From NCBI RefSeq assembly GCF_016722765.1, contig NZ_JAEQND010000001.1:372001-436000 (forward strand): 64,000 nt of DNA, written 5' to 3'. The position numbers and the translations under genes are program-made. Below are positions 1 through 64,000 of the stretch, piece after piece (position 1 is the first letter of the stretch; each line of letters opens with the position of its first letter). Below the pieces are notes generated by a model that saw nothing but the letters and a program-made list of their open reading frames with translations, searched no databases and had not been told where the DNA came from. The DNA is from Ramlibacter alkalitolerans. Lineage in GTDB: Bacteria > Pseudomonadota > Gammaproteobacteria > Burkholderiales > Burkholderiaceae_C.

Positions 1-337
1 GGTTCAGCACCAGCGGCAGGCCCTGGCCGCCGAAGTGCGGGTCGCAGGAGAGGGCGGGCCAGCCGCCCTCGATGAACCTGGCGTAGGCCTCCTTGAAGCC
101 CTTGGGGGTCGTGACCTCGTGCGTCTTCGCATCGAGCGTGCAGCCCTGCTCGTCGCCGACGCGGTTCAGCGGGAAGGTGACCTCGCTGGCGAACTTGCCA
201 CCTTCCTCCAGCACCGCGTTGATGGTGTCGGCGTCGATGTCGGCATGGCGGGGACAGGGCTTGAGTTCCTCGGCGAGATGGAACACCTCGTGGATCAGGA
301 ACTGCATGTCGCGCAGCGGCGGGGTGTACGTGGGCAT
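1..337 (-). CDS. Acyl-CoA dehydrogenase, N-terminal part (cut by window start)
   Basis: Only the first 112 codons are present and the gene runs off the left edge. The protein begins MPTYTPPLRDMQFLIHEV and contains the stretch EGGWPALSCDPHFGGQGLP, typical of the N-terminal helical domain of acyl-CoA dehydrogenases of the Burkholderiales 3-methylmercaptopropionyl/medium-to-long-chain type. These are FAD enzymes that oxidise an acyl-CoA to the 2-enoyl-CoA and pass electrons to ETF. The catalytic base lies in the missing part, so substrate class cannot be judged. The start lies 3 bp downstream of the stop of the TetR gene, so the two are probably co-transcribed, with the regulator first. Confidence 0.8.
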   Translation of the reverse strand, partial: MPTYTPPLRDMQFLIHEVFHLAEELKPCPRHADIDADTINAVLEEGGKFASEVTFPLNRVGDEQGCTLDAKTHEVTTPKGFKEAYARFIEGGWPALSCDPHFGGQGLPLVLN

Positions 338-340
338 CTT

Positions 341-1045
341 CTACTCCTTGGCGTTCTTGGCCGCTCGGGCGGTTCTGGGAAGGGATCGGACGGTGGGCGA
401 GGGTTTCGCGCCGTAGCGTTGCAGGATGTTCTCGAAGCCCGCATTCGCATGGGCGATCGAGTCGGGGAGCCTGAGGAAGCGGGCCTCGTAGTGCAGCGCC
501 AGGATCAGGCCGTGGATCTCGAACAGCATCTGCTCCTCGTCGGTCCCGGCGTCGATGTGGCCCTCTTCCTTGGCCAGGGCGATGGCGCGCTTCATCGCCT
601 CGTGCCAGCTCTGCACGGACGAGGCGAGCGCGTCGCGCACCGGCCCGGGCCGGTCGTCGAATTCGACCGCGCCGCTGATGTAGATGCAGCCGGAATCGAT
701 CTCGATGGAGGTGCGCTGCATCCAGTTGGCGAACATGGCGCGCAGCCGCGGCAGGCCGCGCGGCTCGCCCATCGCGGGATAGAACACCTCCTGCTCGAAG
801 CGGGCGTGGTACTCGCGGATGACGGAGATCTGCAGTTCCTCGCGCGAGCCGAAGTGGGCGAAGACGCCCGACTTGCTCATTTGCGTGACCTCGGCCAGGG
901 CGCCGATCGACAGGCCCTCCAGGCCGATCTGGGTGGCCAGCCCGAGGGCGGCATCGACGATCGCCGCCTTGGTCTGCTGGCCCTTCTGCAGCGCCTTGCC
1001 CTCGCGGGCGCGGCCGGGCTTCATCGGCAGGTCGGTGACGGACAT
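341..1045 (-). CDS. TetR/AcrR family transcriptional regulator
   Basis: A 234-residue protein with an N-terminal TetR helix-turn-helix at about residues 20-65 (AAIVDAALGLATQIGLEGLS, then MSKSGVFAHFGSREELQ) and a longer C-terminal ligand-binding helical domain. The reading frame stays open upstream, but the start at MSVTDLPMKPGR gives the usual family length; a later ATG seven codons on is possible. It sits directly before an acyl-CoA dehydrogenase gene on the same strand, so a role as a local repressor responding to an acyl-CoA or fatty acid is a reasonable inference. The 160 bp to the divergent Bug receptor gene should hold the promoters of both. Confidence 0.85.
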   Translation of the reverse strand: MSVTDLPMKPGRAREGKALQKGQQTKAAIVDAALGLATQIGLEGLSIGALAEVTQMSKSGVFAHFGSREELQISVIREYHARFEQEVFYPAMGEPRGLPRLRAMFANWMQRTSIEIDSGCIYISGAVEFDDRPGPVRDALASSVQSWHEAMKRAIALAKEEGHIDAGTDEEQMLFEIHGLILALHYEARFLRLPDSIAHANAGFENILQRYGAKPSPTVRSLPRTARAAKNAKE

Positions 1046-1205
1046 GGGTACGGGTGCTCGACAGAATAAAACGAACGATCGTGCGATTTTGACCGATTTT
1101 CGGCGGCCGCGGTTTGGAGGGAGTCCTCTAGAAACCCGGTCAGCGGGTTTTCCCCGCCCCCTGCCTGCCGCGGCGCCGTCACGATCCGGCCGCAGGAGAA
1201 GCGCC

Positions 1206-2186
1206 ATGCACCCCATCCCCCGCCGCACGCTGCTGGCCAGCGCCGGTGCCGCCATCGCCGCGCCGCTGCTCGCCCGCGCCCAGGACACCATCGCCGGCGG
1301 ACGGCCGATCACGCTGGTCGTGTCGTATCCCGCCGGCGGCGGCGCCGACCTGATGGCGCGGCTGCTCGCGCCGCACATGGCGCAGGCGCTGGGGCAGAAC
1401 GTGGTGGTGGACAACAAGCCGGGCGCCAGCGGGCAGCTCGCCGCGGCGCAGGTCGCGCGCGCCACGCCGGACGGCAGCCAGCTGCTGCTGGACGCATCGA
1501 ACTTCGCCGTCAATCCCTCGCTGTTCCCCAAGCTGCCCTACGACAGCGCCACCGCGTTCACGCCGCTGGCCGTGCTGGCGCTGTTCCCGAACGTGATGGT
1601 GTGCACGCCTTCCTACGAGGCCAGGAGCGTGCGCGACGTGATCCGGCTCGCGAAGGAGAAGCCGGCGCAGATCGCCTATGCGTCCTCGGGCAACGGCTCG
1701 GCGCAGCACCTCGCCGGCGCCCTGTTCGAGCAACGGGCCGGTGTGCGGCTGGTGCACGTGCCGTACAAGGGCGGCGGACCGGCGCTCAACGACGTGATGG
1801 GCGGGCAGGTGCCGCTGTTCTTCGCCAATGTCGCGTCCTCGCTCGGGCACATCCAGGCCGGCAAGCTGCGGCCGCTGGCGGTCACCAGCCTGCGGCGGGC
1901 CCGCGCCCTGCCCGAGATGCCGACGATGGAGGAAGCAGGCGTGGCCGGCTACGAGGTGCTGGAATGGAACCCGGTGCTGGCACCGGCAGGCATCGCACCG
2001 GGCGTGCGCGACCGGCTCGCCCGGGCGATCGCCCGGGCCATGGCCGAACCCGAGGTGCTCGGGCGCGTGCGCGCGCTCAGCGGCGAGGTGTTCGCCGGCG
2101 GGCCCGCGCAGGCTGCGGACTTCCTGAAGAAGCAGCAGGCGCTCTGGGCGACGGTGGTGCGCGAGCGCGGGATCAGCGTGGGCTGA
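1206..2186 (+). CDS. Bug/TctC family tripartite tricarboxylate transporter substrate-binding protein
   Basis: A 326-residue periplasmic receptor. The first 26 residues form a twin-arginine-like or Sec signal (PRRTLLASAGAAIAAPLLARAQ) ending in ARAQ. The mature protein shows the family hallmarks: ITLVVSYPAGGGADLMARL near the start, NKPGASGQLAA, HVPYKGGGPA in the middle, and LPEMPTMEEAG towards the C terminus. A good ribosome site (aggagaa) precedes the ATG. Bug proteins bind carboxylates or other small acids and are hugely expanded in Burkholderiales, often without their TctAB permease, as here. The lactonase-type amidohydrolase begins 4 bp after the stop, so the ligand may be a lactone or sugar acid of that pathway. 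Confidence 0.9.
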   Translation: MHPIPRRTLLASAGAAIAAPLLARAQDTIAGGRPITLVVSYPAGGGADLMARLLAPHMAQALGQNVVVDNKPGASGQLAAAQVARATPDGSQLLLDASNFAVNPSLFPKLPYDSATAFTPLAVLALFPNVMVCTPSYEARSVRDVIRLAKEKPAQIAYASSGNGSAQHLAGALFEQRAGVRLVHVPYKGGGPALNDVMGGQVPLFFANVASSLGHIQAGKLRPLAVTSLRRARALPEMPTMEEAGVAGYEVLEWNPVLAPAGIAPGVRDRLARAIARAMAEPEVLGRVRALSGEVFAGGPAQAADFLKKQQALWATVVRERGISVG

Positions 2187-2190
2187 CCGA

Positions 2191-3003
2191 TTGACCTCGA
2201 CCCCGCAGCCACCGCCAGGGTGGGATTGCCATGTGCACGTGTTCGACGGCAGTGCGCCGGCCGCCGGCGCACATTACGTTCCGCTGCCGCGGCCCCTGTC
2301 CGAGATCGAGCGGCTGGCGCAGGAACATGGCTGCGGCCACCTCGTGCTGGTCCAGGCGAGCGTGTACGGGCATGACAACCGGCTGCTGCTGGCCGCGCTG
2401 CGCGCCAGCGCGGGAAGGCACCGCGGCATCGTCGTCCTGCACGGGCGCGAAAGCAGCGCGGAACTGGCGGCCATGCATGCGGCGGGCGTGCGCGGCGTGC
2501 GCTTCAACCTGGTGTCGCCGGTGGGCAGTGCCGCTGCCGACGCCGAGGCGCTGCTGCCGGTGCTGGCGCCCGAGCTGCGTCGTCTCGGCTGGCATGTGCA
2601 GTGGTACGCGCATCCGCAGCACCTGCCGCTGCTCGCGCGCCTGCAGGAGCGCTGCGGACTGCCCTTCGTGCTCGACCACCTGGCCGGGCTGACGCCCCTG
2701 CATGCGGACGACGCGGACGCGTGGCCCGCGCTCCACGCCCTGGCGCAAGGCGGCGCCTGGGTCAAGCTGTCCGGCTGGTACCGGCTGCAGGCGCAGCCGC
2801 CGTACGGCGCCGTGCAGCCGCTGGTGCGCGCCGTGGCGGAATGCCTTGGCGAGCGCATGGTGTGGGGCTCCGACTGGCCGCACACCTTCTTCGAGGCCCA
2901 GGCGATGCCCACCTACGAGAGCCTGTGGCTGCCGGTGGTGCGCGCCCTCGGCGAGCAGGCCGCGCAGCGGGTGCGCACCGCCGGAGCGCGCCTGTACACC
3001 TGA
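2191..3003 (+). CDS. Amidohydrolase family 2, probable sugar-lactone hydrolase
   Basis: A 270-residue TIM-barrel metal-dependent hydrolase of the COG3618/Amidohydro_2 type. It shows the N-terminal metal motif DCHVHVF (residues 12-18), GVRGVRFNLV, the strand FVLDHLAG and the C-terminal metal/base motif GSDWPH. The family includes L-fuconolactone and L-rhamnonolactone hydrolases and 2-pyrone-4,6-dicarboxylate lactonase. Translation probably starts at a TTG 4 bp after the Bug receptor stop, because no ATG or GTG lies before the DCHVHVF motif in frame. Given the neighbouring FAH hydrolase and two SDR dehydrogenases, opening of a 6-deoxyaldonolactone (for example L-fuconolactone) is the best guess; the substrate is inferred, not read from the sequence. 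Confidence 0.82.
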   Translation: MTSTPQPPPGWDCHVHVFDGSAPAAGAHYVPLPRPLSEIERLAQEHGCGHLVLVQASVYGHDNRLLLAALRASAGRHRGIVVLHGRESSAELAAMHAAGVRGVRFNLVSPVGSAAADAEALLPVLAPELRRLGWHVQWYAHPQHLPLLARLQERCGLPFVLDHLAGLTPLHADDADAWPALHALAQGGAWVKLSGWYRLQAQPPYGAVQPLVRAVAECLGERMVWGSDWPHTFFEAQAMPTYESLWLPVVRALGEQAAQRVRTAGARLYT

Positions 3004-3004
3004 G

Positions 3005-3022
3005 GGCCGGCCCGCGCCGGCC
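3005..3022. terminator. GC-rich hairpin between convergent genes
   Basis: Perfect 7-bp stem GGCCGGC / GCCGGCC with a 4-base loop, placed in the 25-bp gap between the convergent amidohydrolase and FAH-family genes. There is no clear T tract on either strand, so it may act as a weak bidirectional terminator or simply protect 3' ends. Confidence 0.4.
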
Positions 3023-3028
3023 GCCGGT

Positions 3029-3883
3029 TCAGGCCGCGGCCTTGTAGGGCACCACCAGTTGCCGCTGCTCGCCCAGGCCCTGGATGCCCAGCGTCATCAC
3101 GTCGCCCTTCTTCAGGTACTTCGGCGGCTTCATGCCCAGGCCCACGCCCGGCGGCGTGCCGGTGGTGATCACGTCGCCGGGCTCCAGCGTCATGAAGTGG
3201 CTGCAGTAGCTCACCAGCTTGGCCGCGTTGAAGATCATGGTGCGGGTGTTGCCGGTCTGCATGCGCTGGCCGTTCACGTCCAGCCACATGTCCAGCTTCT
3301 GCACGTTGGCGATCTCGTCGGTGGTCACGAGCCACGGGCCGATCGGGCCGAAGGTGTCGCAACCCTTGCCCTTGTCCCACTGGGAGCCGCGTTCGAGCTG
3401 GAACTCGCGCTCGCTCACGTCGTTGCAGATGGTGTAGCCGGCCACGTGCGCCAGCGCCTTGTTCATCGGAACGTAGCGCGCGGTGGTGCCGATCACGATG
3501 CCCAGCTCCACTTCCCAGTCGGTCTTGACCGAGCCGCGCGGCAGCATCACCGGATCGTTCGGGCCCTGGATGCAGCTGGTGGCCTTCATGAACACGATCG
3601 GCTCGGCGGGGATCGGCATGTTCGATTCGGCGGCGTGGTCGGAGTAGTTCAGGCCGATGGCGATGAACTTGGGCACCCGCGCGACCGGGCAGCCGAAGCG
3701 CGGGTTGCCGCGCACCGCCGGCAGCTTGGCCGGACTGACCTTGCGGATGCGGGCCAGGCCCACCTGCCCGAGTTGCTCCGGGCCGATGTCCGGCACCACG
3801 CTGCTCAGGTCGCGCAGCCTGCCTTCGTCGTCGACCAGGCCCGGCTTCTCCTTGCCGGGGTTGCCATAGCGCACCAGTTTCAT
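3029..3883 (-). CDS. Fumarylacetoacetate hydrolase family protein, probable 2,4-diketo-3-deoxy-sugar-acid hydrolase
   Basis: A 284-residue FAH-superfamily protein. The catalytic fold is marked by FIAIGLNYSDHAAE, the metal-ligand segment DWEVELGIVIG, the long loop containing SQWDKGKGCDTFGPIGPW, and GDVITTGTPPGVG near the C terminus. Members of this subgroup include 2,4-diketo-3-deoxy-L-fuconate and -L-rhamnonate hydrolases, which split the diketo acid into pyruvate and lactate, as well as ureidoglycolate lyases. It lies 22 bp downstream of an SDR dehydrogenase on the same strand as the third gene of a three-gene unit transcribed away from the GntR gene. This context favours the last, C-C-cleaving step of a non-phosphorylative deoxy-sugar pathway. 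Confidence 0.85.
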   Translation of the reverse strand: MKLVRYGNPGKEKPGLVDDEGRLRDLSSVVPDIGPEQLGQVGLARIRKVSPAKLPAVRGNPRFGCPVARVPKFIAIGLNYSDHAAESNMPIPAEPIVFMKATSCIQGPNDPVMLPRGSVKTDWEVELGIVIGTTARYVPMNKALAHVAGYTICNDVSEREFQLERGSQWDKGKGCDTFGPIGPWLVTTDEIANVQKLDMWLDVNGQRMQTGNTRTMIFNAAKLVSYCSHFMTLEPGDVITTGTPPGVGLGMKPPKYLKKGDVMTLGIQGLGEQRQLVVPYKAAA

Positions 3884-3905
3884 TCGGGTTCCTTCGTCGT
3901 TGTCG

Positions 3906-4652
3906 TCAGTAAGTGGAGCGGCCGCCGGAGAGGTCGAACACGGCGCCGGTGGAAAACGAGCAATCCTCCGTGCACAGCCAGCCGACCAGCGCCGCGATCT
4001 CCTCCGGCGTGCCGAAGCGCCCCATCGGGATCTTCGACAGCATGAACTGGATGTGCTCCGGCGTCATCTGGTCGAAGATGGCGGTCTTCACCGCCGCCGG
4101 CGTCACGCAGTTGACGCGGATGTCCTGGTCGGCGAGCTCCTTGCCCAGCGACTTGGTCAGCGCGATCACGGCCGCCTTGCTGGCGCTGTAGGCGCTGGCG
4201 TTCGGGTTGCCGTCCTTGCCGGCCACGGAGGCGATGTTGACGATGCGGCCGTAACCGGCCGAGCGCATGGCCGGCACCACCTCGCGGCAGCACAGGAACA
4301 GGCCGGTGAGGTTGACGTCGATCACCTGCCGCCACGCATCGACCGGGTAGTCCCACACCTTGGTGTTGGGCCCGGTGATGCCGGCGCTGTTCACGAGCGC
4401 GTCGATCCGGCCTGCGTGCGCCAGCGTCGCCTGCACGGCGCTGCGCACCGAGCTCTCGCTCCCCACGTCGACCACCACGTGGGCGTTGCCTTCCCCGAGC
4501 TCGCGCGCGGCGCGCGCGGCCCCGGCCTCGTCGCGGTCCCACACCGTGACGCGGCCGCCGGAGGCCACGAGGCGCTGCGCGATGGCGAAGCCCAGGCCCG
4601 TCGCGCCACCGGTGACGACCGCATGGCGGCCGCGGAAATCGAGCTGGTTCAT
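3906..4652 (-). CDS. SDR family oxidoreductase (candidate sugar or 2-keto-3-deoxy acid dehydrogenase)
   Basis: A 248-residue classical short-chain dehydrogenase: NAD(P)-binding TGGATGLG near residue 14, NSAG, catalytic Ser in NIASVAG, and the YSASK pair that positions the catalytic Tyr and Lys. The C-terminal part (KIPMGRFGTPEEIAALVGWL) is standard for the family. It overlaps the preceding SDR by 4 bp (ATGA), so the two are translationally coupled, and is followed 22 bp on by the FAH-family hydrolase. One of the two SDRs should oxidise the aldose to the lactone and the other the 2-keto-3-deoxy acid at C4. I assign this one tentatively to the aldose step, because the other looks more like known 2-keto-3-deoxy-L-fuconate dehydrogenases. 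Confidence 0.85.
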   Translation of the reverse strand: MNQLDFRGRHAVVTGGATGLGFAIAQRLVASGGRVTVWDRDEAGAARAARELGEGNAHVVVDVGSESSVRSAVQATLAHAGRIDALVNSAGITGPNTKVWDYPVDAWRQVIDVNLTGLFLCCREVVPAMRSAGYGRIVNIASVAGKDGNPNASAYSASKAAVIALTKSLGKELADQDIRVNCVTPAAVKTAIFDQMTPEHIQFMLSKIPMGRFGTPEEIAALVGWLCTEDCSFSTGAVFDLSGGRSTY

Positions 4653-5395
4653 ATCGTGATCCCTCCGTCGACGGAATAGGCCTGGCCGGTGACGAAGGCC
4701 GCTTCGTCGCTGGCGAGGAAGACGACCAGCGGCGCGATCTCTTCGGCCGTGGCGAGCCGGCCCATCGGCTGGCGGGCGATGAAGGCCTTGCGCGCCGCCA
4801 CCGGATCGGGGTTGGCGTTGATGCGCTCGTGCAGCGAAGGCGTGTCCACGGTGCCGGGGCAGATCGCGTTGCAGCGGATGCCGTTGGCCACGTAGTCCGC
4901 GGCGACGCTCTTGGTCAGGCCGATCACCGCCGCCTTGGTGGTGCCGTAGATGAAGCGGTTCGGCAGGCCCTTGATGCTGCTGCACACGCTGGCCATGTTG
5001 ATGATGCTGCCCTGGCCCGCGCCGCCCGCGTTCTGCAGCATGCGGGGCAGCGCGGCCTGGATGGCCCAGAACTGCGCGCGCACGTTCAGGTTCAGCGCGA
5101 AGTTCCACTCTTCGTCGGTGGCCTGCAGCACGGTGCCGCCGTGGACGAAGCCGGCGCAGTTGAACAGGACGTCGAGCGCCGGCATCGCGCCGATCACGCC
5201 CGCGAGCGAGGCCTTGTCGAGGACATCGAGCTGCACGCAGCGGATGCCGGGCACGCCCTCGTAGCTGTCCAGGAGGCGCGGGTTCACGTCGGTGGCCCAC
5301 ACCTGCGCGCCTTCGGCGGCGAGGGCCAGCGCGCTGGCGCGGCCTATGCCCTGGCCGGCGGCGGTGACGAGGGCGGTCTTGCCTTGGAGGCGCAT
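4649..5395 (-). CDS. SDR family oxidoreductase, 2-keto-3-deoxy-L-fuconate dehydrogenase-like
   Basis: A 248-residue classical SDR with cofactor motif TAAGQGIG, an acidic residue after the second strand (ATDVN) that predicts NAD rather than NADP, NMASVCSS with the catalytic Ser, and YGTTK with the catalytic Tyr and Lys. The order TALVTAAGQGIGRASALALA followed by a short spacer to LDVLD resembles the DHRS6/2-keto-3-deoxy-L-fuconate 4-dehydrogenase subgroup. It is the first gene of the leftward SDR-SDR-FAH unit and faces the GntR gene across a 190-bp region holding a palindromic operator candidate. Predicted reaction: oxidation of C4-OH of a 2-keto-3-deoxy acid to give the FAH substrate. Assignment to fuconate rather than another deoxy-sugar is inference. 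Confidence 0.85.
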   Translation of the reverse strand: MRLQGKTALVTAAGQGIGRASALALAAEGAQVWATDVNPRLLDSYEGVPGIRCVQLDVLDKASLAGVIGAMPALDVLFNCAGFVHGGTVLQATDEEWNFALNLNVRAQFWAIQAALPRMLQNAGGAGQGSIINMASVCSSIKGLPNRFIYGTTKAAVIGLTKSVAADYVANGIRCNAICPGTVDTPSLHERINANPDPVAARKAFIARQPMGRLATAEEIAPLVVFLASDEAAFVTGQAYSVDGGITI

Positions 5396-5418
5396 GTCGT
5401 TTTCTCCTTGTCGTCGAG

Positions 5419-5489
5419 CGCTGGGGTTTGCGCTTCGCGGCTCACCACCAGCCTACCGTGCGCGCGCTTCGCGGCTCACCGCGAGCCTA
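5419..5489. repeat. Family C intergenic repeat, locus 1
   Basis: One full unit (5419-5456) starting CGCTGGGGTTTGCGCTTCGC and ending CACCAGCCTAC, followed by a partial direct copy (5460-5489). The same unit recurs at about 13.5 kb and 51.7 kb. It lies in the GntR/SDR divergent region, between the SDR start and the operator candidate. Confidence 0.75.
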
Positions 5490-5532
5490 CGGGATGATCC
5501 CGATGCGGTGCACGGGCGCGGGCCCGATATTA

Positions 5533-5555
5533 ATTGGCCTGACCACTTGGCCAAT
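5533..5555. promoter_or_regulatory. Palindromic operator candidate for the GntR regulator
   Basis: Perfect 7-bp inverted repeat ATTGGCC / GGCCAAT separated by 9 bp (TGACCACTT), 34 bp upstream of the GntR start and about 140 bp upstream of the divergent SDR start. FadR-subfamily regulators bind short palindromes with a TGGTC-like core, and TGACCA is present in the spacer. Position and symmetry suggest autoregulation and control of the SDR-SDR-FAH unit. Confidence 0.5.
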
Positions 5556-5588
5556 CGGTGGCAACCCCGGCGTTGCCACGCATGACCG

Positions 5589-6323
5589 ATGCCCCTGCAG
5601 ACCGTCGAATCCAGCCGCCTGTACCGCCAGATCGCGGAGCAGTTGCGCGGCCTGATCGCGCAGGGCGAATTCGCGGCCGGCACGCGGCTGCCGGCCGAAC
5701 GCGATCTCGCTCGCCAGCTCGGCGTGAGCCGGCCCTCGGTGCGCGAGGCGCTCATCGCCCTCGAGGTCGAAGGCTGGGTCGAGGTGCGCACCGGCTCCGG
5801 AATCTATGTGCAGCCGCCCAGGCAACGCATCGGCGCCATCGCGACCCGGCCAGGCAGCAGCGAGGAGGGCGAGAGCGCTGAATGGGGTCCCCTGCAACTG
5901 ATGCGCGCGCGCGAACTGGTCGAAGCCGAAGTGGCGGCGCTGGCCGCGCGCCATGCACGCCGGCCGCACATCGCGCAGATCGCCAGCGCGCTGGCCCAGA
6001 TGCGCGAGGAAGCCGAGTCGGGCACCGAACCGCGCTCCGGCGACGAGGCTTTCCACACCGCCGTGGCGCAGGCCTGCGGCAACGAGGTCCTGGCCGACAC
6101 CGTGCGCAACTACTGGAGCGCACGCCACGGTCCGCTGTTCCTGCGCCTGGGCGAACACTTCGAGAACCCCGCCTCCTGGAGCGCGGCGCTGGTCGAACAC
6201 GACGCCGTGCTGGAGGCGATCCGCGCGCGCGACGCCGCCGCCGCACGCGCCGCCATGCAGCAGCACCTGAAGAAATCCACCAGCCGCTACAGCGCGAGCT
6301 GGCGGCGTGCCAACCATTCTTGA
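5589..6323 (+). CDS. GntR family regulator, FadR/FCD subgroup
   Basis: A 244-residue regulator with an N-terminal winged helix (residues about 8-75: LYRQIAEQLRGLIAQGEF, LPAERDLARQLGVSRPSVRE, then VEVRTGSGIYV) and a C-terminal all-helical FCD domain with EAFHTAVAQACGN and EHDAVLEAI, which contribute metal/ligand-binding His and Asp residues. FCD-type GntR proteins usually sense organic or sugar acids and repress catabolic operons. It lies between the divergent SDR-SDR-FAH unit and the TRAP transporter genes, whose first start is 26 bp downstream, so it probably controls both. The ATG chosen gives the complete HTH; an upstream ATG at 5582 is out of frame. Confidence 0.9.
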   Translation: MPLQTVESSRLYRQIAEQLRGLIAQGEFAAGTRLPAERDLARQLGVSRPSVREALIALEVEGWVEVRTGSGIYVQPPRQRIGAIATRPGSSEEGESAEWGPLQLMRARELVEAEVAALAARHARRPHIAQIASALAQMREEAESGTEPRSGDEAFHTAVAQACGNEVLADTVRNYWSARHGPLFLRLGEHFENPASWSAALVEHDAVLEAIRARDAAAARAAMQQHLKKSTSRYSASWRRANHS

Positions 6324-6349
6324 CAGCAAGCCACCCTGAAGGAGACTCC

Positions 6350-7330
6350 ATGAGCAAACGACTCACCGTCAAACTGATTGCCGCCTGCGCGCTCGCGGCC
6401 GCCGTGGCCGGCCCGGCCTTCGCGCAGACCACCAAGCTGAAGTGGGCGCACGTGTACGAAACCTCGGAGCCGTTCCACAAGTGGTCGGTCTGGGCCGGCG
6501 ATGAAATCAAGAAGCGCACCAACGGCCGCTACGAAGTGCAGGTGTTCCCCGCCTCGACGCTGGGCAAGGAATCCGACATCAACCAGGGCCTGCAGCTGGG
6601 CACCGTCGACATCGTCCTCACCGGCGCCAGCTTCGCCGCCCGCAGCTACCAGCCGCTGGCCATCTCCTACTTCCCGTTCATCTTCCGTGACGCCGAGCAC
6701 CAGTTCAAGTACGCCAAGAGCGACGTCTTCAAGGAACTCGCGGGAGGTTACGACAAGGCGAGCGGCAACCACATCACGGCCATGAGCTACTACGGCGCGC
6801 GCCACGTCACTTCCAACAAGGCGGTCGCCAAGCCCGAGGACATGAAGGGCCTGAAGATCCGCGTCCCGGACGCGCCCGCCTACCTGGCCTTCCCGAAGTC
6901 GCTGGGCGCCAACCCGACGCCGATCGCCTTCGCCGAGGTCTACCTCGCGCTGCAGAACGGCACCGTGGATGCGCAGGAGAACCCGCTGCCCACGATCGAG
7001 GCCAAGAAGTTCTTCGAGGTGCAGAAGAACATTTCCCTCACGGGGCACATCGTCGACTCGCTGCTGACGGTCGTCTCCGGCAGCGTGTGGAACAAGCTGT
7101 CCGATGCCGACAAGAAGATCTTCACCGAGGTGATGCAGGAGGCCGCCGAGAAGACCGGCCGCGAGATCGTCGCCTCCGAGGCGCGCCTGGTCGACGAGTT
7201 CAAGAAGAAGGGCAACAACGTCATCGTCGTGGACAAGAACGCCTTCCGCGAGGCGGTGCTGAAGGCCACCAAGCCCACCGAGCAGGGCTACCGCCAGGCC
7301 GACTACGACCGCATCCAGGCGATCAAGTAA
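6350..7330 (+). CDS. dctP: TRAP transporter solute-binding protein DctP
   Basis: A 326-residue periplasmic protein with a clear Sec signal peptide (MSKRLTVKLIAACALAAAVA, cleavage after AFAQ) and the DctP fold: LKWAHVYETSEPFHKW, FPASTLGKESDINQGLQLG, and GLKIRVPDAPAYL, where the Arg of KIRVP is the usual carboxylate-binding residue. The segment NGTVDAQENPLPTIEAKKF is also typical of the family. A strong ribosome site (aaggag) lies 6 bp before the ATG. The conserved Arg points to an acid such as an aldonate, dicarboxylate or other carboxylate as ligand. With dctQ and dctM it forms a complete Na+-driven importer embedded in the sugar-acid catabolic cluster. Confidence 0.93.
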   Translation: MSKRLTVKLIAACALAAAVAGPAFAQTTKLKWAHVYETSEPFHKWSVWAGDEIKKRTNGRYEVQVFPASTLGKESDINQGLQLGTVDIVLTGASFAARSYQPLAISYFPFIFRDAEHQFKYAKSDVFKELAGGYDKASGNHITAMSYYGARHVTSNKAVAKPEDMKGLKIRVPDAPAYLAFPKSLGANPTPIAFAEVYLALQNGTVDAQENPLPTIEAKKFFEVQKNISLTGHIVDSLLTVVSGSVWNKLSDADKKIFTEVMQEAAEKTGREIVASEARLVDEFKKKGNNVIVVDKNAFREAVLKATKPTEQGYRQADYDRIQAIK

Positions 7331-7337
7331 GCCGCCT

Positions 7338-7361
7338 GCAGCGGGCCGGCCGGCCCGCTGC
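7338..7361. promoter_or_regulatory. Perfect 24-bp palindrome in the dctP-dctQ spacer
   Basis: Two 12-base arms, GCAGCGGGCCGG and CCGGCCCGCTGC, with no spacer, in the 63-bp gap after the dctP stop. In RNA this would fold into a very stable hairpin. Such intercistronic hairpins commonly raise the amount of binding-protein mRNA relative to the membrane subunits by partial termination or 3'-end protection. Confidence 0.6.
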
Positions 7362-7393
7362 GCCCGACCCCGCCGCCAAACCGGATCCCTTCG

Positions 7394-7972
7394 ATGGAAA
7401 ACACGACGACGATTGACGACCTGCCCAAGGTGATGGGCGACGACGGCGAGTTCCACGCCCAGGACGAGGCCGTCGACCTCTCGGGCACCGCGCCGGAAGC
7501 GTGGATCGCCCTGGGCTTCTTCTGGATCCTGGGGCTGGTGGTGTTCTACCAGTTCTTCACGCGCTACGTGCTGAACGACTCCGCCGCCTGGACGGAGGAG
7601 ATCGCGCGCTACCTGCTGATCGCCACCGTGTTCACCGGCGCCGTGATCGGCGTGGTCAAGAACAACCACATCCAGGTCGACTTCTTCTACCAGTTCATGC
7701 CGCGGGCGCTCGCACGGGCGATGGCCACCGGCGTCGACATCATGCGGGTCGCCTTCTTCGCCGCCGCTGTGGTGCTCACCTGGCTGATGATGGCCAAGCT
7801 GGGCAGCACCTCGCGCATGACCATGATCGACCTGCCCATGAACTACGTGTACGGCATCTGCCTCGTGGCCTTCGCCGCCATGGCCGTGCGCTCCACGCAG
7901 GTGATGCGCATCCACCTGAAGCGCGGCTACACCGTGCTGGAACGGCCCGAGTCGGCCATCGAAGACCGCTGA
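7394..7972 (+). CDS. dctQ: TRAP transporter small permease DctQ
   Basis: A 192-residue inner-membrane protein with four predicted hydrophobic segments (AWIALGFFWILGLVVFYQFF, the region around YLLIATVFTGAVIGVVK, RVAFFAAAVVLTWLMM and YVYGICLVAFAAMAV). The motif WTEEIARYLLI after the first segment is the family signature. It forms the accessory membrane subunit that pairs with DctM. The N terminus carries about 30 extra acidic cytoplasmic residues (TIDDLPKVMGDDGEFHAQDE), longer than in many DctQ proteins. The dctM gene follows 13 bp later. Confidence 0.92.
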   Translation: MENTTTIDDLPKVMGDDGEFHAQDEAVDLSGTAPEAWIALGFFWILGLVVFYQFFTRYVLNDSAAWTEEIARYLLIATVFTGAVIGVVKNNHIQVDFFYQFMPRALARAMATGVDIMRVAFFAAAVVLTWLMMAKLGSTSRMTMIDLPMNYVYGICLVAFAAMAVRSTQVMRIHLKRGYTVLERPESAIEDR

Positions 7973-7985
7973 AGGCGCTTCCCCC

Positions 7986-9380
7986 ATGCTCAAAGTCCTC
8001 TTCCTCGTCCTGATGGCCGGCGGCATCCCCGTCGCCATCGCCATGGCCGGCGCCTCGCTGCTGTTCATCCTGTTCAGCGGCAACCTGCCGGCCTTCGTCG
8101 TGATCCACCGGATGGTGAGCGGCATCGACAGCTTCCCGCTGCTGGCCGTGCCCTTCTTCATCCTGGCCGGCAACCTGATGAACAACGCCGGCATCACCAA
8201 CCGCATCTACAACTTCGCGCTGGCCCTGGTCGGCTGGCTCAAGGGCGGACTGGGGCACGTGAACGTGGTCGGCTCGGTGGTGTTCGCCGGCATGAGCGGT
8301 GCGGCCATCGCCGACGCCGCCGGCCTGGGGACGATCGAGATCAAGGCGATGAAGGACCACGGCTACGGCACCGAGTTCGCCGTCGGCGTCACCGCCGCGT
8401 CGGCGACGCTCGGCCCGATCATCCCGCCCTCGCTGCCGTTCGTGATCTACGGGATGATGGCCAACGTGAGCGTGGGTGCGCTGTTCCTCGCCGGCATCCT
8501 GCCCGGTGCGCTGATGGCGGTGCTGATGATGCTCACGGTGGCCTACTACGCCCACAAGAACAACTGGGGCGCCGACGTGAAGTTCGAATGGCCCCGCGTG
8601 CTCAAGGCGCTCGGCGAACTGGCTGTCGTCATGGGCTGGCCCACCGCGCTGTGGCTGCTGGTGGTCAAGGCTGGCCTGCCGGCGCAGCCGACGGTGCTGA
8701 CCGGCCTGGTGGGGCTGTTCGTGGCCGACAAGCTGTTCCGCTTCCAGGCCGTCCTGCCCATCATGACGCCCGTGCTGCTGATCGGCGGCATGACCACCGG
8801 CATCTTCACGCCCACCGAAGGCGCCATCGCCGCCTGCCTGTGGGCGATGGTGCTGGGCCTGGCCTGGTACCGCACGCTGACCTGGCAGATGTTCGTCAAG
8901 GTCTGCCTGGACACGGTGGAGACGACCTCCACGGTGCTCTTCATCGTCGCCGCGGCCAGCATCTTCGGCTGGATGCTCACGGCCACCGGCGTGACGGCGG
9001 CGATCTCGGCCTGGGTCCTCGGCTTCACGCACGAGGCCTGGGTGTTCCTGCTGCTGGCCAACCTGCTGATGCTGTTCGTCGGCTGCTTCCTGGAGCCGAC
9101 CGCGGCGATCACGATCCTGGTGCCCATCCTGCTGCCGATCTGCCAGCAGCTGGGGATCGACCCCGTGCACTTCGGCCTGGTGATGGTGCTGAACCTGATG
9201 ATCGGGCTGCTGCACCCGCCGATGGGCATGGTGCTGTTCGTGCTTGCCCGCGTGGCGAAGCTCTCGGTGGAGCGCACCACGATCGCGATCCTGCCCTGGC
9301 TGGTGCCCTTGCTGGTCTCGCTGGTGGTCATCACCTACATGCCGAAGACGGTGTTGTGGCTGCCGAAGTTGTTCTATTGA
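7986..9380 (+). CDS. dctM: TRAP transporter large permease DctM
   Basis: A 464-residue integral membrane protein with roughly 12 hydrophobic segments spread evenly over its length and the DctM signatures GMSGAAIADAAGLG, GPIIPPSLPFVIYG, GIFTPTEGAIAACLWA and GLLHPPMGMVLFVLARV. This is the Na+-coupled translocating subunit. It is about 35-40 residues longer than the common 425-residue form, with the extra length in the middle (YAHKNNWGADVKFEW region onward). It starts 13 bp after dctQ and ends 6 bp before a family B palindromic repeat, which separates it from the UxaA-family dehydratase gene. Confidence 0.93.
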   Translation: MLKVLFLVLMAGGIPVAIAMAGASLLFILFSGNLPAFVVIHRMVSGIDSFPLLAVPFFILAGNLMNNAGITNRIYNFALALVGWLKGGLGHVNVVGSVVFAGMSGAAIADAAGLGTIEIKAMKDHGYGTEFAVGVTAASATLGPIIPPSLPFVIYGMMANVSVGALFLAGILPGALMAVLMMLTVAYYAHKNNWGADVKFEWPRVLKALGELAVVMGWPTALWLLVVKAGLPAQPTVLTGLVGLFVADKLFRFQAVLPIMTPVLLIGGMTTGIFTPTEGAIAACLWAMVLGLAWYRTLTWQMFVKVCLDTVETTSTVLFIVAAASIFGWMLTATGVTAAISAWVLGFTHEAWVFLLLANLLMLFVGCFLEPTAAITILVPILLPICQQLGIDPVHFGLVMVLNLMIGLLHPPMGMVLFVLARVAKLSVERTTIAILPWLVPLLVSLVVITYMPKTVLWLPKLFY

Positions 9381-9386
9381 CGCATT

Positions 9387-9453
9387 CGTCATTCCCGCGC
9401 AGGCGGGAATCCAGGGCTTTCGCTTCTGGATCCCCGCCTGCGCGGGGATGACG
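9387..9453. repeat. Family B palindromic repeat, locus 1
   Basis: Two 28-base arms in inverted orientation (9387-9414 and 9426-9453) that match with two differences; the left arm begins CGTCATTCCCGCGCAGGCGG. Each arm is itself partly palindromic (CCCGCGCAGGCGGG). It fills the gap between dctM and the dehydratase gene and could work as an RNA hairpin between the two. Confidence 0.85.
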
Positions 9454-9463
9454 GGGAACGAAC

Positions 9464-10978
9464 ATGACCCCCTTCATCCGCCTCCACCCCCAAGACGACG
9501 TCCTCATCGCCCGCGCGCAGCTCGTGGGCGGGACGACCGTCGAGAACGTCACCGCGCGCGGCCTCATCCCCCCGGGGCACAAGATCGCGACGCGCGCGAT
9601 CGCCGCCGGCGAGCCGGTGCGCCGCTACAACCAGATCATCGGCTTCGCCAGCAAGCCCATCGCCGCCGGCGAACACGTGCACACGCACAACCTCGCGATG
9701 GGCGAGTTCGACCGCGACTACGCCTTCGGCGCCGACGTCAAGCCGGAGCCGGCCCGGCGCGAAGCGACTTTCCTGGGCATCCGGCGCGCCGACGGCCGCG
9801 TGGCCACGCGCAACTACATCGGCATCCTCTCCAGCGTGAACTGCTCGGCCACGGCCGCCCGCGCCATCGCCGACCACTTCTCGCGCCAGACCAACCCGAA
9901 GGCGCTGGAGATGTACCCGAACGTCGACGGCGTCGTCGCGCTCACCCACGGCACCGGCTGCGGCATGGCCAGCGAGGGCCTGGGCATGCAGATCCTGGAG
10001 CGCACCCTGGCCGGCTACGCGACGCACGCCAACTTCGCGGCGGTGATCGTGGTCGGCCTCGGCTGCGAAGCCAACCAGATCAACGCATGGCTGGCGCACA
10101 GCAGCCTGCGCGAAGGCGAGACGCTGCAGGTGTTCAACATCCAGGACACCGGCGGCACCCGCAAGACGGTGGAAAAGGGCATCGCGCTGGTCAAGGACAT
10201 GCTGCCCGCCGCCAACCGCGTGACGCGCGAGCCCTGCAGCGCCGCGCACATCACGATCGGCCTGCAGTGCGGCGGCTCGGACGGCTATTCGGGCATCAGC
10301 GCCAATCCGGCGCTGGGTGCCGCGGTGGACATCCTCGTGGCGCACGGCGGCACGGCCATCCTGTCGGAGACGCCCGAGATCTACGGCGCCGAGCACCTGC
10401 TGACGCGCCGCGCGATGGATCGCGCCGTGGGCGAGAAGCTGGTCGAGCGCATCCGCTGGTGGGAGCACTACACCAGGGTGAACGACGGCGAGATGAACAA
10501 CAACCCGTCGCCGGGCAACAAGGCGGGCGGCCTGACGACGATCCTGGAGAAGTCGCTGGGCGCCGTCGCCAAGGGCGGCACCACCAACCTGCAGGCAGTC
10601 TACGAATACGCGCAGCAGGTCGACGCCCACGGCTTCGTCTACATGGACACGCCCGGCTACGACCCGGTGAGCGCCACCGGGCAGGTGGCCGGCGGCGCCA
10701 ACATGATCTGCTTCACCACCGGCCGCGGCTCGGCCTACGGCTGCGCGCCCTCCCCTTCGCTCAAGCTCGCGACCAACACGGCCCTGTGGCAGCGGCAGGA
10801 GGAGGACATGGACATCAACTGCGGCGAGATCATCGACGGCCAGGCCTCGATCCAGGAGATGGGCGAGCGCATCTTCCGCCTGGTGCTGGCCACCGCATCC
10901 GGCGAGCGCAGCAAGAGCGAGCAGCACGGCTACGGGCAGAACGAGTTCGTGCCGTGGCAGGTCGGGGCGGTGATGTAG
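9464..10978 (+). CDS. UxaA-family sugar-acid dehydratase (altronate/galactarate dehydratase family)
   Basis: A 504-residue full-length UxaA-type protein. An N-terminal SAF-like domain (residues about 10-90) is followed by the large dehydratase domain with RRADGRVATRNYIGI, ALTHGTGCGM, GLGCEANQI, LQCGGSDGYSGISANPALG, NNPSPGNKAGGLTTILEKSLG and GGANMICFTTGRGSAYGC. The conserved Cys/His residues of these segments carry the Fe2+-dependent active site. Family members dehydrate altronate, galactarate or related acids to 2-keto-3-deoxy acids. In this cluster it would supply the dehydration step between the lactonase and the second SDR, so L-fuconate or another 6-deoxyaldonate is a plausible substrate; altronate itself is less likely because no uronate isomerase or KDG kinase is nearby. 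Confidence 0.87.
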   Translation: MTPFIRLHPQDDVLIARAQLVGGTTVENVTARGLIPPGHKIATRAIAAGEPVRRYNQIIGFASKPIAAGEHVHTHNLAMGEFDRDYAFGADVKPEPARREATFLGIRRADGRVATRNYIGILSSVNCSATAARAIADHFSRQTNPKALEMYPNVDGVVALTHGTGCGMASEGLGMQILERTLAGYATHANFAAVIVVGLGCEANQINAWLAHSSLREGETLQVFNIQDTGGTRKTVEKGIALVKDMLPAANRVTREPCSAAHITIGLQCGGSDGYSGISANPALGAAVDILVAHGGTAILSETPEIYGAEHLLTRRAMDRAVGEKLVERIRWWEHYTRVNDGEMNNNPSPGNKAGGLTTILEKSLGAVAKGGTTNLQAVYEYAQQVDAHGFVYMDTPGYDPVSATGQVAGGANMICFTTGRGSAYGCAPSPSLKLATNTALWQRQEEDMDINCGEIIDGQASIQEMGERIFRLVLATASGERSKSEQHGYGQNEFVPWQVGAVM

Positions 10979-11002
10979 GCCGGCGCGGGATCGAAGAATT
11001 TG

Positions 11003-11105
11003 AACGCAGAAGCCGCAAAAGGAACAGCCAAAGCCGCAGAAGGCATCCTTGAAATGGCTGTTTTCTGCGGCTTCTGCGTTGCGAAGCTTTTGCGGCTTCT
11101 GCGTT
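11003..11105. repeat. Family A inverted repeat, locus 1
   Basis: Outer perfect 19-bp arms AACGCAGAAGCCGCAAAAG (11003-11021) and its reverse complement (11087-11105), plus inner 11-bp arms (AAGCCGCAGAA at 11031-11041 and TTCTGCGGCTT at 11063-11073). The element occupies most of the 168-bp gap between the dehydratase and the Ldh2-family gene. Related elements lie near 41.1 kb and 48.0 kb. Confidence 0.85.
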
Positions 11106-11147
11106 GAACTGCTCGAACTACAACGAACACTCGAACAAGGGACCCCC

Positions 11148-12209
11148 ATGACAAGGAAGTTCTCCGCCGCGCAACTGCGCGCCACCGTCGGCACGGTGCT
11201 GGCGAAGGCCGGCAGCTCCCCCGAGGAAAGCCGCACCGTCGCCGACAACCTGGTGCTCGCCAACCTGAGCGGCCACGACTCGCACGGGGTCGGCATGCTG
11301 CCCCGCTATGTCGAAGCGGTGCTGGAGGGCGGGCTCAAGCCCAACGCCTCGATCGAGATCAAGTTCGACGGCGGTTGCCTGCTGGCGCTCGATGGCCAGC
11401 GCGGCTACGGCCAGGTCGTCGGCGAGCAGGCGATGGCGCTGGCGATGACGCGCGCCCAGGAAGCGGGCAGCTGCGTGATGGCGCTGGCCCATGCGCACCA
11501 CCTGGGACGCATCGGCCATTTCGCCGAGATGGCGGTGGAACGCGGCCTGGTCTCCATCCACTTCGTCAACGTGCAGTCGCGCCCGGTGGTCGCGCCCTGG
11601 GGCGGTGGCGACGGCCGCTACGGCACCAATCCGTTCTGCGTCGGCATTCCGCTGCCGGGGCAGCCGCCCTTCCTGCTGGACTTCGCGACCAGCCGCGTCG
11701 CGCAGGGCAAGATGCGCGTCGCGCACAACGAGGGGCGCCAGGTCGAGGCGGGCTACCTGATCGACGAGAAGGGCCAGCCGACGACGAACCCCGGCGTCGT
11801 GGTCGTTCCGCAGCCGGGCGGCATGTTCGGCGCCCTGCTCGCCTTCGGCGAGCACAAGGGCTATGGCATGGCCGTCGCGTGCGAGCTGCTCGGCGGCGCC
11901 TTGACCGGCAGCGGCACCTGGCATCGCCCGGCGGACAACCAGCGCGCCGTGATCAACGGCATGTTCACCATCCTGGTGGACCCGCGCAAGCTGGGCACGC
12001 AGGAAGCGTTCGCGCGCGAGGCGCAGGCCTTCGTGGACTGGGTGAAGCAGAGCCCGCCGGGGGCGGACTCCTCGGAGGGCGTGCTGCTGGCCGGCGAGCC
12101 GGAACGCAAGGCCCGGCGCCAGCGCGAAGTGGAGGGCATCGCGCTGGACGACCAGACCTGGGCCGAGATCGTCGCCGCGGGCGCCAAGGTCGGCGCCACG
12201 GTCAGCTGA
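11148..12209 (+). CDS. Ldh2 family malate/L-lactate/L-sulfolactate-type dehydrogenase
   Basis: A 353-residue NAD(P)-dependent oxidoreductase of the Ldh2 (type 2 malate/lactate dehydrogenase) family. Signatures are HDSHGVGMLPRY near residue 42, GYGQVVGEQAM, the His-rich AHAHHLGRIGHFAEMAVERG, APWGGGDGRYGTNPFCVGIP and GEHKGYGMAVACELLGGALTG. The chosen ATG follows a GGGACCC context and gives the usual length. Family members act on lactate, malate, sulfolactate, diketogulonate and similar 2-hydroxy/2-keto acids. As the last gene of the sugar-acid cluster it may oxidise the lactate released by the FAH-family hydrolase to pyruvate. The long repeat upstream means it might have its own promoter. Confidence 0.87.
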   Translation: MTRKFSAAQLRATVGTVLAKAGSSPEESRTVADNLVLANLSGHDSHGVGMLPRYVEAVLEGGLKPNASIEIKFDGGCLLALDGQRGYGQVVGEQAMALAMTRAQEAGSCVMALAHAHHLGRIGHFAEMAVERGLVSIHFVNVQSRPVVAPWGGGDGRYGTNPFCVGIPLPGQPPFLLDFATSRVAQGKMRVAHNEGRQVEAGYLIDEKGQPTTNPGVVVVPQPGGMFGALLAFGEHKGYGMAVACELLGGALTGSGTWHRPADNQRAVINGMFTILVDPRKLGTQEAFAREAQAFVDWVKQSPPGADSSEGVLLAGEPERKARRQREVEGIALDDQTWAEIVAAGAKVGATVS

Positions 12210-12212
12210 CTG

Positions 12213-12228
12213 CGGGCTACAGAGCCCG
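12213..12228. terminator. Hairpin after the Ldh2-family gene
   Basis: Six-bp stem CGGGCT / AGCCCG with loop ACAG, starting 4 bp after the stop codon and just before the convergent small secreted-protein gene. No T run follows, so it is a weak terminator candidate. Confidence 0.4.
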
Positions 12229-12236
12229 AGTCGGCC

Positions 12237-12608
12237 TTACGGCTTCAGATTCAGCCAGCGCTGGAAGTCGGCGCGGCGCTCGACGCCCGCCGGCACGTTG
12301 GTCCAGTAGTTCGTGATGACGGTCTGGCTGCCGCTGACGCCGCCGGCGGCCGGGCCGCCCAGCACGGTGGTCTGGCTGGACTGCACCTGCGCCGAGCCCG
12401 GCAGGACGCGATTGGCCGGGACGGTGGTCACGGCCACGCTGGACGAGGGCAGCACGGTCACGCTGCTGCTCGGGGCGCCTTGGCCGACGATCATGCCGGT
12501 GCCGGAGCTCACGCTGCTGCCGGACGACGACGAGACGGCGCCGCCTTCGGCAAAGGCGGACACGCAGGCGAAGGCGGCGAAGGCGACGACCAGGGATTGC
12601 TTGTTCAT
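12237..12608 (-). CDS. Small secreted Ser/Val-rich protein of unknown function
   Basis: A 123-residue protein with a typical Sec signal (MNKQSLVVAFAAFACVSAFA, cleavage after AFA). The mature part is low in charge and rich in Ser, Val, Gly and Thr (AVSSSSGSSVSSGTG, then SSSVTVLPSSSVAVTTVP) and ends in a more structured tail with NYWTNVPAGVERRADFQRWL. I do not recognise a characterised family. A purine-rich ribosome site (AAGGAG) precedes the ATG. The composition suggests an exported protein with a flexible linker or one that assembles on the surface; the conserved-looking tail could be an anchor. Nothing around it links it to a pathway. Confidence 0.7.
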   Translation of the reverse strand: MNKQSLVVAFAAFACVSAFAEGGAVSSSSGSSVSSGTGMIVGQGAPSSSVTVLPSSSVAVTTVPANRVLPGSAQVQSSQTTVLGGPAAGGVSGSQTVITNYWTNVPAGVERRADFQRWLNLKP

Positions 12609-12763
12609 CAGAGACTCCTTGAACGGTTACGCGAAGAGGTGTGCGAGCTATTGGATGGCGCAGCCGCCGGCCGGCTCGCCAGAGCACACCGACGCTCCAT
12701 GTCGGCCTCGCACCGACGTCACCGACGGCGCGTGGGAAGTCCCTTTCGCCCGCTGGGCTTGCG

Positions 12764-13444
12764 CTATTGCACAGGCACCAGTGGCAAGGCGCGCACCACG
12801 CCGTCGGCGACGGGGAAGATGCGGTCACCGGAGCGCGGCTCGATGCGGTGCATGCCGGTGAAAGCGCCGAACGCCGGGAGGATGCCCACCGCGTTCCCAG
12901 GCACGGTCTCGTCGCCGAGCCAGAAGCACGGCAGCCGCAGGCGCTCGAAGGCGCGGCCGCTCAAGCTGATGCAGGGATGCCAGTGGCCGGCCAGCACGTA
13001 CGCCCCGCCGACCGGGCGCGGATGGTGGCACAGGGCGAAGTGCCCCAGCCGCAGCGGCTCGTCGACCACCTCGAAGCCCAGGCTGGCGGGCGGATCGCCG
13101 GCGCGGTCGTCGTGGTTGCCGCGCACCAGCGTCACGGCCAGGCCGCCCTGGCGTTCGCGCCAGGCGTGCAGGACGTCGAGCGTGCCGGTGGCGTGAGAGC
13201 GCGCGGAATGCAGGAAGTCGCCGAGGAACACGAGGCGCCGGGCCTGCGTCTCGGCGAGGGCGGCGTCCAGCCGGGCGACGTTGTCACTCGTGGTGCCGCG
13301 CGGCACGGGCACGCCCAGGCGCCGGAAGCTCACGGCCTTGCCGAAGTGGGCGTCGGCCACCAGCAGCGTGGCGTGCGCGGGGAGGAACAGGGCGCCGCTC
13401 GGATGCAGCAGCGCATCCTCGCCGGCGAGGCGGATCTTCAACAC
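12764..13444 (-). CDS. pdeM: Calcineurin-like phosphoesterase, PdeM-like (ligase-associated DNA-damage endonuclease)
   Basis: A 226-residue metallophosphoesterase with all blocks of the fold: LLVADAHFGKA (residues about 24-34), VFLGDFLHSARS, VTLVRGNHDD, LCHHPRP and LAGHWHPCISL, supplying the Asp, His and Asn ligands of two metals. The end-to-end pattern and length match the ligase-associated PdeM group. The frame is open back to 13513, but codons before 13444 lie in a family C repeat; the GTG at 13444 (then LKIRLAGEDALL) restores the family start. PdeM usually sits with an ATP-dependent DNA ligase, an exonuclease and a helicase; none is visible here, so this copy is separated from its usual partners within the window. 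Confidence 0.83.
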   Translation of the reverse strand: MLKIRLAGEDALLHPSGALFLPAHATLLVADAHFGKAVSFRRLGVPVPRGTTSDNVARLDAALAETQARRLVFLGDFLHSARSHATGTLDVLHAWRERQGGLAVTLVRGNHDDRAGDPPASLGFEVVDEPLRLGHFALCHHPRPVGGAYVLAGHWHPCISLSGRAFERLRLPCFWLGDETVPGNAVGILPAFGAFTGMHRIEPRSGDRIFPVADGVVRALPLVPVQ

Positions 13445-13461
13445 GGGAATCGGGTGGTCTT

Positions 13462-13553
13462 CGTAGGCTGCCGGTGGACCGCGCAGCGCATGAACCCCAG
13501 CGCTGGCGCGCATCGCTGGGGTTCGCGGCCTGCGGCGCTCACCACCAGCCTAC
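13462..13553. repeat. Family C repeat, locus 2 (inverted pair)
   Basis: A right unit (13514-13553) starting CGCTGGGGTTCGCGG and ending CACCAGCCTAC, and a diverged opposite-strand unit (13462-13502) beginning CGTAGGCTG and ending GAACCCCAGCG. The pair lies between the divergently placed ends: pdeM start on one side and slmA stop on the other. Confidence 0.75.
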
Positions 13554-13570
13554 ACGAGGCGAACGGCGCG

Positions 13571-14212
13571 TCAGAGCATCCGCGCGAGCGATGCCTCCAG
13601 GTGCTCCGACGGCGCCCGCTTGAACCCCGAGCGCGCGAAGCGCTGCAGCCGGCCCACGATGAAGGCCGTGAGCACCGACGCGCGCACCGCCGCATCGACC
13701 GTGGGCGTGGCCGCCTCGCCGGTGCTGCGAAGGCACTGCTTCAAGGAGGCTTCCACCTTGTCGAAGAACTGGTTCATGCGCTGCTGCAGGCGCTCGTTCT
13801 CGAACACCAGCGCGTCGCCCACCATCACGCGGGTCATGCCCGGGTTCTTCTCGGCGAACTGGATCAGCATGCCGACGATGCGGCCGGCCTGCGCGGAGCC
13901 CGCGGGCTCGCGCTCGGTGATCTGGTTGATCAGCGTGAACACGCTCTGCTCGATGAACTCGATCAGGCCCTCGAACATCTGCGCCTTGCTGGCGAAATGG
14001 CGGTACAGGGCCGCTTCGCTCACCTCCAGCCGCGCCGCCAGCGCCGCGGTGGTGATGCGCTCCGCCCCCGGCTGCTCCAGCATCGTCGCCAGCGCCTGCA
14101 GGATCTGCACCCGCCGCTCGCCCGGCTTGGGGCGCTTGCGCACCACGGCCGGTGCCACGGCGGCTTCGGCGCCGGGGGTGGGTTCGGGGGAGTCGAGCTC
14201 GGCGTGGGACAT
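13571..14212 (-). CDS. slmA: Nucleoid occlusion factor SlmA
   Basis: A 213-residue TetR-fold DNA-binding protein. After a 25-residue Pro/Ala-rich leader the HTH region reads KPGERRVQILQALATML, ITTAALAARLEVSEAALYRH and FASKAQMFEGLIEFIE, and the C-terminal half contains RVMVGDALVFENERLQQRMNQF, all characteristic of SlmA. SlmA binds specific chromosomal sites and blocks FtsZ ring assembly over the nucleoid. The gene lies upstream of a two-component system and argB on the same strand, a neighbourhood commonly kept in Burkholderiales, which strengthens the assignment. Confidence 0.88.
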   Translation of the reverse strand: MSHAELDSPEPTPGAEAAVAPAVVRKRPKPGERRVQILQALATMLEQPGAERITTAALAARLEVSEAALYRHFASKAQMFEGLIEFIEQSVFTLINQITEREPAGSAQAGRIVGMLIQFAEKNPGMTRVMVGDALVFENERLQQRMNQFFDKVEASLKQCLRSTGEAATPTVDAAVRASVLTAFIVGRLQRFARSGFKRAPSEHLEASLARML

Positions 14213-14313
14213 AAGGGCGGAAGGTCAGCGGTTCGAATCATTCTCGCATACCCAACCGTGGCTTTTAGCCAACCCAACCACCGGAAGCGACGGCGCAGGC
14301 GCCGAGTAGGTGC

Positions 14314-15741
14314 TTACCCCGGGAGCGGAAGTGTGACTTTCAAGCCACTCCCGCCGGCGCCAGACGACAGTTGGAGGTGGCTATGGTGCACCCGGGCGAT
14401 CTCCTCCGCGATCGCCAGGCCCAGCCCGTTGCCCTCTCCCTGCGTACCCTGGACGCGGTAGAAGCGCTCCAGGATGCGCGGACGCTCCGCGGCCGAGACG
14501 CCGGGGCCGTCGTCCTCGACTTCCAGGAAGGGCTCGGTGCCGCGCTGGCCGCAGCGGATCGTGACGCAGCCGCCTTCGTGGCTGTACTTCACCGCGTTAT
14601 CGACCAGGTTGGCCAGCAGCTCGCGCAGCAGCCAGTCGTGGCCCATGACGTGCACCGGCTCGGCGTCGAGCCCGAGGTCCATGCCGCGCGCGGTGGCCGC
14701 ATCGAGCTGCTGCTCCAGCGTGTCCTCGCACAGGGCCTTGAGATCCACCCGCTGCTGCGGCTGCGAGTGCATGCCCCGCGCGTCGGCCCGCGACAGCGCC
14801 AGCAGCTGGTTGGCCAGCTGCGAGGTGCGGCGGGTCGCGTTGCGCAGCTTGTAGACCTGCTCGGTAGGCAGGGCCAGCGTGCATTCCTGCGGGCTCGCGC
14901 CGGCGGCCTGCGCCCAGGCCTCCACCTGCGCCTGCAGGCCGGCCAGCGGCGTGCGCAGCTGGTGGGCCGCATCCGCGACGAAGCGGCGCTGGCCGTCGGC
15001 CTGCGCGTTGACGAGCCCGAACAGCCGATTGAGCGAATCCACCAGCGGGCGCACTTCTTCGGGCGAAGCGGATTCGTCGATCGCGCTCAGGTCGCGCGGC
15101 GAGCGGCGCTCCACCGCCTCCTTGAGCGCGCGCAGCGGTCGCAGGGCGCGCTCCACCGCCCAGCCCACCGCGAAGGCGGCGGCCGCGATCAGCACCAGGT
15201 TGGGCAGCAGCACCTTGAACAGGATGGAGCGCGCCCATTGCTGGCGCGGATCGGTGCCGTCGCCCACCGCCACCACCACCTCGCCGAAGATGGTCTGCTG
15301 GCGCTGGCGCACGATGCGCCAGGTGGCCCCGCTGTGCTCCTCGCTGTGGAACTGCGGTTCGGCGTCGGCCGGCGGCAGTTCGTCGTTGAGCCAGGCGTCG
15401 CCCTGCAGCACGTTGCCGTCGATGTCGGTCACCGCATAGGCCGCCGCCGAGGGACCGTCCTTCAGGAACTCCTGCACCGGCGGCGCCAGCATCAGCAGCG
15501 GCCGGCCGCCGGCGTCGCCGACGATGGAGTCCGCCACCAGCGGCACCAGGGCCTGCAGGCGGTGGTCCTGCTGCAGGGCGGCGTTGCCGGCGGAGCGGTA
15601 CTCGAACCAGGCGTTCAGCGCCGCCAGCAGCACCAGCGGCACGATCAGCATCACCAGCAGCCGGCGCTGCAGGCCCGAGGTGACACCCAGGACCGTGCTG
15701 GCGCGCAGCCGGCGGCCGGCCTCGGGGACGAAGTACTGCAT
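14314..15741 (-). CDS. Sensor histidine kinase, TctE/QseC-like
   Basis: A 475-residue membrane sensor kinase. A cytoplasmic N terminus is followed by TM1 (LLVMLIVPLVLLAALNAWF), a periplasmic domain of about 130 residues of the two-component-sensor N-terminal (2CSK_N) type, TM2 (ILFKVLLPNLVLIAAAAFAV), a HAMP-like linker, the dimerisation/phosphoacceptor block AAHQLRTPLAGL, and an ATPase domain with N box NLVDNAVKYS, DDGPGV and GNGLGLAIAEEIA. The start overlaps the response regulator stop by 4 bp or less (ATGA), so the two are coupled. TctDE pairs control tricarboxylate uptake; an orphan Bug receptor lies 12 kb away, but any link is speculative. Confidence 0.9.
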   Translation of the reverse strand: MQYFVPEAGRRLRASTVLGVTSGLQRRLLVMLIVPLVLLAALNAWFEYRSAGNAALQQDHRLQALVPLVADSIVGDAGGRPLLMLAPPVQEFLKDGPSAAAYAVTDIDGNVLQGDAWLNDELPPADAEPQFHSEEHSGATWRIVRQRQQTIFGEVVVAVGDGTDPRQQWARSILFKVLLPNLVLIAAAAFAVGWAVERALRPLRALKEAVERRSPRDLSAIDESASPEEVRPLVDSLNRLFGLVNAQADGQRRFVADAAHQLRTPLAGLQAQVEAWAQAAGASPQECTLALPTEQVYKLRNATRRTSQLANQLLALSRADARGMHSQPQQRVDLKALCEDTLEQQLDAATARGMDLGLDAEPVHVMGHDWLLRELLANLVDNAVKYSHEGGCVTIRCGQRGTEPFLEVEDDGPGVSAAERPRILERFYRVQGTQGEGNGLGLAIAEEIARVHHSHLQLSSGAGGSGLKVTLPLPG

Positions 15742-16442
15742 CAGCCGGCGTCCGCGGGACGCAGTTCCAGCCGGTAGCCGAAGCCGCGGATCGAGCGCAG
15801 CGCCACGCCATAGGGCTCGAGCTTGGAGCGCAGGCGCGAGATGTAGACCTCCACCGCGTTGGGCGTGATCTCCTTGTCCCAGCCGGTCAGGGCCTGCAGC
15901 AGCTTTTCCTTGCTGGCGGGCTTGGGCGCGTTGATCAGGAGGTACTCCATGACCGTCCACTCGCGCGGGCCGAGCTCGATCGGGATCGCCTGGCCATTGC
16001 GCTGGGCGCTGGCGCGCCGGTTGGCCGTATCGAGCTCGATCGGGCCGAAGGTGAGCACGGCCGACGTCGCCGCCTGCGAGCGCCGCAGCAGGGCGCGCAG
16101 GCGCGCCAGCAGTTCCGGCAGCTCGAAGGGCTTGATCATGTAGTCGTCGGCGCCCAGGTCCAGGCCCTGCACGCGGTCGTGCAGCGCATCGCGCGCGGTG
16201 AGGATCAGCACCGGCGTGTGCTGGCTCGCCATCTCGGGGCGGCGCAGGCGGCGCGTGAGCTCCAGGCCGTCCATGTTGGGCAGGCCGATGTCGATGATGG
16301 CCGCGTCGAACAACTCGGTGCGCAGCACTTCCTCGGCGCGCTCGCCGCTGCCGACCCAGTCGACCGCGTAACCGGCATTGGCCAGCCCCAGCTTGATGCC
16401 GCTGGCCACCATCACATCGTCTTCGACGAGGAGCAATCGCAT
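15741..16442 (-). CDS. OmpR-family response regulator, TctD/QseB-like
   Basis: A 233-residue two-domain regulator. The receiver has the acidic pocket D8/D9, phosphoacceptor D51 (IIDIGLPNMDGLEL), T82 and K104. The C-terminal winged-helix DNA-binding domain starts near residue 130 (ELDTANRRA) and includes LGPREWTVMEYLL, AVEVYISRLRSKLE and IRGFGYRLE. It is the first gene of the pair and its stop overlaps the kinase start. argB ends 7 bp upstream of its start on the same strand, so regulator and kinase may be co-transcribed from the argB promoter. Confidence 0.92.
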   Translation of the reverse strand: MRLLLVEDDVMVASGIKLGLANAGYAVDWVGSGERAEEVLRTELFDAAIIDIGLPNMDGLELTRRLRRPEMASQHTPVLILTARDALHDRVQGLDLGADDYMIKPFELPELLARLRALLRRSQAATSAVLTFGPIELDTANRRASAQRNGQAIPIELGPREWTVMEYLLINAPKPASKEKLLQALTGWDKEITPNAVEVYISRLRSKLEPYGVALRSIRGFGYRLELRPADAG

Positions 16443-16449
16443 GGGTTCT

Positions 16450-17391
<942 letters not shown>

Positions 17392-18519
17392 TCAGCGCGG
17401 GTACAGCATGCGGATGCGGCGCAGCCAGCGCTGCATGCGAAAACGCACGATGCTGTGGTACGCCCAGAGATAGCTCACGATGAAAAGCAGCGTGAAGCCC
17501 GCGAGGACGGCGGTGTGGCGCCAGAACAGGATCGCCGGCAGCACCGTCAGCAGGGTGAAGCCCCACAGGTAGGGCGAGGTGCGGTTGTTGCGCATCAGCA
17601 TGCGGCGCGACGCGTCGTCGTGGAACACCTGGCGCACCAGGCGGCGGTAGATCAGCTGGTGGAAATGCAATGCGTCCGCCAGGCTGGGCGACTGCCCGCG
17701 CACCACCTTGCGGTAGATCGAGAAGATCGCTTCCCAGATCGGGTAGATCAGAAGCAGGATCGGGAACCAGGGCGAGACCTCCGGATGACGCTGCACCAGC
17801 TGCACGCCCGAGATGCCCAGCACCAGCCCCCACAGGTAGGCGCCGCCGTCGCCGGCGAAGATCATCCCGTGCGGGTAGTTCCACACCAGGAAGCCCAGGG
17901 TGACGCCGGCCAGCACCGTCACGCTGGCGGCCAGCTGCCGGTCCCCGAGCTGCATCGCGATGTGCACCAGCGCGGCGCAGCAGATCAGGGCCACCGTGCC
18001 GGCCAGCCCGTTGTAGCCGTCGATCAGGTTGAAGGCGTGCGGCAGTCCCGCGAGCGCCAGCACGGCGACGGCCACCTGCAGCCAGTGCGCCTGCGCCCAG
18101 AGGCCATCGAGCACCGGCAGCCCGGTGCGCGGCACCAGCAGTCCGAACAGCAGCACCGCGAGCAAGGCGGCCAGCCCGGTGCTGACGAAGCGCAGGCGCG
18201 CCGGCAGGCGGTGCGTGAGGTCTTCCACCACGCCGGAGGCGCAGCCCGCGAGCGCCACGATCCACCAGGAGCCCGCGAGCCCGCCGTCGAACGGAATGCC
18301 GTGGTCGACGCCGAACAGCGGCTGCGCCAGCGCCAGCCAGGCCCAGCCCATGCTGCAGGCGAGGAACATGGCCGCACCGCCCAGGCGCGGCACGTGGCCG
18401 CTGTGGAAGCGCTGCGGCATCCACTCGCTGTAGCGTCGGCCGTTCTCCTCGCCGAGTCGGATCACCAGGCCGCAGCAGAGCGCTGCCGCGGCGGCGCAGA
18501 GGATGAGGACGAGGGTCAT
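17392..18519 (-). CDS. Undecaprenyl-phosphate glycosyl-1-phosphate transferase (WecA/WbpL/MraY family)
   Basis: A 375-residue polytopic membrane protein with about ten hydrophobic segments. It carries the family blocks HSGHVPRLGGAAMF near residue 40, NLIDGYNGLAG in the middle, and FAGDGGAYLWG with the catalytic Asp. The first acidic motif, usually DD, reads VVEDLTHRL, as in WbpL-like members rather than E. coli WecA. It would transfer a sugar-1-phosphate (often GlcNAc-1-P or FucNAc-1-P) from UDP-sugar to undecaprenyl phosphate, starting the glycan on the cytoplasmic face. It is the last gene of the cluster and overlaps the preceding glycosyltransferase gene by 4 bp. Confidence 0.88.
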   Translation of the reverse strand: MTLVLILCAAAAALCCGLVIRLGEENGRRYSEWMPQRFHSGHVPRLGGAAMFLACSMGWAWLALAQPLFGVDHGIPFDGGLAGSWWIVALAGCASGVVEDLTHRLPARLRFVSTGLAALLAVLLFGLLVPRTGLPVLDGLWAQAHWLQVAVAVLALAGLPHAFNLIDGYNGLAGTVALICCAALVHIAMQLGDRQLAASVTVLAGVTLGFLVWNYPHGMIFAGDGGAYLWGLVLGISGVQLVQRHPEVSPWFPILLLIYPIWEAIFSIYRKVVRGQSPSLADALHFHQLIYRRLVRQVFHDDASRRMLMRNNRTSPYLWGFTLLTVLPAILFWRHTAVLAGFTLLFIVSYLWAYHSIVRFRMQRWLRRIRMLYPR

Positions 18520-19709
18520 GGGGTGGGCGGCGCCAGTTCGCGCCGTTTCTGCGACGGCGGCGGGGCAGGAGATGCGCTGGGCGCAGGCACGTGGTAGACC
18601 TTGAGCGTCGCGGCAATCACGACGTCGTCGGAGAACTCCCGAACGGCGCGTTCGCGCCCCCGCTGCCCGAAGCGACGACGCAGCGCAGCGTCCCGCACCA
18701 GGCGTTCCAGCGCGTTCGCGAGGGCTACGGCGTCCTTGGGTGGCACCAGCAAGCCGTTCTCCTCGTGCGTGACCGTTTCACGGCAGCCGGGGACATCGGT
18801 GGTGACCAGTGGCAGCCCGCAGGCCAGCGCCTCCAGCGAGGACTTCGGCAGTCCTTCGCGGTAGGACGGCAGGCACGCGATGTCGGTGTCCTGCCAGACG
18901 CGCAGGATGTCCTGCTGGTGGCCGAGCCACTCGATGAGGCCTTCGCGCATCCATTCCCGCAGCACGGCCTCCGGCACGCACGAAGGATTCACCGCATCGA
19001 GCCCGCCCACCAGCCGGAAGTGCGCCGGCACGCCGCGCGCGCGCAGCAGGCGCGCAGCCTCGACGAATTCGGCCACGCCCTTGTCGTACAGCATGCGCGC
19101 CACCAGGGACACCACGGGCGTGCGTGGCTTCGGCGGCACCGGCCGGAAGTGGCGCACATCGACGCCTGCGCCGCGGATCAGCACCGCCCGCTCGGGGTCC
19201 ACCGCGCCGGTGGCCACGAAATGGCGCAGGTCGTCGGGGTTTTCGAACACCGCCATGCCGTCTCCGACCTGGAGTGTGAAACGCAGCACCGCCTTCACCA
19301 GCGGACGCAGCAGGCGTGCCTTGAGCTGGTTCGACGTGAACACCCAGCCCATGCCCACCAGCGCGTTGACGACGTGCATGGGCGGCAGCGTGTGCGCCAG
19401 GAACCCGCCGTACAGCACCGGCTTCATCGCGATCTGGTGCACGATGTCCGGCTTCTCGCGCTTGTAGATGGCGCGGATGCGGGCCAGCGAGGCGAGCTCC
19501 TCGAGCCAGTGAAGGCTGCCGCGCGCCATGTTGAGGGGCAGCACGCGGAAACCTTCGGCACGGATGCGCGCGCCGTGCTGGCGGATGTTGGTCACGACCA
19601 CCACCTCCAGCCCGGCGTCGCGCGCAGCGCGGGCCCGCGGCAGGAAATGCGAATAGAAGAAGGCGTCCTCGACGACGAGGAACAGCAGCTTGCGAGGGGG
19701 CCGGTTCAT
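18516..19709 (-). CDS. Glycosyltransferase family 4 (GT-B)
   Basis: A 397-residue cytosolic retaining glycosyltransferase. The N-terminal acceptor domain (KLLFLVVEDAFFYSHFLPRA) matches Glyco_trans_4-type proteins related to WbpT/PglA enzymes that add the second sugar to an undecaprenyl-PP-linked residue. The C-terminal donor domain has VSLVARMLYDKGVAEFVEAA, EWLGHQQDI, and the E-x7-E nucleotide-sugar motif in SYREGLPKSSLEALACGLP. The C terminus is a Pro/Ala-rich tail (APSASPAPPPSQKRR) not seen in the fold proper. It overlaps the GT2 gene upstream and the WecA-like gene downstream by 4 bp each, so all are translationally linked. Confidence 0.87.
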   Translation of the reverse strand: MNRPPRKLLFLVVEDAFFYSHFLPRARAARDAGLEVVVVTNIRQHGARIRAEGFRVLPLNMARGSLHWLEELASLARIRAIYKREKPDIVHQIAMKPVLYGGFLAHTLPPMHVVNALVGMGWVFTSNQLKARLLRPLVKAVLRFTLQVGDGMAVFENPDDLRHFVATGAVDPERAVLIRGAGVDVRHFRPVPPKPRTPVVSLVARMLYDKGVAEFVEAARLLRARGVPAHFRLVGGLDAVNPSCVPEAVLREWMREGLIEWLGHQQDILRVWQDTDIACLPSYREGLPKSSLEALACGLPLVTTDVPGCRETVTHEENGLLVPPKDAVALANALERLVRDAALRRRFGQRGRERAVREFSDDVVIAATLKVYHVPAPSASPAPPPSQKRRELAPPTP

Positions 19710-20566
19710 GCGCGTCCCTCCAGGGCCAGGGCGAGTTCCCGCAGCGTCGCCGGATCGAGCTGCGCGTGGTGGGGATGCACACGGTAGCCGGAGCGCCGCC
19801 CCGCCGCGGCGGCGACGTCGCGACCGGACTTCAGGGCGCCGCAGGCCAGCGCCAGCATGACCCCGCTCCACTCCCGCCGCAGCGCGAGCAGCCGCACCTG
19901 CGCCAGCAACTGCGAACGCCGCGCCACCAGCAGCTTGCGCAGGTCCGGCGCGGCCAACCGATACGCCAACAGGACTTCGGGCACGCAGGCATAGCGGCTC
20001 GTGACGCTCGCCCGCACCAGCAGTTCCTGGTCTTCGGCCCGGACCACCTCCGGGATGCGGTACGGATTCCGCATGAACCACTCGCGCCTGCCGAGCCACG
20101 TCGGATGCGGCAGCGGAATGGTGTGCCAGGGGCGGGCGCACAGCGCCTCGTGCGAGGCGGCAAAGGGAAGCAAGCCGAGGACCTCGCCAGCTTGCCGGAA
20201 GACCGCGGCGCGGCAGCCCACGAGGTCCACCTCCGGGTGCGCCGAGAGGTACGTGCTCTGCACTTCGAAGCGCCGCGGCAGGCAGATGTCGTCGGCATCC
20301 ATCCGCGCGATGAGCTCGCCACGCGCGAGCCGCACGCCCTGGTTCAGCCGCGCGGCAAGCCCGATCCGCCGGGCATCCTCGTGCACCTGGATGCGCCCGT
20401 CTCCGAGAGTGCGCGCCATTGCGGGGCCGCCATCATCGGAGCCGTCGTCGAGCACCAGGACCTCGAAGTCACCGAAGGTCTGCCCCAGGAGCGAGAGAAG
20501 TGCATCGCGGAGGTAAGGCATGCCGTTGCGCACCGGCAGCAACACGGAGATGGTCGGCCGGTTCAT
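19706..20566 (-). CDS. Glycosyltransferase family 2
   Basis: A 286-residue GT-A inverting glycosyltransferase: ISVLLPVRNGMPYLRDALLS at the start, VLDDGSDDGG, and the metal-binding DxD region RMDADDICLPRRFE near residue 92. The region PHPTWLGRREWF and the AEDQELLVRA block following it are typical of O-antigen GT2 enzymes. Donor and acceptor cannot be read from the sequence. In this cluster rhamnose is the most abundant predicted donor, so rhamnosyl transfer is plausible. Four-bp overlaps join it to both neighbours. Confidence 0.87.
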   Translation of the reverse strand: MNRPTISVLLPVRNGMPYLRDALLSLLGQTFGDFEVLVLDDGSDDGGPAMARTLGDGRIQVHEDARRIGLAARLNQGVRLARGELIARMDADDICLPRRFEVQSTYLSAHPEVDLVGCRAAVFRQAGEVLGLLPFAASHEALCARPWHTIPLPHPTWLGRREWFMRNPYRIPEVVRAEDQELLVRASVTSRYACVPEVLLAYRLAAPDLRKLLVARRSQLLAQVRLLALRREWSGVMLALACGALKSGRDVAAAAGRRSGYRVHPHHAQLDPATLRELALALEGRA

Positions 20567-21576
20567 CGCTGCCCCCCGAGGTAGCCGAGGGACCTCGCGA
20601 TGCGCTTGAGTGGTTGCCGGATGGCCGCGGGCACATGCGGGTAGAGGCGGTAGAACGCCTTCAGGGCCAGCTGCTTGGGCGGATGGGCGCGCACGCGCGC
20701 AAGCAGCAGGCGCCAGCCGTGAGGGGCACGCCGAAGCATCTCCTCCAGGCAGGTAGGATCGGCCGGCAGCGCGACCCCGTAGCGCACGAAGTCCCCCACC
20801 TGGCGAATCCGGAACCGCCGGAACAGGTGGTGCCAGCCGCGTCGCACCTGCGGCAGCTCGCGTTGCGCCGGAGTGAACTTGGCGAACATCATGAGGGCTT
20901 CGCCAAGCTCCACCCGCGCGTCGTCACGGCACACCTGCGTGACCTGGTGCGACGCATTGGTCGGCGTGCTGATCAGGGCATCGCCCGTGCAGGCGAAGCG
21001 GCCATTGCGCATCAGCAGGCGGTAGTAGTAGTCGACATCCACCAGCCACTTCATGCGGCGGTCATAGTCGATGCCGACCCGCCGCCGGCAGATCGTCGCG
21101 CTCGGCGCACCGATGCAGTTGCCCAGGAACAGCGTAGCGGGGTCCGCACGCAGGTCCGCCAGTTGTTGCGCGCTGGCGGCGTGAACGCGTTGCACGCCCG
21201 AGTCCACGTGCACGACGCGACTGCCGGCAAAAGCGAAATCCGCCTCAGGATCGGCGTCGAGCAGTTCGACGAAGCGCCGCAGCGCATCCGGCCGCGTGAA
21301 GTGGTCGTCGTGGTGCAGGATCTTCACGTACTCGCCCCGCGCAAGCCGGATCGAGGCGTTCCAGTTCTCCGGCGAACCGAGCGCCGGCTCGTTGCGCACA
21401 TAGGTCAGCCGATCTCCGAAATCGAACTCCGACAGCAGCGCACGCACGCTGTCGTCGGGCGAATCGTCGCTGACGATCAGCTCATAGTCCTGGAATTCCT
21501 GTTCGGCGACGCTGCGCAGCGTCTCGCGCAGGTACTCCACCTGGCGGTACGCAGGAATGCAGATCGAGACCTTCAC
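20563..21576 (-). CDS. Glycosyltransferase family 2
   Basis: A 337-residue GT-A enzyme with VSICIPAYRQVEYLRETLRS, VSDDSPDDSV and the DxD region KILHHDDHFTRPDALRRF, where HHDD replaces the common DxD form. The C-terminal 110 residues hold helices and a basic stretch (AIRQPLKRIARSLGYLG) that may sit on the membrane surface. Its substrate is unknown. It is one of four successive GT2 genes of the cluster, linked by 4-bp stop/start overlaps. Confidence 0.86.
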   Translation of the reverse strand: MKVSICIPAYRQVEYLRETLRSVAEQEFQDYELIVSDDSPDDSVRALLSEFDFGDRLTYVRNEPALGSPENWNASIRLARGEYVKILHHDDHFTRPDALRRFVELLDADPEADFAFAGSRVVHVDSGVQRVHAASAQQLADLRADPATLFLGNCIGAPSATICRRRVGIDYDRRMKWLVDVDYYYRLLMRNGRFACTGDALISTPTNASHQVTQVCRDDARVELGEALMMFAKFTPAQRELPQVRRGWHHLFRRFRIRQVGDFVRYGVALPADPTCLEEMLRRAPHGWRLLLARVRAHPPKQLALKAFYRLYPHVPAAIRQPLKRIARSLGYLGGQR

Positions 21577-22502
21577 AGCATGCGCTCCAACACCCGGATG
21601 ACCTTGCGCACTGCGCGCTGCCGCAATCCCGCAGGGGGCGTGACCAGGGCGGGCGCGGGCGCGGCCGGCGTCTCGCCGGCCTGCGCCGGAACCACGCCGA
21701 AGTGCTCACGCGCCCACCACAGCGACGCCAGCAGTTCGGCCTTGCGCTGTTCGACCAGCGACTTGCAGCGGGCCCACGCCTCGCGGTTGCGGCGCTGGCG
21801 CTCCCCTTCTCCCTCGCCGCCCATGAGCGAGAGGTTCGTGTTGCGCGCGCCGGTGCTCACGTGGTACGTGCAGGTGAACTCCTCGACCACGGCCGGCTCA
21901 TGATGGAACGCCAGGCGCAGCAGGAAGTCCCAGTCTTCCGACCGGTCCAGGTCTTCGCAGAAGGGCCGCTCGCGCAAGGCGGGCACGAGGCGCTCCCGGT
22001 CGATCAGCACGCTGTGGATCGGCAGGAAATTCTCGTTCCACAAGGACTGCAGCGAGAAGCGATGGCGCCGGAAGGGACGGCTCTCGCTGACCGTTGCCAG
22101 CGCATCGTCCTCCTTGCGCAGCACCGCCTGGCCATACGCCCAGGCCGACCCCGTGGACTGCATCGCCTGGACCAGCAGGCGCAGGTGCTCCGGTTCCAGC
22201 GAGTCGTCGTCGTCGAGGAAACCGAGATAGCGCCCCCGCCCCGCCGCCCAGCCGATGTTCAGGTTTTCGGCACGGCGGTCGCCGCAGCCGGGATTGCGCA
22301 GCACGCGCACCGGCAGCCGCGCGAATTCGCCGGGCAGCCGCTGCATGTCGTCCCAGTCGGCGCCTTCGGGGCCCTGGTACACCACGACGACTTCCAGTGG
22401 TCGCCAGGTGTTCGCGGCCGCGCTGCCGAGAGCACGCCGGATCTCGCGCGGCCGCCCCCCGACCGTCCGCATCACCAGGGTGACGGGCACACCCGTATCC
22501 AT
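21573..22502 (-). CDS. Glycosyltransferase family 2
   Basis: A 309-residue GT-A protein: VTLVMRTVGGRPREIRRAL, VVVYQGPEGADWDD, and the donor/metal motif GFLDDDDSLEPEHLRLL. The N-terminal part departs from the usual VSVIIPxYN pattern (it reads VMRTVGGRP), resembling GT2 enzymes whose first loop is modified. The ATG at 22502 overlaps the stop of the upstream gene as ATGA; a start 10 codons earlier is open but unlikely. The last 40 residues are Ala/Pro/Val-rich followed by a basic tail (RQRAVRKVIRVLERML). Confidence 0.83.
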   Translation of the reverse strand: MDTGVPVTLVMRTVGGRPREIRRALGSAAANTWRPLEVVVVYQGPEGADWDDMQRLPGEFARLPVRVLRNPGCGDRRAENLNIGWAAGRGRYLGFLDDDDSLEPEHLRLLVQAMQSTGSAWAYGQAVLRKEDDALATVSESRPFRRHRFSLQSLWNENFLPIHSVLIDRERLVPALRERPFCEDLDRSEDWDFLLRLAFHHEPAVVEEFTCTYHVSTGARNTNLSLMGGEGEGERQRRNREAWARCKSLVEQRKAELLASLWWAREHFGVVPAQAGETPAAPAPALVTPPAGLRQRAVRKVIRVLERML

Positions 22503-23590
22503 CAACGCCCCCTCATCATCGACAGCCGCCACAGCAAGGGCTTGAGCCGGCGCTTCAGCCGCGCCCGCAAGCCGGTCGCGCCCGGCGCGGCGGCCGCTGC
22601 CGCCTCGCCGGGCGCAACGTAGCGCGCGCTGGCTTGTGCGGCGGCCAGTGCGCCCAGGTCGGCACCGACCCGCTGCGCCGCTTCGCGGAACTTGCCGCGC
22701 AGGAGTTGGTGCAGCTCGCCGGCATCCCAGTAGGCGGTGCCCGCGTTGGCGTCCTCGAGCCGCCCCAGCCAGTCAGCCAGGGCTGCGAGGTAGTCCGCGC
22801 GCGGCAGCGGTCGCTCCAGGATGACGCTTTCGTGCAGGGCGACGTCCTCCGGCGTCGGGTCGATGCCGGCCTCCTGCAGCATCTGGCGCCGCACGCGCAG
22901 CGAGGCCTCGTACTGCCTCGCCGAAGAATCGGAGCTGACCTGCTGCGGATGAAGCCGGTAGTCGAGGACCACGTCCGGCAGGTTGGCCGCCCGGACCTGC
23001 AGCAGCAGCCGGCTCCACAGGTGGTAGTCCTCGGCATGCTTGAACGCATCGTCGTAACGGAACAGCCCCTGGTCCACCAGTTCGCGGCGGAACATCAGTG
23101 CGGGATGCGCCAGCGGGCAATAGAACAGCATCGCGGGGCGGATGCCCTCGTGCGCCTGCGGGAAACGGAAAACGTTCGGCTGCGGAATGTTGCCGAAGAA
23201 GCGGATCGCGCCGCCGACGATGCCGACGAGCGGATGGGCGCGCAGGAATTCCACCTGGCGGCGAAAGCGCGTCGGTTCGCAGACGTCGTCGGCGTCCATC
23301 CGCGCGATCAGCGGCGCGCGGCACTGGGCGTACGCGCGGTGCAGCGTCGCGATCAGGCCCATGTTGCGCTCGTTGCGCAGCAGCCGCACGCGCGGGTCCT
23401 GCGCCAGAGGTTCGAGCAGGCGCGCGGTCTCGTCGGTCGACCCATCGTCGACCACCAGCAGCTCGAAGTCGTCGAAGTCCTGGGCGAGCACGCTCGCCAG
23501 CGCCTCCTGCACGTAGCGGGCAGCGTTGTAGGTGGGCACCACGACGCTGAGCGCCGGGGTCGATGTTTGCTGCGTCACAGTCGCACCCAT
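22502..23590 (-). CDS. Glycosyltransferase family 2
   Basis: A 362-residue GT-A enzyme with LSVVVPTYNAARYVQEALAS, VVDDGSTDETA and RMDADDVCEPTRFRRQVEF, the canonical nucleotide-binding and DxD motifs. The middle holds HPALMFRRELV and the AEDYHLWSRLL block shared with rhamnosyl- and galactosyl-transferases. The C terminus has a basic helix (LRARLKRRLKPLLWRL) likely to touch the membrane. Two starts are possible: ATG at 23590 and a GTG at 23578 that would give a GTGA 4-bp overlap with the upstream fucosyltransferase, in keeping with the rest of the operon. Confidence 0.87.
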   Translation of the reverse strand: MGATVTQQTSTPALSVVVPTYNAARYVQEALASVLAQDFDDFELLVVDDGSTDETARLLEPLAQDPRVRLLRNERNMGLIATLHRAYAQCRAPLIARMDADDVCEPTRFRRQVEFLRAHPLVGIVGGAIRFFGNIPQPNVFRFPQAHEGIRPAMLFYCPLAHPALMFRRELVDQGLFRYDDAFKHAEDYHLWSRLLLQVRAANLPDVVLDYRLHPQQVSSDSSARQYEASLRVRRQMLQEAGIDPTPEDVALHESVILERPLPRADYLAALADWLGRLEDANAGTAYWDAGELHQLLRGKFREAAQRVGADLGALAAAQASARYVAPGEAAAAAAPGATGLRARLKRRLKPLLWRLSMMRGR

Positions 23591-24435
23591 CGTTCGGGGA
23601 CCAGGTCGCGCGCGTCGGGCGTGCCGGCAGCGAACCAGCGCTGCGGCGCGACCGTGATCGCGCCCGGCCTGGCATCGAGCCACGCACCCCACCAGCTGAA
23701 GGAGCTGTTGGCGATCACGTGGTGGCGGCATGCGCTCATGAGGCGCAGGTCTTCGTAGTTGGTGGCCGCGTCGTTGTTGCGCACCAGGTGCATCTCGCAG
23801 CCGAGGCGCAGGTTGGCCGCCACCCAATCGGGATCGTCGGAGAACACGAACAATACCGGCTCAGTGCCGAGCGCTTGCCGAACGTGCTCCACGGCGCGCC
23901 GGTAGTAGCCCAGGTCGCAGGTGCCGTGCACCGCGTTGGCGGAAGGATTGGTCACGTAGTCGCCGCGGCGCACGTGCAGCGAGACCGAGGGAGTGGCGGC
24001 GATGCGCTCCAGCCAGCGCGCGTTCTCCGCGCTCGGCGCGTGGCGCACGGTGAAGTCCTGGCGGATGGCCTCCGCGCAATGCGCGAAGTACTTCTCGCTC
24101 TGCCAATACCCATCGAGGTACACGCCGTCCGGCAGGGAGGCGATCTCGGGGTCGAAGGTGAACGCGCGCTCGGTCACCAGGCGCAGCGGCGTGCGCATGA
24201 AGGGCCTGAGGAGGCGGTTCAGCCGGCTTTCGTTGACCGCGCCGGGCAGTTGGTCGGCCGGTGCATCGACCAGTTCAGCGCGGAAGCTGTCCAGGCCGAA
24301 GGCGTGCGTCTTGTACTCGGCGAAGGCCCGCCGGTCGATGCGCAACGGCGCCCCGCGGCGCAGGGCCAGGGCCCGGCCGGCGGCGTACTGGAACATCTGG
24401 TTGCCGAGACCGCCGATGAGACGGGAGACGATCAT
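23575..24435 (-). CDS. Glycosyltransferase family 11, alpha-1,2-fucosyltransferase-like
   Basis: A 286-residue GT11 enzyme. It shows the N-terminal GGLGNQMFQYAAGRALA, the GDP-binding motif HVRRGDYV near residue 153 and the C-terminal ANSSFSWWGAWL, the three conserved blocks of prokaryotic alpha-1,2-fucosyltransferases such as WbsJ, WbiQ and FutC. These enzymes transfer L-fucose, or in some O antigens the related colitose, from the GDP-sugar to a hydroxyl at C2 of galactose-like acceptors. GDP-sugar genes (gmd, fcl-like and colD-like) lie 5-7 kb upstream in the same operon, supplying the donor. It overlaps the fusion gene upstream by 4 bp. Confidence 0.92.
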   Translation of the reverse strand: MIVSRLIGGLGNQMFQYAAGRALALRRGAPLRIDRRAFAEYKTHAFGLDSFRAELVDAPADQLPGAVNESRLNRLLRPFMRTPLRLVTERAFTFDPEIASLPDGVYLDGYWQSEKYFAHCAEAIRQDFTVRHAPSAENARWLERIAATPSVSLHVRRGDYVTNPSANAVHGTCDLGYYRRAVEHVRQALGTEPVLFVFSDDPDWVAANLRLGCEMHLVRNNDAATNYEDLRLMSACRHHVIANSSFSWWGAWLDARPGAITVAPQRWFAAGTPDARDLVPERWVRL

Positions 24436-26171
24436 GACGCGGGGTCCTTGCGTTGCCAGTTTTCCCAGATGAAGGGGAAGTAGTAGGTCTGGTCGTGGGT
24501 GGCGCGCAGCCGCTCCTGGATCTTCAGCATCCGCTCGCGCGCGTCCGGAACGAAGTCATGGAACTGGACCTGCAGGTTGCGCACGCGCCCGGCCAGGCCG
24601 CAATCGAGCAGGTGGTCGAGCAATTCATATTCGCCCCCCTCGATGTTCACCTTCATCAGGGCGATTTCGTTCCAGCCGTTCTCCTCGATCACGTGCCGCA
24701 AGCCCTGGACGCGCGCCGGCACGCTCTGCGCCGCTGAAACGAGCGTGGAGGAGGCGTCGCCGTCGACCGAGATGGTGATCGTGCCGTCGGCGGCGCCGAG
24801 CGCAGCCTCGTGCACCTGGACGTTCGGATTGCCCGCGAAGCGCCGGCGGATCGCCTCGGCGAAGTGCGGCACCGGCTCGAACACATGGACCTTGCACAGG
24901 TAGCGGCCGAAGATGTCGCTGGCCCACTGCCCTTCGAAGCCGCCGACGTCCAGCACGACCTCGCCGGGAGCAATGGCGTAGTCCAGGCGCAGCGTGTGGT
25001 CGCCGTTGGCGCGTACCCAGCTGCCATGCGCGACCTGCTTGAGCGTCGGCAACGGGGGGGGCGGCGGGGGTGGTGGGGGCGGTGGCGGAGGACGCGGCGG
25101 CGGTGGCGGTGGGAGGGGGCTCAAACCGTCCGCGAACTCCAGCAGGCCCCAGCCGGAAACGCGCAGCGCGCCCGCGACGAGCCGTCCCACCCCTTTCGGG
25201 CGCTCTTCCGAAAGCGGCGCCGTCGCAACCGGAACCGGCGGCGAAGCTTCCACTGCCGGCGCCGGTTCGGGCACGGCGCCGTCAGGATAGAGACGCAGCA
25301 TCCGGGCGGCCGAAGCGGGTTGCGTGACGAGTTCGCGCACGATCTGCTCCGCGTTGGCGAAGAACTGGAGATGATCGAGATAGTGGCGCCGGGCCCGTCC
25401 GATCGCCGGCAGGCGTGCCTCGTAGTCGCCGGGATCCGCGAGCAGCGCCTCGATGCGTTCGGCGGCGGCACCCGCATCCAGCCCCGGGAGGTCGATCCAG
25501 CCCCCCTCCGGGAGGTACTCGGCGACATTCGTGCAGCCGTGGTACAGCGGAACGCACCACGCGAGCAGTGCGTCGGGCAGCTTCTCCGTCAGCCAGTCGG
25601 CCGAGCGATGGTTCTCCAGCACCACCGCATAGCGGTAGCGGGACAACAGGTCCCAGCTGGAGGAAAAATCGCGCAGCCCCCGGCCCCAGACGTCCACGCG
25701 CGAGCCGAGTCGCGCCTTCAGGCCCAGCGCGAACTGCAGGCGCTCGCGATGGCCCGGCGTGAAGACCTTGTCGGACGTGATCAGGCAGACGTCGGCGCGC
25801 TTGGCCGGTGGCGCAAGCGACAGCAGTTCGTCGTAGCTCTTCTCGACGAACCAGGGATGGCCCTGCTGCCGCCGCACCAGCCCGGGATGGGTGATGTCCT
25901 GGCGGGCGCTCACCACGCGGGCGAACTGCGCCAGGAAACGTTCTTCGTAGCGACCGATGCCATCCGGCTCGCCGCTGATGAAGACCGTGCGCTCCGGCGA
26001 ACAGACCGACTGCTGCGGTGCCGCCATCGATTCGAAGACGATCCAGGCGTCGCAGCGCTCCACCTCGGTGTCCACATGGAAGCGCAGGTCGCCCCACACC
26101 AGCGTGCCGCCGGGGGTCTGGCGCGCCCACGGCCAGTGGGGCGCGCAGGTGGTGATCCTCACGTTCAGCAT
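24432..26171 (-). CDS. Fusion protein: GT10-like glycosyltransferase, polyproline linker, FkbM-type methyltransferase
   Basis: A 579-residue two-domain protein. Residues about 1-290 look like a GT10 fucosyltransferase: the C-terminal GDP-fucose region reads YRYAVVLENHRSADWLTEKL (179-198) then CVPLYHGCTNVAEYLPEGGW, matching the FENS...YVTEKL...VPVV pattern of alpha-1,3/4-fucosyltransferases. Residues 354-373 are an almost unbroken proline run. From about 377 to the end lies an FkbM methyltransferase domain with the SAM motif VVLDVGGFEGQWAS, HVFEPVP and LMKVNIEGGEYELLDHLL. It would transfer a 6-deoxyhexose and O-methylate a sugar, possibly the same residue. The start lies 1 bp after the wzt stop. 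Domain assignment is firm for FkbM, moderate for GT10; the coupling is inference. Confidence 0.85.
   Translation of the reverse strand: MLNVRITTCAPHWPWARQTPGGTLVWGDLRFHVDTEVERCDAWIVFESMAAPQQSVCSPERTVFISGEPDGIGRYEERFLAQFARVVSARQDITHPGLVRRQQGHPWFVEKSYDELLSLAPPAKRADVCLITSDKVFTPGHRERLQFALGLKARLGSRVDVWGRGLRDFSSSWDLLSRYRYAVVLENHRSADWLTEKLPDALLAWCVPLYHGCTNVAEYLPEGGWIDLPGLDAGAAAERIEALLADPGDYEARLPAIGRARRHYLDHLQFFANAEQIVRELVTQPASAARMLRLYPDGAVPEPAPAVEASPPVPVATAPLSEERPKGVGRLVAGALRVSGWGLLEFADGLSPLPPPPPPRPPPPPPPPPPPPPLPTLKQVAHGSWVRANGDHTLRLDYAIAPGEVVLDVGGFEGQWASDIFGRYLCKVHVFEPVPHFAEAIRRRFAGNPNVQVHEAALGAADGTITISVDGDASSTLVSAAQSVPARVQGLRHVIEENGWNEIALMKVNIEGGEYELLDHLLDCGLAGRVRNLQVQFHDFVPDARERMLKIQERLRATHDQTYYFPFIWENWQRKDPAS
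25053..25112 (-). repeat. Proline-codon tract (polyPro linker of the GT10/FkbM fusion)
   Basis: Sixty bases encoding 20 residues, 19 Pro and one Arg. On the + strand it is almost pure G with runs of 8 and 5 (25054-25061, 25066-25070). Codons CCG, CCC, CCA are mixed, so it is not a simple unit repeat, but the 8-base G run is a likely slippage point and the tract could form G-quadruplex DNA. Confidence 0.85.
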
Positions 26172-26172
26172 C

Positions 26173-27414
26173 TCAGTTCGCCAGCCGCTCCACCCGCCAG
26201 GCGGGATCGAGGTACACGTAGCCGAAGGACTGCTCGCGCGCGTGCTGCACGTTGTACAGAGCGGGCCGGCTGACACGGAACGGCTGCACTGCACGGCTGC
26301 CGAAGAAATCGCGCACCCCGAATTCGCTGCAGTGGACCTCCAGCACATAGTCGCCGGCGACCAGGAACTCGGCCGGCAAGGAAGCCGCCGCACGGTACGT
26401 GCCGCGCTCGACGTGCTCGCGCTGCGGCGCACGATCGGCGAGCAGTGCGCGGGTGACGATCTCGCCGGTGATCGTCTTGACATAGAAGCCGAAGCGGAAA
26501 TTGGAGAGTGGCTCGTGCACGTGGTACACCAGATCGAGGTCGACCGCCGCGCCCCCGTCGACGGTGAACGTGCGCGTGGGCTCGCCACCCTGGCTGATCG
26601 TGATCCCCAGCAGGTCGACTTCGTCCGTGTGGATCGGGAAGTTCGCGCCCTGGGACCGCACGACGTGGCGCATGTAGTCGCCGACCACCTGCTCCACCCT
26701 GGTCTTTTCCTGGATGCGCCCTTTTTCCATCAGGATCGCGGTTTCGCACAGTTCCTTCACCGCGCCCATGCTGTGGCTGACGAACAGCACCGTGCGGCCC
26801 TGCGCCGCCAGCTCGCGCATCTTCGCGTACGACTTCTGCTGGAACCCCGCGTCGCCAACCGAGAGCACCTCGTCGAGGACAACGATGTCGGGCTCCAGGA
26901 AGGCGGACACCGCGAACGCAAGGCGCACGTACATCCCGCTGGAGTAATGCTTCACGGGCGTATCGAGGAAGCGTTCCACCTCCGCGAAATCGACGATGGC
27001 GTCGAATTTCCGGCGGACTTCGGAGCGCGACATGCCCATCACGGCGCCGTTCAGGTAGATGTTCTCGCGCCCGGTGAGCTCCGGATGGAAGCCGGTGCCG
27101 ACCTCCAGCAGGCTGCTCATGCGGCCGCGGATCTGGATGCGGCCTTCGCTGGGGCTCATCACCCGCGACAGGATCTTCAGCAGCGTGGACTTGCCGGCAC
27201 CGTTGCGGCCGACGATGGCCAGGCGCTCGCCCTCTTCCACTTCGAAGTTGACGTCGCGCAGCGCCCAGAACACCTCGTCGGGCGCCTCGGTGGTCTGCTT
27301 GCGCAGCAGGCCCGTGAGACGACCGAGCGGCCCGCGTCCGCCGTTCGCCCGCTCCTTCTCGTGGTGGAGGGTGAACTTCTTGGAAATGCCTTCGACGACG
27401 ACGGATTTGCTCAC
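26173..27414 (-). CDS. wzt: Polysaccharide ABC exporter ATP-binding protein Wzt with C-terminal carbohydrate-binding region
   Basis: A 413-residue ATPase. Residues about 1-245 are the nucleotide-binding domain: Walker A GRNGAGKSTLLK, Q loop at GFHPELTGRENIYLN, signature HYSSGMYVRLAFAVSA and Walker B IVVLDEVLSVGDAGFQ, the pattern of O-antigen/teichoic-acid exporters. Residues about 255-413 are an extra beta-rich region (VDLLGITISQGGEPTRTFTV, LVYHVHEPLSNFRFGFYVKT) like the Wzt C-terminal domain that recognises the modified end of the finished chain in E. coli O8/O9a. It thus predicts export of a chain capped in the cytoplasm. The wzm gene ends 3 bp upstream, and the GT10/FkbM fusion begins 1 bp downstream. 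Confidence 0.93.
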   Translation of the reverse strand: MSKSVVVEGISKKFTLHHEKERANGGRGPLGRLTGLLRKQTTEAPDEVFWALRDVNFEVEEGERLAIVGRNGAGKSTLLKILSRVMSPSEGRIQIRGRMSSLLEVGTGFHPELTGRENIYLNGAVMGMSRSEVRRKFDAIVDFAEVERFLDTPVKHYSSGMYVRLAFAVSAFLEPDIVVLDEVLSVGDAGFQQKSYAKMRELAAQGRTVLFVSHSMGAVKELCETAILMEKGRIQEKTRVEQVVGDYMRHVVRSQGANFPIHTDEVDLLGITISQGGEPTRTFTVDGGAAVDLDLVYHVHEPLSNFRFGFYVKTITGEIVTRALLADRAPQREHVERGTYRAAASLPAEFLVAGDYVLEVHCSEFGVRDFFGSRAVQPFRVSRPALYNVQHAREQSFGYVYLDPAWRVERLAN

Positions 27415-27417
27415 GAT

Positions 27418-28305
27418 TTACAGGGCATCGGCGAAATGGTGCTCGCTGCGGCGGAAGAAGCGCAGGCCGGGCAGCAGAAGCAGGAAGGTGATGCACACCG
27501 ACAGGGCCACTGCGGGCCAGCGCAGCGGCTGGGAGTCGCCGAGCAGGCACCAGCGGAATCCGTCGATGATGCCCACCATGGGATTGAGCGCGTAGACCAG
27601 GGCCCACTTGCCCGTCACGACGGTGCTCGCGAATCCGACCGGCGACAGGTAGGCGCCCAGCTGCAGCACCACCGGCAGCAGGTGGCGGAAGTCGCGGTAC
27701 CAAACCCCCAGAGCGGAGACCCACAGGCCGCAGGCGAGGATCAGCAGGCACAGTTGCGCCAGGAACAGCGGCAGCAACAGGACCTGCGGCCCCGGTGAGT
27801 GGCGGAACACCAGCGACATCACCACGTACACCACCATGGCGATCAGGAAGTCCACCAGTCCCACCAGCACCGAACTGACCGGGATGATCAGCCGCGGGAA
27901 GTACACCTTGGAGACGATGTTCGCGTTGCCGATGACGCTGTTGCTGGCATCCGAGAAGCTGGCGGAGAAGAACAACCAGGGCAGCAGGCCGGCGAACACC
28001 AGCAGCGCGTAAGGCGCGCCGTTGGACGGCATGTTGGCGAGCCGGCCGAAGATGAACGTGAACACCAGCATGGTCGCCAGCGGACGCAGCAGCGCCCAGC
28101 TCAGGCCCATGACCGTCTGCCGGTAGCGGACCACGACATCGCGCCAGACGATCATCCCGAGCAGTTCCCGGCTGGCCCAGAGTTCGCGCCAGTACTGGGT
28201 GCCGTCCGGTTCGGACGTGATGGTGACGACCGGGCGCTGGTCCGGCGCGGCGCCCGCCGCCGGCACCGGGGTCGCCTCCGTGCTCGGGATCACGTGATCG
28301 TTCAT
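27418..28305 (-). CDS. wzm: Polysaccharide ABC exporter permease Wzm
   Basis: A 295-residue membrane protein of the ABC-2 type with six hydrophobic segments after a 60-residue cytoplasmic N terminus. Signatures are RDVVVRYRQTVMGLSWALLRPL just before TM1, the FTFIFGRLANMPSNGAPYAL loop, GNANIVSKVYFPRLIIPVS, and NPMVGIIDGFRWCLLG, all characteristic of Wzm/TagG exporters. Together with Wzt it moves undecaprenyl-PP-linked polysaccharide across the inner membrane. Its start overlaps the stop of the ColD-like aminotransferase-family gene by 4 bp. Confidence 0.93.
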   Translation of the reverse strand: MNDHVIPSTEATPVPAAGAAPDQRPVVTITSEPDGTQYWRELWASRELLGMIVWRDVVVRYRQTVMGLSWALLRPLATMLVFTFIFGRLANMPSNGAPYALLVFAGLLPWLFFSASFSDASNSVIGNANIVSKVYFPRLIIPVSSVLVGLVDFLIAMVVYVVMSLVFRHSPGPQVLLLPLFLAQLCLLILACGLWVSALGVWYRDFRHLLPVVLQLGAYLSPVGFASTVVTGKWALVYALNPMVGIIDGFRWCLLGDSQPLRWPAVALSVCITFLLLLPGLRFFRRSEHHFADAL

Positions 28306-29483
28306 CGCCCGGTCAGCTCGTCCAGCGCCGCACGCAAGGTCCGGAACTCGTCGTCAAGGGGGTAATGATGGTTGCCGATGAACAGGCCGCTGGCGTCCAG
28401 GTCGTCCGCGTTCGCCAGCGTGCCGTGGATGCTGTAGTCGAACCAGCGCAGCACCTCGTTCTTGGCGAAGTTGCCGGCGACGATGGGCCGGCAGTCGATG
28501 CCGTGTGCGGTAAAGACACGCACCACGTCGGCCCGCGTGAAAGGCGCGTCCGGCTGCACGATCATGCTGAAGCCGAACCAGCTGCTCTCCCCGATCTCGC
28601 GCTGCGTGCGCAACTGCGGGTAGCGGGCCAACAGGTCCAGGAAGCGGGCAGCATTGCGCCGGCGCGCCTCCACCATCGCGGGCAGCTTGCGCAGCTGCTG
28701 CGTGCCGATCGCGCCGCTCATCTCCAGCGGCCGCAGGTTGTAGCCGGGCAGAACGAACTTGAACGACTCGACGAAGGCGTCGTCGCTCTTGGTTCCGGTG
28801 ACCTTGTTGTGTTTCGGCAGGTTGCGCGTCCAGCCGTGGGCGCGCAAGGACAGCATCAGGTGGTACAGCTCCTCGTCGTCGGTGACGACCATGCCGCCTT
28901 CCATCGTGGAGATGTGGTGGCTGAAGAAGGCGCTGTAGCTGCCCATCGCGCCGAAGGTACCGGCTTGCCTGCCCCCCAGGCGCGCGCCGAGCGACTCGCA
29001 GTTGTCCTCGATCACGACGATGTCCCGCCCGGCGACGATGCGCTCGATGCGTTCGAAGTCGTTCGGGTTCCCCAGCAGGTTCACCGCCATGATGGCGCGG
29101 GTCGCCGCGCCCACGGCGCCCTGCAGCGCCTCGAGGTCGTAGTTCAGCGTCTCGCGGTCGACGTCGACGAACTTCAGCTTCAGCCCGTACTGCTGCAGCG
29201 GGTGGTAGGTGGTGCTCCAGGAGACGGCCGGCACGATGATTTCGTCACCCGGCAGCAGCGGTCTGTCCTTGCGAAAGCGCAGCGCCGCGACCATCAGCAG
29301 GTTGGCCGAGGAGCCGGAGTTCGCCATCACGCAGTAGCGGCTGCCCACGTACTCGGCGAACTGGCGCTCGAAGTCGGCGACGCGCGGCCCCATGGAATAC
29401 ATGCCCGAGGCGATCACCGACTGGATCGCATCGATCTCCTGCTGGTCCCAGGTGGTCGTTGCCAGCGGATACGGTTTGTTCAT
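28302..29483 (-). CDS. ColD/RfbH-like PLP-dependent sugar 3-dehydratase (DegT/DnrJ/EryC1/StrS fold)
   Basis: A 393-residue PLP enzyme of the sugar aminotransferase family: NSGSSANLLMVAALRF near residue 55, IVPAVSWSTTYHPLQQYG, VVIEDNCESLGARLGGRQAG. At the position of the PLP-binding Lys the sequence reads AFFSHHISTMEGG, so His189 replaces Lys. This change is the mark of the 3-deoxygenating members, GDP-4-keto-6-deoxy-D-mannose 3-dehydratase (ColD, His188) and the CDP-sugar dehydrase E1 (RfbH). No ferredoxin-type reductase partner (needed by E1) is seen, and gmd lies in the same operon, so a ColD-like role leading to GDP-colitose is favoured. An ordinary aminotransferase is unlikely without the Lys. 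Confidence 0.85.
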   Translation of the reverse strand: MNKPYPLATTTWDQQEIDAIQSVIASGMYSMGPRVADFERQFAEYVGSRYCVMANSGSSANLLMVAALRFRKDRPLLPGDEIIVPAVSWSTTYHPLQQYGLKLKFVDVDRETLNYDLEALQGAVGAATRAIMAVNLLGNPNDFERIERIVAGRDIVVIEDNCESLGARLGGRQAGTFGAMGSYSAFFSHHISTMEGGMVVTDDEELYHLMLSLRAHGWTRNLPKHNKVTGTKSDDAFVESFKFVLPGYNLRPLEMSGAIGTQQLRKLPAMVEARRRNAARFLDLLARYPQLRTQREIGESSWFGFSMIVQPDAPFTRADVVRVFTAHGIDCRPIVAGNFAKNEVLRWFDYSIHGTLANADDLDASGLFIGNHHYPLDDEFRTLRAALDELTGR

Positions 29484-30424
29484 CGTGCGACCCCGTCAAG
29501 GCTCAGGTAGTGGTTGTAGGTGGCCCGGATGCCGTCTTCCAGGCTCGTGGCCGGAGCCCATCCCCAGGCCGCTTGAAGCTCGGTGGAGACCAGCTTCTGC
29601 TTCATGCCGGCCGGCTTGCTCGTGTCGTGCACGAAGCGGCCGTCCCAGCCGATCACCTCAGCCGCGATCCGGTAGTAGTCGTTTACCGAGTGGTCACGGC
29701 CGACGCCCACGTTCATCATCTGCGGCAGCGGGTCGAAGGCGCCTACCGCGCGCCAGATCGCGTCCGCGAGGTCGGGCGCAAACATGAACTCGCGGCGCGC
29801 GCTGCCATCGCCCCAGATCTCCACTTCCGCCCGGCCCTGTACCTTGGCGGTGTGGACCTTGTGGATGATGGCGGGCACGAGGTGCGAGTGCTTCGGATCG
29901 AACTTGTCGTGCGGACCGTACAGGTTGCAGGGGATCAGGGTCTTGTACGAGAGCTCGGGGCGTTCGCGGCCGACGTACTGGCACAGCCGCGCCACAGCGA
30001 TCTTGGCCAGCGCGTAGCCCTCGTTGGTGGGCTCCAGTTCCCCCTGCAGGACCGCGCTTTCCGTCAGCGGGTTGTGCGCTTCGCGCGGGTACATGCAGGA
30101 ACTGCCGAGGTTCAGCAGCCGCGGCACGCCGGCCTCGCGGGCGGCCATCACGATGTTGCGGCCCAGGTCGAGGTTCGTGACGAGGAAATCCACCGGCGCT
30201 GCAATGTTGGCCTGGATGCCGCCGACCCGGCCGGCCGCGTGGATCACGATCTCCGGTTGCAGCTTGCGAATGAAATCCGCTGTCGCCCGCGCATCGCGCA
30301 AGTCGAGTTCCCGGCTGCTCGGCGCGACGACGTTCCAGTGGCTGGCGGCCGGGAATTCCAGGACGTTGCGACCCACCATGCCACTGCCGCCCGTCAGCAG
30401 GACGGTCCCTCTCTGCCTGTTCAT
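29480..30424 (-). CDS. fcl: GDP-L-fucose synthase family (GDP-4-keto-6-deoxy-D-mannose 3,5-epimerase/4-reductase; or ColC-like)
   Basis: A 314-residue extended SDR. It shows the NADP motif TGGSGMVGRNVL, VIHAAGRVGGIQAN, the Ser block LNLGSSCMYPR and the catalytic YALAKI (Tyr-x3-Lys), then NLYGPHDKFDPKHSHLVPA, the signature of GDP-fucose synthase. ColC, which makes GDP-L-colitose by C5 epimerisation and C4 reduction, is a close relative and cannot be told apart by these motifs. It starts 5 bp after gmd and overlaps the ColD-like gene by 4 bp. Whether it acts on the GDP-4-keto-6-deoxymannose itself (fucose) or on the ColD product (colitose), or both, is open. Confidence 0.9.
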   Translation of the reverse strand: MNRQRGTVLLTGGSGMVGRNVLEFPAASHWNVVAPSSRELDLRDARATADFIRKLQPEIVIHAAGRVGGIQANIAAPVDFLVTNLDLGRNIVMAAREAGVPRLLNLGSSCMYPREAHNPLTESAVLQGELEPTNEGYALAKIAVARLCQYVGRERPELSYKTLIPCNLYGPHDKFDPKHSHLVPAIIHKVHTAKVQGRAEVEIWGDGSARREFMFAPDLADAIWRAVGAFDPLPQMMNVGVGRDHSVNDYYRIAAEVIGWDGRFVHDTSKPAGMKQKLVSTELQAAWGWAPATSLEDGIRATYNHYLSLDGVAR

Positions 30425-30429
30425 CGCGT

Positions 30430-31518
30430 TCAACCCTGGTTGCGCAGCGCCTTGTGGCCGCGGGCCTGGACCTCGAGGTCGAACTGGGCAGCCTTCAGGT
30501 CGGCCTCCGCCATCTCGCGCACGAGTTCCTTGAAGGGGGTACGCGGAGTCCATCCGAGCTTCTGCCGCGCCTTGCTCGCATCGCCCAGCAGGGTCTGGAC
30601 TTCCGTCGGACGGAAGTAGCGGGGATCGACCTCCACCACGCAGCGGCCGGCAGGATCGAACGCCTTTTCATCCACGCCTTCGCCCTTCCACTCCAGCTTC
30701 ATGCCCAGCACGGCGGCCGTCGCGTCGACGAATTCGCGCACGCTGTACTGCACCCCGGTGGCGATGACGAAATCCTCCGGCCGGTCCTGCTGCAGCATCA
30801 GCCATTGCATCTCCACATAGTCGCGCGCATGCCCCCAGTCGCGCAGTGCGCCCAGGTTGCCCAGGTACAGCCGCTCCTGCAGCCCCAGCTTGATGCGCGC
30901 CAGCGCTTGCGTGATCTTGCGGGTGACGAAGGTCTCCCCCCGCACCGGCGACTCGTGGTTGAACAGGATGCCGTTGCAGGCGTAGAGGCCGTAGGCCTCA
31001 CGGTAGTTCACCGTGATCCAGTACGCGTACAGCTTGGCCACCGCATAGGGGCTGCGCGGGTAGAAGGGCGTGGTTTCCTTCTGCGGCACTTCCTGCACCA
31101 GGCCATACAGCTCGGAGGTGGAGGCCTGGTAGAAGCGCGTCTTCTTCTCCAGCCCGAGGATGCGGATCGCCTCCAGCATCCGCAGGGGCCCCAGGGCATC
31201 CGAATTGGCCGTGTATTCCGGCTCCTCGAACGACACGGCCACATGGCTCTGGGCCGCGAGGTTGTAGATCTCGTCGGGGCGCACCTTGGCGATGATGTGG
31301 ATGAGGCTGGACGAATCCGTCATGTCGCCGTGGTGCAGCACGAAACGGCCATCGGAGACGTGCGGATCCTGGAACAGGTGGTCGATGCGGTCGGTGTTGA
31401 ACAGCGACGTGCGGCGCTTGATTCCGTGCACCTCGTAGCCCTTGTCAAGCAGGAGCTCGGCAAGATAGGCACCGTCCTGGCCGGTCACACCGGTGATCAA
31501 AGCAACTTTTCTGGTCAT
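30430..31518 (-). CDS. gmd: GDP-mannose 4,6-dehydratase
   Basis: A 362-residue extended SDR that converts GDP-D-mannose to GDP-4-keto-6-deoxy-D-mannose, the branch point to GDP-fucose, GDP-colitose, GDP-perosamine and GDP-rhamnose. Diagnostic segments are [42 protein letters not shown]-like ([16 protein letters not shown]), the Thr/Ser block QASTSELYG with the [10 protein letters not shown] Tyr-Lys pair, and [17 protein letters not shown]. It is separated from rfbC by 165 bp, the largest gap inside the polysaccharide cluster, so a promoter probably lies there. Confidence 0.96.
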
Positions 31519-31683
31519 GCTGGAAACGCGCCGGCCCTCACGAGCCTGCCGTCTGGAATCAATGGATAGCGACGCGCAGGAGGCCCGCCAGAGGAAGCGG
31601 GCGCGCGATCCCGGAGCGTCAGAAGAGGTAGCCGGGAAAACCCTGCATTTTAGCGTCCCCGGCCTGCGCTCGACCTGCTTTGC

Positions 31684-32241
31684 TTACGGAAACAATTCCG
31701 CGCCGGCCAGGGGACTTCCTTGCAAGTCCTTGCCGGAAAGCCTGAGCTCCTGGATCCCCGCTGCCGCCAAGCCCCAGTCGACGCCGATCTCCGCGTCGTT
31801 CCACACGATGCACCGCTCATGCTCCGGCGCGTAGTAATCCGTCGCCTTGTAAAGAAAATCGGCCAGTTCGGTGAGCACGACGAACCCGTGCGCGAACCCC
31901 GGCGGAATCCACAACTGGCGCTGGTTCTCCTCGCTCAGGACCTCGCCGACCCACTTGCCGAAGGTCGGCGAGGAACGTCGCACGTCCACGGCCACGTCGA
32001 ATACGGCGCCGCGCACCACCCGCACGAGCTTGCCCTGCGGCTGCCTGATCTGGTAGTGCAGCCCGCGCAGCACGCCCTTGGCCGATCGTGAATGGTTGTC
32101 CTGCACGAACTCGGTGGTTATGCCCGTCGCCTCGCGGAAGACCTTGGCGTTGAAGCTTTCCAGGAAGAAGCCGCGCGCATCGCCGAAGACCTTCGGCTCC
32201 AGCACCAGCACGTCGGGGATCGCCGTGGGCGTGACCTTCAT
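31684..32241 (-). CDS. rfbC: dTDP-4-dehydrorhamnose 3,5-epimerase
   Basis: A 185-residue cupin-like epimerase, third enzyme of dTDP-L-rhamnose synthesis. It contains the catalytic-His segment [23 protein letters not shown], and [21 protein letters not shown] followed by the Tyr-containing [15 protein letters not shown]. The start overlaps the rfbA stop by 4 bp. It is the last gene of the rfbBDAC unit; the downstream 165 bp to gmd shows no clear hairpin terminator, so read-through into gmd is possible. Confidence 0.96.
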
Positions 32242-33128
32242 GCTGCCTTCCTTCCCTCGCGCAGCACGTGCAGCAGGTACTGGCCGTAGCCGTTCTTCTG
32301 CAGCGGCTGTGCCAGCCGTTCCAGTTGGCCGTCGTCGATGAAGCCGGCGCGCCAGGCGATCTCCTCCGGGCAGGCGATCTTCAGGCCCTGGCGGTGTTCC
32401 AGCGTGGCGATGAACTGGCCGGCTTCCAGCAGGCTGTCGTGGGTGCCGGTGTCCAGCCAGGCGTAGCCGCGCTGCATGATGCGCACCTCCAGCTGGCCGC
32501 GCTCCAGGTAGGCCTGGTTCACGGCGGTGATCTCCAGCTCGCCGCGTGCGCTGGGCTTGACGGCCTTGGCGATGTCCACCACCTGGTTGTCGTAGAAGTA
32601 CAGGCCGGTCACCGCGTAGTGGCTCTTGGGCTGCGCGGGCTTTTCCTCGATGCTGGTGGCGCGCCCCTGGGCGTCGAAGGCCACCACGCCATAGCGCTGC
32701 GGATCCTGCACGTGGTAGGCGAACACGGTGGCGCCCGAGGGCTGCGCATCGGCCGACTGCATCAGCGGACCGAGGTCGTGGCCGTAGAAGATGTTGTCGC
32801 CCAGCACCAGCGCACTGGGATCGTTGCCCACGAACCTGTCGCCGATGATGAAGGCCTGCGCCAGACCGTCGGGGCTGGGCTGCACGGCGTACTGGATGTT
32901 CAGGCCCCACTGGCGGCCGTCGGCCAGCAGTTGCTGGAAGCGCGGCGTGTCCTGCGGCGTGCTGATCACCAGGATGTCGCGGATGCCCGCCAGCATCAGC
33001 GTGCCCAGCGGGTAATAGATCATCGGCTTGTCGTAGACGGGCAGCAGCTGCTTGCTCACCGCGATGGTCGCGGGATGCAGGCGCGTGCCGGCGCCGCCGG
33101 CGAGGATGATGCCTTTGCGTCGGGTCAT
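32238..33128 (-). CDS. rfbA: Glucose-1-phosphate thymidylyltransferase
   Basis: A 296-residue nucleotidyltransferase that makes dTDP-glucose from dTTP and glucose-1-P. The start carries the signature [20 protein letters not shown] with [17 protein letters not shown], then [32 protein letters not shown] and [15 protein letters not shown]. The ATG at 33128 overlaps the stop of rfbD as ATGA. Length and motifs agree with the classical RmlA tetramer. Confidence 0.97.
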
Positions 33129-34027
33129 GAACGTTCCAGGATTTCTTGAAGCATGCGGGCCACGCCCCATTCCCATGGGGGCAGCGCCAGGCCGAAGGCG
33201 GTGCGGAAGCGCTCGGTGTCCAGCCGGGAATTATGGGGACGGCGCGCCGGGGTCGGAAAGGCGGAGGTGGGCACCGGAGCGATTGCCGATGGCCCAGCCT
33301 TGAATTCTTCCCCGAGTTGCTGCGCTTTGCCCACGACGAAGCGGGCGTAGCCGTGCCAAGAAGTCTCGCCGCTCGCGGCCACGTGGTAGGTGCCCGCCAG
33401 TGCGGGATCGCGCAGCAGCGCGCGCGCAGCGTGCGCGGTCACGTCGGCCAGCAGGTCTGCCCCCGTTGGCGCGCCGAACTGGTCGTCGATCACGGTGAGG
33501 CGCTCGCGTTCGCCCGCCAGCCGCAGCATGGTCCTGGCGAAATTGCCGCCCCGTGCGGCATAGACCCAGCTGGTGCGCAGGATCAGGTGCTGCGGCTGCG
33601 CGGCGGCCAGGCGTTGTTCGCCTTCCAGCTTGGTGCGGCCATAGACGCTCAAGGGGCCGGTGGCGTCGTCCTCGCGCCAGGGCCGGCTGCCGCTGCCGTC
33701 GAAGACGTAGTCGGTGGAGTAATGGATCACCGGCGCGTCGACTGCGCGGGCCGCACGGGCGATCGCCTCCGGCGCGAGTGCGTTGACGGTACGCGCTGAC
33801 TCGGAATCGCTTTCCGCCTTGTCGACGGCCGTGTAGGCGGCAGCATTGACCACCAGGTCGGGCCGTACCTGCAGCACCGACGCGGCGACGGCCTGCGGAT
33901 CGCGGAAATCGCCGGCCAGCGCGCCCTCGCCCGCAGAGCCAAGCGCCACGACTTCTCCCAGCGGAGCCAGGCTGCGGCGCAGTTCCCAGCCGACTTGCCC
34001 GTTGGCGCCGAACAGCAGGATCTTCAC
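33125..34027 (-). CDS. rfbD: dTDP-4-dehydrorhamnose reductase
   Basis: A 300-residue SDR-type reductase that forms dTDP-L-rhamnose. It starts with a GTG ([19 protein letters not shown]); no ATG precedes the Gly-rich cofactor motif. Further marks are [24 protein letters not shown], the catalytic YGRTK and [19 protein letters not shown]. It begins 5 bp after the rfbB stop and overlaps rfbA by 4 bp. Confidence 0.95.
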
Positions 34028-34032
34028 GGTAT

Positions 34033-35097
34033 TCAGGCCGCCGGCGCGTACTGCGTGGCGATCCACTCGCGGTAGGCGCCGCTTTGCACGTGCTGCACCC
34101 ACTCGCCGTTGGCCAGGTACCACTGCACCGTCTTGCGCAAGCCGGTCTCGAAGGTTTCGGCCGGCTTCCAGCCCAGTTCGCGTTCGAGCTTGCGCGCATC
34201 GATGGCGTAGCGGCGGTCGTGCCCCGGGCGGTCCTTCACGAAAGTGATCTGCCCGCTGTAGCTGCCGCCCGCGGCACGCGGCGCGAGTTCGTCGAGCAGC
34301 GCACACACGGTGTGCACCACGTCCAGGTTGGCCTTCTCGTTCCAGCCGCCCACGTTGTAGGTCTCGCCCAGGCGCCCGGCCTCCAGTACGCGCCGGATGG
34401 CGCTGCAGTGGTCGCCCACGTAGAGCCAGTCGCGGACCTGCTGGCCGTCGCCGTACACGGGCAGCGGCTTGCCCGCCAGCGCATTCACGATGATCAGCGG
34501 GATCAGCTTCTCGGGGAAGTGGTAGGGCCCGTAGTTGTTGGAGCAGTTGGTGGTCAGCACCGGCAGCCCGTAGGTGTGGTGGTAGGCCCGCACCAGGTGG
34601 TCGCTGGCCGCCTTGCTGGCCGAGTAAGGGCTGTTGGGCTCGTAGCGATGCTCCTCGGTGAACGCCGCTTCGGCGGGCGCGAGCGAGCCGTAGACCTCGT
34701 CGGTGGAGACGTGCAGGAAGCGGAAGCCTTCGCGCTCGGCGCCCTGCAGGCCGCCCCAGTACGCGCGCACCGCCTCCAGCAGGCGGAAGGTGCCGACCAC
34801 GTTGGTCTCGATGAAGGTGCCGGGCGCGTGGATGGAGCGGTCCACGTGCGATTCGGCGGCGAAGTTCAGCACCGCGCGCGGGCGGTGGCGCGCCAGCAGC
34901 GATTCGACCAGCGCACCGTCGCCGATGTCGCCGTGCACGAACTGGTGGCGCTCGTCGCCCTGCAGCGAGCGCAGGTTCTCCAGGTTGCCCGCGTAGGTGA
35001 GCTTGTCCAGGTTGATCACCGGCTCGCCGGTCGCGGCGATCCAGTCCAACACGAAATTCGAGCCGATGAAACCGGCCCCTCCCGTCACGAGAATCAT
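34033..35097 (-). CDS. rfbB: dTDP-glucose 4,6-dehydratase
   Basis: A 354-residue extended SDR, first gene of the 18-gene leftward cluster. Motifs are [19 protein letters not shown], the nucleotide-binding [33 protein letters not shown] with the catalytic Thr, Asp and Glu, and [15 protein letters not shown] with Tyr and Lys. [13 protein letters not shown] and the C-terminal [12 protein letters not shown] are also standard. It converts dTDP-glucose to the 4-keto-6-deoxy form. The cluster promoter should lie in the 109 bp between it and the stop of the fatty acyl-CoA reductase gene upstream on the same strand, in which I see no clear consensus. Confidence 0.97.
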
Positions 35098-35206
35098 GCA
35101 GCAAGCTCCAGTGCCCGCGGCCGCACCAGCAGCCTGCGGCAAGCCGGCGATTATCGCATCGCGACCTGAGCCGCCGACGACAGGGACAAGCTCCGCGCCG
35201 CCCCGG

Positions 35207-37195
35207 CTAGAAGTGCAGCCCCCGCAGCATCTGCTGCACGGCAACCGCCTCGGCCGACAACTGCGGCTTGCCCGCCTCGCGTGCCCCTGCCGCCGCCGCC
35301 GAATCCGGGAACATCCGGAACGTGGTGTTCATCCCGATCTGCGCCACGCGCGGCAGCAGCGCGTGCAGCACCTCGCCGAAGGTCCCCAGCCGGGTCGCGA
35401 TGCGCACCGGCTTTTCCACGCAGGCCCGCGCCACGAGCTCGGCAGCCTCCTCGGGCGAGAGCGTCGGCACGTTGTTGTAGAGGCTGGTGGGGGCGATCAT
35501 GGGCGTGCGCACCAGCGGCATGTGGATGGTGGTGAAGGTGATGCCCTGGTCCTGGAACTCGCTGGCGGCGCAGCGCGTCCAGGCGTCGAGCGCCGCCTTC
35601 GACGCGACGTAGGCGGAAAAGCGCGGCGCGTTGGTCAGCACGCCGATCGAGCTGATGTTCACCACATGGCCGCCGCGCCGCGCCGCCATCGAGGGCAGCA
35701 GCCCCATCGTGATGCGCAGCGCGCCGAAGTAATTGAGCTGCATCGTGCGCTCGAAGTCGTGGAAGCGGTCGTAGCTCGCCTCGATCGCGCGGCGGATCGA
35801 GCGGCCCGCGTTGTTGATCAGGAAATCCACGCCGCCATGCTTTTCGAGCAGGAGTTGCACGAGGCGCTCGCAGTCCGCCATGTCGGCCAGGTCCGCCGGA
35901 TACGCAATGAAGGCGTGGCCGCGCGCCTGCGCCTGCGCGCAGGCTTCGTCCAGCTTGCCCGGGTCGCGCCCGCAGATGATGGTGGTGGCGCCCGCTTCGG
36001 CAAACCTGTGGGCCGCGGCCAGGCCGATGCCCGAGGAGCCACCGGTGACCAGCACCACCTTGCCGGCGACGGTGCCGCGCAGCGTGCGGTCCGTGTGCAG
36101 TTCCGGGTCGAGGTGGCGTTCCCAGTAATCCCACAGGCGCCACGCATAGTCCTTCAGGTCCGGGCAGGCGATGCCGCTGCCTTTCAGCAAGGCACGGGCC
36201 TCGCGATCGTCGAAGCGCGTGGGGTAGTTGACGAACTCCAGGATGTCGTCCGGCAGCCCCAGGTCCTTCATCACCGCAGCGCGGATGCGCCGCAGGGGCG
36301 CCAGCGCGAGCAGGCTCTTGCGGATCCCGCGCGGAATGAAACCGAGCAAGGCCGCATTCACGAACAGGCCGATGCGGGGCGCGTGGGCCGCGCGGCTGAA
36401 GATGTCCAGCACGTCGCCGACGCGCAAGCCGTGCGGGTCCACCAGGTGGAAGCAGCGGCCGCCGATCGCGTCCTGGTGACTGATGTGGTCCAGCGCGTCG
36501 ACGACATAGTCCACCGGCACGATGTTGATGCGCCCGCCCTCGATGCCGATCGAAGGCATCCACGGCGGCAGCACCTGCCGCATGCGCTGGATCAACTTGA
36601 AGAAGTAGTAGGGTCCGTCGATCTTGTCCATCTCGCCGGTGCGGCTGTCGCCCACCACCATGGCGGGCCGGTACACCGTCCACGGCAGCCCCCAGGCGCC
36701 GCGCACGACCTTCTCGCTTTCGTGCTTGGTCAGGAAGTAGGGATGGTCGAAGTTCTCGGCTTCCTCGAACATGTCCTCGCGGAACACGCCTTCGTACAGG
36801 CCCGCCGCAGCGATCGAGGACACGTGGTGGAAGTGGCCGGCGGCAATCGCCTGCGCGAATTCCACCGCGTTGCGGGTGCCGTCGACGTTGACCTGCAGCT
36901 GCGTTTGCGCATCGGCGCCGAGGTCGTACACGGCGGCCAGGTGGTAGAAGTGCCGCACCACGCCGCGCAGCTGTGCGAGGTCTTCGGCCGCCACGCCCAG
37001 GTTCTCCTGCGTGAGGTCGCCGAACACCGGGACGGCGCGCGCGGCGCCGGCGCCCCAGCCTTCGCGCAGCGCTTCCACCTTGGCTGCGCTGTCGGGGCGA
37101 ACGAGGAAGTGGACCACCGCGCCTTCGCGTTCCAGCAGCTTCTTCACCAGCCGGCGGCCGATGAACCCGGTCGCGCCCGTGACGAAGTAGTGCAT
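35207..37195 (-). CDS. Two-domain fatty acyl-CoA reductase-like SDR protein (NAD-binding_4 + SDR)
   Basis: A 662-residue protein made of two dehydrogenase domains. Residues about 1-360 are a fatty acyl reductase-type extended SDR ([18 protein letters not shown], the [10 protein letters not shown] Tyr-Lys pair, [14 protein letters not shown]). Residues about 370-640 are a classical SDR ([47 protein letters not shown]). Length and order match the roughly 660-residue bacterial alcohol-forming fatty acyl-CoA reductases described in Marinobacter, where the first domain gives the aldehyde and the second the alcohol. A wax ester synthase and an acyl-CoA-binding protein lie 4-7 kb away, supporting fatty-alcohol supply for wax esters. 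A less specific SDR role cannot be excluded. Confidence 0.8.
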
Positions 37196-37312
37196 GCCTG
37201 TCCTCCTTCCGGTTCGTGTCTGCAGGCGATTCTGCATCAGCGACCTGCATGGACGCACCTGCGAACCGGCTCCTCCGTTTAGTGCAGTTCGTCTACAAAA
37301 ACGCTGCGGCGG

Positions 37313-37325
37313 AGCTAAAGTAGCT
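37313..37325. promoter_or_regulatory. Short palindrome upstream of the phasin gene
   Basis: AGCTA and TAGCT separated by AAG, 24 bp upstream of the phasin start within the 154-bp divergent gap to the fatty acyl-CoA reductase gene. It could be a regulator site for the local TetR protein; it is short and may be chance. Confidence 0.25.
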
Positions 37326-37349
37326 TCGAAGGCACGCAAAGGAGATGCA

Positions 37350-37892
37350 ATGGTCACGAAACTGCGGAAGACCGGCGAAGAGCAGGCCACGGCGCCGGGC
37401 GAAGCGTCCGACCTGGCTGGCACGGTGAAGGAATCGGCGCAGCAGATCTGGCTGGCCGGCCTCGGCGCCTTCTCCAAGGCGCAGGCCGAAGGCGGCAAGG
37501 TGTTCCAGACCCTGGTCAAGGAAGGCCTCACCATCCAGAAGCGCACCCAGGTCGCGGCCGGCGAGAAACTCACGGACGCGACCAGCCGCATGGCCTCGAT
37601 GGCCAGCGACCTGTCGAACAAGGCCTCGGGCCAGTGGGACAAGCTGGAAACGATCTTCGAGGAACGCGTGGCGCGCGCACTGAAGAAGCTGGGCGTGCCC
37701 ACCTCGCGCGAGATCGAGGAGCTGGTGTCGCGCATCGAGGAACTGAATCGCACCGTCGCGGCCCTGGGCGGCGGCCAGGTGGCCGCGCGCAAGGCAGCGC
37801 GCAAGTCGGCGGCGCGCACCGAAGCCGTGAAGCGGCCGGTCGCGAAGGCGGTGCGCAAGCGCGCGCCGGGGCGCAAGACCGGCAGCCAGTGA
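37350..37892 (+). CDS. Phasin family / PHA granule-associated protein
   Basis: A 180-residue cytoplasmic protein. Residues about 22-125 are helical and match the poly(3-hydroxyalkanoate) granule-associated PhaI/PhaF type: VKESAQQIWLAGLGAFSKAQ, EGGKVFQTLVKEGL, then FEERVARALKKLGVPTSREI and EELVSRIEELNRTV. The last 45 residues are an Ala/Lys/Arg-rich, AlgP/histone H1-like tail (ARKAARKSAARTEAVKRP) that in PhaF binds DNA. It likely coats storage granules and may attach them to the nucleoid. A strong ribosome site (aaaggag) precedes the ATG. It overlaps the patatin gene by GTGA. Confidence 0.9.
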   Translation: MVTKLRKTGEEQATAPGEASDLAGTVKESAQQIWLAGLGAFSKAQAEGGKVFQTLVKEGLTIQKRTQVAAGEKLTDATSRMASMASDLSNKASGQWDKLETIFEERVARALKKLGVPTSREIEELVSRIEELNRTVAALGGGQVAARKAARKSAARTEAVKRPVAKAVRKRAPGRKTGSQ

Positions 37893-39049
37893 CTCCCGCC
37901 CGCGCGCCGCGCATCGCGCTCGCGCTCGCCGGGGGCGGCCCGCTGGGCGCGATCTGGGAGATCGGCGCCCTCTGCGCACTGGAGGAGGCCCTCGAGGGCA
38001 TCGAGCTCACGCGGCTGGATCACTACGTGGGGGTCTCCGCCGGCGGCTTCATCGCGGCGGGCCTGGCCAACGGCATCGCGCCCCGCGCTCTGTGTGCCGC
38101 CTTCATCGAGAACCGCGGCGATCCCGGTGACGTGTTCGATCCGGCCTGGCTCACGGTGCCCGCCTGGGGCGAATACCTGCGCCGCGCGGCGCGCCTGCCC
38201 TGGCTGGCGGCAACCAGCGCCTGGCGTGCAGCCGTGCGACGCGAGCCGCTGCTGCACGCCCTGGAGCCGCTGGCGGGCGCGCTGCCCGCGGGCCTGTTCT
38301 CCTCCGAGGAAATCCATCGTCGGCTGTCGCAGGTGTTCTCGCGCCCGGGCCGCAGCAACCATTTCCGCAGCCTGGGGACCCGGCTCACCCTGGTCGCCAC
38401 CGAGGTCGAACGGGGGCGCGCCGTGGCCTTCGGCGGCCCCGGCTGGGACCACGTCCCGATCTCGCGTGGGGTGCAGGCCACCTGCGCCCTGCCCGGCCTG
38501 TTCCCGCCGGTGGAGATCGAAGGCCGCCTGTTCGTCGACGGCGCGCTGACCAAGACCCTGCATGCCTCGGTGGCGCTGGACGAGGGCGTGGACCTGATGC
38601 TGTGCCTCCATCCGCTGGTCCCCTTCGAGCTGCCCGGCACCGTCGCGGCCGGCCTGCCGGCGCTGCTCGGGCAGGCGATCCGCACGATGATCCATTCGCG
38701 CCTGGCGCTCGGCATGCGCCACTACGCACAGGCCTATCCGCACACCGACATCGTGCTGCTCGAGCCCGAGCCGCACGACACCGTGCTGCAGCAGGCGCAC
38801 CCTTTCGGCTACGCGCAGCGCCGCATGCTCGCCGAGCACGCTTACCAGCGCACGCGCAGCTGGCTGCGTGCGCAGGCGCCGCAGCTCGCCGCCGCGCTGG
38901 CCAGGCACGGCCTGGGTTTGCGACTGGACGTCCTGCACGATGCCGACCGCCAGCTGGTCGCCCTGACGCCGCCGCGGCGACTGTCGCCCGCCCTCGCCCG
39001 GCTGCGCGGCGTGCTCGACATGCTCGACTCCACGCTGCAGCGCGCATGA
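37889..39049 (+). CDS. Patatin-like phospholipase/lipid hydrolase
   Basis: A 386-residue serine lipid acyl hydrolase with the oxyanion loop GGGPLG (residues 15-20), the nucleophile elbow GVSAG (Ser50) and the catalytic DGA (Asp217). Start is a GTG whose last two bases share the phasin stop codon (GTGA overlap). The roughly 140 residues after the Asp form a less conserved helical region (VALDEGVDLMLCLHPLVPFE). Because it is coupled to a phasin gene and lies in a storage-lipid neighbourhood, it could act on triacylglycerol, wax ester or PHA granules or their phospholipid coat. No signal peptide is present, so it is cytoplasmic. Confidence 0.88.
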   Translation: MTPARAPRIALALAGGGPLGAIWEIGALCALEEALEGIELTRLDHYVGVSAGGFIAAGLANGIAPRALCAAFIENRGDPGDVFDPAWLTVPAWGEYLRRAARLPWLAATSAWRAAVRREPLLHALEPLAGALPAGLFSSEEIHRRLSQVFSRPGRSNHFRSLGTRLTLVATEVERGRAVAFGGPGWDHVPISRGVQATCALPGLFPPVEIEGRLFVDGALTKTLHASVALDEGVDLMLCLHPLVPFELPGTVAAGLPALLGQAIRTMIHSRLALGMRHYAQAYPHTDIVLLEPEPHDTVLQQAHPFGYAQRRMLAEHAYQRTRSWLRAQAPQLAAALARHGLGLRLDVLHDADRQLVALTPPRRLSPALARLRGVLDMLDSTLQRA

Positions 39050-39726
39050 CCGCAGCCAGGAAGAAGGCCCCGCGCCGGACGGCCGAACGCATCCTCGAAG
39101 TGACGCTCGAGCTGTTCAACCGTTTCGGCGAACCCAACGTCTCCACCACGCTGATTTCTTCCGAGCTGAACATCAGCCCGGGCAACCTGTACTACCACTA
39201 CCCGGCGAAAGACGAGCTGATCAACGCCTTGTTCGATCGCTACGAGAAATCGCTCGCCGAGTTGCTGGGCGCCGCCGGCGGCGTGCGCGACGTGGAGGAC
39301 GCCTGGTTCTTCCTGCACACGCTGTTCGAGCTGATCTGGCAGTACCGTTTCCTGTACCGCGATCTCAACGACCTGCTCTCGCGCAATCGTCGCCTCGAGA
39401 CCGAATTCCAGACGGTCCTGAAGAACAAGACGCGAGCGATCCGCGCGATGCTAGCTGGCATGAGCCGCTCCGGCGCGATCGAGATCGATTCGCGCCAGGT
39501 CGAGGCCACCGCCACCAGCATGGTGGTGTTGCTGGCCTACTGGCTGAGCTTCGAGTACGTCCGCGATCCGCGCCGCGCGCTCGAACCCGAGGGCGCGCAG
39601 CAAGCCTTGCTGCGCGGAGCGCACCACGTGCTGCATCTGCTGGTACCCTATCTGGAACCTGCGCAGCGGGAGCACCTGCTGCACCTGGCCGGGGCCTACC
39701 AGGCCGGCACCGCACCCGGGAGCTGA
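39046..39726 (+). CDS. TetR/AcrR family transcriptional regulator
   Basis: A 226-residue regulator with HTH segment ILEVTLELFNRFGEPNVSTT, LISSELNISPGNLYYHYPAK and DELINALFDRYE, and a C-terminal domain of the TetR_C type common in Burkholderiales (VEDAWFFLHTLFELIWQYRF, YRDLNDLLSRNRRLE). Its ATG overlaps the patatin stop (ATGA), making a phasin-patatin-TetR operon. It probably represses this operon and perhaps the divergent fatty acyl-CoA reductase in response to an acyl-CoA, by analogy with other lipid-linked TetR proteins. Confidence 0.88.
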   Translation: MTAARKKAPRRTAERILEVTLELFNRFGEPNVSTTLISSELNISPGNLYYHYPAKDELINALFDRYEKSLAELLGAAGGVRDVEDAWFFLHTLFELIWQYRFLYRDLNDLLSRNRRLETEFQTVLKNKTRAIRAMLAGMSRSGAIEIDSRQVEATATSMVVLLAYWLSFEYVRDPRRALEPEGAQQALLRGAHHVLHLLVPYLEPAQREHLLHLAGAYQAGTAPGS

Positions 39727-39748
39727 GCGCGGGCACGGGAGACAAAAG

Positions 39749-40522
39749 ATGGCCAAGTGGACGGCCTTCCCGCGACTGGGCGAATACCAGTTCGACGCGG
39801 CCAGCGTCGCGCGGGAGTGGCATCGCCTCCATGCAGGGGACGCGGAGCCCCTGCCGTCCGATGCACGCGTGCTGCAGGCATGGGTGCTGTTCCACAACGG
39901 TGAATTCGAGCACGCCGTGGAGGCGGGGCTGGCCGCCGGGGACACCGGCATCAACGTCGCCAACAAGGCGGCCTGCATCTACGCGAACTACCTGGAGAAG
40001 AAGGAAAAGGTGCGGCTGGCCATCTTCCAGGAAGCCGCGCAACGCGCCCACCTGCGCGCGGCGGAGCACCCGGACGATCCCGCCGCGTGGTACTGGCAGG
40101 CGTACGCGCTCGGTCGCTACAGCCAGGGCATCAGCGTGGCCAAGGCGCTGGCGCAGGGACTGGGCAGCCGGGTGAAGGAGGCCCTGGAGCGCACGATCGC
40201 GCTGCAGCCGCGCCATGCCGACGCGCACATCGCCCTGGGCGCCTTCCACGCCGAAGTGATCGACAAGGTCGGCGGCCTGATCGGCGGCATGACCTATGGC
40301 GCGAAGAAGGACACCGGCCTGAAGATGTTCCAGCAGGCGCTGCACCTGCACCCGCGCTCGCCGATCGCACTGATCGAATACGCCAACGGGCTCGTCATGC
40401 TGGAGGGCGAGGGCAAGCTGAAGGAAGCGACCCGGCTCTACGAACAGGCCGCGGCCCTGGAGCCCTGCGACGCGATGGAGCGACTGGACGTGGAACTCGC
40501 GCGCGCCGAACTGGCGACCTAG
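39749..40522 (+). CDS. TPR-repeat protein of unknown function
   Basis: A 257-residue soluble protein without signal peptide. Helical pairs of TPR type are visible: ARVLQAWVLFHNGEFEHAVE, DPAAWYWQAYALGRYSQGIS, VKEALERTIALQPRHADAHI, GLKMFQQALHLHPRSPIALI and EATRLYEQAAALEPCDAMER. The segment KVGGLIGGMTYGAKKDTG interrupts the repeats. This set is conserved in many betaproteobacteria but without assigned function as far as I know. It starts 22 bp after the TetR gene and may be part of the same transcript. It is likely a protein-binding scaffold. Confidence 0.8.
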   Translation: MAKWTAFPRLGEYQFDAASVAREWHRLHAGDAEPLPSDARVLQAWVLFHNGEFEHAVEAGLAAGDTGINVANKAACIYANYLEKKEKVRLAIFQEAAQRAHLRAAEHPDDPAAWYWQAYALGRYSQGISVAKALAQGLGSRVKEALERTIALQPRHADAHIALGAFHAEVIDKVGGLIGGMTYGAKKDTGLKMFQQALHLHPRSPIALIEYANGLVMLEGEGKLKEATRLYEQAAALEPCDAMERLDVELARAELAT

Positions 40523-40563
40523 GACTACACGCTCGACCATGGGCTGCCGCAACAATCGCGGCC

Positions 40564-41022
40564 ATGGACCCCATGAACATCTTCCAGGCCCTGCTGGTGA
40601 GCCATCGCACGCAGCGCGAGCTGTACGCCCGCCTGCTCGCGAGCAAGCCGGCCACCGAGGAGCGGCAGCACGTGTTCGAGGAACTGAAATCGGAACTGGC
40701 CGCGCACGAGACCGCCGAGGAACGCTGCTTCTACATCCCGCTGATGCAGCACGACGAATCCGTCGACCTGTCGCGGCACGCCATCGCCGAACACCACGTG
40801 ATGGACGAAATGATCGAACACCTGGAGCAGGTGGACCCGCACGCGGCGGAATGGCAGGAGTGCTGCCAGAAGCTGTGCGACAAGATCGAGCACCACCTGG
40901 ACGAGGAAGAACAGAAGTTCTTCCCCCAGGCCGGCGAGGTGCTGAACGACGACCAGAAGCTGCAGCTCGCGAAGGACTACGAGGCGGAATTCACCACGCT
41001 GCGGATCAAGCAGGAGGCCTAA
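40564..41022 (+). CDS. Hemerythrin HHE-domain protein
   Basis: A 152-residue four-helix protein of the HHE hemerythrin-like group. The diiron ligands are expected from SHRTQRELYARLL, AAHETAEERCFYIPLM, EHHVMDEMIEHLEQV and EHHLDEEEQKFFPQAGEV, a complete His/Glu set. Such proteins bind or sense oxygen, NO or iron or protect against oxidative stress. It is cytoplasmic and lies 41 bp after the TPR gene on the same strand, followed by a family A inverted repeat and the convergent wax ester synthase gene. The link to lipid storage is only by position. Confidence 0.9.
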   Translation: MDPMNIFQALLVSHRTQRELYARLLASKPATEERQHVFEELKSELAAHETAEERCFYIPLMQHDESVDLSRHAIAEHHVMDEMIEHLEQVDPHAAEWQECCQKLCDKIEHHLDEEEQKFFPQAGEVLNDDQKLQLAKDYEAEFTTLRIKQEA

Positions 41023-41040
41023 GGAAGACAAGGACTTCCA

Positions 41041-41142
41041 GAACGCAAAAGCCGCAAAGGTTACGCAAAAGCCGCGAAAGGAATATCAAGCTGAAGGATG
41101 TTCTTTTGCGGTCTTTGCGTTACTTTCGCGGCTTCTGCGTTC
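41041..41142. repeat. Family A inverted repeat, locus 2
   Basis: Two 40-base arms (41041-41080 and 41103-41142) matching at 33 of 40 positions in inverted orientation around a 22-base spacer. The left arm begins GAACGCAAAAGCCGCAAAGG and itself holds two tandem ACGCAAAAGCCGC units. It lies between the convergent hemerythrin and wax ester synthase genes and could form a long hairpin in either transcript. Confidence 0.85.
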
Positions 41143-41163
41143 GGCTGTCCGCGTTCGGTATTC

Positions 41164-42585
41164 CTACCCCTCCTCCCCCCAAGGCAGCATCAGCGTCACC
41201 AGCGACAGCTTCGCGAATTCGGGCGCGAAGTGCTCGATGATCGCTTGCGGGTCGGGACACAGCTGCGTGTCGGCCATCACGCCGAACTGCACCTTGCCGC
41301 CATAGCTCAGGATCGACACGCCCAGGCCGATGTCGCCCGACTGCGGCACCCAGAACATGATCTGCTCGATGGCGGAGCCCAGGAAGGCCAGCTGGCCGTT
41401 CGGCCCCGGGACATTGGTCATCACCGCCGTCGTCTTGCTGCGGAACAGGTCCATGATCGCGTCCTGCGCCGGCTTGATCAACAGGCCCGCCAGCGCCAGC
41501 ACCGCGAAGGCCAGCAGCGGCTGGCTGCTGCCCTTCAATGCATCCATGCGCTGGCGCACCGCGTAGACGCGCTCGATCGGGTTCTCCACGCCCACCGGCA
41601 GGACCAGCGGCGCCAGGCCGAAGTGGTTGCCCAGCGCCTGCGACTGCGCGGGTGGGCGCAGGTTGACCGGCACCATCGCCCGCATCTCCACGCCGGCCAC
41701 GTCGTCGCCCTGCGATTTCAGGTACTGCGCGATCGCTCCCGCGACGCAGCTCAGGAGCACGTCGTTGATCGAGCAGTTCAACGCCTTGCCGATCGCCTTG
41801 ACCTCCGCCAGCGGCAGCGGCGGGCACCAGGCCACGCGCTTGCTGCCCGCGGGCCGGCCCTTGAGCCGCGTGGGCGAATCGTCCGGCATCAGCAGCAGTG
41901 CCGCCGCGTCGGCAACGAGCTGCCACGCGTCGTGCGCGAGATCGAGCGAACCCTTCACGCCGCGGGTGGGCTGCTGCAGCAGCGCCAGCGAGCGCGCCGC
42001 GCCGTCGCCCGCGGCTTCGAACATCCGGAGCACCAGGCCGGCGAACGGCTTGAACAGCGTCTCGCTCAGCCACTCCGGCGCCTCGTTGCCGCCCCCGTGC
42101 GCGCGGTTCGCCGGCGGCGGCTCCCCGCCATCCACGAGCGAGAGCGTCACGCGGATCAGGGCGATGCCGTCGGCGATGCAGTGGTGGATGCGAAAGATCA
42201 GCGCGCTGCCGCCCTCGTAGTTCTCCACCAGGTGGATCTGCCACAGGGGCCGGCCGGGGTCCAGGGGCTGCATCGCGAGTTCGCCGATGCGCTGCTGCAA
42301 GGCGACCTGGGCGCCGCCCTTCGTGCGGGCCAGCTTCTCGCGCACCACGTGCTGCGCGATGTCGACGTCGTGGTCCACCCAGCGCGGGGCACCCGCGTGC
42401 TCCTCGACGCGCTGGCGGAAGCGGTCGTAGGGCAGCAGCCTTTCCTCGACGCGGCGGCACAGCGCGCCCCAGCGGATCCCCGGGCGCAGCGTCCACACGC
42501 CCAGGATCATCATCAGGTTGCTGGCCGAATCCATGCGCAGCCACGCGGTATCGACCTTGGACATGCTCTCGCCGGCCAGCTCCAT
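41164..42585 (-). CDS. Wax ester synthase/diacylglycerol acyltransferase (WS/DGAT)
   Basis: A 473-residue acyltransferase of the bifunctional WS/DGAT family. The catalytic HHxxxDG motif reads HHCIADG at residues 134-140; RPLWQIHLVENY precedes it and SINDVLLSCVAGA is the downstream ND motif. AMVPVNLRPPAQSQALGNHFG and TTAVMTNVPGPNGQLAFLG are also family blocks. The ATG at 42585 has an AGGAGAG ribosome site 7 bp upstream; the frame is open farther but without one. The enzyme joins acyl-CoA with fatty alcohol or diacylglycerol to make wax ester or TAG at the membrane. It is divergent from an acyl-CoA-binding protein gene and faces a two-domain fatty acyl-CoA reductase nearby. Confidence 0.94.
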   Translation of the reverse strand: MELAGESMSKVDTAWLRMDSASNLMMILGVWTLRPGIRWGALCRRVEERLLPYDRFRQRVEEHAGAPRWVDHDVDIAQHVVREKLARTKGGAQVALQQRIGELAMQPLDPGRPLWQIHLVENYEGGSALIFRIHHCIADGIALIRVTLSLVDGGEPPPANRAHGGGNEAPEWLSETLFKPFAGLVLRMFEAAGDGAARSLALLQQPTRGVKGSLDLAHDAWQLVADAAALLLMPDDSPTRLKGRPAGSKRVAWCPPLPLAEVKAIGKALNCSINDVLLSCVAGAIAQYLKSQGDDVAGVEMRAMVPVNLRPPAQSQALGNHFGLAPLVLPVGVENPIERVYAVRQRMDALKGSSQPLLAFAVLALAGLLIKPAQDAIMDLFRSKTTAVMTNVPGPNGQLAFLGSAIEQIMFWVPQSGDIGLGVSILSYGGKVQFGVMADTQLCPDPQAIIEHFAPEFAKLSLVTLMLPWGEEG

Positions 42586-42641
42586 CGCCTCTCCTCGTTG
42601 TCCGCCGCTTAAGATAACCGGATTCAACCCAGGGAGCATCC

Positions 42642-42896
42642 ATGGCCGATCTGAACGCGGACTTCGAAGCCGCCGTCGCGAATTCCAGGAAACTGTCCCA
42701 GCGTCCGGACAACGCCACGCTGCTGAAGATCTACGGCTTGTACAAGCAGGCCACGGCGGGCGACAACACCGAGAAGAAGCCGGGCTTCGGCGACATGGTG
42801 GGCCGGGCGAAATGGGACGCGTGGGCGGCCTGCAAGGGGACCTCGAGCGAGGATGCCAAGCAGCAGTACGTGGACCTGATCAACTCGCTGAGTTGA
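42642..42896 (+). CDS. Acyl-CoA-binding protein
   Basis: An 84-residue single-domain ACBP. The hallmark segments LLKIYGLYKQATAGDN and KPGFGDMVGRAKWDAWAACK correspond to the conserved Tyr, Lys and Trp residues that grip the acyl-CoA in the four-helix fold; length is typical. ACBPs buffer medium- to long-chain acyl-CoA esters and deliver them to acyltransferases. It is divergent from the WS/DGAT gene with only 56 bp between the two starts, so they share a regulatory region and probably act together. Confidence 0.96.
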   Translation: MADLNADFEAAVANSRKLSQRPDNATLLKIYGLYKQATAGDNTEKKPGFGDMVGRAKWDAWAACKGTSSEDAKQQYVDLINSLS

Positions 42897-42900
42897 TTCC

Positions 42901-43012
42901 CGTCATCCCCGCGCAGGCGGGGACCCAGGGAACGCGCGCAGCGCGTCGCTTCGAAAGCCCTGGATTCCCGCCTCCGCGGGAATGACGGCTACTCGCCTCC
43001 GCGGGAATGACG
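42901..43012. repeat. Family B palindromic repeat, locus 2
   Basis: Inverted 30-base arms at 42901-42930 (starting CGTCATCCCCGCGCAGGCGG) and 42958-42987, followed by an extra partial right arm at 42994-43012. It lies just after the acyl-CoA-binding protein stop, before the convergent PHA-region gene. Confidence 0.85.
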
Positions 43013-43044
43013 GGAAGCGCTTCGGCGCCCCCCGACGGGCTCCC

Positions 43045-43494
43045 CTACTTCGCCTTCTTCGCCGGCGCCGCCTTGGACTTGGCCACCGGCCGGGTCGCCG
43101 GCTTGGGCGCCTCGTGGTGCGGCTTGGCGTGCTTGGGCGCGTGCTTCGCCGCGTGCCGGCCTTCGTGCTTCGCCAGCCCCTGCTCGAAGGCATGCAGCGG
43201 ATCGGCGTGGGCGAGCAGCTGGTCGAGGTTCTTCACGATCTCGGTTTCGATCCTGTGCTTGAACACGCCCAGCAACAGGCCCAGGCGCGCATCCAGTTGG
43301 AAGCGCTCCGCCCCCACCTTCAGCTCGCCGTGCGCGCCGGGACGGCGAAAGCGCACCACGTCGGCGCTGTCGCCCTCGACGTAGGTGCAATCCATGTCCA
43401 GCTTCTTCTCCGCGACCTCGGCCCAGCGGAACGCGAGCTTGCGCGCCGCTTCGAGGCCGAGCGCGTGCTCGCGGACGATGTGGATGTCAGCCAA
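43045..43494 (-). CDS. Polyhydroxyalkanoic acid system (PHA_gran_rgn) family protein
   Basis: A 149-residue protein starting at a TTG: ADIHIVREHALGLEAARKLA, FRWAEVAEKKLDMDCTYVEG, DVVRFRRPGAHGELKV, RFQLDARLGLLLGVFKHRIE. This matches the family found next to PHA synthesis genes (PHA_gran_rgn), which lacks a firm function. After residue 115 the tail is rich in His, Lys, Pro and Ala (KHAPKHAKPHHEAPKPATRP), like the phasin tail 6 kb away, and may bind nucleic acid. No ATG or GTG lies near the conserved start, and the TTG overlaps the aminopeptidase stop by 8 bp, suggesting coupling. Confidence 0.82.
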   Translation of the reverse strand: MADIHIVREHALGLEAARKLAFRWAEVAEKKLDMDCTYVEGDSADVVRFRRPGAHGELKVGAERFQLDARLGLLLGVFKHRIETEIVKNLDQLLAHADPLHAFEQGLAKHEGRHAAKHAPKHAKPHHEAPKPATRPVAKSKAAPAKKAK

Positions 43495-44584
43495 CCGAGA
43501 TCTCCTTGAGTTTGCGGTGCCGTTCTTCCTTGGGCAGCCTGGCCAGCTGCCGGGCGGCATCATAGAACCGTTGCCAGTCGTCGCCGTTCGCATGGAACAG
43601 CGCCTCGAGCCCGGGCACCAGTTCGTCGTAGGCGGCCTGGGCACCGAAGAACGCGTTGTTCGCCTCGCGCACCCAGCGGTCGTAGCCGCGCCAGCGCGCC
43701 GCATCGAAGCCGGAGCGCGCCTTCATGGCCTCGTAGTCGGCGCGGAACTGCTCCATGATCCGCCGCTTGCCGTCGGCCTTGGCGTCGGGCGACAGGCCCG
43801 GCGTTTCGTACAGCGCCTTCAGCCGCTCGCGCACCGTGCGCGAGAGCTCGCGGAACATGCGGCGCCGCGCATCGAAGTCCGCGTATTCCTGGCGCGCCTG
43901 TTCCGTCGCGTGCGTCTGCAGCCAGCGCGCGCCGCCCAGGCGCTCGACGGCCGTGGCGAAGGACTCGTTGAAGGTCGTGTCATTCTTCGCGTAGACCACC
44001 TGGTGCGCCAGCTCGTGGAAGATCAGGCGGGCCAGTTCGCCCTCCGGATAGTTCACGAAGGTGTTGAGCAGCGGGTCGCCGCCGGCCCAGTTCATGTAGC
44101 CCAGCGTGGAATAGGCCGTCACCGGATAGACGTTGACCTCGTAGCCCTGTTGCGAGAGCTCCGCGGCTTCCGCCCGCGCCTTGCCTTCGTCGTAGTAGCC
44201 GCGGTAGCCGATGCAGCCGGTGATCGGGAAGCACCAGGTCTTCAGGTCCAGCGAATAGATCGGCGCGGCCGTCACGTTGAAGATCGCAGCGCTTCGATGC
44301 AGGTCGGCGTAGCGCGTGTAGCTCGGGTTGTCCGGCAGCTTCAGCTCGCGACTGGCGTATTGGCGGATGCGCTGCGACAGCAGCAGCCTCTCGCGCAGCC
44401 GCGGCGCAAGTTGCGGCTCCGTCACGAGTTCCTCGACCGGCTGCGCCGCCCCCATGATCTTCAGGTGGCCGGTGACCGACTGCCAGTAGTAGCCCAGGTT
44501 CGCACAACCGGAGAGGCACAGCGTCGCCGCCACCGCCACCCCCGCCACTGCCGCAACGCCCATCAGGAGTGCCTTCTTCCTCAC
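43487..44584 (-). CDS. Putative zinc aminopeptidase lipoprotein (DUF/Aminopep family)
   Basis: A 365-residue membrane-anchored protein. A GTG start (overlapping the oxidoreductase stop as GTGA) gives a lipoprotein signal RKKALLMGVAAVAGVAVAAT with lipobox LSGC (Cys27). The zinc motif is HELAH (residues 190-194), with a third-ligand candidate Glu207 in FNESFATAVERLGG. The region CFPITGCIGYRGYYDEGKA and AYSTLGYMNWAGGDPLLN fits the Aminopep (PF10023-type) family, predicted to be aminopeptidases. It lies between a molybdopterin oxidoreductase and a PHA-region gene, all coupled by short overlaps, but no common pathway is evident. Confidence 0.85.
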   Translation of the reverse strand: MRKKALLMGVAAVAGVAVAATLCLSGCANLGYYWQSVTGHLKIMGAAQPVEELVTEPQLAPRLRERLLLSQRIRQYASRELKLPDNPSYTRYADLHRSAAIFNVTAAPIYSLDLKTWCFPITGCIGYRGYYDEGKARAEAAELSQQGYEVNVYPVTAYSTLGYMNWAGGDPLLNTFVNYPEGELARLIFHELAHQVVYAKNDTTFNESFATAVERLGGARWLQTHATEQARQEYADFDARRRMFRELSRTVRERLKALYETPGLSPDAKADGKRRIMEQFRADYEAMKARSGFDAARWRGYDRWVREANNAFFGAQAAYDELVPGLEALFHANGDDWQRFYDAARQLARLPKEERHRKLKEISVG

Positions 44585-46638
44585 GCCGGCCGGACTTCGA
44601 CCAGGCAGTCGTAGAACACGGGCGCGCGGCCCATGTCGGTGAGCTTCTGGCTGGTGAGCTGGTTGACGTTGGTCCCGGCCAGGCCCGCCTTGCGCCACCA
44701 GATGCCCAGCCCGTTGACCACCCCCGGGCGCGCCCGCGGCGAGACGCGGACCTTGCAGACGTATTCGCCCCGGTCGTTGAACACGCACACCACCTGCGCA
44801 TCCTGGATGCCGCGCGCGGCCGCGTCGCTGGCGTGCATCTCCAGGATCGGCTCGCCCTCGATGTCGCGCAGGCTTTGCACGTTGACGAAGGTGGAGTTGA
44901 GGAAATTGCGCGCCGGCGGCGAGATCATGGCCAGCGGGTAGTGCGCGGAGCTGCCCGGCACCTCGTGATTCGGCACGTGGTCCGGCAGGCCGTCGAGGCC
45001 CTGGCGCGCCAGCCGCTCGCTGAAGAATTCGCAGCGGCCCGAGGGCGAGGGGAAGCGGCCTTCGGCAAAGGGCGCATCCGGCACGCGCAGGCTGGCGAAG
45101 CCTTGCTGCAGCAGCACGTCGAAATCGACCTGGTCCCCGAAGGCGAGCCGGCACAGGCTCTCGTCGCTCTCGCGGAACAGCGGATCGTCGAAGCCCATGC
45201 GCGCCGCCAGGTCGCGGAACACCTGCGTATTGGTCCGGGCCTCGCCGAGCGGCGCGATCGCCGGCCGGTTCAGCAGCACGTCGGTGTGGCCGTAGGACGC
45301 ATGGATGTCCCAGTGTTCGAGCTGCGTGGTGGCGGGCAGCAGGTAGTCTGCGTAGTCGGCGGTGTCGGTGCGGAACTGCTCGATCACGACGGTGAACAGG
45401 TCCTCGCGCGCGAAGCCGCGCACCACCCGGCCCGATTCGGGCGCCACCGCGACCGGGTTGCTGTTGTAGACCACCACCGCGTCGATGCGCGGGCCGAACT
45501 GCGCCGAGCCGGCGTGCAGCAGCGCATCGCCGATCTGCACCATGTTGATGGTGCGCGGCGTGCGGCCCGCCAGCAGGTCCGGCCGCTGCAGCGCCGCCCG
45601 GTCCGCGGGATAGAAGCCGCCGCTGGAAAGCAGCACGCCGCCGGCACGATGGCGCCAGGCGCCGGTCAATGCCGGCAGGCAGGCCACGGCGCGCACCGCG
45701 TTGCCGCCGCCACGCACGCGCTGCATGCCGTAGTTCAGGCGGATGGCCGCCGGCTGCGTCGTGCCGTAGGCGCGCGCCAGGTCGCGGATCTGCTGCGCCG
45801 GAACGCCGCAGACGGCGGCGGTGCGCTCCGGGCTCCAGCGCTGGGCCCGCTCGCGCAGCGCCTCGAAGCCCACGGTGTGGCTGGCGATGTACTCGTGGTC
45901 CAGCCAGTCGTTGGCAATCAGCTCGTGCATCAGCGCGAGCGCCAGCGCGGCATCGGTGCCGGGCAGCAGCTGCACGTGTTCGTGGCACTTCTCGGCGGTC
46001 TCGCTGCGGCGCGGGTCGATGCAGACCAGCCTGGCGCCGTTGCGCTTCGCCTCCTGCGCCAGGCGCCAGAAATGCAGGTTGCTGGCGATCGAGTTGCTGC
46101 CCCACACGAGGATCAGCTTGGCCTCGGCGAAGAACTCCACCTTCATGCCGACCTTGCCGCCCAGCGTGTACGTGAGCGCCTCCGCCCCGGCCGACGCGCA
46201 GATGGTGCGATCGAGCAGCGAGGCGCCGAGCTGGTGGAAGAAGCGCCCCGCCATGCTCTCGCCCTGCACCAGGCCCATCGTGCCGCAGTAGCTGTAGGGG
46301 AGGATGGCCTGCGGGTCGCGCGCCGCGATCGCTTTCAGCCGCGCGGCGATGTCGGCTAGCGCCGTGTCCCAGGCCACCCGCTCGAAGCGGCCGGAGCCCT
46401 TGGGCCCCACCCTGCGCATCGGCTGCAGCAGTCGTTCGGGGTGGTAGGTGCGCTCCGGGTAGTGGGAGACCTTGTTGCACAGCACGCCCGCGGTCGCCGC
46501 GTGCTCCGGGTTGCCCTGGACGCGGAGTGCCACGCCGTCCTGCACGGTGGTGATCAGCGCGCAGGTATCCGGGCAGTCGTGGGGGCAGGCGCCCCGGACC
46601 TGCCGGGCCGGAACGGGAACGGGCGAGGAAGCATCCAT
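44581..46638 (-). CDS. Molybdopterin oxidoreductase (DMSO reductase family)
   Basis: A 685-residue bis-MGD enzyme with an N-terminal 4Fe-4S site formed by Cys18, Cys22, Cys26 (CPHDCPDTC) and Cys54 (GVLCNK). The Mo-binding domain follows with YSYCGTMGLVQGESMAGRFF, GSNSIASNLHFWRLA, CIDPRRSETAEKC and the C-terminal molydop-binding domain (ILEMHASDAAARGIQDAQVV). The lack of a Tat signal and of an Fe-S electron-transfer subunit nearby suggests a cytoplasmic, single-subunit enzyme. Substrate is unknown; related Burkholderiales proteins are annotated only as molybdopterin oxidoreductases. The ATG at 46638 is taken because it just precedes the cluster motif; the frame is open for 18 more codons. Confidence 0.9.
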   Translation of the reverse strand: MDASSPVPVPARQVRGACPHDCPDTCALITTVQDGVALRVQGNPEHAATAGVLCNKVSHYPERTYHPERLLQPMRRVGPKGSGRFERVAWDTALADIAARLKAIAARDPQAILPYSYCGTMGLVQGESMAGRFFHQLGASLLDRTICASAGAEALTYTLGGKVGMKVEFFAEAKLILVWGSNSIASNLHFWRLAQEAKRNGARLVCIDPRRSETAEKCHEHVQLLPGTDAALALALMHELIANDWLDHEYIASHTVGFEALRERAQRWSPERTAAVCGVPAQQIRDLARAYGTTQPAAIRLNYGMQRVRGGGNAVRAVACLPALTGAWRHRAGGVLLSSGGFYPADRAALQRPDLLAGRTPRTINMVQIGDALLHAGSAQFGPRIDAVVVYNSNPVAVAPESGRVVRGFAREDLFTVVIEQFRTDTADYADYLLPATTQLEHWDIHASYGHTDVLLNRPAIAPLGEARTNTQVFRDLAARMGFDDPLFRESDESLCRLAFGDQVDFDVLLQQGFASLRVPDAPFAEGRFPSPSGRCEFFSERLARQGLDGLPDHVPNHEVPGSSAHYPLAMISPPARNFLNSTFVNVQSLRDIEGEPILEMHASDAAARGIQDAQVVCVFNDRGEYVCKVRVSPRARPGVVNGLGIWWRKAGLAGTNVNQLTSQKLTDMGRAPVFYDCLVEVRPA

Positions 46639-46773
46639 GGGGTCGATTTTCGTGCACTGCGTCACGGCGTGCCGCCGGCGCGCGACACGCACCGCGAGGT
46701 TTTAGGGAAATGCATTAGCGATTCACGCCCCAGGGACAGTCGTTCGGCAGGCGCTGGCCGGGAGAATCGGGGA

Positions 46774-47904
46774 ATGCTCAACCGTCGTACTTTCCACCGC
46801 ACCCTGGCCGGCGCGGCGGCCCTGGTCGTGGCGCCCGGCCTGCGCGCGCAGGCCGATCGCATCCTGCTGGCCCAGTCCGCCCCCTTCACCGGCCCGGCCG
46901 CCCAACTCGGGATCCAGTTCCACCAGGGCGCCAGGCTCGTGTTCGAGCAGGTCAACGCCCATGGCGGCGCCAACCGCCGCCCCATCGAGCTGGTCCGCCT
47001 GGACGACGGCTACGAGCCCGATCGCTGCGTCGAGAACACGAAGAAGCTGCTGGGCGACGACCCGCTCGCCCTGTTCGGCTACATCGGCACGCCGACCAGC
47101 CTGGCCGCCCTGCCGCTGGCCACCGCGGCCAAGGCGCCCTTCTTCGCGCCCTTCACCGGGGCGATGGGCCTGCGCCAGCCCTTCAACCGCTACGCCTTCC
47201 ACCTGCGCGCCTCGTACAACGACGAGACGGCGCTGATCGTCCGGCAGCTCACCTCGCTGGGCCTGAACCGGATCGCCGTCTTCTGGCAGAACGATGCCTA
47301 CGGCAAGGCCGGCCTGGACGGCGTGGAACTGGCCCTGGGGGCGCAGAACCTCAAGCCCGTGGCGCAGGCCACCGTGGAACGCAACTCCGTCAACGTGGCG
47401 CAGGCGGTGAAGACGCTGGTGGCCGCCAAGCCGGATGCCGTGGTGCAGATCAGCGCGTACAAGTCCTGCGCCGCCTTCATCCGCGCGGCGCGGGCGGCGG
47501 GCTACGGCGGCACCTTCTACAACGTGTCCTTCGTGGGCACGCAGGCGCTCGCCGACGAACTCGGCAAGGACGGCGCGGGCGTGGTCGTCTCGCAGGTGAT
47601 GCCCTCGCCCTACACCACGACGAAGGCGATCGTGCGCGAGTTCCTCGAAGCGGTGAAGAAGGGCGGCGCCGACTACCAGGCCAACTTCTCCAGCATGGAG
47701 GGCTACCTCGCCGCGCGGGTGTTCGTGGAAGGCTTGAAACGGGGCCCCGCGCGACCCACGCGCGAGGGCCTGATCGCCGGCCTCGAGGCGATCGGCAGCG
47801 AGAACTTCGGCGGCTTCAACATCAGCTTCTCCCCCACCGACCACGTCGCCTCGAAGTTCGTGGAGCTGTCGATGCTCACGGGGGACGGGCGGGTGCGGAC
47901 GTAG
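46774..47904 (+). CDS. ABC transporter substrate-binding protein, Leu/Ile/Val-type
   Basis: A 376-residue periplasmic protein. The N terminus has a signal with a twin-arginine-like stretch (MLNRRTFHRTLAGAAALVVA) ending in LRAQ. The mature part is a type I periplasmic fold with ILLAQSAPFTGPAAQLGIQF, LDDGYEPDRCVENTKKLL, GYIGTPTSLAALPLATAA and VFWQNDAYGKAGLDGVELAL, as in branched-chain amino acid/amide receptors. No permease or ATPase gene is near, so it is an orphan receptor. It is divergent from the Mo-oxidoreductase (135 bp) and convergent with argE across a family A repeat. Confidence 0.9.
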   Translation: MLNRRTFHRTLAGAAALVVAPGLRAQADRILLAQSAPFTGPAAQLGIQFHQGARLVFEQVNAHGGANRRPIELVRLDDGYEPDRCVENTKKLLGDDPLALFGYIGTPTSLAALPLATAAKAPFFAPFTGAMGLRQPFNRYAFHLRASYNDETALIVRQLTSLGLNRIAVFWQNDAYGKAGLDGVELALGAQNLKPVAQATVERNSVNVAQAVKTLVAAKPDAVVQISAYKSCAAFIRAARAAGYGGTFYNVSFVGTQALADELGKDGAGVVVSQVMPSPYTTTKAIVREFLEAVKKGGADYQANFSSMEGYLAARVFVEGLKRGPARPTREGLIAGLEAIGSENFGGFNISFSPTDHVASKFVELSMLTGDGRVRT

Positions 47905-47924
47905 GAGTCGGAAGCCGGACAGCC

Positions 47925-48073
47925 GGACGCAGAGGGCGCAAAGGGTACGCAGAGGACGCAAAAAATAACAAAGGAAAGGAACGACGAGGAGAACAGGTGT
48001 CCCTCTTCTACCCTTTGTCCTTTTCTCCTGAACCTTTTGCGTCCTCTGCGTACCCTTCCCGACCTCTGCGTCC
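47925..48073. repeat. Family A inverted repeat, locus 3
   Basis: Arms of 41 bases (47925-47965 and 48033-48073) match at 36 of 41 positions in inverted orientation; each contains two GGACGCAGAGG-type units, the inner one reading TACGCAGAGGACGCAAAA. The 67-base spacer contains a further weak inverted pairing (AAAGGAAAGGA with TCCTTTTCTCC). It lies between the convergent binding-protein and argE genes. Confidence 0.85.
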
Positions 48074-48105
48074 GTATTGTTTTTTCCTGAAGCAGCGCGA
48101 GGCAT

Positions 48106-49284
48106 TTACCCCAGCGAACGCACCTGCGCCAGCCCCTCCATGAAGGCCTGGCAGCGCAGCAACTGCTCCAGCGTCACGTATTCGTCCGGCTGGTGCGCCT
48201 GCACGATGCTCCCGGGCCCGCAGACCACGGTGCGGATGCCGGCGTTCTTGAACAGGCCGGCCTCGGTGCCGAAGGCCACCAGCGTCGTGCGATCCTCGCC
48301 GGCCAGCCGCAGCGCCAGCCGCGTCACCGGCTCGTCGGCGGAGCCCAGGAAGCTGGGGATCTCGCAGATCGTCTCGAAGCGGAAGCCCGTCTCCGGCGCC
48401 ACCTTGCGCATGGCGGGTTCCAGCGAGCGGGCATACGCCACCACCTGCTCCTGCATCCCGCGCGCGTCCGCCGTGGGCAGGTCGCGGAACTCGTAGCGGA
48501 ATTCGGCGTCGCGCGGCACCACGTTGTCGGCGATACCGCCGTGGAACTGGCCGACGCTGGCGGTGGAGAAGGGCACGTCGAAGCCGGCATACGGCGGCTC
48601 CTCGCGCTCGAAGGCCTCCGCCATGTCGCGCACCCGCCCGACCACGCGCGCCGCCATCTCGATCGCGTTGACCGACTGCGGCGTGAGCGAGGAATGCGCC
48701 TCCTTGCCGCGCACGCAGCAGCGGTAGCGGTAGACGCCCTTGTGCGCGATGGCGGGCACCATGCTGGTCGGCTCCCCCACGATGCAGGCCAGCGGCGCGA
48801 CGCCGGCTTCGCGCAGGTCGGCGATCAGCTCGCGCACGCCGAAGCAGCCCACCTCCTCGTCGTAGCTGAAGGCCAGGTGGATCGCGAACGGCAGGTCCGC
48901 TTCGAGGAACAGCGGCGCATGCGCCACGGCCGTGGCGATGAAGCCCTTCATGTCCGCCGAGCCGCGGCCGTAGAGGCGGCCGTCGCGCACCACGCCGCCC
49001 AGCGGGTCCACCGACCAGTCCTGCCCGTCCCAGGGCACGGTGTCGGTGTGGCCGGACAGGATCAGCCCGGCGGGCTTGCCTTCGCCCAAGGTGGCGAAGA
49101 GGTTGGCCTTGGTGCGCTCGGCGTTCCAGCTCAGCCGGCTTGGGACGCCCAGGCGCGCCAGCTCGTCGCGGATGCAGTGGATGAGCGCCAGGTTGGAGTT
49201 GGCGCTCACGGTGTTGAAGCCGACCAAGGTGCGCGCGAACTCCAGGGCGCGCGGTGTCGCGGAGGGAACAGGCATGCGCCGCAT
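48106..49284 (-). CDS. argE: Acetylornithine deacetylase
   Basis: A 392-residue M20-family dinuclear zinc hydrolase. Motifs are ILSGHTDTVPWDGQDW (first metal His and Asp), GRGSADMKGFIATAVAHAP, SYDEEVGCFGVREL (catalytic Glu), IVGEPTSMVPAIAHKGVYRY, and CGPGSIVQAHQPDEYV with the last His ligand. The pattern fits ArgE, which releases ornithine from N-acetylornithine, though related M20 deacylases are hard to exclude. Burkholderiales usually have ArgJ for this step, so its role may be recycling or an accessory one. A start at 49275 (MPVPSAT) is equally possible. It is divergent from an M20 amidohydrolase gene. Confidence 0.88.
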   Translation of the reverse strand: MRRMPVPSATPRALEFARTLVGFNTVSANSNLALIHCIRDELARLGVPSRLSWNAERTKANLFATLGEGKPAGLILSGHTDTVPWDGQDWSVDPLGGVVRDGRLYGRGSADMKGFIATAVAHAPLFLEADLPFAIHLAFSYDEEVGCFGVRELIADLREAGVAPLACIVGEPTSMVPAIAHKGVYRYRCCVRGKEAHSSLTPQSVNAIEMAARVVGRVRDMAEAFEREEPPYAGFDVPFSTASVGQFHGGIADNVVPRDAEFRYEFRDLPTADARGMQEQVVAYARSLEPAMRKVAPETGFRFETICEIPSFLGSADEPVTRLALRLAGEDRTTLVAFGTEAGLFKNAGIRTVVCGPGSIVQAHQPDEYVTLEQLLRCQAFMEGLAQVRSLG

Positions 49285-49357
49285 TGTCCCGGATATCCCG
49301 CATGCAAGCGGCGCGCCAGCCGGCTAGACTCGTTTTCCCATCCCGCAGTCAGTCGCC

Positions 49358-50554
49358 ATGAAGCTCCTGGATTCCATCGTCACCCAAGCCGCCTCGATGG
49401 TGGCCGTGCGCCACGACCTGCACGCCCATCCCGAACTCTCGTTCCAGGAGACGCGCACTTCCGACCTGGTGGCGCAGCGCCTCACCGAATGGGGCATCCC
49501 GATCCACCGCGGTCTCGGCAAGACCGGAGTGGTCGGTACCATCCGCAAGGGCACGTCGACGCGCACCATCGGCCTGCGCGCCGACATGGACGCCCTGCCC
49601 GTGCCGGAGGCCAACACCTTCCCGCATGCGAGCCGCAACCCCGGCAAGATGCACGCCTGCGGCCACGACGGCCACACGACGATGCTGCTGGCCGCCGCGC
49701 GCCACCTGGCGCAGCACGGCAACTTCGACGGCACCGTGTACGTGATCTTCCAGCCCGCCGAAGAAAAGGGGGCCGGCGCGCAGGAGATGATCCGCGACGG
49801 CCTGTTCGAGCGCTTCCCGATGGAAGCCGTGTTCGGCATGCACAACTGGCCGGGCGCCGCGGCCGGCAAGTTCGCCGTGAGTCCCGGGCCGGTGATGGCG
49901 TCGACCAACGAGTTCAGGATCGTCATCCGCGGCAAGGGCAGCCACGGCGCCATGCCCAACCTCGGCATCGACCCGGTGCCGATCGCCTGCGAGATGGTGC
50001 AGGCCTTCCAGACCATCATCAGCCGCAACCGCAAGCCGATCGACCCCGGCGTGATCTCCGTGACCATGATCCACGCCGGCGAGGCGACCAACGTGGTGCC
50101 CGACGTCTGCGAGCTGCAGGGCACCGTGCGCACCTTCACCATCGAGGTGCTGGACCTGATCGAGCGGCGCATGCGCCAGGTGGCGCAGCACGTGTGCGCG
50201 GCGCACGAGGCGCAGTGCGAATTCGAATTCGTGCGCAACTACCCGCCCACCGTCAACTCGCCGCGCGAGGCCGAATTCGCCCGCAGGGTGATGGCCTCCA
50301 TCGTCGGCGAGGACAACCTCCTGGTGCAGGAACCCACCATGGGCGCGGAGGACTTCGCGTACATGCTGCAGGCCAGGCCCGGCGCCTACGCCTTCCTCTA
50401 CAACGGCGACGGCAGCCATCGCGCCGCCGGCCACGGCATGGGACCCTGCACCCTGCACAACCCGAGCTACGACTTCAACGACGAACTGATCCCGCTGGGC
50501 GCGACCTACTGGGTGCGGCTGGCGGAGGAGTGGCTGGCGAAGGCGGCGGCATGA
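49358..50554 (+). CDS. M20 family amidohydrolase (hippurate hydrolase/aminoacylase-like)
   Basis: A 398-residue member of the M20D subgroup: VAVRHDLHAHPELSFQETRT at the start, TIGLRADMDALPVPE, KMHACGHDGHTTMLL with the metal Cys and His residues, IFQPAEEKGAGAQEMIRDGL with the catalytic Glu pair, GMHNWPGAAAGKFAV and MGAEDFAYMLQARPGAY. Such enzymes cleave N-acyl or N-benzoyl amino acids or small amides. The start codon follows the argE-divergent region by 73 bp. The DUF2817 peptidase gene overlaps its stop (ATGA), implying joint expression, perhaps in peptide or acyl-amino-acid breakdown. Confidence 0.93.
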   Translation: MKLLDSIVTQAASMVAVRHDLHAHPELSFQETRTSDLVAQRLTEWGIPIHRGLGKTGVVGTIRKGTSTRTIGLRADMDALPVPEANTFPHASRNPGKMHACGHDGHTTMLLAAARHLAQHGNFDGTVYVIFQPAEEKGAGAQEMIRDGLFERFPMEAVFGMHNWPGAAAGKFAVSPGPVMASTNEFRIVIRGKGSHGAMPNLGIDPVPIACEMVQAFQTIISRNRKPIDPGVISVTMIHAGEATNVVPDVCELQGTVRTFTIEVLDLIERRMRQVAQHVCAAHEAQCEFEFVRNYPPTVNSPREAEFARRVMASIVGEDNLLVQEPTMGAEDFAYMLQARPGAYAFLYNGDGSHRAAGHGMGPCTLHNPSYDFNDELIPLGATYWVRLAEEWLAKAAA

Positions 50555-51639
50555 AGGACGCCTTCGCGAACAGCTATGCCGAGGCACGGCAGAAGTTCCT
50601 GGCCGCGGCGGCGCAGGCCGGCCTGCCCGTGGAAGCCAAGCTGCATCCGGAACCCGGCCTGCACGGCGAGCCGCTGGCCATGGACGTGGCGCGCGACGGC
50701 CACCCCGATGCCGCGCGGCTCCTGATCCTCACCAGCGCCTGCCATGGCGTCGAAGGTTTCTGCGGCAGCGGCGTGCAGGTGGCCGCCCTGCGCGACGCCG
50801 AACTGCGCCGGCGGGCCGCCGAAGCGGGCGTCGCCCTCCTGTACGTGCACGCGCTCAATCCCTACGGCTTCTCGCACGTGGGCCGCACGACGCACGAGAA
50901 CGTCGACCTGAACCGCAATTTCCACGACTTCGCGCAGCCGCTGCCCGTGAACGAGCCCTACCGCGAGCTGCACGAGATCCTGGTGCCGGCCACCTGGCCG
51001 CCCGGCCCGGACAACCAGCGCGCGATCGGCCAGTACGTCGCCGAACGCGGCGTCGCCTACTACCAGGCCGTGATGTCGCGCGGCCAGTACGAGTATCCCG
51101 ACGGCCTCTTCTACGGCGGCGTGGCGCCGTGCTGGAGCAACCTCGCCCTGCGCGAAGTGCTGCGCACGCACGGCCGGCGCGCGGGCCGCATCGCGTGGAT
51201 CGACATCCACACCGGGCTGGGCCCGAGCGGCGTCGGCGAGCGCATCCTGGCCGCGCGCGACGACGAGGCGTGCAAGGCGCGCGCGGGGGCGTGGTGGAGC
51301 GGCGGCGGCCGCACGCCGGTGACCTCGATCTATGACGGCTCGTCGACGTCGGCCTTCCTCACCGGACTGATGTTCGGCGCGGCGTACGACGAGTGCCCGC
51401 AGGCGGAGTACACCGGCATTGCGCTGGAGTACGGCACCGTGCCGGTGCTGGAGACCTTCCAGGCGCTGCGGGCGGAGCAGTGGCTGCGCCGGCACCCGGA
51501 GGCATCCCAGGCGCAGAAGGATGCGATCCGGCGGCAGGTGTTCGAGGCGTTCTATACGGACACGGATGCCTGGCGCGAGCAGGTGGTGGCGCAGGCGCGC
51601 GAGGCGTTGCTGCAGGCGGTGGAGGGTCTGGGCGCTTAG
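50551..51639 (+). CDS. DUF2817 family zinc carboxypeptidase-like (M14) protein
   Basis: A 362-residue protein of the DUF2817 family, distantly related to M14 carboxypeptidases. Metal ligands are likely in SACHGVEGFCGSG (His, Glu) and WIDIHTGLGPSG (His); VHALNPYGFSHVGRTTHENV and DLNRNFHDF are the other conserved segments, and ALEYGTVPVLETFQALRAEQ near the end may hold the catalytic Glu. No signal peptide is present. Its ATG overlaps the M20 gene stop, so both are probably one unit acting on peptides or acyl-amino acids in the cytoplasm. Specificity is unknown. Confidence 0.88.
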   Translation: MKDAFANSYAEARQKFLAAAAQAGLPVEAKLHPEPGLHGEPLAMDVARDGHPDAARLLILTSACHGVEGFCGSGVQVAALRDAELRRRAAEAGVALLYVHALNPYGFSHVGRTTHENVDLNRNFHDFAQPLPVNEPYRELHEILVPATWPPGPDNQRAIGQYVAERGVAYYQAVMSRGQYEYPDGLFYGGVAPCWSNLALREVLRTHGRRAGRIAWIDIHTGLGPSGVGERILAARDDEACKARAGAWWSGGGRTPVTSIYDGSSTSAFLTGLMFGAAYDECPQAEYTGIALEYGTVPVLETFQALRAEQWLRRHPEASQAQKDAIRRQVFEAFYTDTDAWREQVVAQAREALLQAVEGLGA

Positions 51640-51641
51640 AA

Positions 51642-51753
51642 CGCTGGGGTTCACGGGCTTCGCCGTTCACCGCCAGCCTACAAGAGGCCGCGCCATTCAG
51701 CGCCAGCGGGTTTCCGTAGGCTGGCGGTGAGCCGCGAAGCGCGAACCCCAGCG
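51642..51753. repeat. Family C repeat, locus 3 (inverted pair)
   Basis: Left unit 51642-51682 (starting CGCTGGGGTTCACGGGCTTC) and right unit 51715-51753 (starting CGTAGGCTGGCGGTGAGCCG) in opposite orientation with a 32-base spacer. The right unit ends one base before the coaX stop codon. The pair separates the convergent DUF2817 and coaX genes. Confidence 0.85.
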
Positions 51754-51754
51754 C

Positions 51755-52528
51755 TTACAAAGCCGCCGCGCGCGTACTCGCAATCACCAGCAACCCATCG
51801 AAGATCAGGCTCTCCACCAGCTCGAAGTGCTCCAGCATGTGCGGCGCCATCTTCCAGCCCGCGCCGCCCGTCATGTAGCAGGCCGGCTCGCTGCCGCAGC
51901 GGCGGCGCACGTGCTGCACCATGCGCTCGATCGCGCCGGCGATGGCGAAGGTGCCGCCGCTGGTGAGCGCGTCGCTGGTGTTGGTCGGGAACTCGCGCAC
52001 GTCGCCGGTGGGCACGTGCAGGCCCGCCGTGCCGCTTTCCAGGGCGCGCAGCATGATGCCGTGCCCCGGCACGATGAAGCCGCCAAGGAAGCGCCCGTGC
52101 GGGTCGACCGCTTCCACGGTGACGGCGGTGCCCACCATCACGACCACCATCGGCCGCGCCGGGCCGGCCGCCAGCATGCGATGGCGCGCGCCGATCATGG
52201 CCACCCAGCGGTCCGCGCCCAGGCGCGTCGGGTGGTCGTAGCCGTTGATCACCCCCGCCTCGGCGGCGCTCGCCACCACCCAGTGCGCGGGCGCGACCCA
52301 CAGTTCCTCCATCTGCTCCTCGACGCGGCGCTTCACCGCGTCGGCGGCCACGCAGCACCCGAGCATGCGTTCCGGCGGGCTGAGCCGCGACCATTCGCCG
52401 TCGGACAGCTTGTCGATGTTCTCCAGGAATTCGGCGCCGCCGGCGATGGGCTGCGCGCCCTGGTGCGCGTGCGGGTAGACCGCCCATTTCAGGCGCGTGT
52501 TGCCGATGTCGACCGCGAGGAAGGTCAT
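51755..52528 (-). CDS. coaX: Type III pantothenate kinase
   Basis: A 257-residue ASKHA-fold kinase that phosphorylates pantothenate, the first step of coenzyme A synthesis. Signatures are [16 protein letters not shown] at the start, [20 protein letters not shown] in the middle with the substrate-binding [19 protein letters not shown] and [15 protein letters not shown]. In Burkholderiales coaX typically lies downstream of birA; here the region upstream is a 36-bp gap and a LuxR-type gene on the same strand, so the birA link is lost. The stop codon borders a family C repeat. Confidence 0.94.
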
Positions 52529-52564
52529 GCGAGGATGAGTTGGTTCGCGACTATAAACCCGGAC

Positions 52565-53233
52565 CTAGAGCGCACCGAGCCAGCACGCCCGCTGGATCGC
52601 CGCCAGCTTGTTGTCCACCCGCAGCTTGTTCATGGCATTGGCCAGGTGGTAGTTGACCGTGCGCTCGGAGCACTGCAGCGTCTGCGCGGTCTCGCGGGCC
52701 GTGAGGCCGCGGAACGCCAGTTCCAGGCATTCGAGCTCGCGCGGGCTGAGCATGGAGCGTGCACTGGCGATCGAGCGTTTCACCAGCGGCCAGATGTTCA
52801 GGGCCGACCACGCCATGAGCGCCGCCTCGGCGCGGTCGGTCAGCTCGCGCGGGCTGAACATGAAACATTCGAAGGCGCGGCCTGCGGGCAGGGAGAATTC
52901 GACCCGCACCATGGTCTGGTAGCCGTGCGCCAGCCAGAGCAGGCGCCAGCGGCTGGCGCGCTGCGGGTCCGATTTGGCGATGGTCTGCCAGGCCACCAGC
53001 GGCGCGTCGGAGTCGCGCCAGCGGGCGCCGAAGTCGCTGCTTTCGGCCAGGGCGTTGGCCGCTTCGGCCACGAGGGGCGGGTGCGCGGCGACCACCTGGC
53101 GGTCGTCACTGCCGCCGAAAGGGTCGGGCCCGAGCACGACCACGGCCTCGACGGAGAATTCCCGCAGCGCCGCCACCCAGTCGCTGAGGATCCCATCGAG
53201 GCCGACACTGTCAAAGTTAGCAGGGATCCCCAT
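52565..53233 (-). CDS. LuxR-family transcriptional regulator
   Basis: A 222-residue regulator. The C-terminal GerE/LuxR helix-turn-helix spans about residues 160-220: MLSPRELECLELAFRGLTAR, ETAQTLQCSERTVNYHLANA, MNKLRVDNKLAAIQRA. The N-terminal 150 residues have no receiver pocket; WLAHGYQTMVRVEFSLPAGR and FECFMFSPRELTDRAEAAL suggest a PAS-like or autoinducer-binding-type fold, but key acyl-homoserine-lactone motifs (WxxxY...D) are not clear. It is divergent from a six-TM histidine kinase gene with 57 bp between starts. That gap holds GGTTGGTG and CATCAACC (7 of 8 paired), a possible operator. Confidence 0.85.
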   Translation of the reverse strand: MGIPANFDSVGLDGILSDWVAALREFSVEAVVVLGPDPFGGSDDRQVVAAHPPLVAEAANALAESSDFGARWRDSDAPLVAWQTIAKSDPQRASRWRLLWLAHGYQTMVRVEFSLPAGRAFECFMFSPRELTDRAEAALMAWSALNIWPLVKRSIASARSMLSPRELECLELAFRGLTARETAQTLQCSERTVNYHLANAMNKLRVDNKLAAIQRACWLGAL

Positions 53234-53290
53234 GGGTCTTGGTTGGTGGCACCGCCGGGCTGTGACAATAGCATCAACCGACCATCATCC

Positions 53291-54616
53291 ATGAACGAGG
53301 ACCTGCACCGGCCCAGCTTCAGCCCGACGCCCGCGCGCGCAGTGTTCGACAACCTGCGCTATCGCCTGCGGAAGTGGGCGACCGCGGAGGTGCTGGCCCC
53401 CATTGCGGATTCGATCCTGCATCCGTCGCACTGGCGCATCCGCGCCCTGGGCTTCTGCACCCTGGTGGGACATCCGCTGTTCTACGGGATCTGGGCGTTC
53501 TGGCTGCCCCAGCCTTATGAGAACCTTTGGTTGCGCCTGCTGATGGCCGTGGGCGGCGCCGCCCTGCTGGCGATCGCGATGATGACCCACTCCCCGCCCA
53601 GTCGCGCCGCCGGCATCGCGCTATCGGGGATCTTCTGGCTCACGCTGCCCTGGTTCTTCACCTGGATGTATTTCTGCAACAGCGGCAATGCGGTCTGGCT
53701 GGCCAGCATGGCCGCCATGCTCCTGATCTACTACCAGCTCACCGACTGGCGCCTGGCCACCGTGGGCGCTGCCGGCGGCGTGCTCCTGGCGTGGCTGGCG
53801 TTCGCCAACTTCGGCCCCAGCGTGCCGCCCGTACCCTCCGATGCGGCCAACACGGTGGTGCTCGCCTTCTGCTGGTTCATGAGCATCATCCTGGGCGTGT
53901 CCACCTCCAACGTGCGGCGCGAGCAGCTCAATTCGACGCTGGACACCATGGGCATCATGGCGCACGAGCTGCGCACGCCGCTGGCCACCATGCAGCTGAT
54001 CGGCGAGGCGCTGCGCAACGAGGCGCCGGCGCATCCCGGCGAAGCCGGCGAGCGGCTCGAGCAGCTCGCCCAGCGCGTGCACAACCTGGTGCGCAACATG
54101 AACCACCAGATCGACATGCAGATGACCAATGCGCGCCTGATGCGGCTGGCCGCGCATGCCGAACGCCTCTCGGCGGCCGAACTGGTGCAGCGGGCGATCA
54201 CCAACTATCCGTTCCGCAGCTCGCGCGAGCGCCAGTGCGTGGTGATCCGCGTCTACGGCGACTTCCACTTCGTCGGCTCGGAGCGCCTGTTCCTGCAGGT
54301 GATCGACAATCTGACCAAGAACGCGCTGCGCTCCCTCGCGGCGGCCTTTTCGGCCACTCGGCCGGGCGACCTGCTGATCGAGATCGGCGCCCATGGCGCG
54401 CGGGGCCGCATCGTCTTCACCGACAATGGCGTCGGCATGGAACCCGAATTGCAGGCGCGCATCTTCCAACCCTTCTTCTCCACGGACCGCGGGACGGGCC
54501 ACGGCCTCGGCCTGGCCTTCTGCCAGCGCGTGGTCCAGGCCGCGCAAGGCACGATCCGCGTGAAGTCCGCCCGCCACCACGGCGCGGTCTTCACGGTCGA
54601 ACTGCCGGTGGCGTAG
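53291..54616 (+). CDS. Six-TM sensor histidine kinase (CqsS/LqsS/PhcS-like architecture)
   Basis: A 441-residue kinase. After a 45-residue cytoplasmic N terminus there are six hydrophobic segments between residues about 48 and 215 (including LGFCTLVGHPLFYGIWAFWL, LLMAVGGAALLAIAMM, ALSGIFWLTLPWFFTWMYF, AVWLASMAAMLLIYYQL) with very short loops and no periplasmic domain. The kinase part has H box MGIMAHELRTPLATM, N box VIDNLTKNALRSL, DNGVGM and GTGHGLGLAFCQRVV. This design is used by the quorum-sensing kinases CqsS, LqsS and PhcS. An atypical response regulator follows 27 bp downstream. No autoinducer synthase is in the window, so the signal is unknown. Confidence 0.88.
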   Translation: MNEDLHRPSFSPTPARAVFDNLRYRLRKWATAEVLAPIADSILHPSHWRIRALGFCTLVGHPLFYGIWAFWLPQPYENLWLRLLMAVGGAALLAIAMMTHSPPSRAAGIALSGIFWLTLPWFFTWMYFCNSGNAVWLASMAAMLLIYYQLTDWRLATVGAAGGVLLAWLAFANFGPSVPPVPSDAANTVVLAFCWFMSIILGVSTSNVRREQLNSTLDTMGIMAHELRTPLATMQLIGEALRNEAPAHPGEAGERLEQLAQRVHNLVRNMNHQIDMQMTNARLMRLAAHAERLSAAELVQRAITNYPFRSSRERQCVVIRVYGDFHFVGSERLFLQVIDNLTKNALRSLAAAFSATRPGDLLIEIGAHGARGRIVFTDNGVGMEPELQARIFQPFFSTDRGTGHGLGLAFCQRVVQAAQGTIRVKSARHHGAVFTVELPVA

Positions 54617-54643
54617 CACAATGCCGCAGGCACCAACCCATCC

Positions 54644-55621
54644 ATGACCTTTCCCCTGTTCCACCGCCCCGGCACCGTCGTCTTCCTGGATGACGATCCA
54701 GACTACCTGGAGATGCTGGCACTGGTGCTGCCCCGGCAGTGGCACCTGAAGCTGTTCCTGCGGCCGACGGACTGCATCGCCCACCTGCTGCAGGAACCGC
54801 CCTTCTGGGAAGCGGACGCATGGAACCAGCAGCAGCTGATCGCACTGTGGCGCGAAGGCAAGCCGCTGATCCCGCAGATCCTCGCCTACTGGTCGCGCTA
54901 CACCGAGCGCTACGCGCTCTCGCGCGTCTGCGTGGTGGACTTCTCGATGCCGGGCATGGACGGCCTGCAGGTGCTGTCCGAGCTGGGCGACTGGCCGGGC
55001 GCGCGCGTGCTGCTCACGGGCCAGGCCGACGAGCAGGTCGCCGTGCGGGCCTTCAACCGCGGGCTGATCGACCAGTTCATCGCCAAGCAGACGCAGGACA
55101 TCTCGCGCCGCCTGATCGAGGCCGTGGAGCACCTGCTGTTCACGTCGCACTCGCGGCACGCCCAGATCTGGCGCACCACGCTCACCCAGGAACAGAGCGC
55201 ACTGCTGCGCGCACCCGGCGTCGACGGCTGGCTGGCCAGCTTCTGCGCCAAGAACTGGGTCGAGCACGTGGCGATCGGCGCCCCGTTCGGCGTGCTGGGC
55301 ATGGATGCCGCCGGCAAGATCGGCTGGCTCCAGCTCGAAACGCCCCAGGGCCTGCCGGCGCTGGCCGAACTGGCGGAGGTGGCGGGCGTGCCCGCAGCCG
55401 GCGTCGAGGACATCCGCAAGGGCCTGCGCCTGGCCGACATCGAGCTGCGCCAGGCGCTTTCCTCGGGCCAGTCGCCGGCCCTGGTCAATGCCTTCCCGAT
55501 CGGCGAGGGCGGCGCCCTGCTCGGCGCCGTGTTCCCGGTCGACGCGCCCAACGGCCCGGACCCGGACAACAGCTACAGCCGCTGGCTGGCCCGGCAACCG
55601 CGGCGGCACGTGCAGGACTAG
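54644..55621 (+). CDS. Response regulator with enlarged receiver domain
   Basis: A 325-residue protein. The receiver has the acidic pocket D16-D18 (VVFLDDDPDY), phosphoacceptor D99 (VVDFSMPGMDGLQ), T125 (LLTG) and K148 (FIAKQ). The spacing from pocket to D99 is about 81 residues rather than the usual 44, because roughly 37 extra residues (around WEADAWNQQQLIALWREGKP) lie between. The C-terminal 150 residues hold no known DNA-binding motif; HVAIGAPFGVLGMDAAGKIG looks like a compact sensor-like fold. It pairs with the kinase 27 bp upstream. Regulators of the Lqs/Cqs type also lack DNA-binding domains. Output is therefore unknown. Confidence 0.82.
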   Translation: MTFPLFHRPGTVVFLDDDPDYLEMLALVLPRQWHLKLFLRPTDCIAHLLQEPPFWEADAWNQQQLIALWREGKPLIPQILAYWSRYTERYALSRVCVVDFSMPGMDGLQVLSELGDWPGARVLLTGQADEQVAVRAFNRGLIDQFIAKQTQDISRRLIEAVEHLLFTSHSRHAQIWRTTLTQEQSALLRAPGVDGWLASFCAKNWVEHVAIGAPFGVLGMDAAGKIGWLQLETPQGLPALAELAEVAGVPAAGVEDIRKGLRLADIELRQALSSGQSPALVNAFPIGEGGALLGAVFPVDAPNGPDPDNSYSRWLARQPRRHVQD

Positions 55622-55636
55622 AGCCTGGCCAACCAC

Positions 55637-55658
55637 CCCCTGTCATTTCTGACAGGGG
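55637..55658. terminator. Hairpin after the response regulator
   Basis: Perfect 9-bp stem CCCCTGTCA / TGACAGGGG with loop TTTC, 15 bp after the response regulator stop. No strong T tract follows (CTTGTG), so it is a moderate terminator candidate, possibly acting in both directions between the convergent regulator and secA genes. Confidence 0.6.
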
Positions 55659-55702
55659 CTTGTGACGAGCTGTGACGATATCACCACAACGGGTGACAAC
55701 CA

Positions 55703-55721
55703 CCGGCCTATAGGGGGCCGG
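55703..55721. terminator. Hairpin downstream of secA
   Basis: Six-bp stem CCGGCC / GGCCGG with a 7-base loop, 12 bp beyond the secA stop on the convergent side. It is a terminator candidate for secA without a T tract. Confidence 0.4.
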
Positions 55722-55733
55722 CGGAGCCTCGGC

Positions 55734-58514
<2,781 letters not shown>

Positions 58515-58683
58515 GGGCGCGGTGGAGGTCACGGTGCACCTTGCGGCGCGCCGGACGGCGCAGTCCTTTTCGTTTCAGCAGGTGGAGGCGCCGCGCGCCC
58601 GAACAAGGCCAGCGCGGCAGCCAAAGCCCCGGATTTTAGCTTTTCGGCAGTCTCCCTGAGCCGTCCTTCACACGCCGGCGTTC

Positions 58684-58740
58684 CGTCATTCCCGCGGAGG
58701 CCCTGCCGTCATTCCCGCGGAGGCGGGAATCCAGGGCTTC
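58684..58740. repeat. Family B repeat, locus 3 (tandem left arms)
   Basis: Two direct copies of the left arm: a truncated one (58684-58700, CGTCATTCCCGCGGAGG) and a full one (58707-58740) ending CCAGGGCTTC. No opposing right arm is present, so this is a solo/tandem version of the element. It lies in the 290-bp gap between the M23 peptidase and secA genes. Confidence 0.75.
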
Positions 58741-58748
58741 CGGATGCG

Positions 58749-58773
58749 AAAAGCCCCGCTCAGCGGGGCTTTT
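58749..58773. terminator. Strong bidirectional intrinsic terminator
   Basis: Perfect 11-bp stem AAAAGCCCCGC / GCGGGGCTTTT with a 3-base loop, 31 bp past the M23 peptidase stop. The A/T flanks supply a T tract on both strands, so it would stop the peptidase transcript on the - strand. Confidence 0.9.
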
Positions 58774-58804
58774 CCGACTCCCGCCCGTGCGGGGGAACCC
58801 TTCC

Positions 58805-59740
58805 TCAATGGCTCGCCGCCGCCAGCTGCTCATTGCCCCGCGCCGCCGCCAGGAACTTGTGCGGATCCTGCGGCACGCCCTGCACCAGCACCTCGAAATG
58901 CAGGTGGGGGCCCGTCGAGCGCCCGGTGGTGCCCACCAGGGCCAGGCGCTGGCCGCGCTTGACCAGGTCGCCCTTCTTCACCAGCAGCTTCGAGGAGTGG
59001 GCATAGCGGGTGACGAGGTTGTTGCCGTGGTCCACTTCGACCATGTTGCCGTACGCCGGGTGCAGTTCGGCCGTGACCACCACGCCGCCCGCGGCCGCGA
59101 GGATCGGCGTGCCGATGCCGCCCTGGAAGTCCAGGCCCGTGTGCAGCGCCTGGCGCCCGGTGAACGGATCGATGCGCCAGCCGAAACGCGAGCCGACCCC
59201 ATGCCCCGGCAGCGGCTGCTGGGTGGGGATCATCATCGTCTTGAGGCGCTGATCGAGCAGGCGCGACTCCATGACGGTGAGCAGGTCGGTCCGCTCGCCG
59301 GTGAGTTGCTCCAGGTCGTTCAGCGTGGCCTGCAGTTCCTCCAGCGTGAGCGGCCGGCCCTCGACCAGCGCGCCGCCGCGGCCGCCGGCCAGCTTCAGGT
59401 CGTTGGGATTGACGCCCGCCAGGCCCGAGACGCGCTCGCTGAGCGCCTCCACCTGCAGCATGCGGGCCTGCATCTGTCCCAGGCGCTTCGCCATCGCATC
59501 GATGTTCTCGCGCATGAAGCGGTCACGCTGCTCGAATTCGTCCTGCACCATCAGCCGCACCACGCTGCCGATCACCGGCCAGCCTTCGCGGGCGCCCTTG
59601 AGGAACACCCAGTGGTACAGGCCGGCCGCCATCAGCATCAGCGCGAGCGATGCGGCGACGAAGGCCAGGACCATCTTCGTTCCGCTCAGGTGGACCGCGC
59701 GACTCTTCGCCAGCCACCCATCCGTGATAATCAAATGCAC
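58805..59740 (-). CDS. M23 family metallopeptidase (cell-wall endopeptidase)
   Basis: A 311-residue inner-membrane-anchored protein. A short cytoplasmic N terminus (HLIITDGWLAKSRAVHLSG) precedes one TM segment (MVLAFVAASLALMLMAAGLY), a coiled-coil-like region (FEQRDRFMRENIDAMAKRLG to RTDLLTVMESRLLDQRL), and a C-terminal M23/LytM domain with SRFGWRIDPFTGRQALHTGLDF, NMVEVDHGNNLVTRYAHSSK and GPHLHFEVLVQG supplying the His and Asp zinc ligands. The GTG at 59740 is chosen because the longer frame would run through the ribosome site GGAGGAGGGG itself. It probably cuts peptidoglycan cross-links or regulates amidases. Confidence 0.93.
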   Translation of the reverse strand: MHLIITDGWLAKSRAVHLSGTKMVLAFVAASLALMLMAAGLYHWVFLKGAREGWPVIGSVVRLMVQDEFEQRDRFMRENIDAMAKRLGQMQARMLQVEALSERVSGLAGVNPNDLKLAGGRGGALVEGRPLTLEELQATLNDLEQLTGERTDLLTVMESRLLDQRLKTMMIPTQQPLPGHGVGSRFGWRIDPFTGRQALHTGLDFQGGIGTPILAAAGGVVVTAELHPAYGNMVEVDHGNNLVTRYAHSSKLLVKKGDLVKRGQRLALVGTTGRSTGPHLHFEVLVQGVPQDPHKFLAAARGNEQLAAASH

Positions 59741-59763
59741 TTGTTTCCCCTCCTCCACTTGTC

Positions 59764-60072
59764 ATGAACCGCCGCCACCACCCGGTGCACGTGCACCAGG
59801 CCGCCGAGGAAGCGCCGACCTTGGCGCGACTCGCGCAGCTGGCGCGCGAATCCGGCGAACGCCTGAAGGCGATCCAGCCGTGCATCCCTGCACCGCTGCG
59901 CGCCTCCGTGCGCCCCGGCCCCATCGACGGGACCACCTGGTGCCTGCTGGTGGACAGCAGCGCCGCTGCCGCGAAGCTCCGGCAGTTGTTGCCTGTTCTT
60001 CAATCGCGGCTCAACAGCAGCGGATGGCAGGTTACCGCGATCCGGCTGAAGCTCGGAAGCCACAAGGCGTAA
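59764..60072 (+). CDS. DUF721 / DciA-like protein
   Basis: A 102-residue basic protein. The segment LARLAQLARESGERLKAIQP at the start and DGTTWCLLVDSSAAAAKLRQLL / PVLQSRLNSSGWQVTAIRLK match the DUF721 fold shared by DciA, the ancestral loader of the DnaB helicase, and related small proteins. The fold is a single KH-like domain that binds DNA. It is divergent from the M23 peptidase gene with only 23 bp between the starts, a pairing commonly conserved near secA in Burkholderiales. Whether it is the true helicase loader is uncertain because it is shorter than most DciA proteins. Confidence 0.75.
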   Translation: MNRRHHPVHVHQAAEEAPTLARLAQLARESGERLKAIQPCIPAPLRASVRPGPIDGTTWCLLVDSSAAAAKLRQLLPVLQSRLNSSGWQVTAIRLKLGSHKA

Positions 60073-60213
60073 CCGGGCGCCCGCTTGTCCTGCGTCAAGA
60101 GCCGGTTGTCCGGAGGGCGGGGAAAGTGCACGAAACGAGCGCGTGGTGGCGGGCGTGCGATGGCAGAAAAGTGTTGTCGCGGAAAGCGCATCGCAGGCAG
60201 TGGCCTCCGGACC

Positions 60214-60343
60214 GGACCAGGACGGGTCCCTGTCCGCCTCAGCGACTGTCCTCCGGCGCGGGTGAGCCGCGTGGCCCGTGCTGATGTTGCGCCCGCGCCT
60301 CCCCCTTTATGTCGCCGAGTCGGACAGGGACCCGTCCTGGTCC
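60214..60343. repeat. Strong inverted repeat in a 436-bp non-coding gap
   Basis: Arms 60214-60246 and 60311-60343 are 33 bases long and match at 31 positions; the outer 23 bases are perfect (the left arm starts GGACCAGGACGGGTCCCTGT). The spacer is 64 bases. The rest of the gap from 60073 to 60508 shows no convincing gene. This could be a mobile REP-type element or a structured RNA. Confidence 0.8.
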
Positions 60344-60459
60344 TGCAACGTGCCGGTGGGAGACGGCTGCCCCCTGGGACGCTCGAAGGCGCAGCGCCTG
60401 CCGCGACAGACCCCGCCCTCCGAAGAGGGCTCCCAAACGATCGGCGACGAACAAACGGA

Positions 60460-60483
60460 AAGGGCTGCATGACTGCAGCCCTT
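60460..60483 (-). terminator. Terminator-like hairpin downstream of the small secreted-protein gene
   Basis: Perfect 9-bp stem AAGGGCTGC / GCAGCCCTT with a 6-base loop, 25 bp after the stop of the - strand gene. Read on the - strand the stem is followed by TTCCGTTTG, a weak T-rich stretch. Confidence 0.7.
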
Positions 60484-60508
60484 CGAGCAAGAAAAACAGC
60501 GCCGCCGA

Positions 60509-60808
60509 TTACAGGCTGCGCTCGCCGGACGGGATCTTGCCCAGGCGCAGCGCATCGATGGCCTGCGCGCGCACCGATTGCGTCTGCAGGTCGGACCGCA
60601 GCGGCGCAAGCACGCGCGAACCGGCCGGTTCCTGGCTGCGCGTCAGCGGCACCCGCGCGGCTTCGGCAGCGACTTCCGCGCGCGTGCGGCTGCCGTCGAT
60701 GCGCAGCGCGAACTGGGAACCATCGGCTTCGTCGGCTTGCGCGATGCCGGAGGCGGCAGCAGCGATGGCGGCGAGGGCAGTGGCGGCAAACAGGAGCTTG
60801 GCGTTCAT
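60509..60808 (-). CDS. Small secreted protein, DUF4148-like
   Basis: A 99-residue protein with a Sec signal peptide (MNAKLLFAATALAAIAAAAS, cleavage near AQA). The mature part has TRAEVAAEAARVPLTRS, reminiscent of the TRAEV-x-AEL core of DUF4148 proteins that are numerous in Burkholderiales and have no known role. The ATG has an AAAGG ribosome site. The gene lies downstream of a QseC-like kinase on the same strand with a 150-bp gap. The gap region (60809-60958) carries no other gene; small secreted DUF4148 proteins often respond to stress or metals through neighbouring two-component systems. Confidence 0.72.
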   Translation of the reverse strand: MNAKLLFAATALAAIAAAASGIAQADEADGSQFALRIDGSRTRAEVAAEAARVPLTRSQEPAGSRVLAPLRSDLQTQSVRAQAIDALRLGKIPSGERSL

Positions 60809-60958
60809 GACGGACCTTTCGAACAGTGAGCAGGGGACAGGGTTCGCCGGCCGCCGCGGAGGGCCTTTTCTCCTCCGCGTCAACCGTGCTCTCACTGTAG
60901 GCAGGCCTCTTTAGGTGAGCCTGAGCGCTTTCTTAGCTGGCCGTGAGCGCGCGCAGGT

Positions 60959-62302
60959 TCACACCGATTCGATCCGCGCGATCAGGCCGCTGCGGTCCTC
61001 GCGATTGCGCAGCGTGAGCAGGAGACCCGCGCGCCGCGCCGCCGCCTGCGCGATCGACAGGCCCAGGCCGCTGCCGTTGGCGCCGTTGCCCGGCACGCGG
61101 AAGAAGCGGTCGAACACGCGCGGCAGGAGTTCCTGCGGAATCCCCGGGCCGGTGTCCACCACTTCGACGGCCACGCGCCCCGGTTCCTCCTGCAGCACGC
61201 GCACGTCCACCATGCCGCCCTCGGGCGTGTAGCGCAGCGCGTTCTCGATCAGGTTGTCCACCAGGCTGCGCAGGTCGCCCTGCGCGCAGTGCAGCGTGAT
61301 GGGACCGGCGGGCCTGGCCGGGCCGACCAGGCCCAGGTCGATGTTGCGCTGGTCGGCCAGCCCGATCAGCGTGTTGATGCTTTCGCGCAGCTGCACCTGC
61401 AAGTCGATGATCGCGGGCCCGTCGGCGCCCGCGGCCTCCTGGCGCGACAGGCGCAGCAACTGGTCCACCAGCCGCTGCGCCCGCTTCACGCCGGCTTCGA
61501 GCTGCGCGAAGCGACTCGCGCTGGCCACGCAGTTGACGTCCTGCCGCATGTTTTCCAGCTGCAGCCCGATGGCCGTGATCGGCGTGCGCAGTTCGTGGGC
61601 GGCGTCCTGCACGAACCGCCGCTGCGTGGTGAACGCATCGCGCAGGCGGCGCAGCAGCGCATTGAACGAGTGCACCAGCGGCGCGATCTCCGCCGGCACG
61701 TTGGTGAGGGACAGCTCCGCGATGTTGTGCTCGTCCTGCTGCAAGGTCTGGCGGCCGATGTCCCGCAGCGCGGCCGACATGGCCCGCGCCACGCCCCACA
61801 GCGCCAGCATCGACAGCGGCAGCAGCAGCAGGATGGGAAGCGCCGCCGCACCCGCGCGCTCCGCCGCCAGGGTGGAGCGGAAGCTGCCGCTCTGCACCAC
61901 CTGCACCGCGTGGCCACCGGGCGTGGCGGCCGGCAAGGTGTAGACGCGCCACGACTGCCCGCCGCCCTCGACGTCGTGGAAGCCCGCGCGCGGCTGCAGC
62001 CCCAGCTTCAGGTCCGGCCACGAGGTCACCTTCAGCGCGCCGCCCTCGAAGGTCTGCACCACGTAGGCGCCCCACTTGAAGACGCGCTCGGCGTTCTGCG
62101 GCATCGGCTGGATCGCGCTGTTGTCGGCGACGACGGAGGCCAGCTGCTGCATCTGGTCGTCCATGAAGGTGCTGACCATGCGCGCATAGGACCAGTAGGA
62201 GATCACCGCGCCCACGGCGCCCACCACCAGGAACAGCGGCAGCAGCCACAGCAGCAGGGCCCGGCGCAGCGAGCACATGCGGGGGAACACGTGGTATTTC
62301 AT
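60959..62302 (-). CDS. Sensor histidine kinase, QseC-like
   Basis: A 447-residue inner-membrane kinase: TM1 (ALLLWLLPLFLVVGAVGAVI), a periplasmic region of about 130 residues (with FMDDQMQQLASVVADNSAIQ and the PAATPGGHAVQVVQSG stretch), TM2 (AALPILLLLPLSMLALWGVA), HAMP-like linker, the phosphoacceptor block QDAAHELRTPITAI, N box VDNLIENALRYTP, DTGPGIPQEL and GSGLGLSIAQAAA. The domain order is that of QseC/TctE-type sensors. The start overlaps the response regulator stop by 4 bp. It differs clearly from the other kinase of this kind at 14.3-15.7 kb. Confidence 0.92.
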   Translation of the reverse strand: MKYHVFPRMCSLRRALLLWLLPLFLVVGAVGAVISYWSYARMVSTFMDDQMQQLASVVADNSAIQPMPQNAERVFKWGAYVVQTFEGGALKVTSWPDLKLGLQPRAGFHDVEGGGQSWRVYTLPAATPGGHAVQVVQSGSFRSTLAAERAGAAALPILLLLPLSMLALWGVARAMSAALRDIGRQTLQQDEHNIAELSLTNVPAEIAPLVHSFNALLRRLRDAFTTQRRFVQDAAHELRTPITAIGLQLENMRQDVNCVASASRFAQLEAGVKRAQRLVDQLLRLSRQEAAGADGPAIIDLQVQLRESINTLIGLADQRNIDLGLVGPARPAGPITLHCAQGDLRSLVDNLIENALRYTPEGGMVDVRVLQEEPGRVAVEVVDTGPGIPQELLPRVFDRFFRVPGNGANGSGLGLSIAQAAARRAGLLLTLRNREDRSGLIARIESV

Positions 62303-62973
62303 GCCTGCCCCTGCGCGCCGGTCGTCACGCGCCAGCCCAGCCCGCGCACGTTGCGGATGCTGTCCGGCCCGAGCTTGCGGCGCATGCCGTGGATCAGGAC
62401 GTCGACCGCGTTGCTGGTGACTTCCTCGCCCCAGCCGTAGATGCGGTTCTCCAACTGCTCGCGCGAGAGGATGGCGCCCGGGCGTTCGAGCAGCGCATGC
62501 AGCAGCGCGAACTCGCGGGCCGAGAGTTGCGAGCGCTCGCCCTGCACCATCACCTCGCGCGTGGTCAGGTCCAGTTGCAGTGCCGCATTGCCGATCAGCG
62601 AATGCGCGCTGCCGTCGCGGCGGCGGATCACGGCGCGCATGCGGGCCACCAGTTCGCGCATCTCGTAGGGCTTGAGCAGGTAGTCGTCGGCGCCGAGGTC
62701 GAGGCCGTTGACGCGGTCGTCGACGCCATCGCGGGCCGTGAGCACGAGCACGGGCGTGGCGTCGCCGCGGCTGCGCGCATGCCGCAGCACCTCGACGCCA
62801 TCGCGCTTGGGCAGGCCCAGGTCCAGCAGCACGCAGGCGTAGTCGCCATCGGCCCAGGCGCTTTGCGCCAGCAGGCCATCCTTCACCCAGTCGACCGACC
62901 AGCCCTGGGAGGACAGCGCCTCCTTCAGGCTATGGCCGATCATCTCGTCGTCCTCGACCAGCAGCACGCGCAT
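62299..62973 (-). CDS. OmpR-family response regulator, QseB-like
   Basis: A 224-residue regulator: receiver with D8/D9, phosphoacceptor D51 (VLLDLGLPKRDGVEVL), TARDGVDDRV and LLKPYEMRELV, then a winged-helix effector (SAREFALLHALLERPGAILS, SNAVDVLIHGMRRKLG, VRGLGWRVTT). The ATG at 62973 is preferred because the longer frame adds ten residues with no family match. It is the first gene of the pair. Its upstream region of about 500 bp is shared with the divergent PQQ dehydrogenase gene, so the pair may regulate that gene, as two-component systems often do for alcohol oxidation. Confidence 0.92.
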   Translation of the reverse strand: MRVLLVEDDEMIGHSLKEALSSQGWSVDWVKDGLLAQSAWADGDYACVLLDLGLPKRDGVEVLRHARSRGDATPVLVLTARDGVDDRVNGLDLGADDYLLKPYEMRELVARMRAVIRRRDGSAHSLIGNAALQLDLTTREVMVQGERSQLSAREFALLHALLERPGAILSREQLENRIYGWGEEVTSNAVDVLIHGMRRKLGPDSIRNVRGLGWRVTTGAQGQA

Positions 62974-63480
62974 GTTCGCCACTCCTGGCCCGCACACTAG
63001 CACCGTCGTCTTAGTTGTGCATTAGCGTGCCGGCCCGCCCGCCCGCCCGCGCACGCGGTTAGCAGCGGCGCGCCGGCGCCCAGGCAGAAAGATCCCTAAG
63101 GCCGCGCGGTGAAGCACCGATGCCGGGCCCGTGCCACCGTTGTTGACAAGGGGCAGACGCGGGAATAGCCTCCGGCCCACCAACAAACCTGCCTACGCGC
63201 GTGCACCCGCGCCGAGGGCAAGCGGACCACCACCACAGGCCGGGCCTGGGCCGCGTCCGCAGTCATGCCGTCGTGGGCCGGCGGGATCGCGCCTTGCGCG
63301 CCGATGCTCGCCACTGGCGCGCCGCCGTTGCGGCGCGCCCTGGAACTCCTTTCGCGCCTTCGCGCTGTCGCGTGGCCTGCCGGGCGCGCGGTGGCGCAGC
63401 GCCTGTGCCCCACGTCGCGGGGCGATCGCGACGATCTTCCGGGCGGATTCGCCCAGGATCACGATGACGAGGAGATGACC
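62974..63480. promoter_or_regulatory. Divergent 507-bp intergenic region with one promoter candidate
   Basis: It holds no gene that I can support. On the + strand TTGACA at 63143-63148 is followed 17 bases later by TAGCCT (63166-63171), a sigma-70-like pair with a good -35 and weak -10, about 310 bp before the dehydrogenase start. Short CGCCC tandem repeats lie at about 63036-63052. A ribosome site AGGAG sits at 63470-63474. Confidence 0.35.
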
Positions 63481-64000
63481 ATGTCGAAGATGAAGATGTC
63501 CGGTCTGGCAGGCCTGGCCCTGGTGGCCTCGGCGCTGCTCGCGCCGGCGGCCCGCGCAGCGGACGTCGACAACCGCCGCCTGGTGGACGCCGACAAGACG
63601 CCCGCCGACTGGCTGACGTACCACGGTACCTACAAGTCCTGGCATTACAGCGGGCTCGACCAGATCAATGCGTCCAACGTGGGCAAGCTCAAGGTCGCCT
63701 GGTCGCATGCCACGCCCAAGTCGACGCGCGGACTGCAGACCTTCCCGCTGGTGGCGGATGGGATCCTCTACTACTCGGGCGCGTACAACCAGCTGTTCGC
63801 GCTCGACGGCGCCAGCGGCGACCTGATCTGGTCCTTCAAGCAGAAGCTCGACGACGACCTGGTCTCCAAGCAGACGCACTCGCCCTACAACCGCGGCATC
63901 GCGCTGGGCATGGGCAACATCTACATGGGCACGCTCGACGGCAAGCTGATCGCCGTCGACGCCCGCACCGGCCAGCTCAAATGGGAGACCCCGCTGGTCG
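63481..64000 (+). CDS. PQQ-dependent dehydrogenase, N-terminal part (cut by window end)
   Basis: The first 173 codons are present. A Sec signal (MSKMKMSGLAGLALVASALL, cleavage near ARAA) leads into the beta-propeller of a quinoprotein alcohol dehydrogenase: DWLTYHGTYKSWHYSGLDQI, NASNVGKLKVAWSHATPKST, TFPLVADGILYYSGAYNQLF and ALDGASGDLIWSFKQK, with W-motif-type repeats such as VDARTGQLKWE. Such periplasmic enzymes oxidise alcohols or aldehydes with PQQ and pass electrons to a cytochrome c. Whether a C-terminal haem domain is present cannot be seen. The ATG 6 bp after AGGAG is preferred over one two codons earlier that abuts the ribosome site. Confidence 0.92.
   Translation, partial: MSKMKMSGLAGLALVASALLAPAARAADVDNRRLVDADKTPADWLTYHGTYKSWHYSGLDQINASNVGKLKVAWSHATPKSTRGLQTFPLVADGILYYSGAYNQLFALDGASGDLIWSFKQKLDDDLVSKQTHSPYNRGIALGMGNIYMGTLDGKLIAVDARTGQLKWETPLV

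Follow-up and report, generated by a model that had tools for sequence, protein, structure and literature searches.

The window analysed here is a stretch of 64,000 nucleotides from Ramlibacter alkalitolerans that carries a GT10-FkbM fusion gene (24432..26171), delimited by its open reading frame, by Pfam and TIGR01444 matches and by gene spacing. The single frame has an ATG at 26171, a TGA at 24432 and zero internal stops, and encodes 579 residues arranged, from N- to C-terminus, as a GT10 domain, a 22-residue helix, a run of 19 prolines and one arginine, and an FkbM methyltransferase. The GT10 half comprises residues 1-300 and is GT-B like (25272..26171), with the Pfam PF00852 stretch at 25422-25802. 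The helix (residues 329-350; 25122..25187) lies directly before the polyproline stretch (residues 354-373; 25053..25112), and the SAM-dependent FkbM methyltransferase part (residues 374-579; 24435..25052) includes the Pfam PF05050 stretch at 24615-24950. The gene is tightly spaced, beginning one base past the stop of a Wzt gene and overlapping a downstream GT11 gene by four bases (ATGA). These features and the operon genes described below all lie on the minus strand.

The GT10 and FkbM domains

A sequence-only reading of the locus had proposed that a GT10-like fucosyltransferase and an FkbM methyltransferase are joined here through polyproline, and profile and fold searches supported both domains. 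PF00852 matched residues 124-250 at 33.2 bits (Pfam cut-off 23.9). Because the GT10 half was poor in the full-length model (pTM 0.44), whose fold search had no GT10 among its best 50 rows, this half was modelled separately with more relatives. The resulting 310-residue model had a mean pLDDT of 95.4, and the first 18 PDB rows of its Foldseek search were all GT10 enzymes, headed by Helicobacter pylori FucT (E 2.5e-10); the N-terminal half thus matches GT10 by profile and by fold. These fold matches are distant, with a TM of about 0.5, an rmsd of 6-8.6 Å and 14-20% identity. Residues E196 and K197 are candidate donor-site residues that align to E249/K250 of H. pylori FucT, which we take to have a donor-site role; over 33 aligned rows, K197 is invariant and E196 is conserved in at least 90%. 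The likeness to H. pylori FucT (2nzw/2nzx) and human FUT9 (8d0o) lies in PF00852, the fold and an EN...TEK donor-site motif, whereas the window GT10 stands at only 14-20% identity in the fold alignments, has a probable colitose donor and is fused to a methyltransferase. Among the NCBIfam models, none for GT10 or GT11 matched the window proteins. We regard the domain as a predicted fucosyl/colitosyl transferase.

PF05050 matched residues 408-519 at 30.8 bits (Pfam cut-off 22.7), and TIGR01444 matched at 62.1 bits (cut-off 37.7). In the full-length model, residues 401-579 had a pLDDT of about 93, and the Foldseek rows for that model were class I SAM methyltransferases. The SAM-site motif is retained, with D408, G410, G414, E432 and P433 invariant in a 29-row alignment, and the domain is a predicted O-methyltransferase. 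No close relative of it was found with a solved structure.

The helix and polyproline stretch

On the model, the spacer between the domains consists of the 22-residue helix followed by the prolines, with no coiled coil seen. The helix was assigned by DSSP at a pLDDT of about 66; a hydrophobic-moment scan found the segment to be basic and moderately amphipathic, and it is proposed as a putative membrane-surface anchor. The proline codons are mixed (CCG, CCA, CCC and CCT), and a repeat finder detected only an imperfect array with 73-77% matches. The mixed codons, together with a run at the same place in Cupriavidus pauculus, led us to reject a repeat artefact as the origin of the prolines.

Proline runs of 7-19 residues occur in five of 38 aligned rows, including the window, and one further row has a degenerate run; the lengths are 7 or more, 9, 12, 18 and 19. 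Most of the 38 rows have no run, among them a second fusion (G478, below). Since unfused methyltransferase copies from Herbaspirillum and Planctomycetota are also preceded by proline runs in the same position, the run looks like the methyltransferase's own stalk and is probably not a linker made by the fusion; the flexible linker first suggested for this stretch is, for the same reason, probably not what it is. Polyproline II rises 0.31 nm per residue, so that 19 residues would span roughly 6 nm.

The operon and its sugar donor

The fusion gene lies among genes for polysaccharide synthesis and export. Upstream of it are Wzt (26173..27414; Pfam), which is the ATPase component of an ABC transporter for polysaccharide export and carries a C-terminal part, and a Wzm-like permease (27418..28305), which was assigned by synteny and by 56 bits to a Wzm model whose cut-off is 380. 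These are preceded by a ColD orthologue, GDP-4-keto-6-deoxymannose 3-dehydratase (28302..29483), an Fcl-like epimerase/reductase that is probably ColC, GDP-L-colitose synthase (29480..30424; 298 bits to NF047922, below its cut-off of 500), and gmd, GDP-mannose 4,6-dehydratase (30430..31518; TIGR01472, 585 bits, cut-off 415). On the other side are the GT11 gene, of the alpha-1,2-fucosyl/colitosyltransferase family (23575..24435; PF01531, 120 bits), four GT2-type glycosyltransferases in the same gene row (19706..23605; Pfam), a Glyco_trans_1-type transferase (18516-19709) and a WecA/MraY-like Glycos_transf_4 protein, the probable initiation enzyme (17392-18519). There are also rmlA- and rmlC-like genes near the operon.

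The DegT-gene product scored 530-536 bits to ColD chains versus 173 for the next kind, and its motif SHHISTMEGG has a histidine where aminotransferases carry the PLP lysine. Since the operon's DegT gene is a ColD orthologue, the donor is likely GDP-L-colitose rather than GDP-fucose. The sequence-only reading had described a GDP-fucose-type transferase and had listed O-methyl-colitose among the sugars to look for. Against the PDB, the Fcl-like protein matched GDP-fucose synthases at 263 bits. Against a GDP-fucose synthase model, the three operons with a GT10-FkbM gene gave 292-315 bits for their Fcl-like proteins, and six of six other loci gave 415-522 bits, including three ColD-bearing loci at 415-460 bits. 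Among loci that lack ColD, only one of four fcl proteins passed the cut-off of this model, so that the window protein's low score counts only weakly towards ColC. It is the only strong Fcl-like protein of its genome, the next scoring 63 bits.

The FkbM subfamily and its gene neighbourhoods

The FkbM-half query retrieved 31 loci from the genome contig collection, and the GT10-half query retrieved zero relatives from it. Twenty-eight of the 31 loci were kept and combined with nine from a wider genome search (L082-L090) to give 37 subfamily loci, with the near-identical L061 and L067 each counted. Left out were L065 (same place as L090), L071 (a non-member at 22% identity) and L069, which uses an alternative code: its frames are broken under table 11, and table 25 reveals consecutive FkbM, GT11 and GT10-like genes. 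Plasmid searches returned only distant FkbM proteins with the FkbM half (four records, at most 31% identity) and two GT10s with the GT10 half; the Neorhizobium plasmid record carries no annotation.

The window's domain resembles the FkbM family in its profile matches and class I fold, but it belongs to a distinct subfamily that is tied to GT10/GT11 and in part bears a proline stalk. Members scored 137-248 bits to the window's domain versus less than 35 for the remaining FkbM proteins retrieved, and with an FkbM HMM the nine newly added members scored 209-277 bits versus 25-70 for control proteins. By record and tree labels, the subfamily is spread over nine phyla. A tree of the FkbM domain grouped the window with C. 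pauculus, Herbaspirillum, Rhizobium sp. and a Rhodocyclaceae MAG (96/82), and four of these five members have proline runs. Support in the tree stops at this group and does not reach the deeper branching order or the origin of the G478 fusion.

Neighbours were called with HMMs built from the window and these loci, at thresholds set in this analysis (GT11 80, GT10 50, gmd 200, fcl 120, DegT 300, Wzm 120 and Wzt 200 bits). The 20 controls were taken from 27 genomes whose FkbM match lies outside the subfamily; they represent one order and were not limited to sugar clusters. A GT10 or GT11 gene occurred within about 6 kb in 29 of the 37 subfamily loci versus none of the 20 other FkbM loci, and at the same thresholds at least one of GT10, GT11, gmd, fcl or ColD-like DegT was present in 33/37 versus 0/20. 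Wzm/Wzt was found in two controls, and two (L098 and L108) had weaker, sub-threshold relatives of gmd/fcl or DegT. GT11 adjoins the subfamily gene in 26 of the 37 loci, and GT10 is adjacent or fused in 15; three loci (L052, L070 and L087) have GT10 without GT11, and in five (L044, L051, L062, L084 and L085) gmd and fcl are present but a ColD-like DegT is absent. The four loci with none of the sugar markers are L049, L054, L060 and L089, of which L060 and L049 lie on contigs of 4.3 kb and 8.2 kb. Conversely, no subfamily FkbM was present in 20 regions around related GT10s (from 20 of 32 other matched genomes), several of which were limited by contig ends.

The search for the same domain order elsewhere found it in C. 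pauculus (L042) and in G478 (L082), and the idea that the fusion is confined to the window's genome was dropped. Both relatives have the fusion in a syntenic operon with a ColD bearing the His-His motif; C. pauculus has GT10, 18 prolines and FkbM, and the G478 fusion has no prolines. The shared layout in C. pauculus and the GT10-FkbM gene in G478 argue against an assembly error. Other arrangements include a GT11-FkbM fusion followed by a separate GT10 (L013/L090) and further FkbM subfamily fusion partners, including GT2. In L061, GT10 and FkbM are separate genes touching by one base, in the order Wzm, Wzt, GT10/FkbM, then fcl and a His-His DegT; L067 is nearly identical.

Proposed role and alternative readings

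We propose, with a probability of roughly 0.55, that the fusion is a bifunctional O-polysaccharide enzyme that adds colitose (or fucose) and O-methylates that residue or a neighbouring one. Synthesis of the polysaccharide would take place in the cytoplasm, with Wzm/Wzt as its exporter. The GT10 domain would move a galacto-series 6-deoxy-L-sugar from its GDP form onto the growing chain, most likely L-colitose (3-deoxy-L-fucose), given that gmd, ColD and the ColC-like gene share the operon, with L-fucose as second choice. The FkbM domain would then O-methylate the GT10-set residue or a similar one from the neighbouring GT11; with colitose as the target, only O-2 or O-4 would be free. Helix and proline rod would form the N-terminal stalk of the methyltransferase, the helix probably on the membrane and the prolines keeping the catalytic domain at a distance. 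Transfer and methylation of one sugar in a single step, as originally suggested, would be one form of this scheme, although the sugar set by GT10 need not be the methyl acceptor.

The residue set by GT11 could be the acceptor instead, since GT11 is the commoner neighbour (26/37 loci against 15/37 for GT10), and the GT10 fusion might then merely co-localise the enzymes. The GT11-FkbM fusion with a separate GT10 behind it fits such an arrangement, but the loci with GT10 and no GT11, and the fusion of FkbM to GT10 in three genomes, make it somewhat unlikely. A possible scheme, though short of an even chance, is that every repeat is decorated: GT10 would add a side-branch sugar, and FkbM would methylate it or a backbone sugar such as rhamnose, with no control of chain length. 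Four GT2 genes, GT11, a further transferase and the rmlA/rmlC-like genes suggest a complex repeat, and subfamily members fused to GT2 or adjoining GT11 alone also occur. A rhamnose target, however, would leave unexplained why this subfamily tracks GT10/GT11, the neighbour counts in the relatives covering GT10, GT11, gmd, fcl, DegT, Wzm and Wzt. An operon for GDP-L-fucose, with the GT10 acting as an ordinary fucosyltransferase, is an improbable reading; the PDB matches of the Fcl-like protein and the five loci with gmd and fcl but no ColD-like DegT speak for it, and the ColD orthologue, the lower Fcl-like scores of the three fusion operons and the lack of a second strong Fcl-like protein in the genome speak against it.

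We also consider it unlikely, if worth setting out, that the fusion terminates chains, capping the finished O-chain with methylated colitose or fucose while helix and proline rod set the distance from membrane to cap. The C-terminal part of Wzt would read the cap before export, as with WbdD, the proline rod replacing the coiled coil. The fusion directly follows wzm-wzt in all three fusion operons, and the Wzt frames appear long (399-438 residues, stop to stop) in all nine subfamily loci with a Wzt match, L060 being limited by its contig end. Wzt_C matches of 29.7 (window), 28.7 (L042) and 29.7 bits (L050) all fall just below the cut-off of 30.4, and the Wzt of L082 has no Wzt_C match at 1e-4. 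Enzymes of GT10 and GT11 frequently add side-branch sugars, which counts against a terminator. So do the absence of a kinase (Pfam finds only two domains) and of a coiled coil on the model, the proline run being present in a minority of rows and lacking in the G478 fusion, and the anchor, which is C-terminal in WbdD and would be internal or N-terminal here. In published terminators, a rigid spacer and an amphipathic helix accompany the catalytic part, and the Wzt has a cap-reading module; methyl-only termination is described for Klebsiella pneumoniae O5 (PMC11231755). Quite doubtful is the specific version in which a membrane helix, a rigid polyproline II rod and a 6-deoxy-L-sugar methyltransferase with GT10 in front form a novel cap-enzyme layout; were it true, one protein would add and methylate the terminal colitose, the rod would be a spacer or ruler like the WbdD coiled coils, and the run lengths in relatives would be natural length variants.

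Returning to the bifunctional enzyme, the methyltransferase subfamily appears dedicated to L-fucose/L-colitose residues, which would let O-methylated 6-deoxy sugars be predicted from sequence. Its occurrence in fused form (GT10-FkbM, GT11-FkbM) and as separate neighbouring genes hints at the steps that are coupled, and the proline runs make it possible to test whether polyproline can serve an enzyme of polysaccharide synthesis as a structural stalk.

Relation to known systems

Among the matches listed in literature searches, whose limited coverage makes this weak evidence of absence, we found no description of an FkbM-fucosyltransferase fusion, of polyproline in enzymes of this kind, or of O-methyl colitose or O-methyl fucose in O-antigens. 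WbgN, which we take to be a GT11 enzyme and which to our knowledge has no methyltransferase part, has its relative in the neighbouring GT11 gene and not in the window GT10. This alpha-1,2-colitosyltransferase brings colitose into the O-antigen of Escherichia coli O55:H7, and it (bacterial, annotated for colitose) and FUT2 (mammalian, annotated for fucose) each transfer both sugars (PMC11987014). WbdD and other ABC-system terminators (E. coli O9a; K. pneumoniae O7 ORF6) resemble the fusion in that they serve ABC-exported O-polysaccharides and couple a methyltransferase to further modules, with a spacer and an amphipathic helix (PMC3482155; PMC11231755). Neither kinase nor coiled coil is seen in the window fusion, which has a proline run and a fucosyltransferase-type domain instead, and a terminator role for it would be hypothetical. 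In Nod factors, fucose is added and then methylated by NodZ and NoeI (PMC3557214), which, unlike the window fusion, are two separate gene products.

The fusion gene and its domains

The fusion gene (24432-26171, minus strand) is an open frame of 579 amino acids. A GT10 domain (residues 124-250; PF00852, 33.2 bits, cut-off 23.9) is followed by a predicted helix (residues 329-350; pLDDT about 66), a run of 19 prolines and one arginine (residues 354-373; window 25053-25112) and an FkbM domain (residues 408-519; PF05050, 30.8 bits, cut-off 22.7); the FkbM half also scores 62.1 bits against TIGR01444 (cut-off 37.7). The sequence-only reading had described two domains joined by the proline run in one frame and had named both; the former is confirmed, and the names are borne out by scores above the cut-offs. 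A single base separates the gene from the wzt stop, an ATGA overlap joins it to the next gene (GT11), and it holds the only GT10 match in the Ramlibacter alkalitolerans genome.

A model of the GT10 half built from 33 sequences (mean pLDDT 95.4) was used for a fold search in which the first 18 PDB rows were GT10 fucosyltransferases (TM about 0.5, identity 14-20%), with H. pylori FucT as the best match (E 2.5e-10). The same enzymes were recovered with a GT10 profile of nine sequences (E 8.6e-14), whose TEK motif aligned with E249 and K250 of H. pylori FucT, and the proposed GT10 identity thus holds by both profile and fold. Residues 401-579, the methyltransferase part, were modelled in the full-length protein at a pLDDT of about 93, and fold matches of the full-length model were class I SAM methyltransferases, in agreement with the fold expected from sequence. 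A profile of 29 related FkbM members, searched by sequence against solved structures, returned one unconvincing row (best stretch E 0.96). The full-length model is weak overall (pTM 0.44), and thus no claim is made on the mutual placement of the two halves.

A rare FkbM subfamily that accompanies fucosyltransferase-type genes

Relatives of the window's FkbM domain scored 137-248 bits against it, and the other FkbM proteins fetched scored under 35; on these scores the FkbM half defines a subfamily. It is rare: at E 1e-25 it was found in 5 of 399 genomes sampled at order level and in 6 of 398 sampled at phylum level, each count including the window's own genome. By record title or tree label, members fall in Pseudomonadota, Bacteroidota, Planctomycetota, Spirochaetota, Actinomycetota, Bacillota, Bdellovibrionota, Omnitrophota and Nomurabacteria, mostly as MAGs in which binning errors are possible.

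Neighbors were counted within about 6 kb at 37 subfamily loci. GT11 was present at 26 and GT10 at 15, either at 29 and both at 12, and 33 carried at least one of GT10, GT11, gmd, fcl and a ColD-like DegT gene. None of these five was found at 20 control loci of other FkbM genes, taken from the same order at the same thresholds in any context and not confined to sugar clusters; Wzm/Wzt occurred at two. Conversely, no subfamily FkbM was found in 20 regions around related GT10 genes, four of which held weak matches (24-34 bits) to other FkbM genes. The association is therefore one-way: in these samples the methyltransferase tracks fucosyltransferase-type enzymes, not the reverse.

Two subfamily loci are notable for their gene content. 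A Spirochaetes MAG (L062:2073-11097) combines the FkbM gene with GT11, gmd, fcl and three frames of the DegT family, of which two show a lysine-type motif. In a Gracilibacteria MAG (L069:5905-8467), three consecutive genes encode a subfamily FkbM, a GT11 and a GT10-like protein, the last assigned by its motif, when genetic code 25 is applied; under table 11 the frames are broken.

Fusions in relatives

The GT10-FkbM fusion occurs in three genomes, the same domain order having been found in Cupriavidus pauculus 19C6 and in genome G478. The C. pauculus locus shares the window's gene order (gmd, fcl-like, ColD, Wzm, Wzt, fusion, GT11, GT2), as does that of G478, but with one GT2 between the fusion, which lacks the prolines, and GT11. 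In a Bacteroidota MAG (L061) and the nearly identical locus L067, GT10 and FkbM are separate genes touching by one base, preceded by Wzm and Wzt and followed by fcl, a His-His DegT and GT11.

Other partners were also observed. A Methylibium MAG (L013:544-2100) and genome G095 (L090:7044-8600) share a GT11-FkbM fusion directly followed by a stand-alone GT10; judged by sequence, the same methyltransferase type is here joined to a different fucosyltransferase family. The subfamily FkbM is fused to GT2 at L063 and to a second FkbM at L044. In a Nomurabacteria MAG (L057:1029-3731) it shares one 901-residue frame with GT2 and a Glycos_transf_1-like part (below cut-off), and at L052:5086-6582, adjoining a GT10, it lies behind a weak sulfotransferase-like part (below Pfam cut-offs). 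Multi-module catalytic enzymes are described as common in ABC-dependent O-antigen assembly (PMC11231755), so this kind of enzyme is known. No description of a GT10-FkbM-type fusion was found among the literature matches listed, and the variant is apparently new.

The proline run

Four different proline codons are used across the window's run, which is thus not a simple repeat at the DNA level. In a survey of 38 rows, window included, covering the region right before the methyltransferase domain, runs were found in five: the window (19), C. pauculus (18), Herbaspirillum sp. YR522 (12), a Planctomycetota record (9) and a Rhizobium record (7 or more, at the edge of its contig). The run of another Planctomycetota record is degenerate (PPLPPPSPPP). 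No glycosyltransferase is fused to the copies from Herbaspirillum and Planctomycetota, and in the FkbM tree the window clusters with C. pauculus, Herbaspirillum, Rhizobium and a Rhodocyclaceae MAG (support 96/82). The prolines therefore look like part of the methyltransferase, not a linker created by fusion; the run is probably old within this group, with GT10 either acquired ahead of it or lost. Oligoproline adopts a stiff helical form, which favors a spacer over a flexible joint. The flexible linker of the sequence-only reading is therefore probably incorrect.

Basic residues (lysine plus arginine) outnumbered acidic ones (aspartate plus glutamate) over the 60 residues preceding the domain in 34 of the 38 rows, and many rows had an amphipathic stretch there. 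The helix prediction is for the window's protein, and these counts describe subfamily rows only.

Sugar pathway

The genes upstream in the same row are gmd, an Fcl-like gene, one of the DegT family, and Wzm/Wzt. The product of the DegT-family gene scored 530-536 bits against PDB ColD chains and 173 bits or less against the 3-dehydrases and aminotransferases next in the list. It has SHHISTMEGG at the site of the PLP lysine of aminotransferases, and by sequence is a ColD orthologue. Gmd, ColD and a ColC enzyme form the established pathway to GDP-L-colitose. Besides the Fcl-like protein (297 bits) the genome has no strong candidate, the next best reaching 63. Against the GDP-fucose synthase model it scores low (298 bits, cut-off 500), and so do the corresponding proteins of the two remaining fusion operons (292 and 315). 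Six Fcl proteins from other loci scored 415-522 bits; since only one passes the cut-off and three come from ColD-bearing loci, the low score supports a distinct enzyme group and is no proof of ColC. The Fcl-like proteins of the three fusion operons group together in a tree (support 97/96), with a single row from a ColD-less locus placed beside them. With gmd and a ColD orthologue in the operon, the GDP-fucose-type donor first proposed is probably not the sugar. Transferases annotated for colitose or fucose are reported to be able to transfer both (PMC11987014), which would make GT10 and GT11 fitting enzymes for either.

Proposed mechanism

The fusion protein most likely acts at the inner membrane face, where it would transfer colitose (or fucose) onto the lipid-linked chain; its FkbM part would methylate that residue or the one added by GT11. 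The single-step transfer and methylation of one sugar put forward in the sequence-only reading is a hypothesis. The reactions may take place a single time, capping the chain for export, or in each repeat. A cap is consistent with the position of the gene after wzm-wzt, with likeness to published terminators, and with long Wzt frames in all nine subfamily loci with a Wzt match (length judged without a baseline). However, the fusion protein has no coiled coil and no kinase, and the prolines are absent from most relatives, which argue against a cap.

Elsewhere in the window, near rml genes, a large frame (35207-38938) encodes a single protein with both a Male-sterility-type NAD_binding_4 domain and short-chain dehydrogenase domains.
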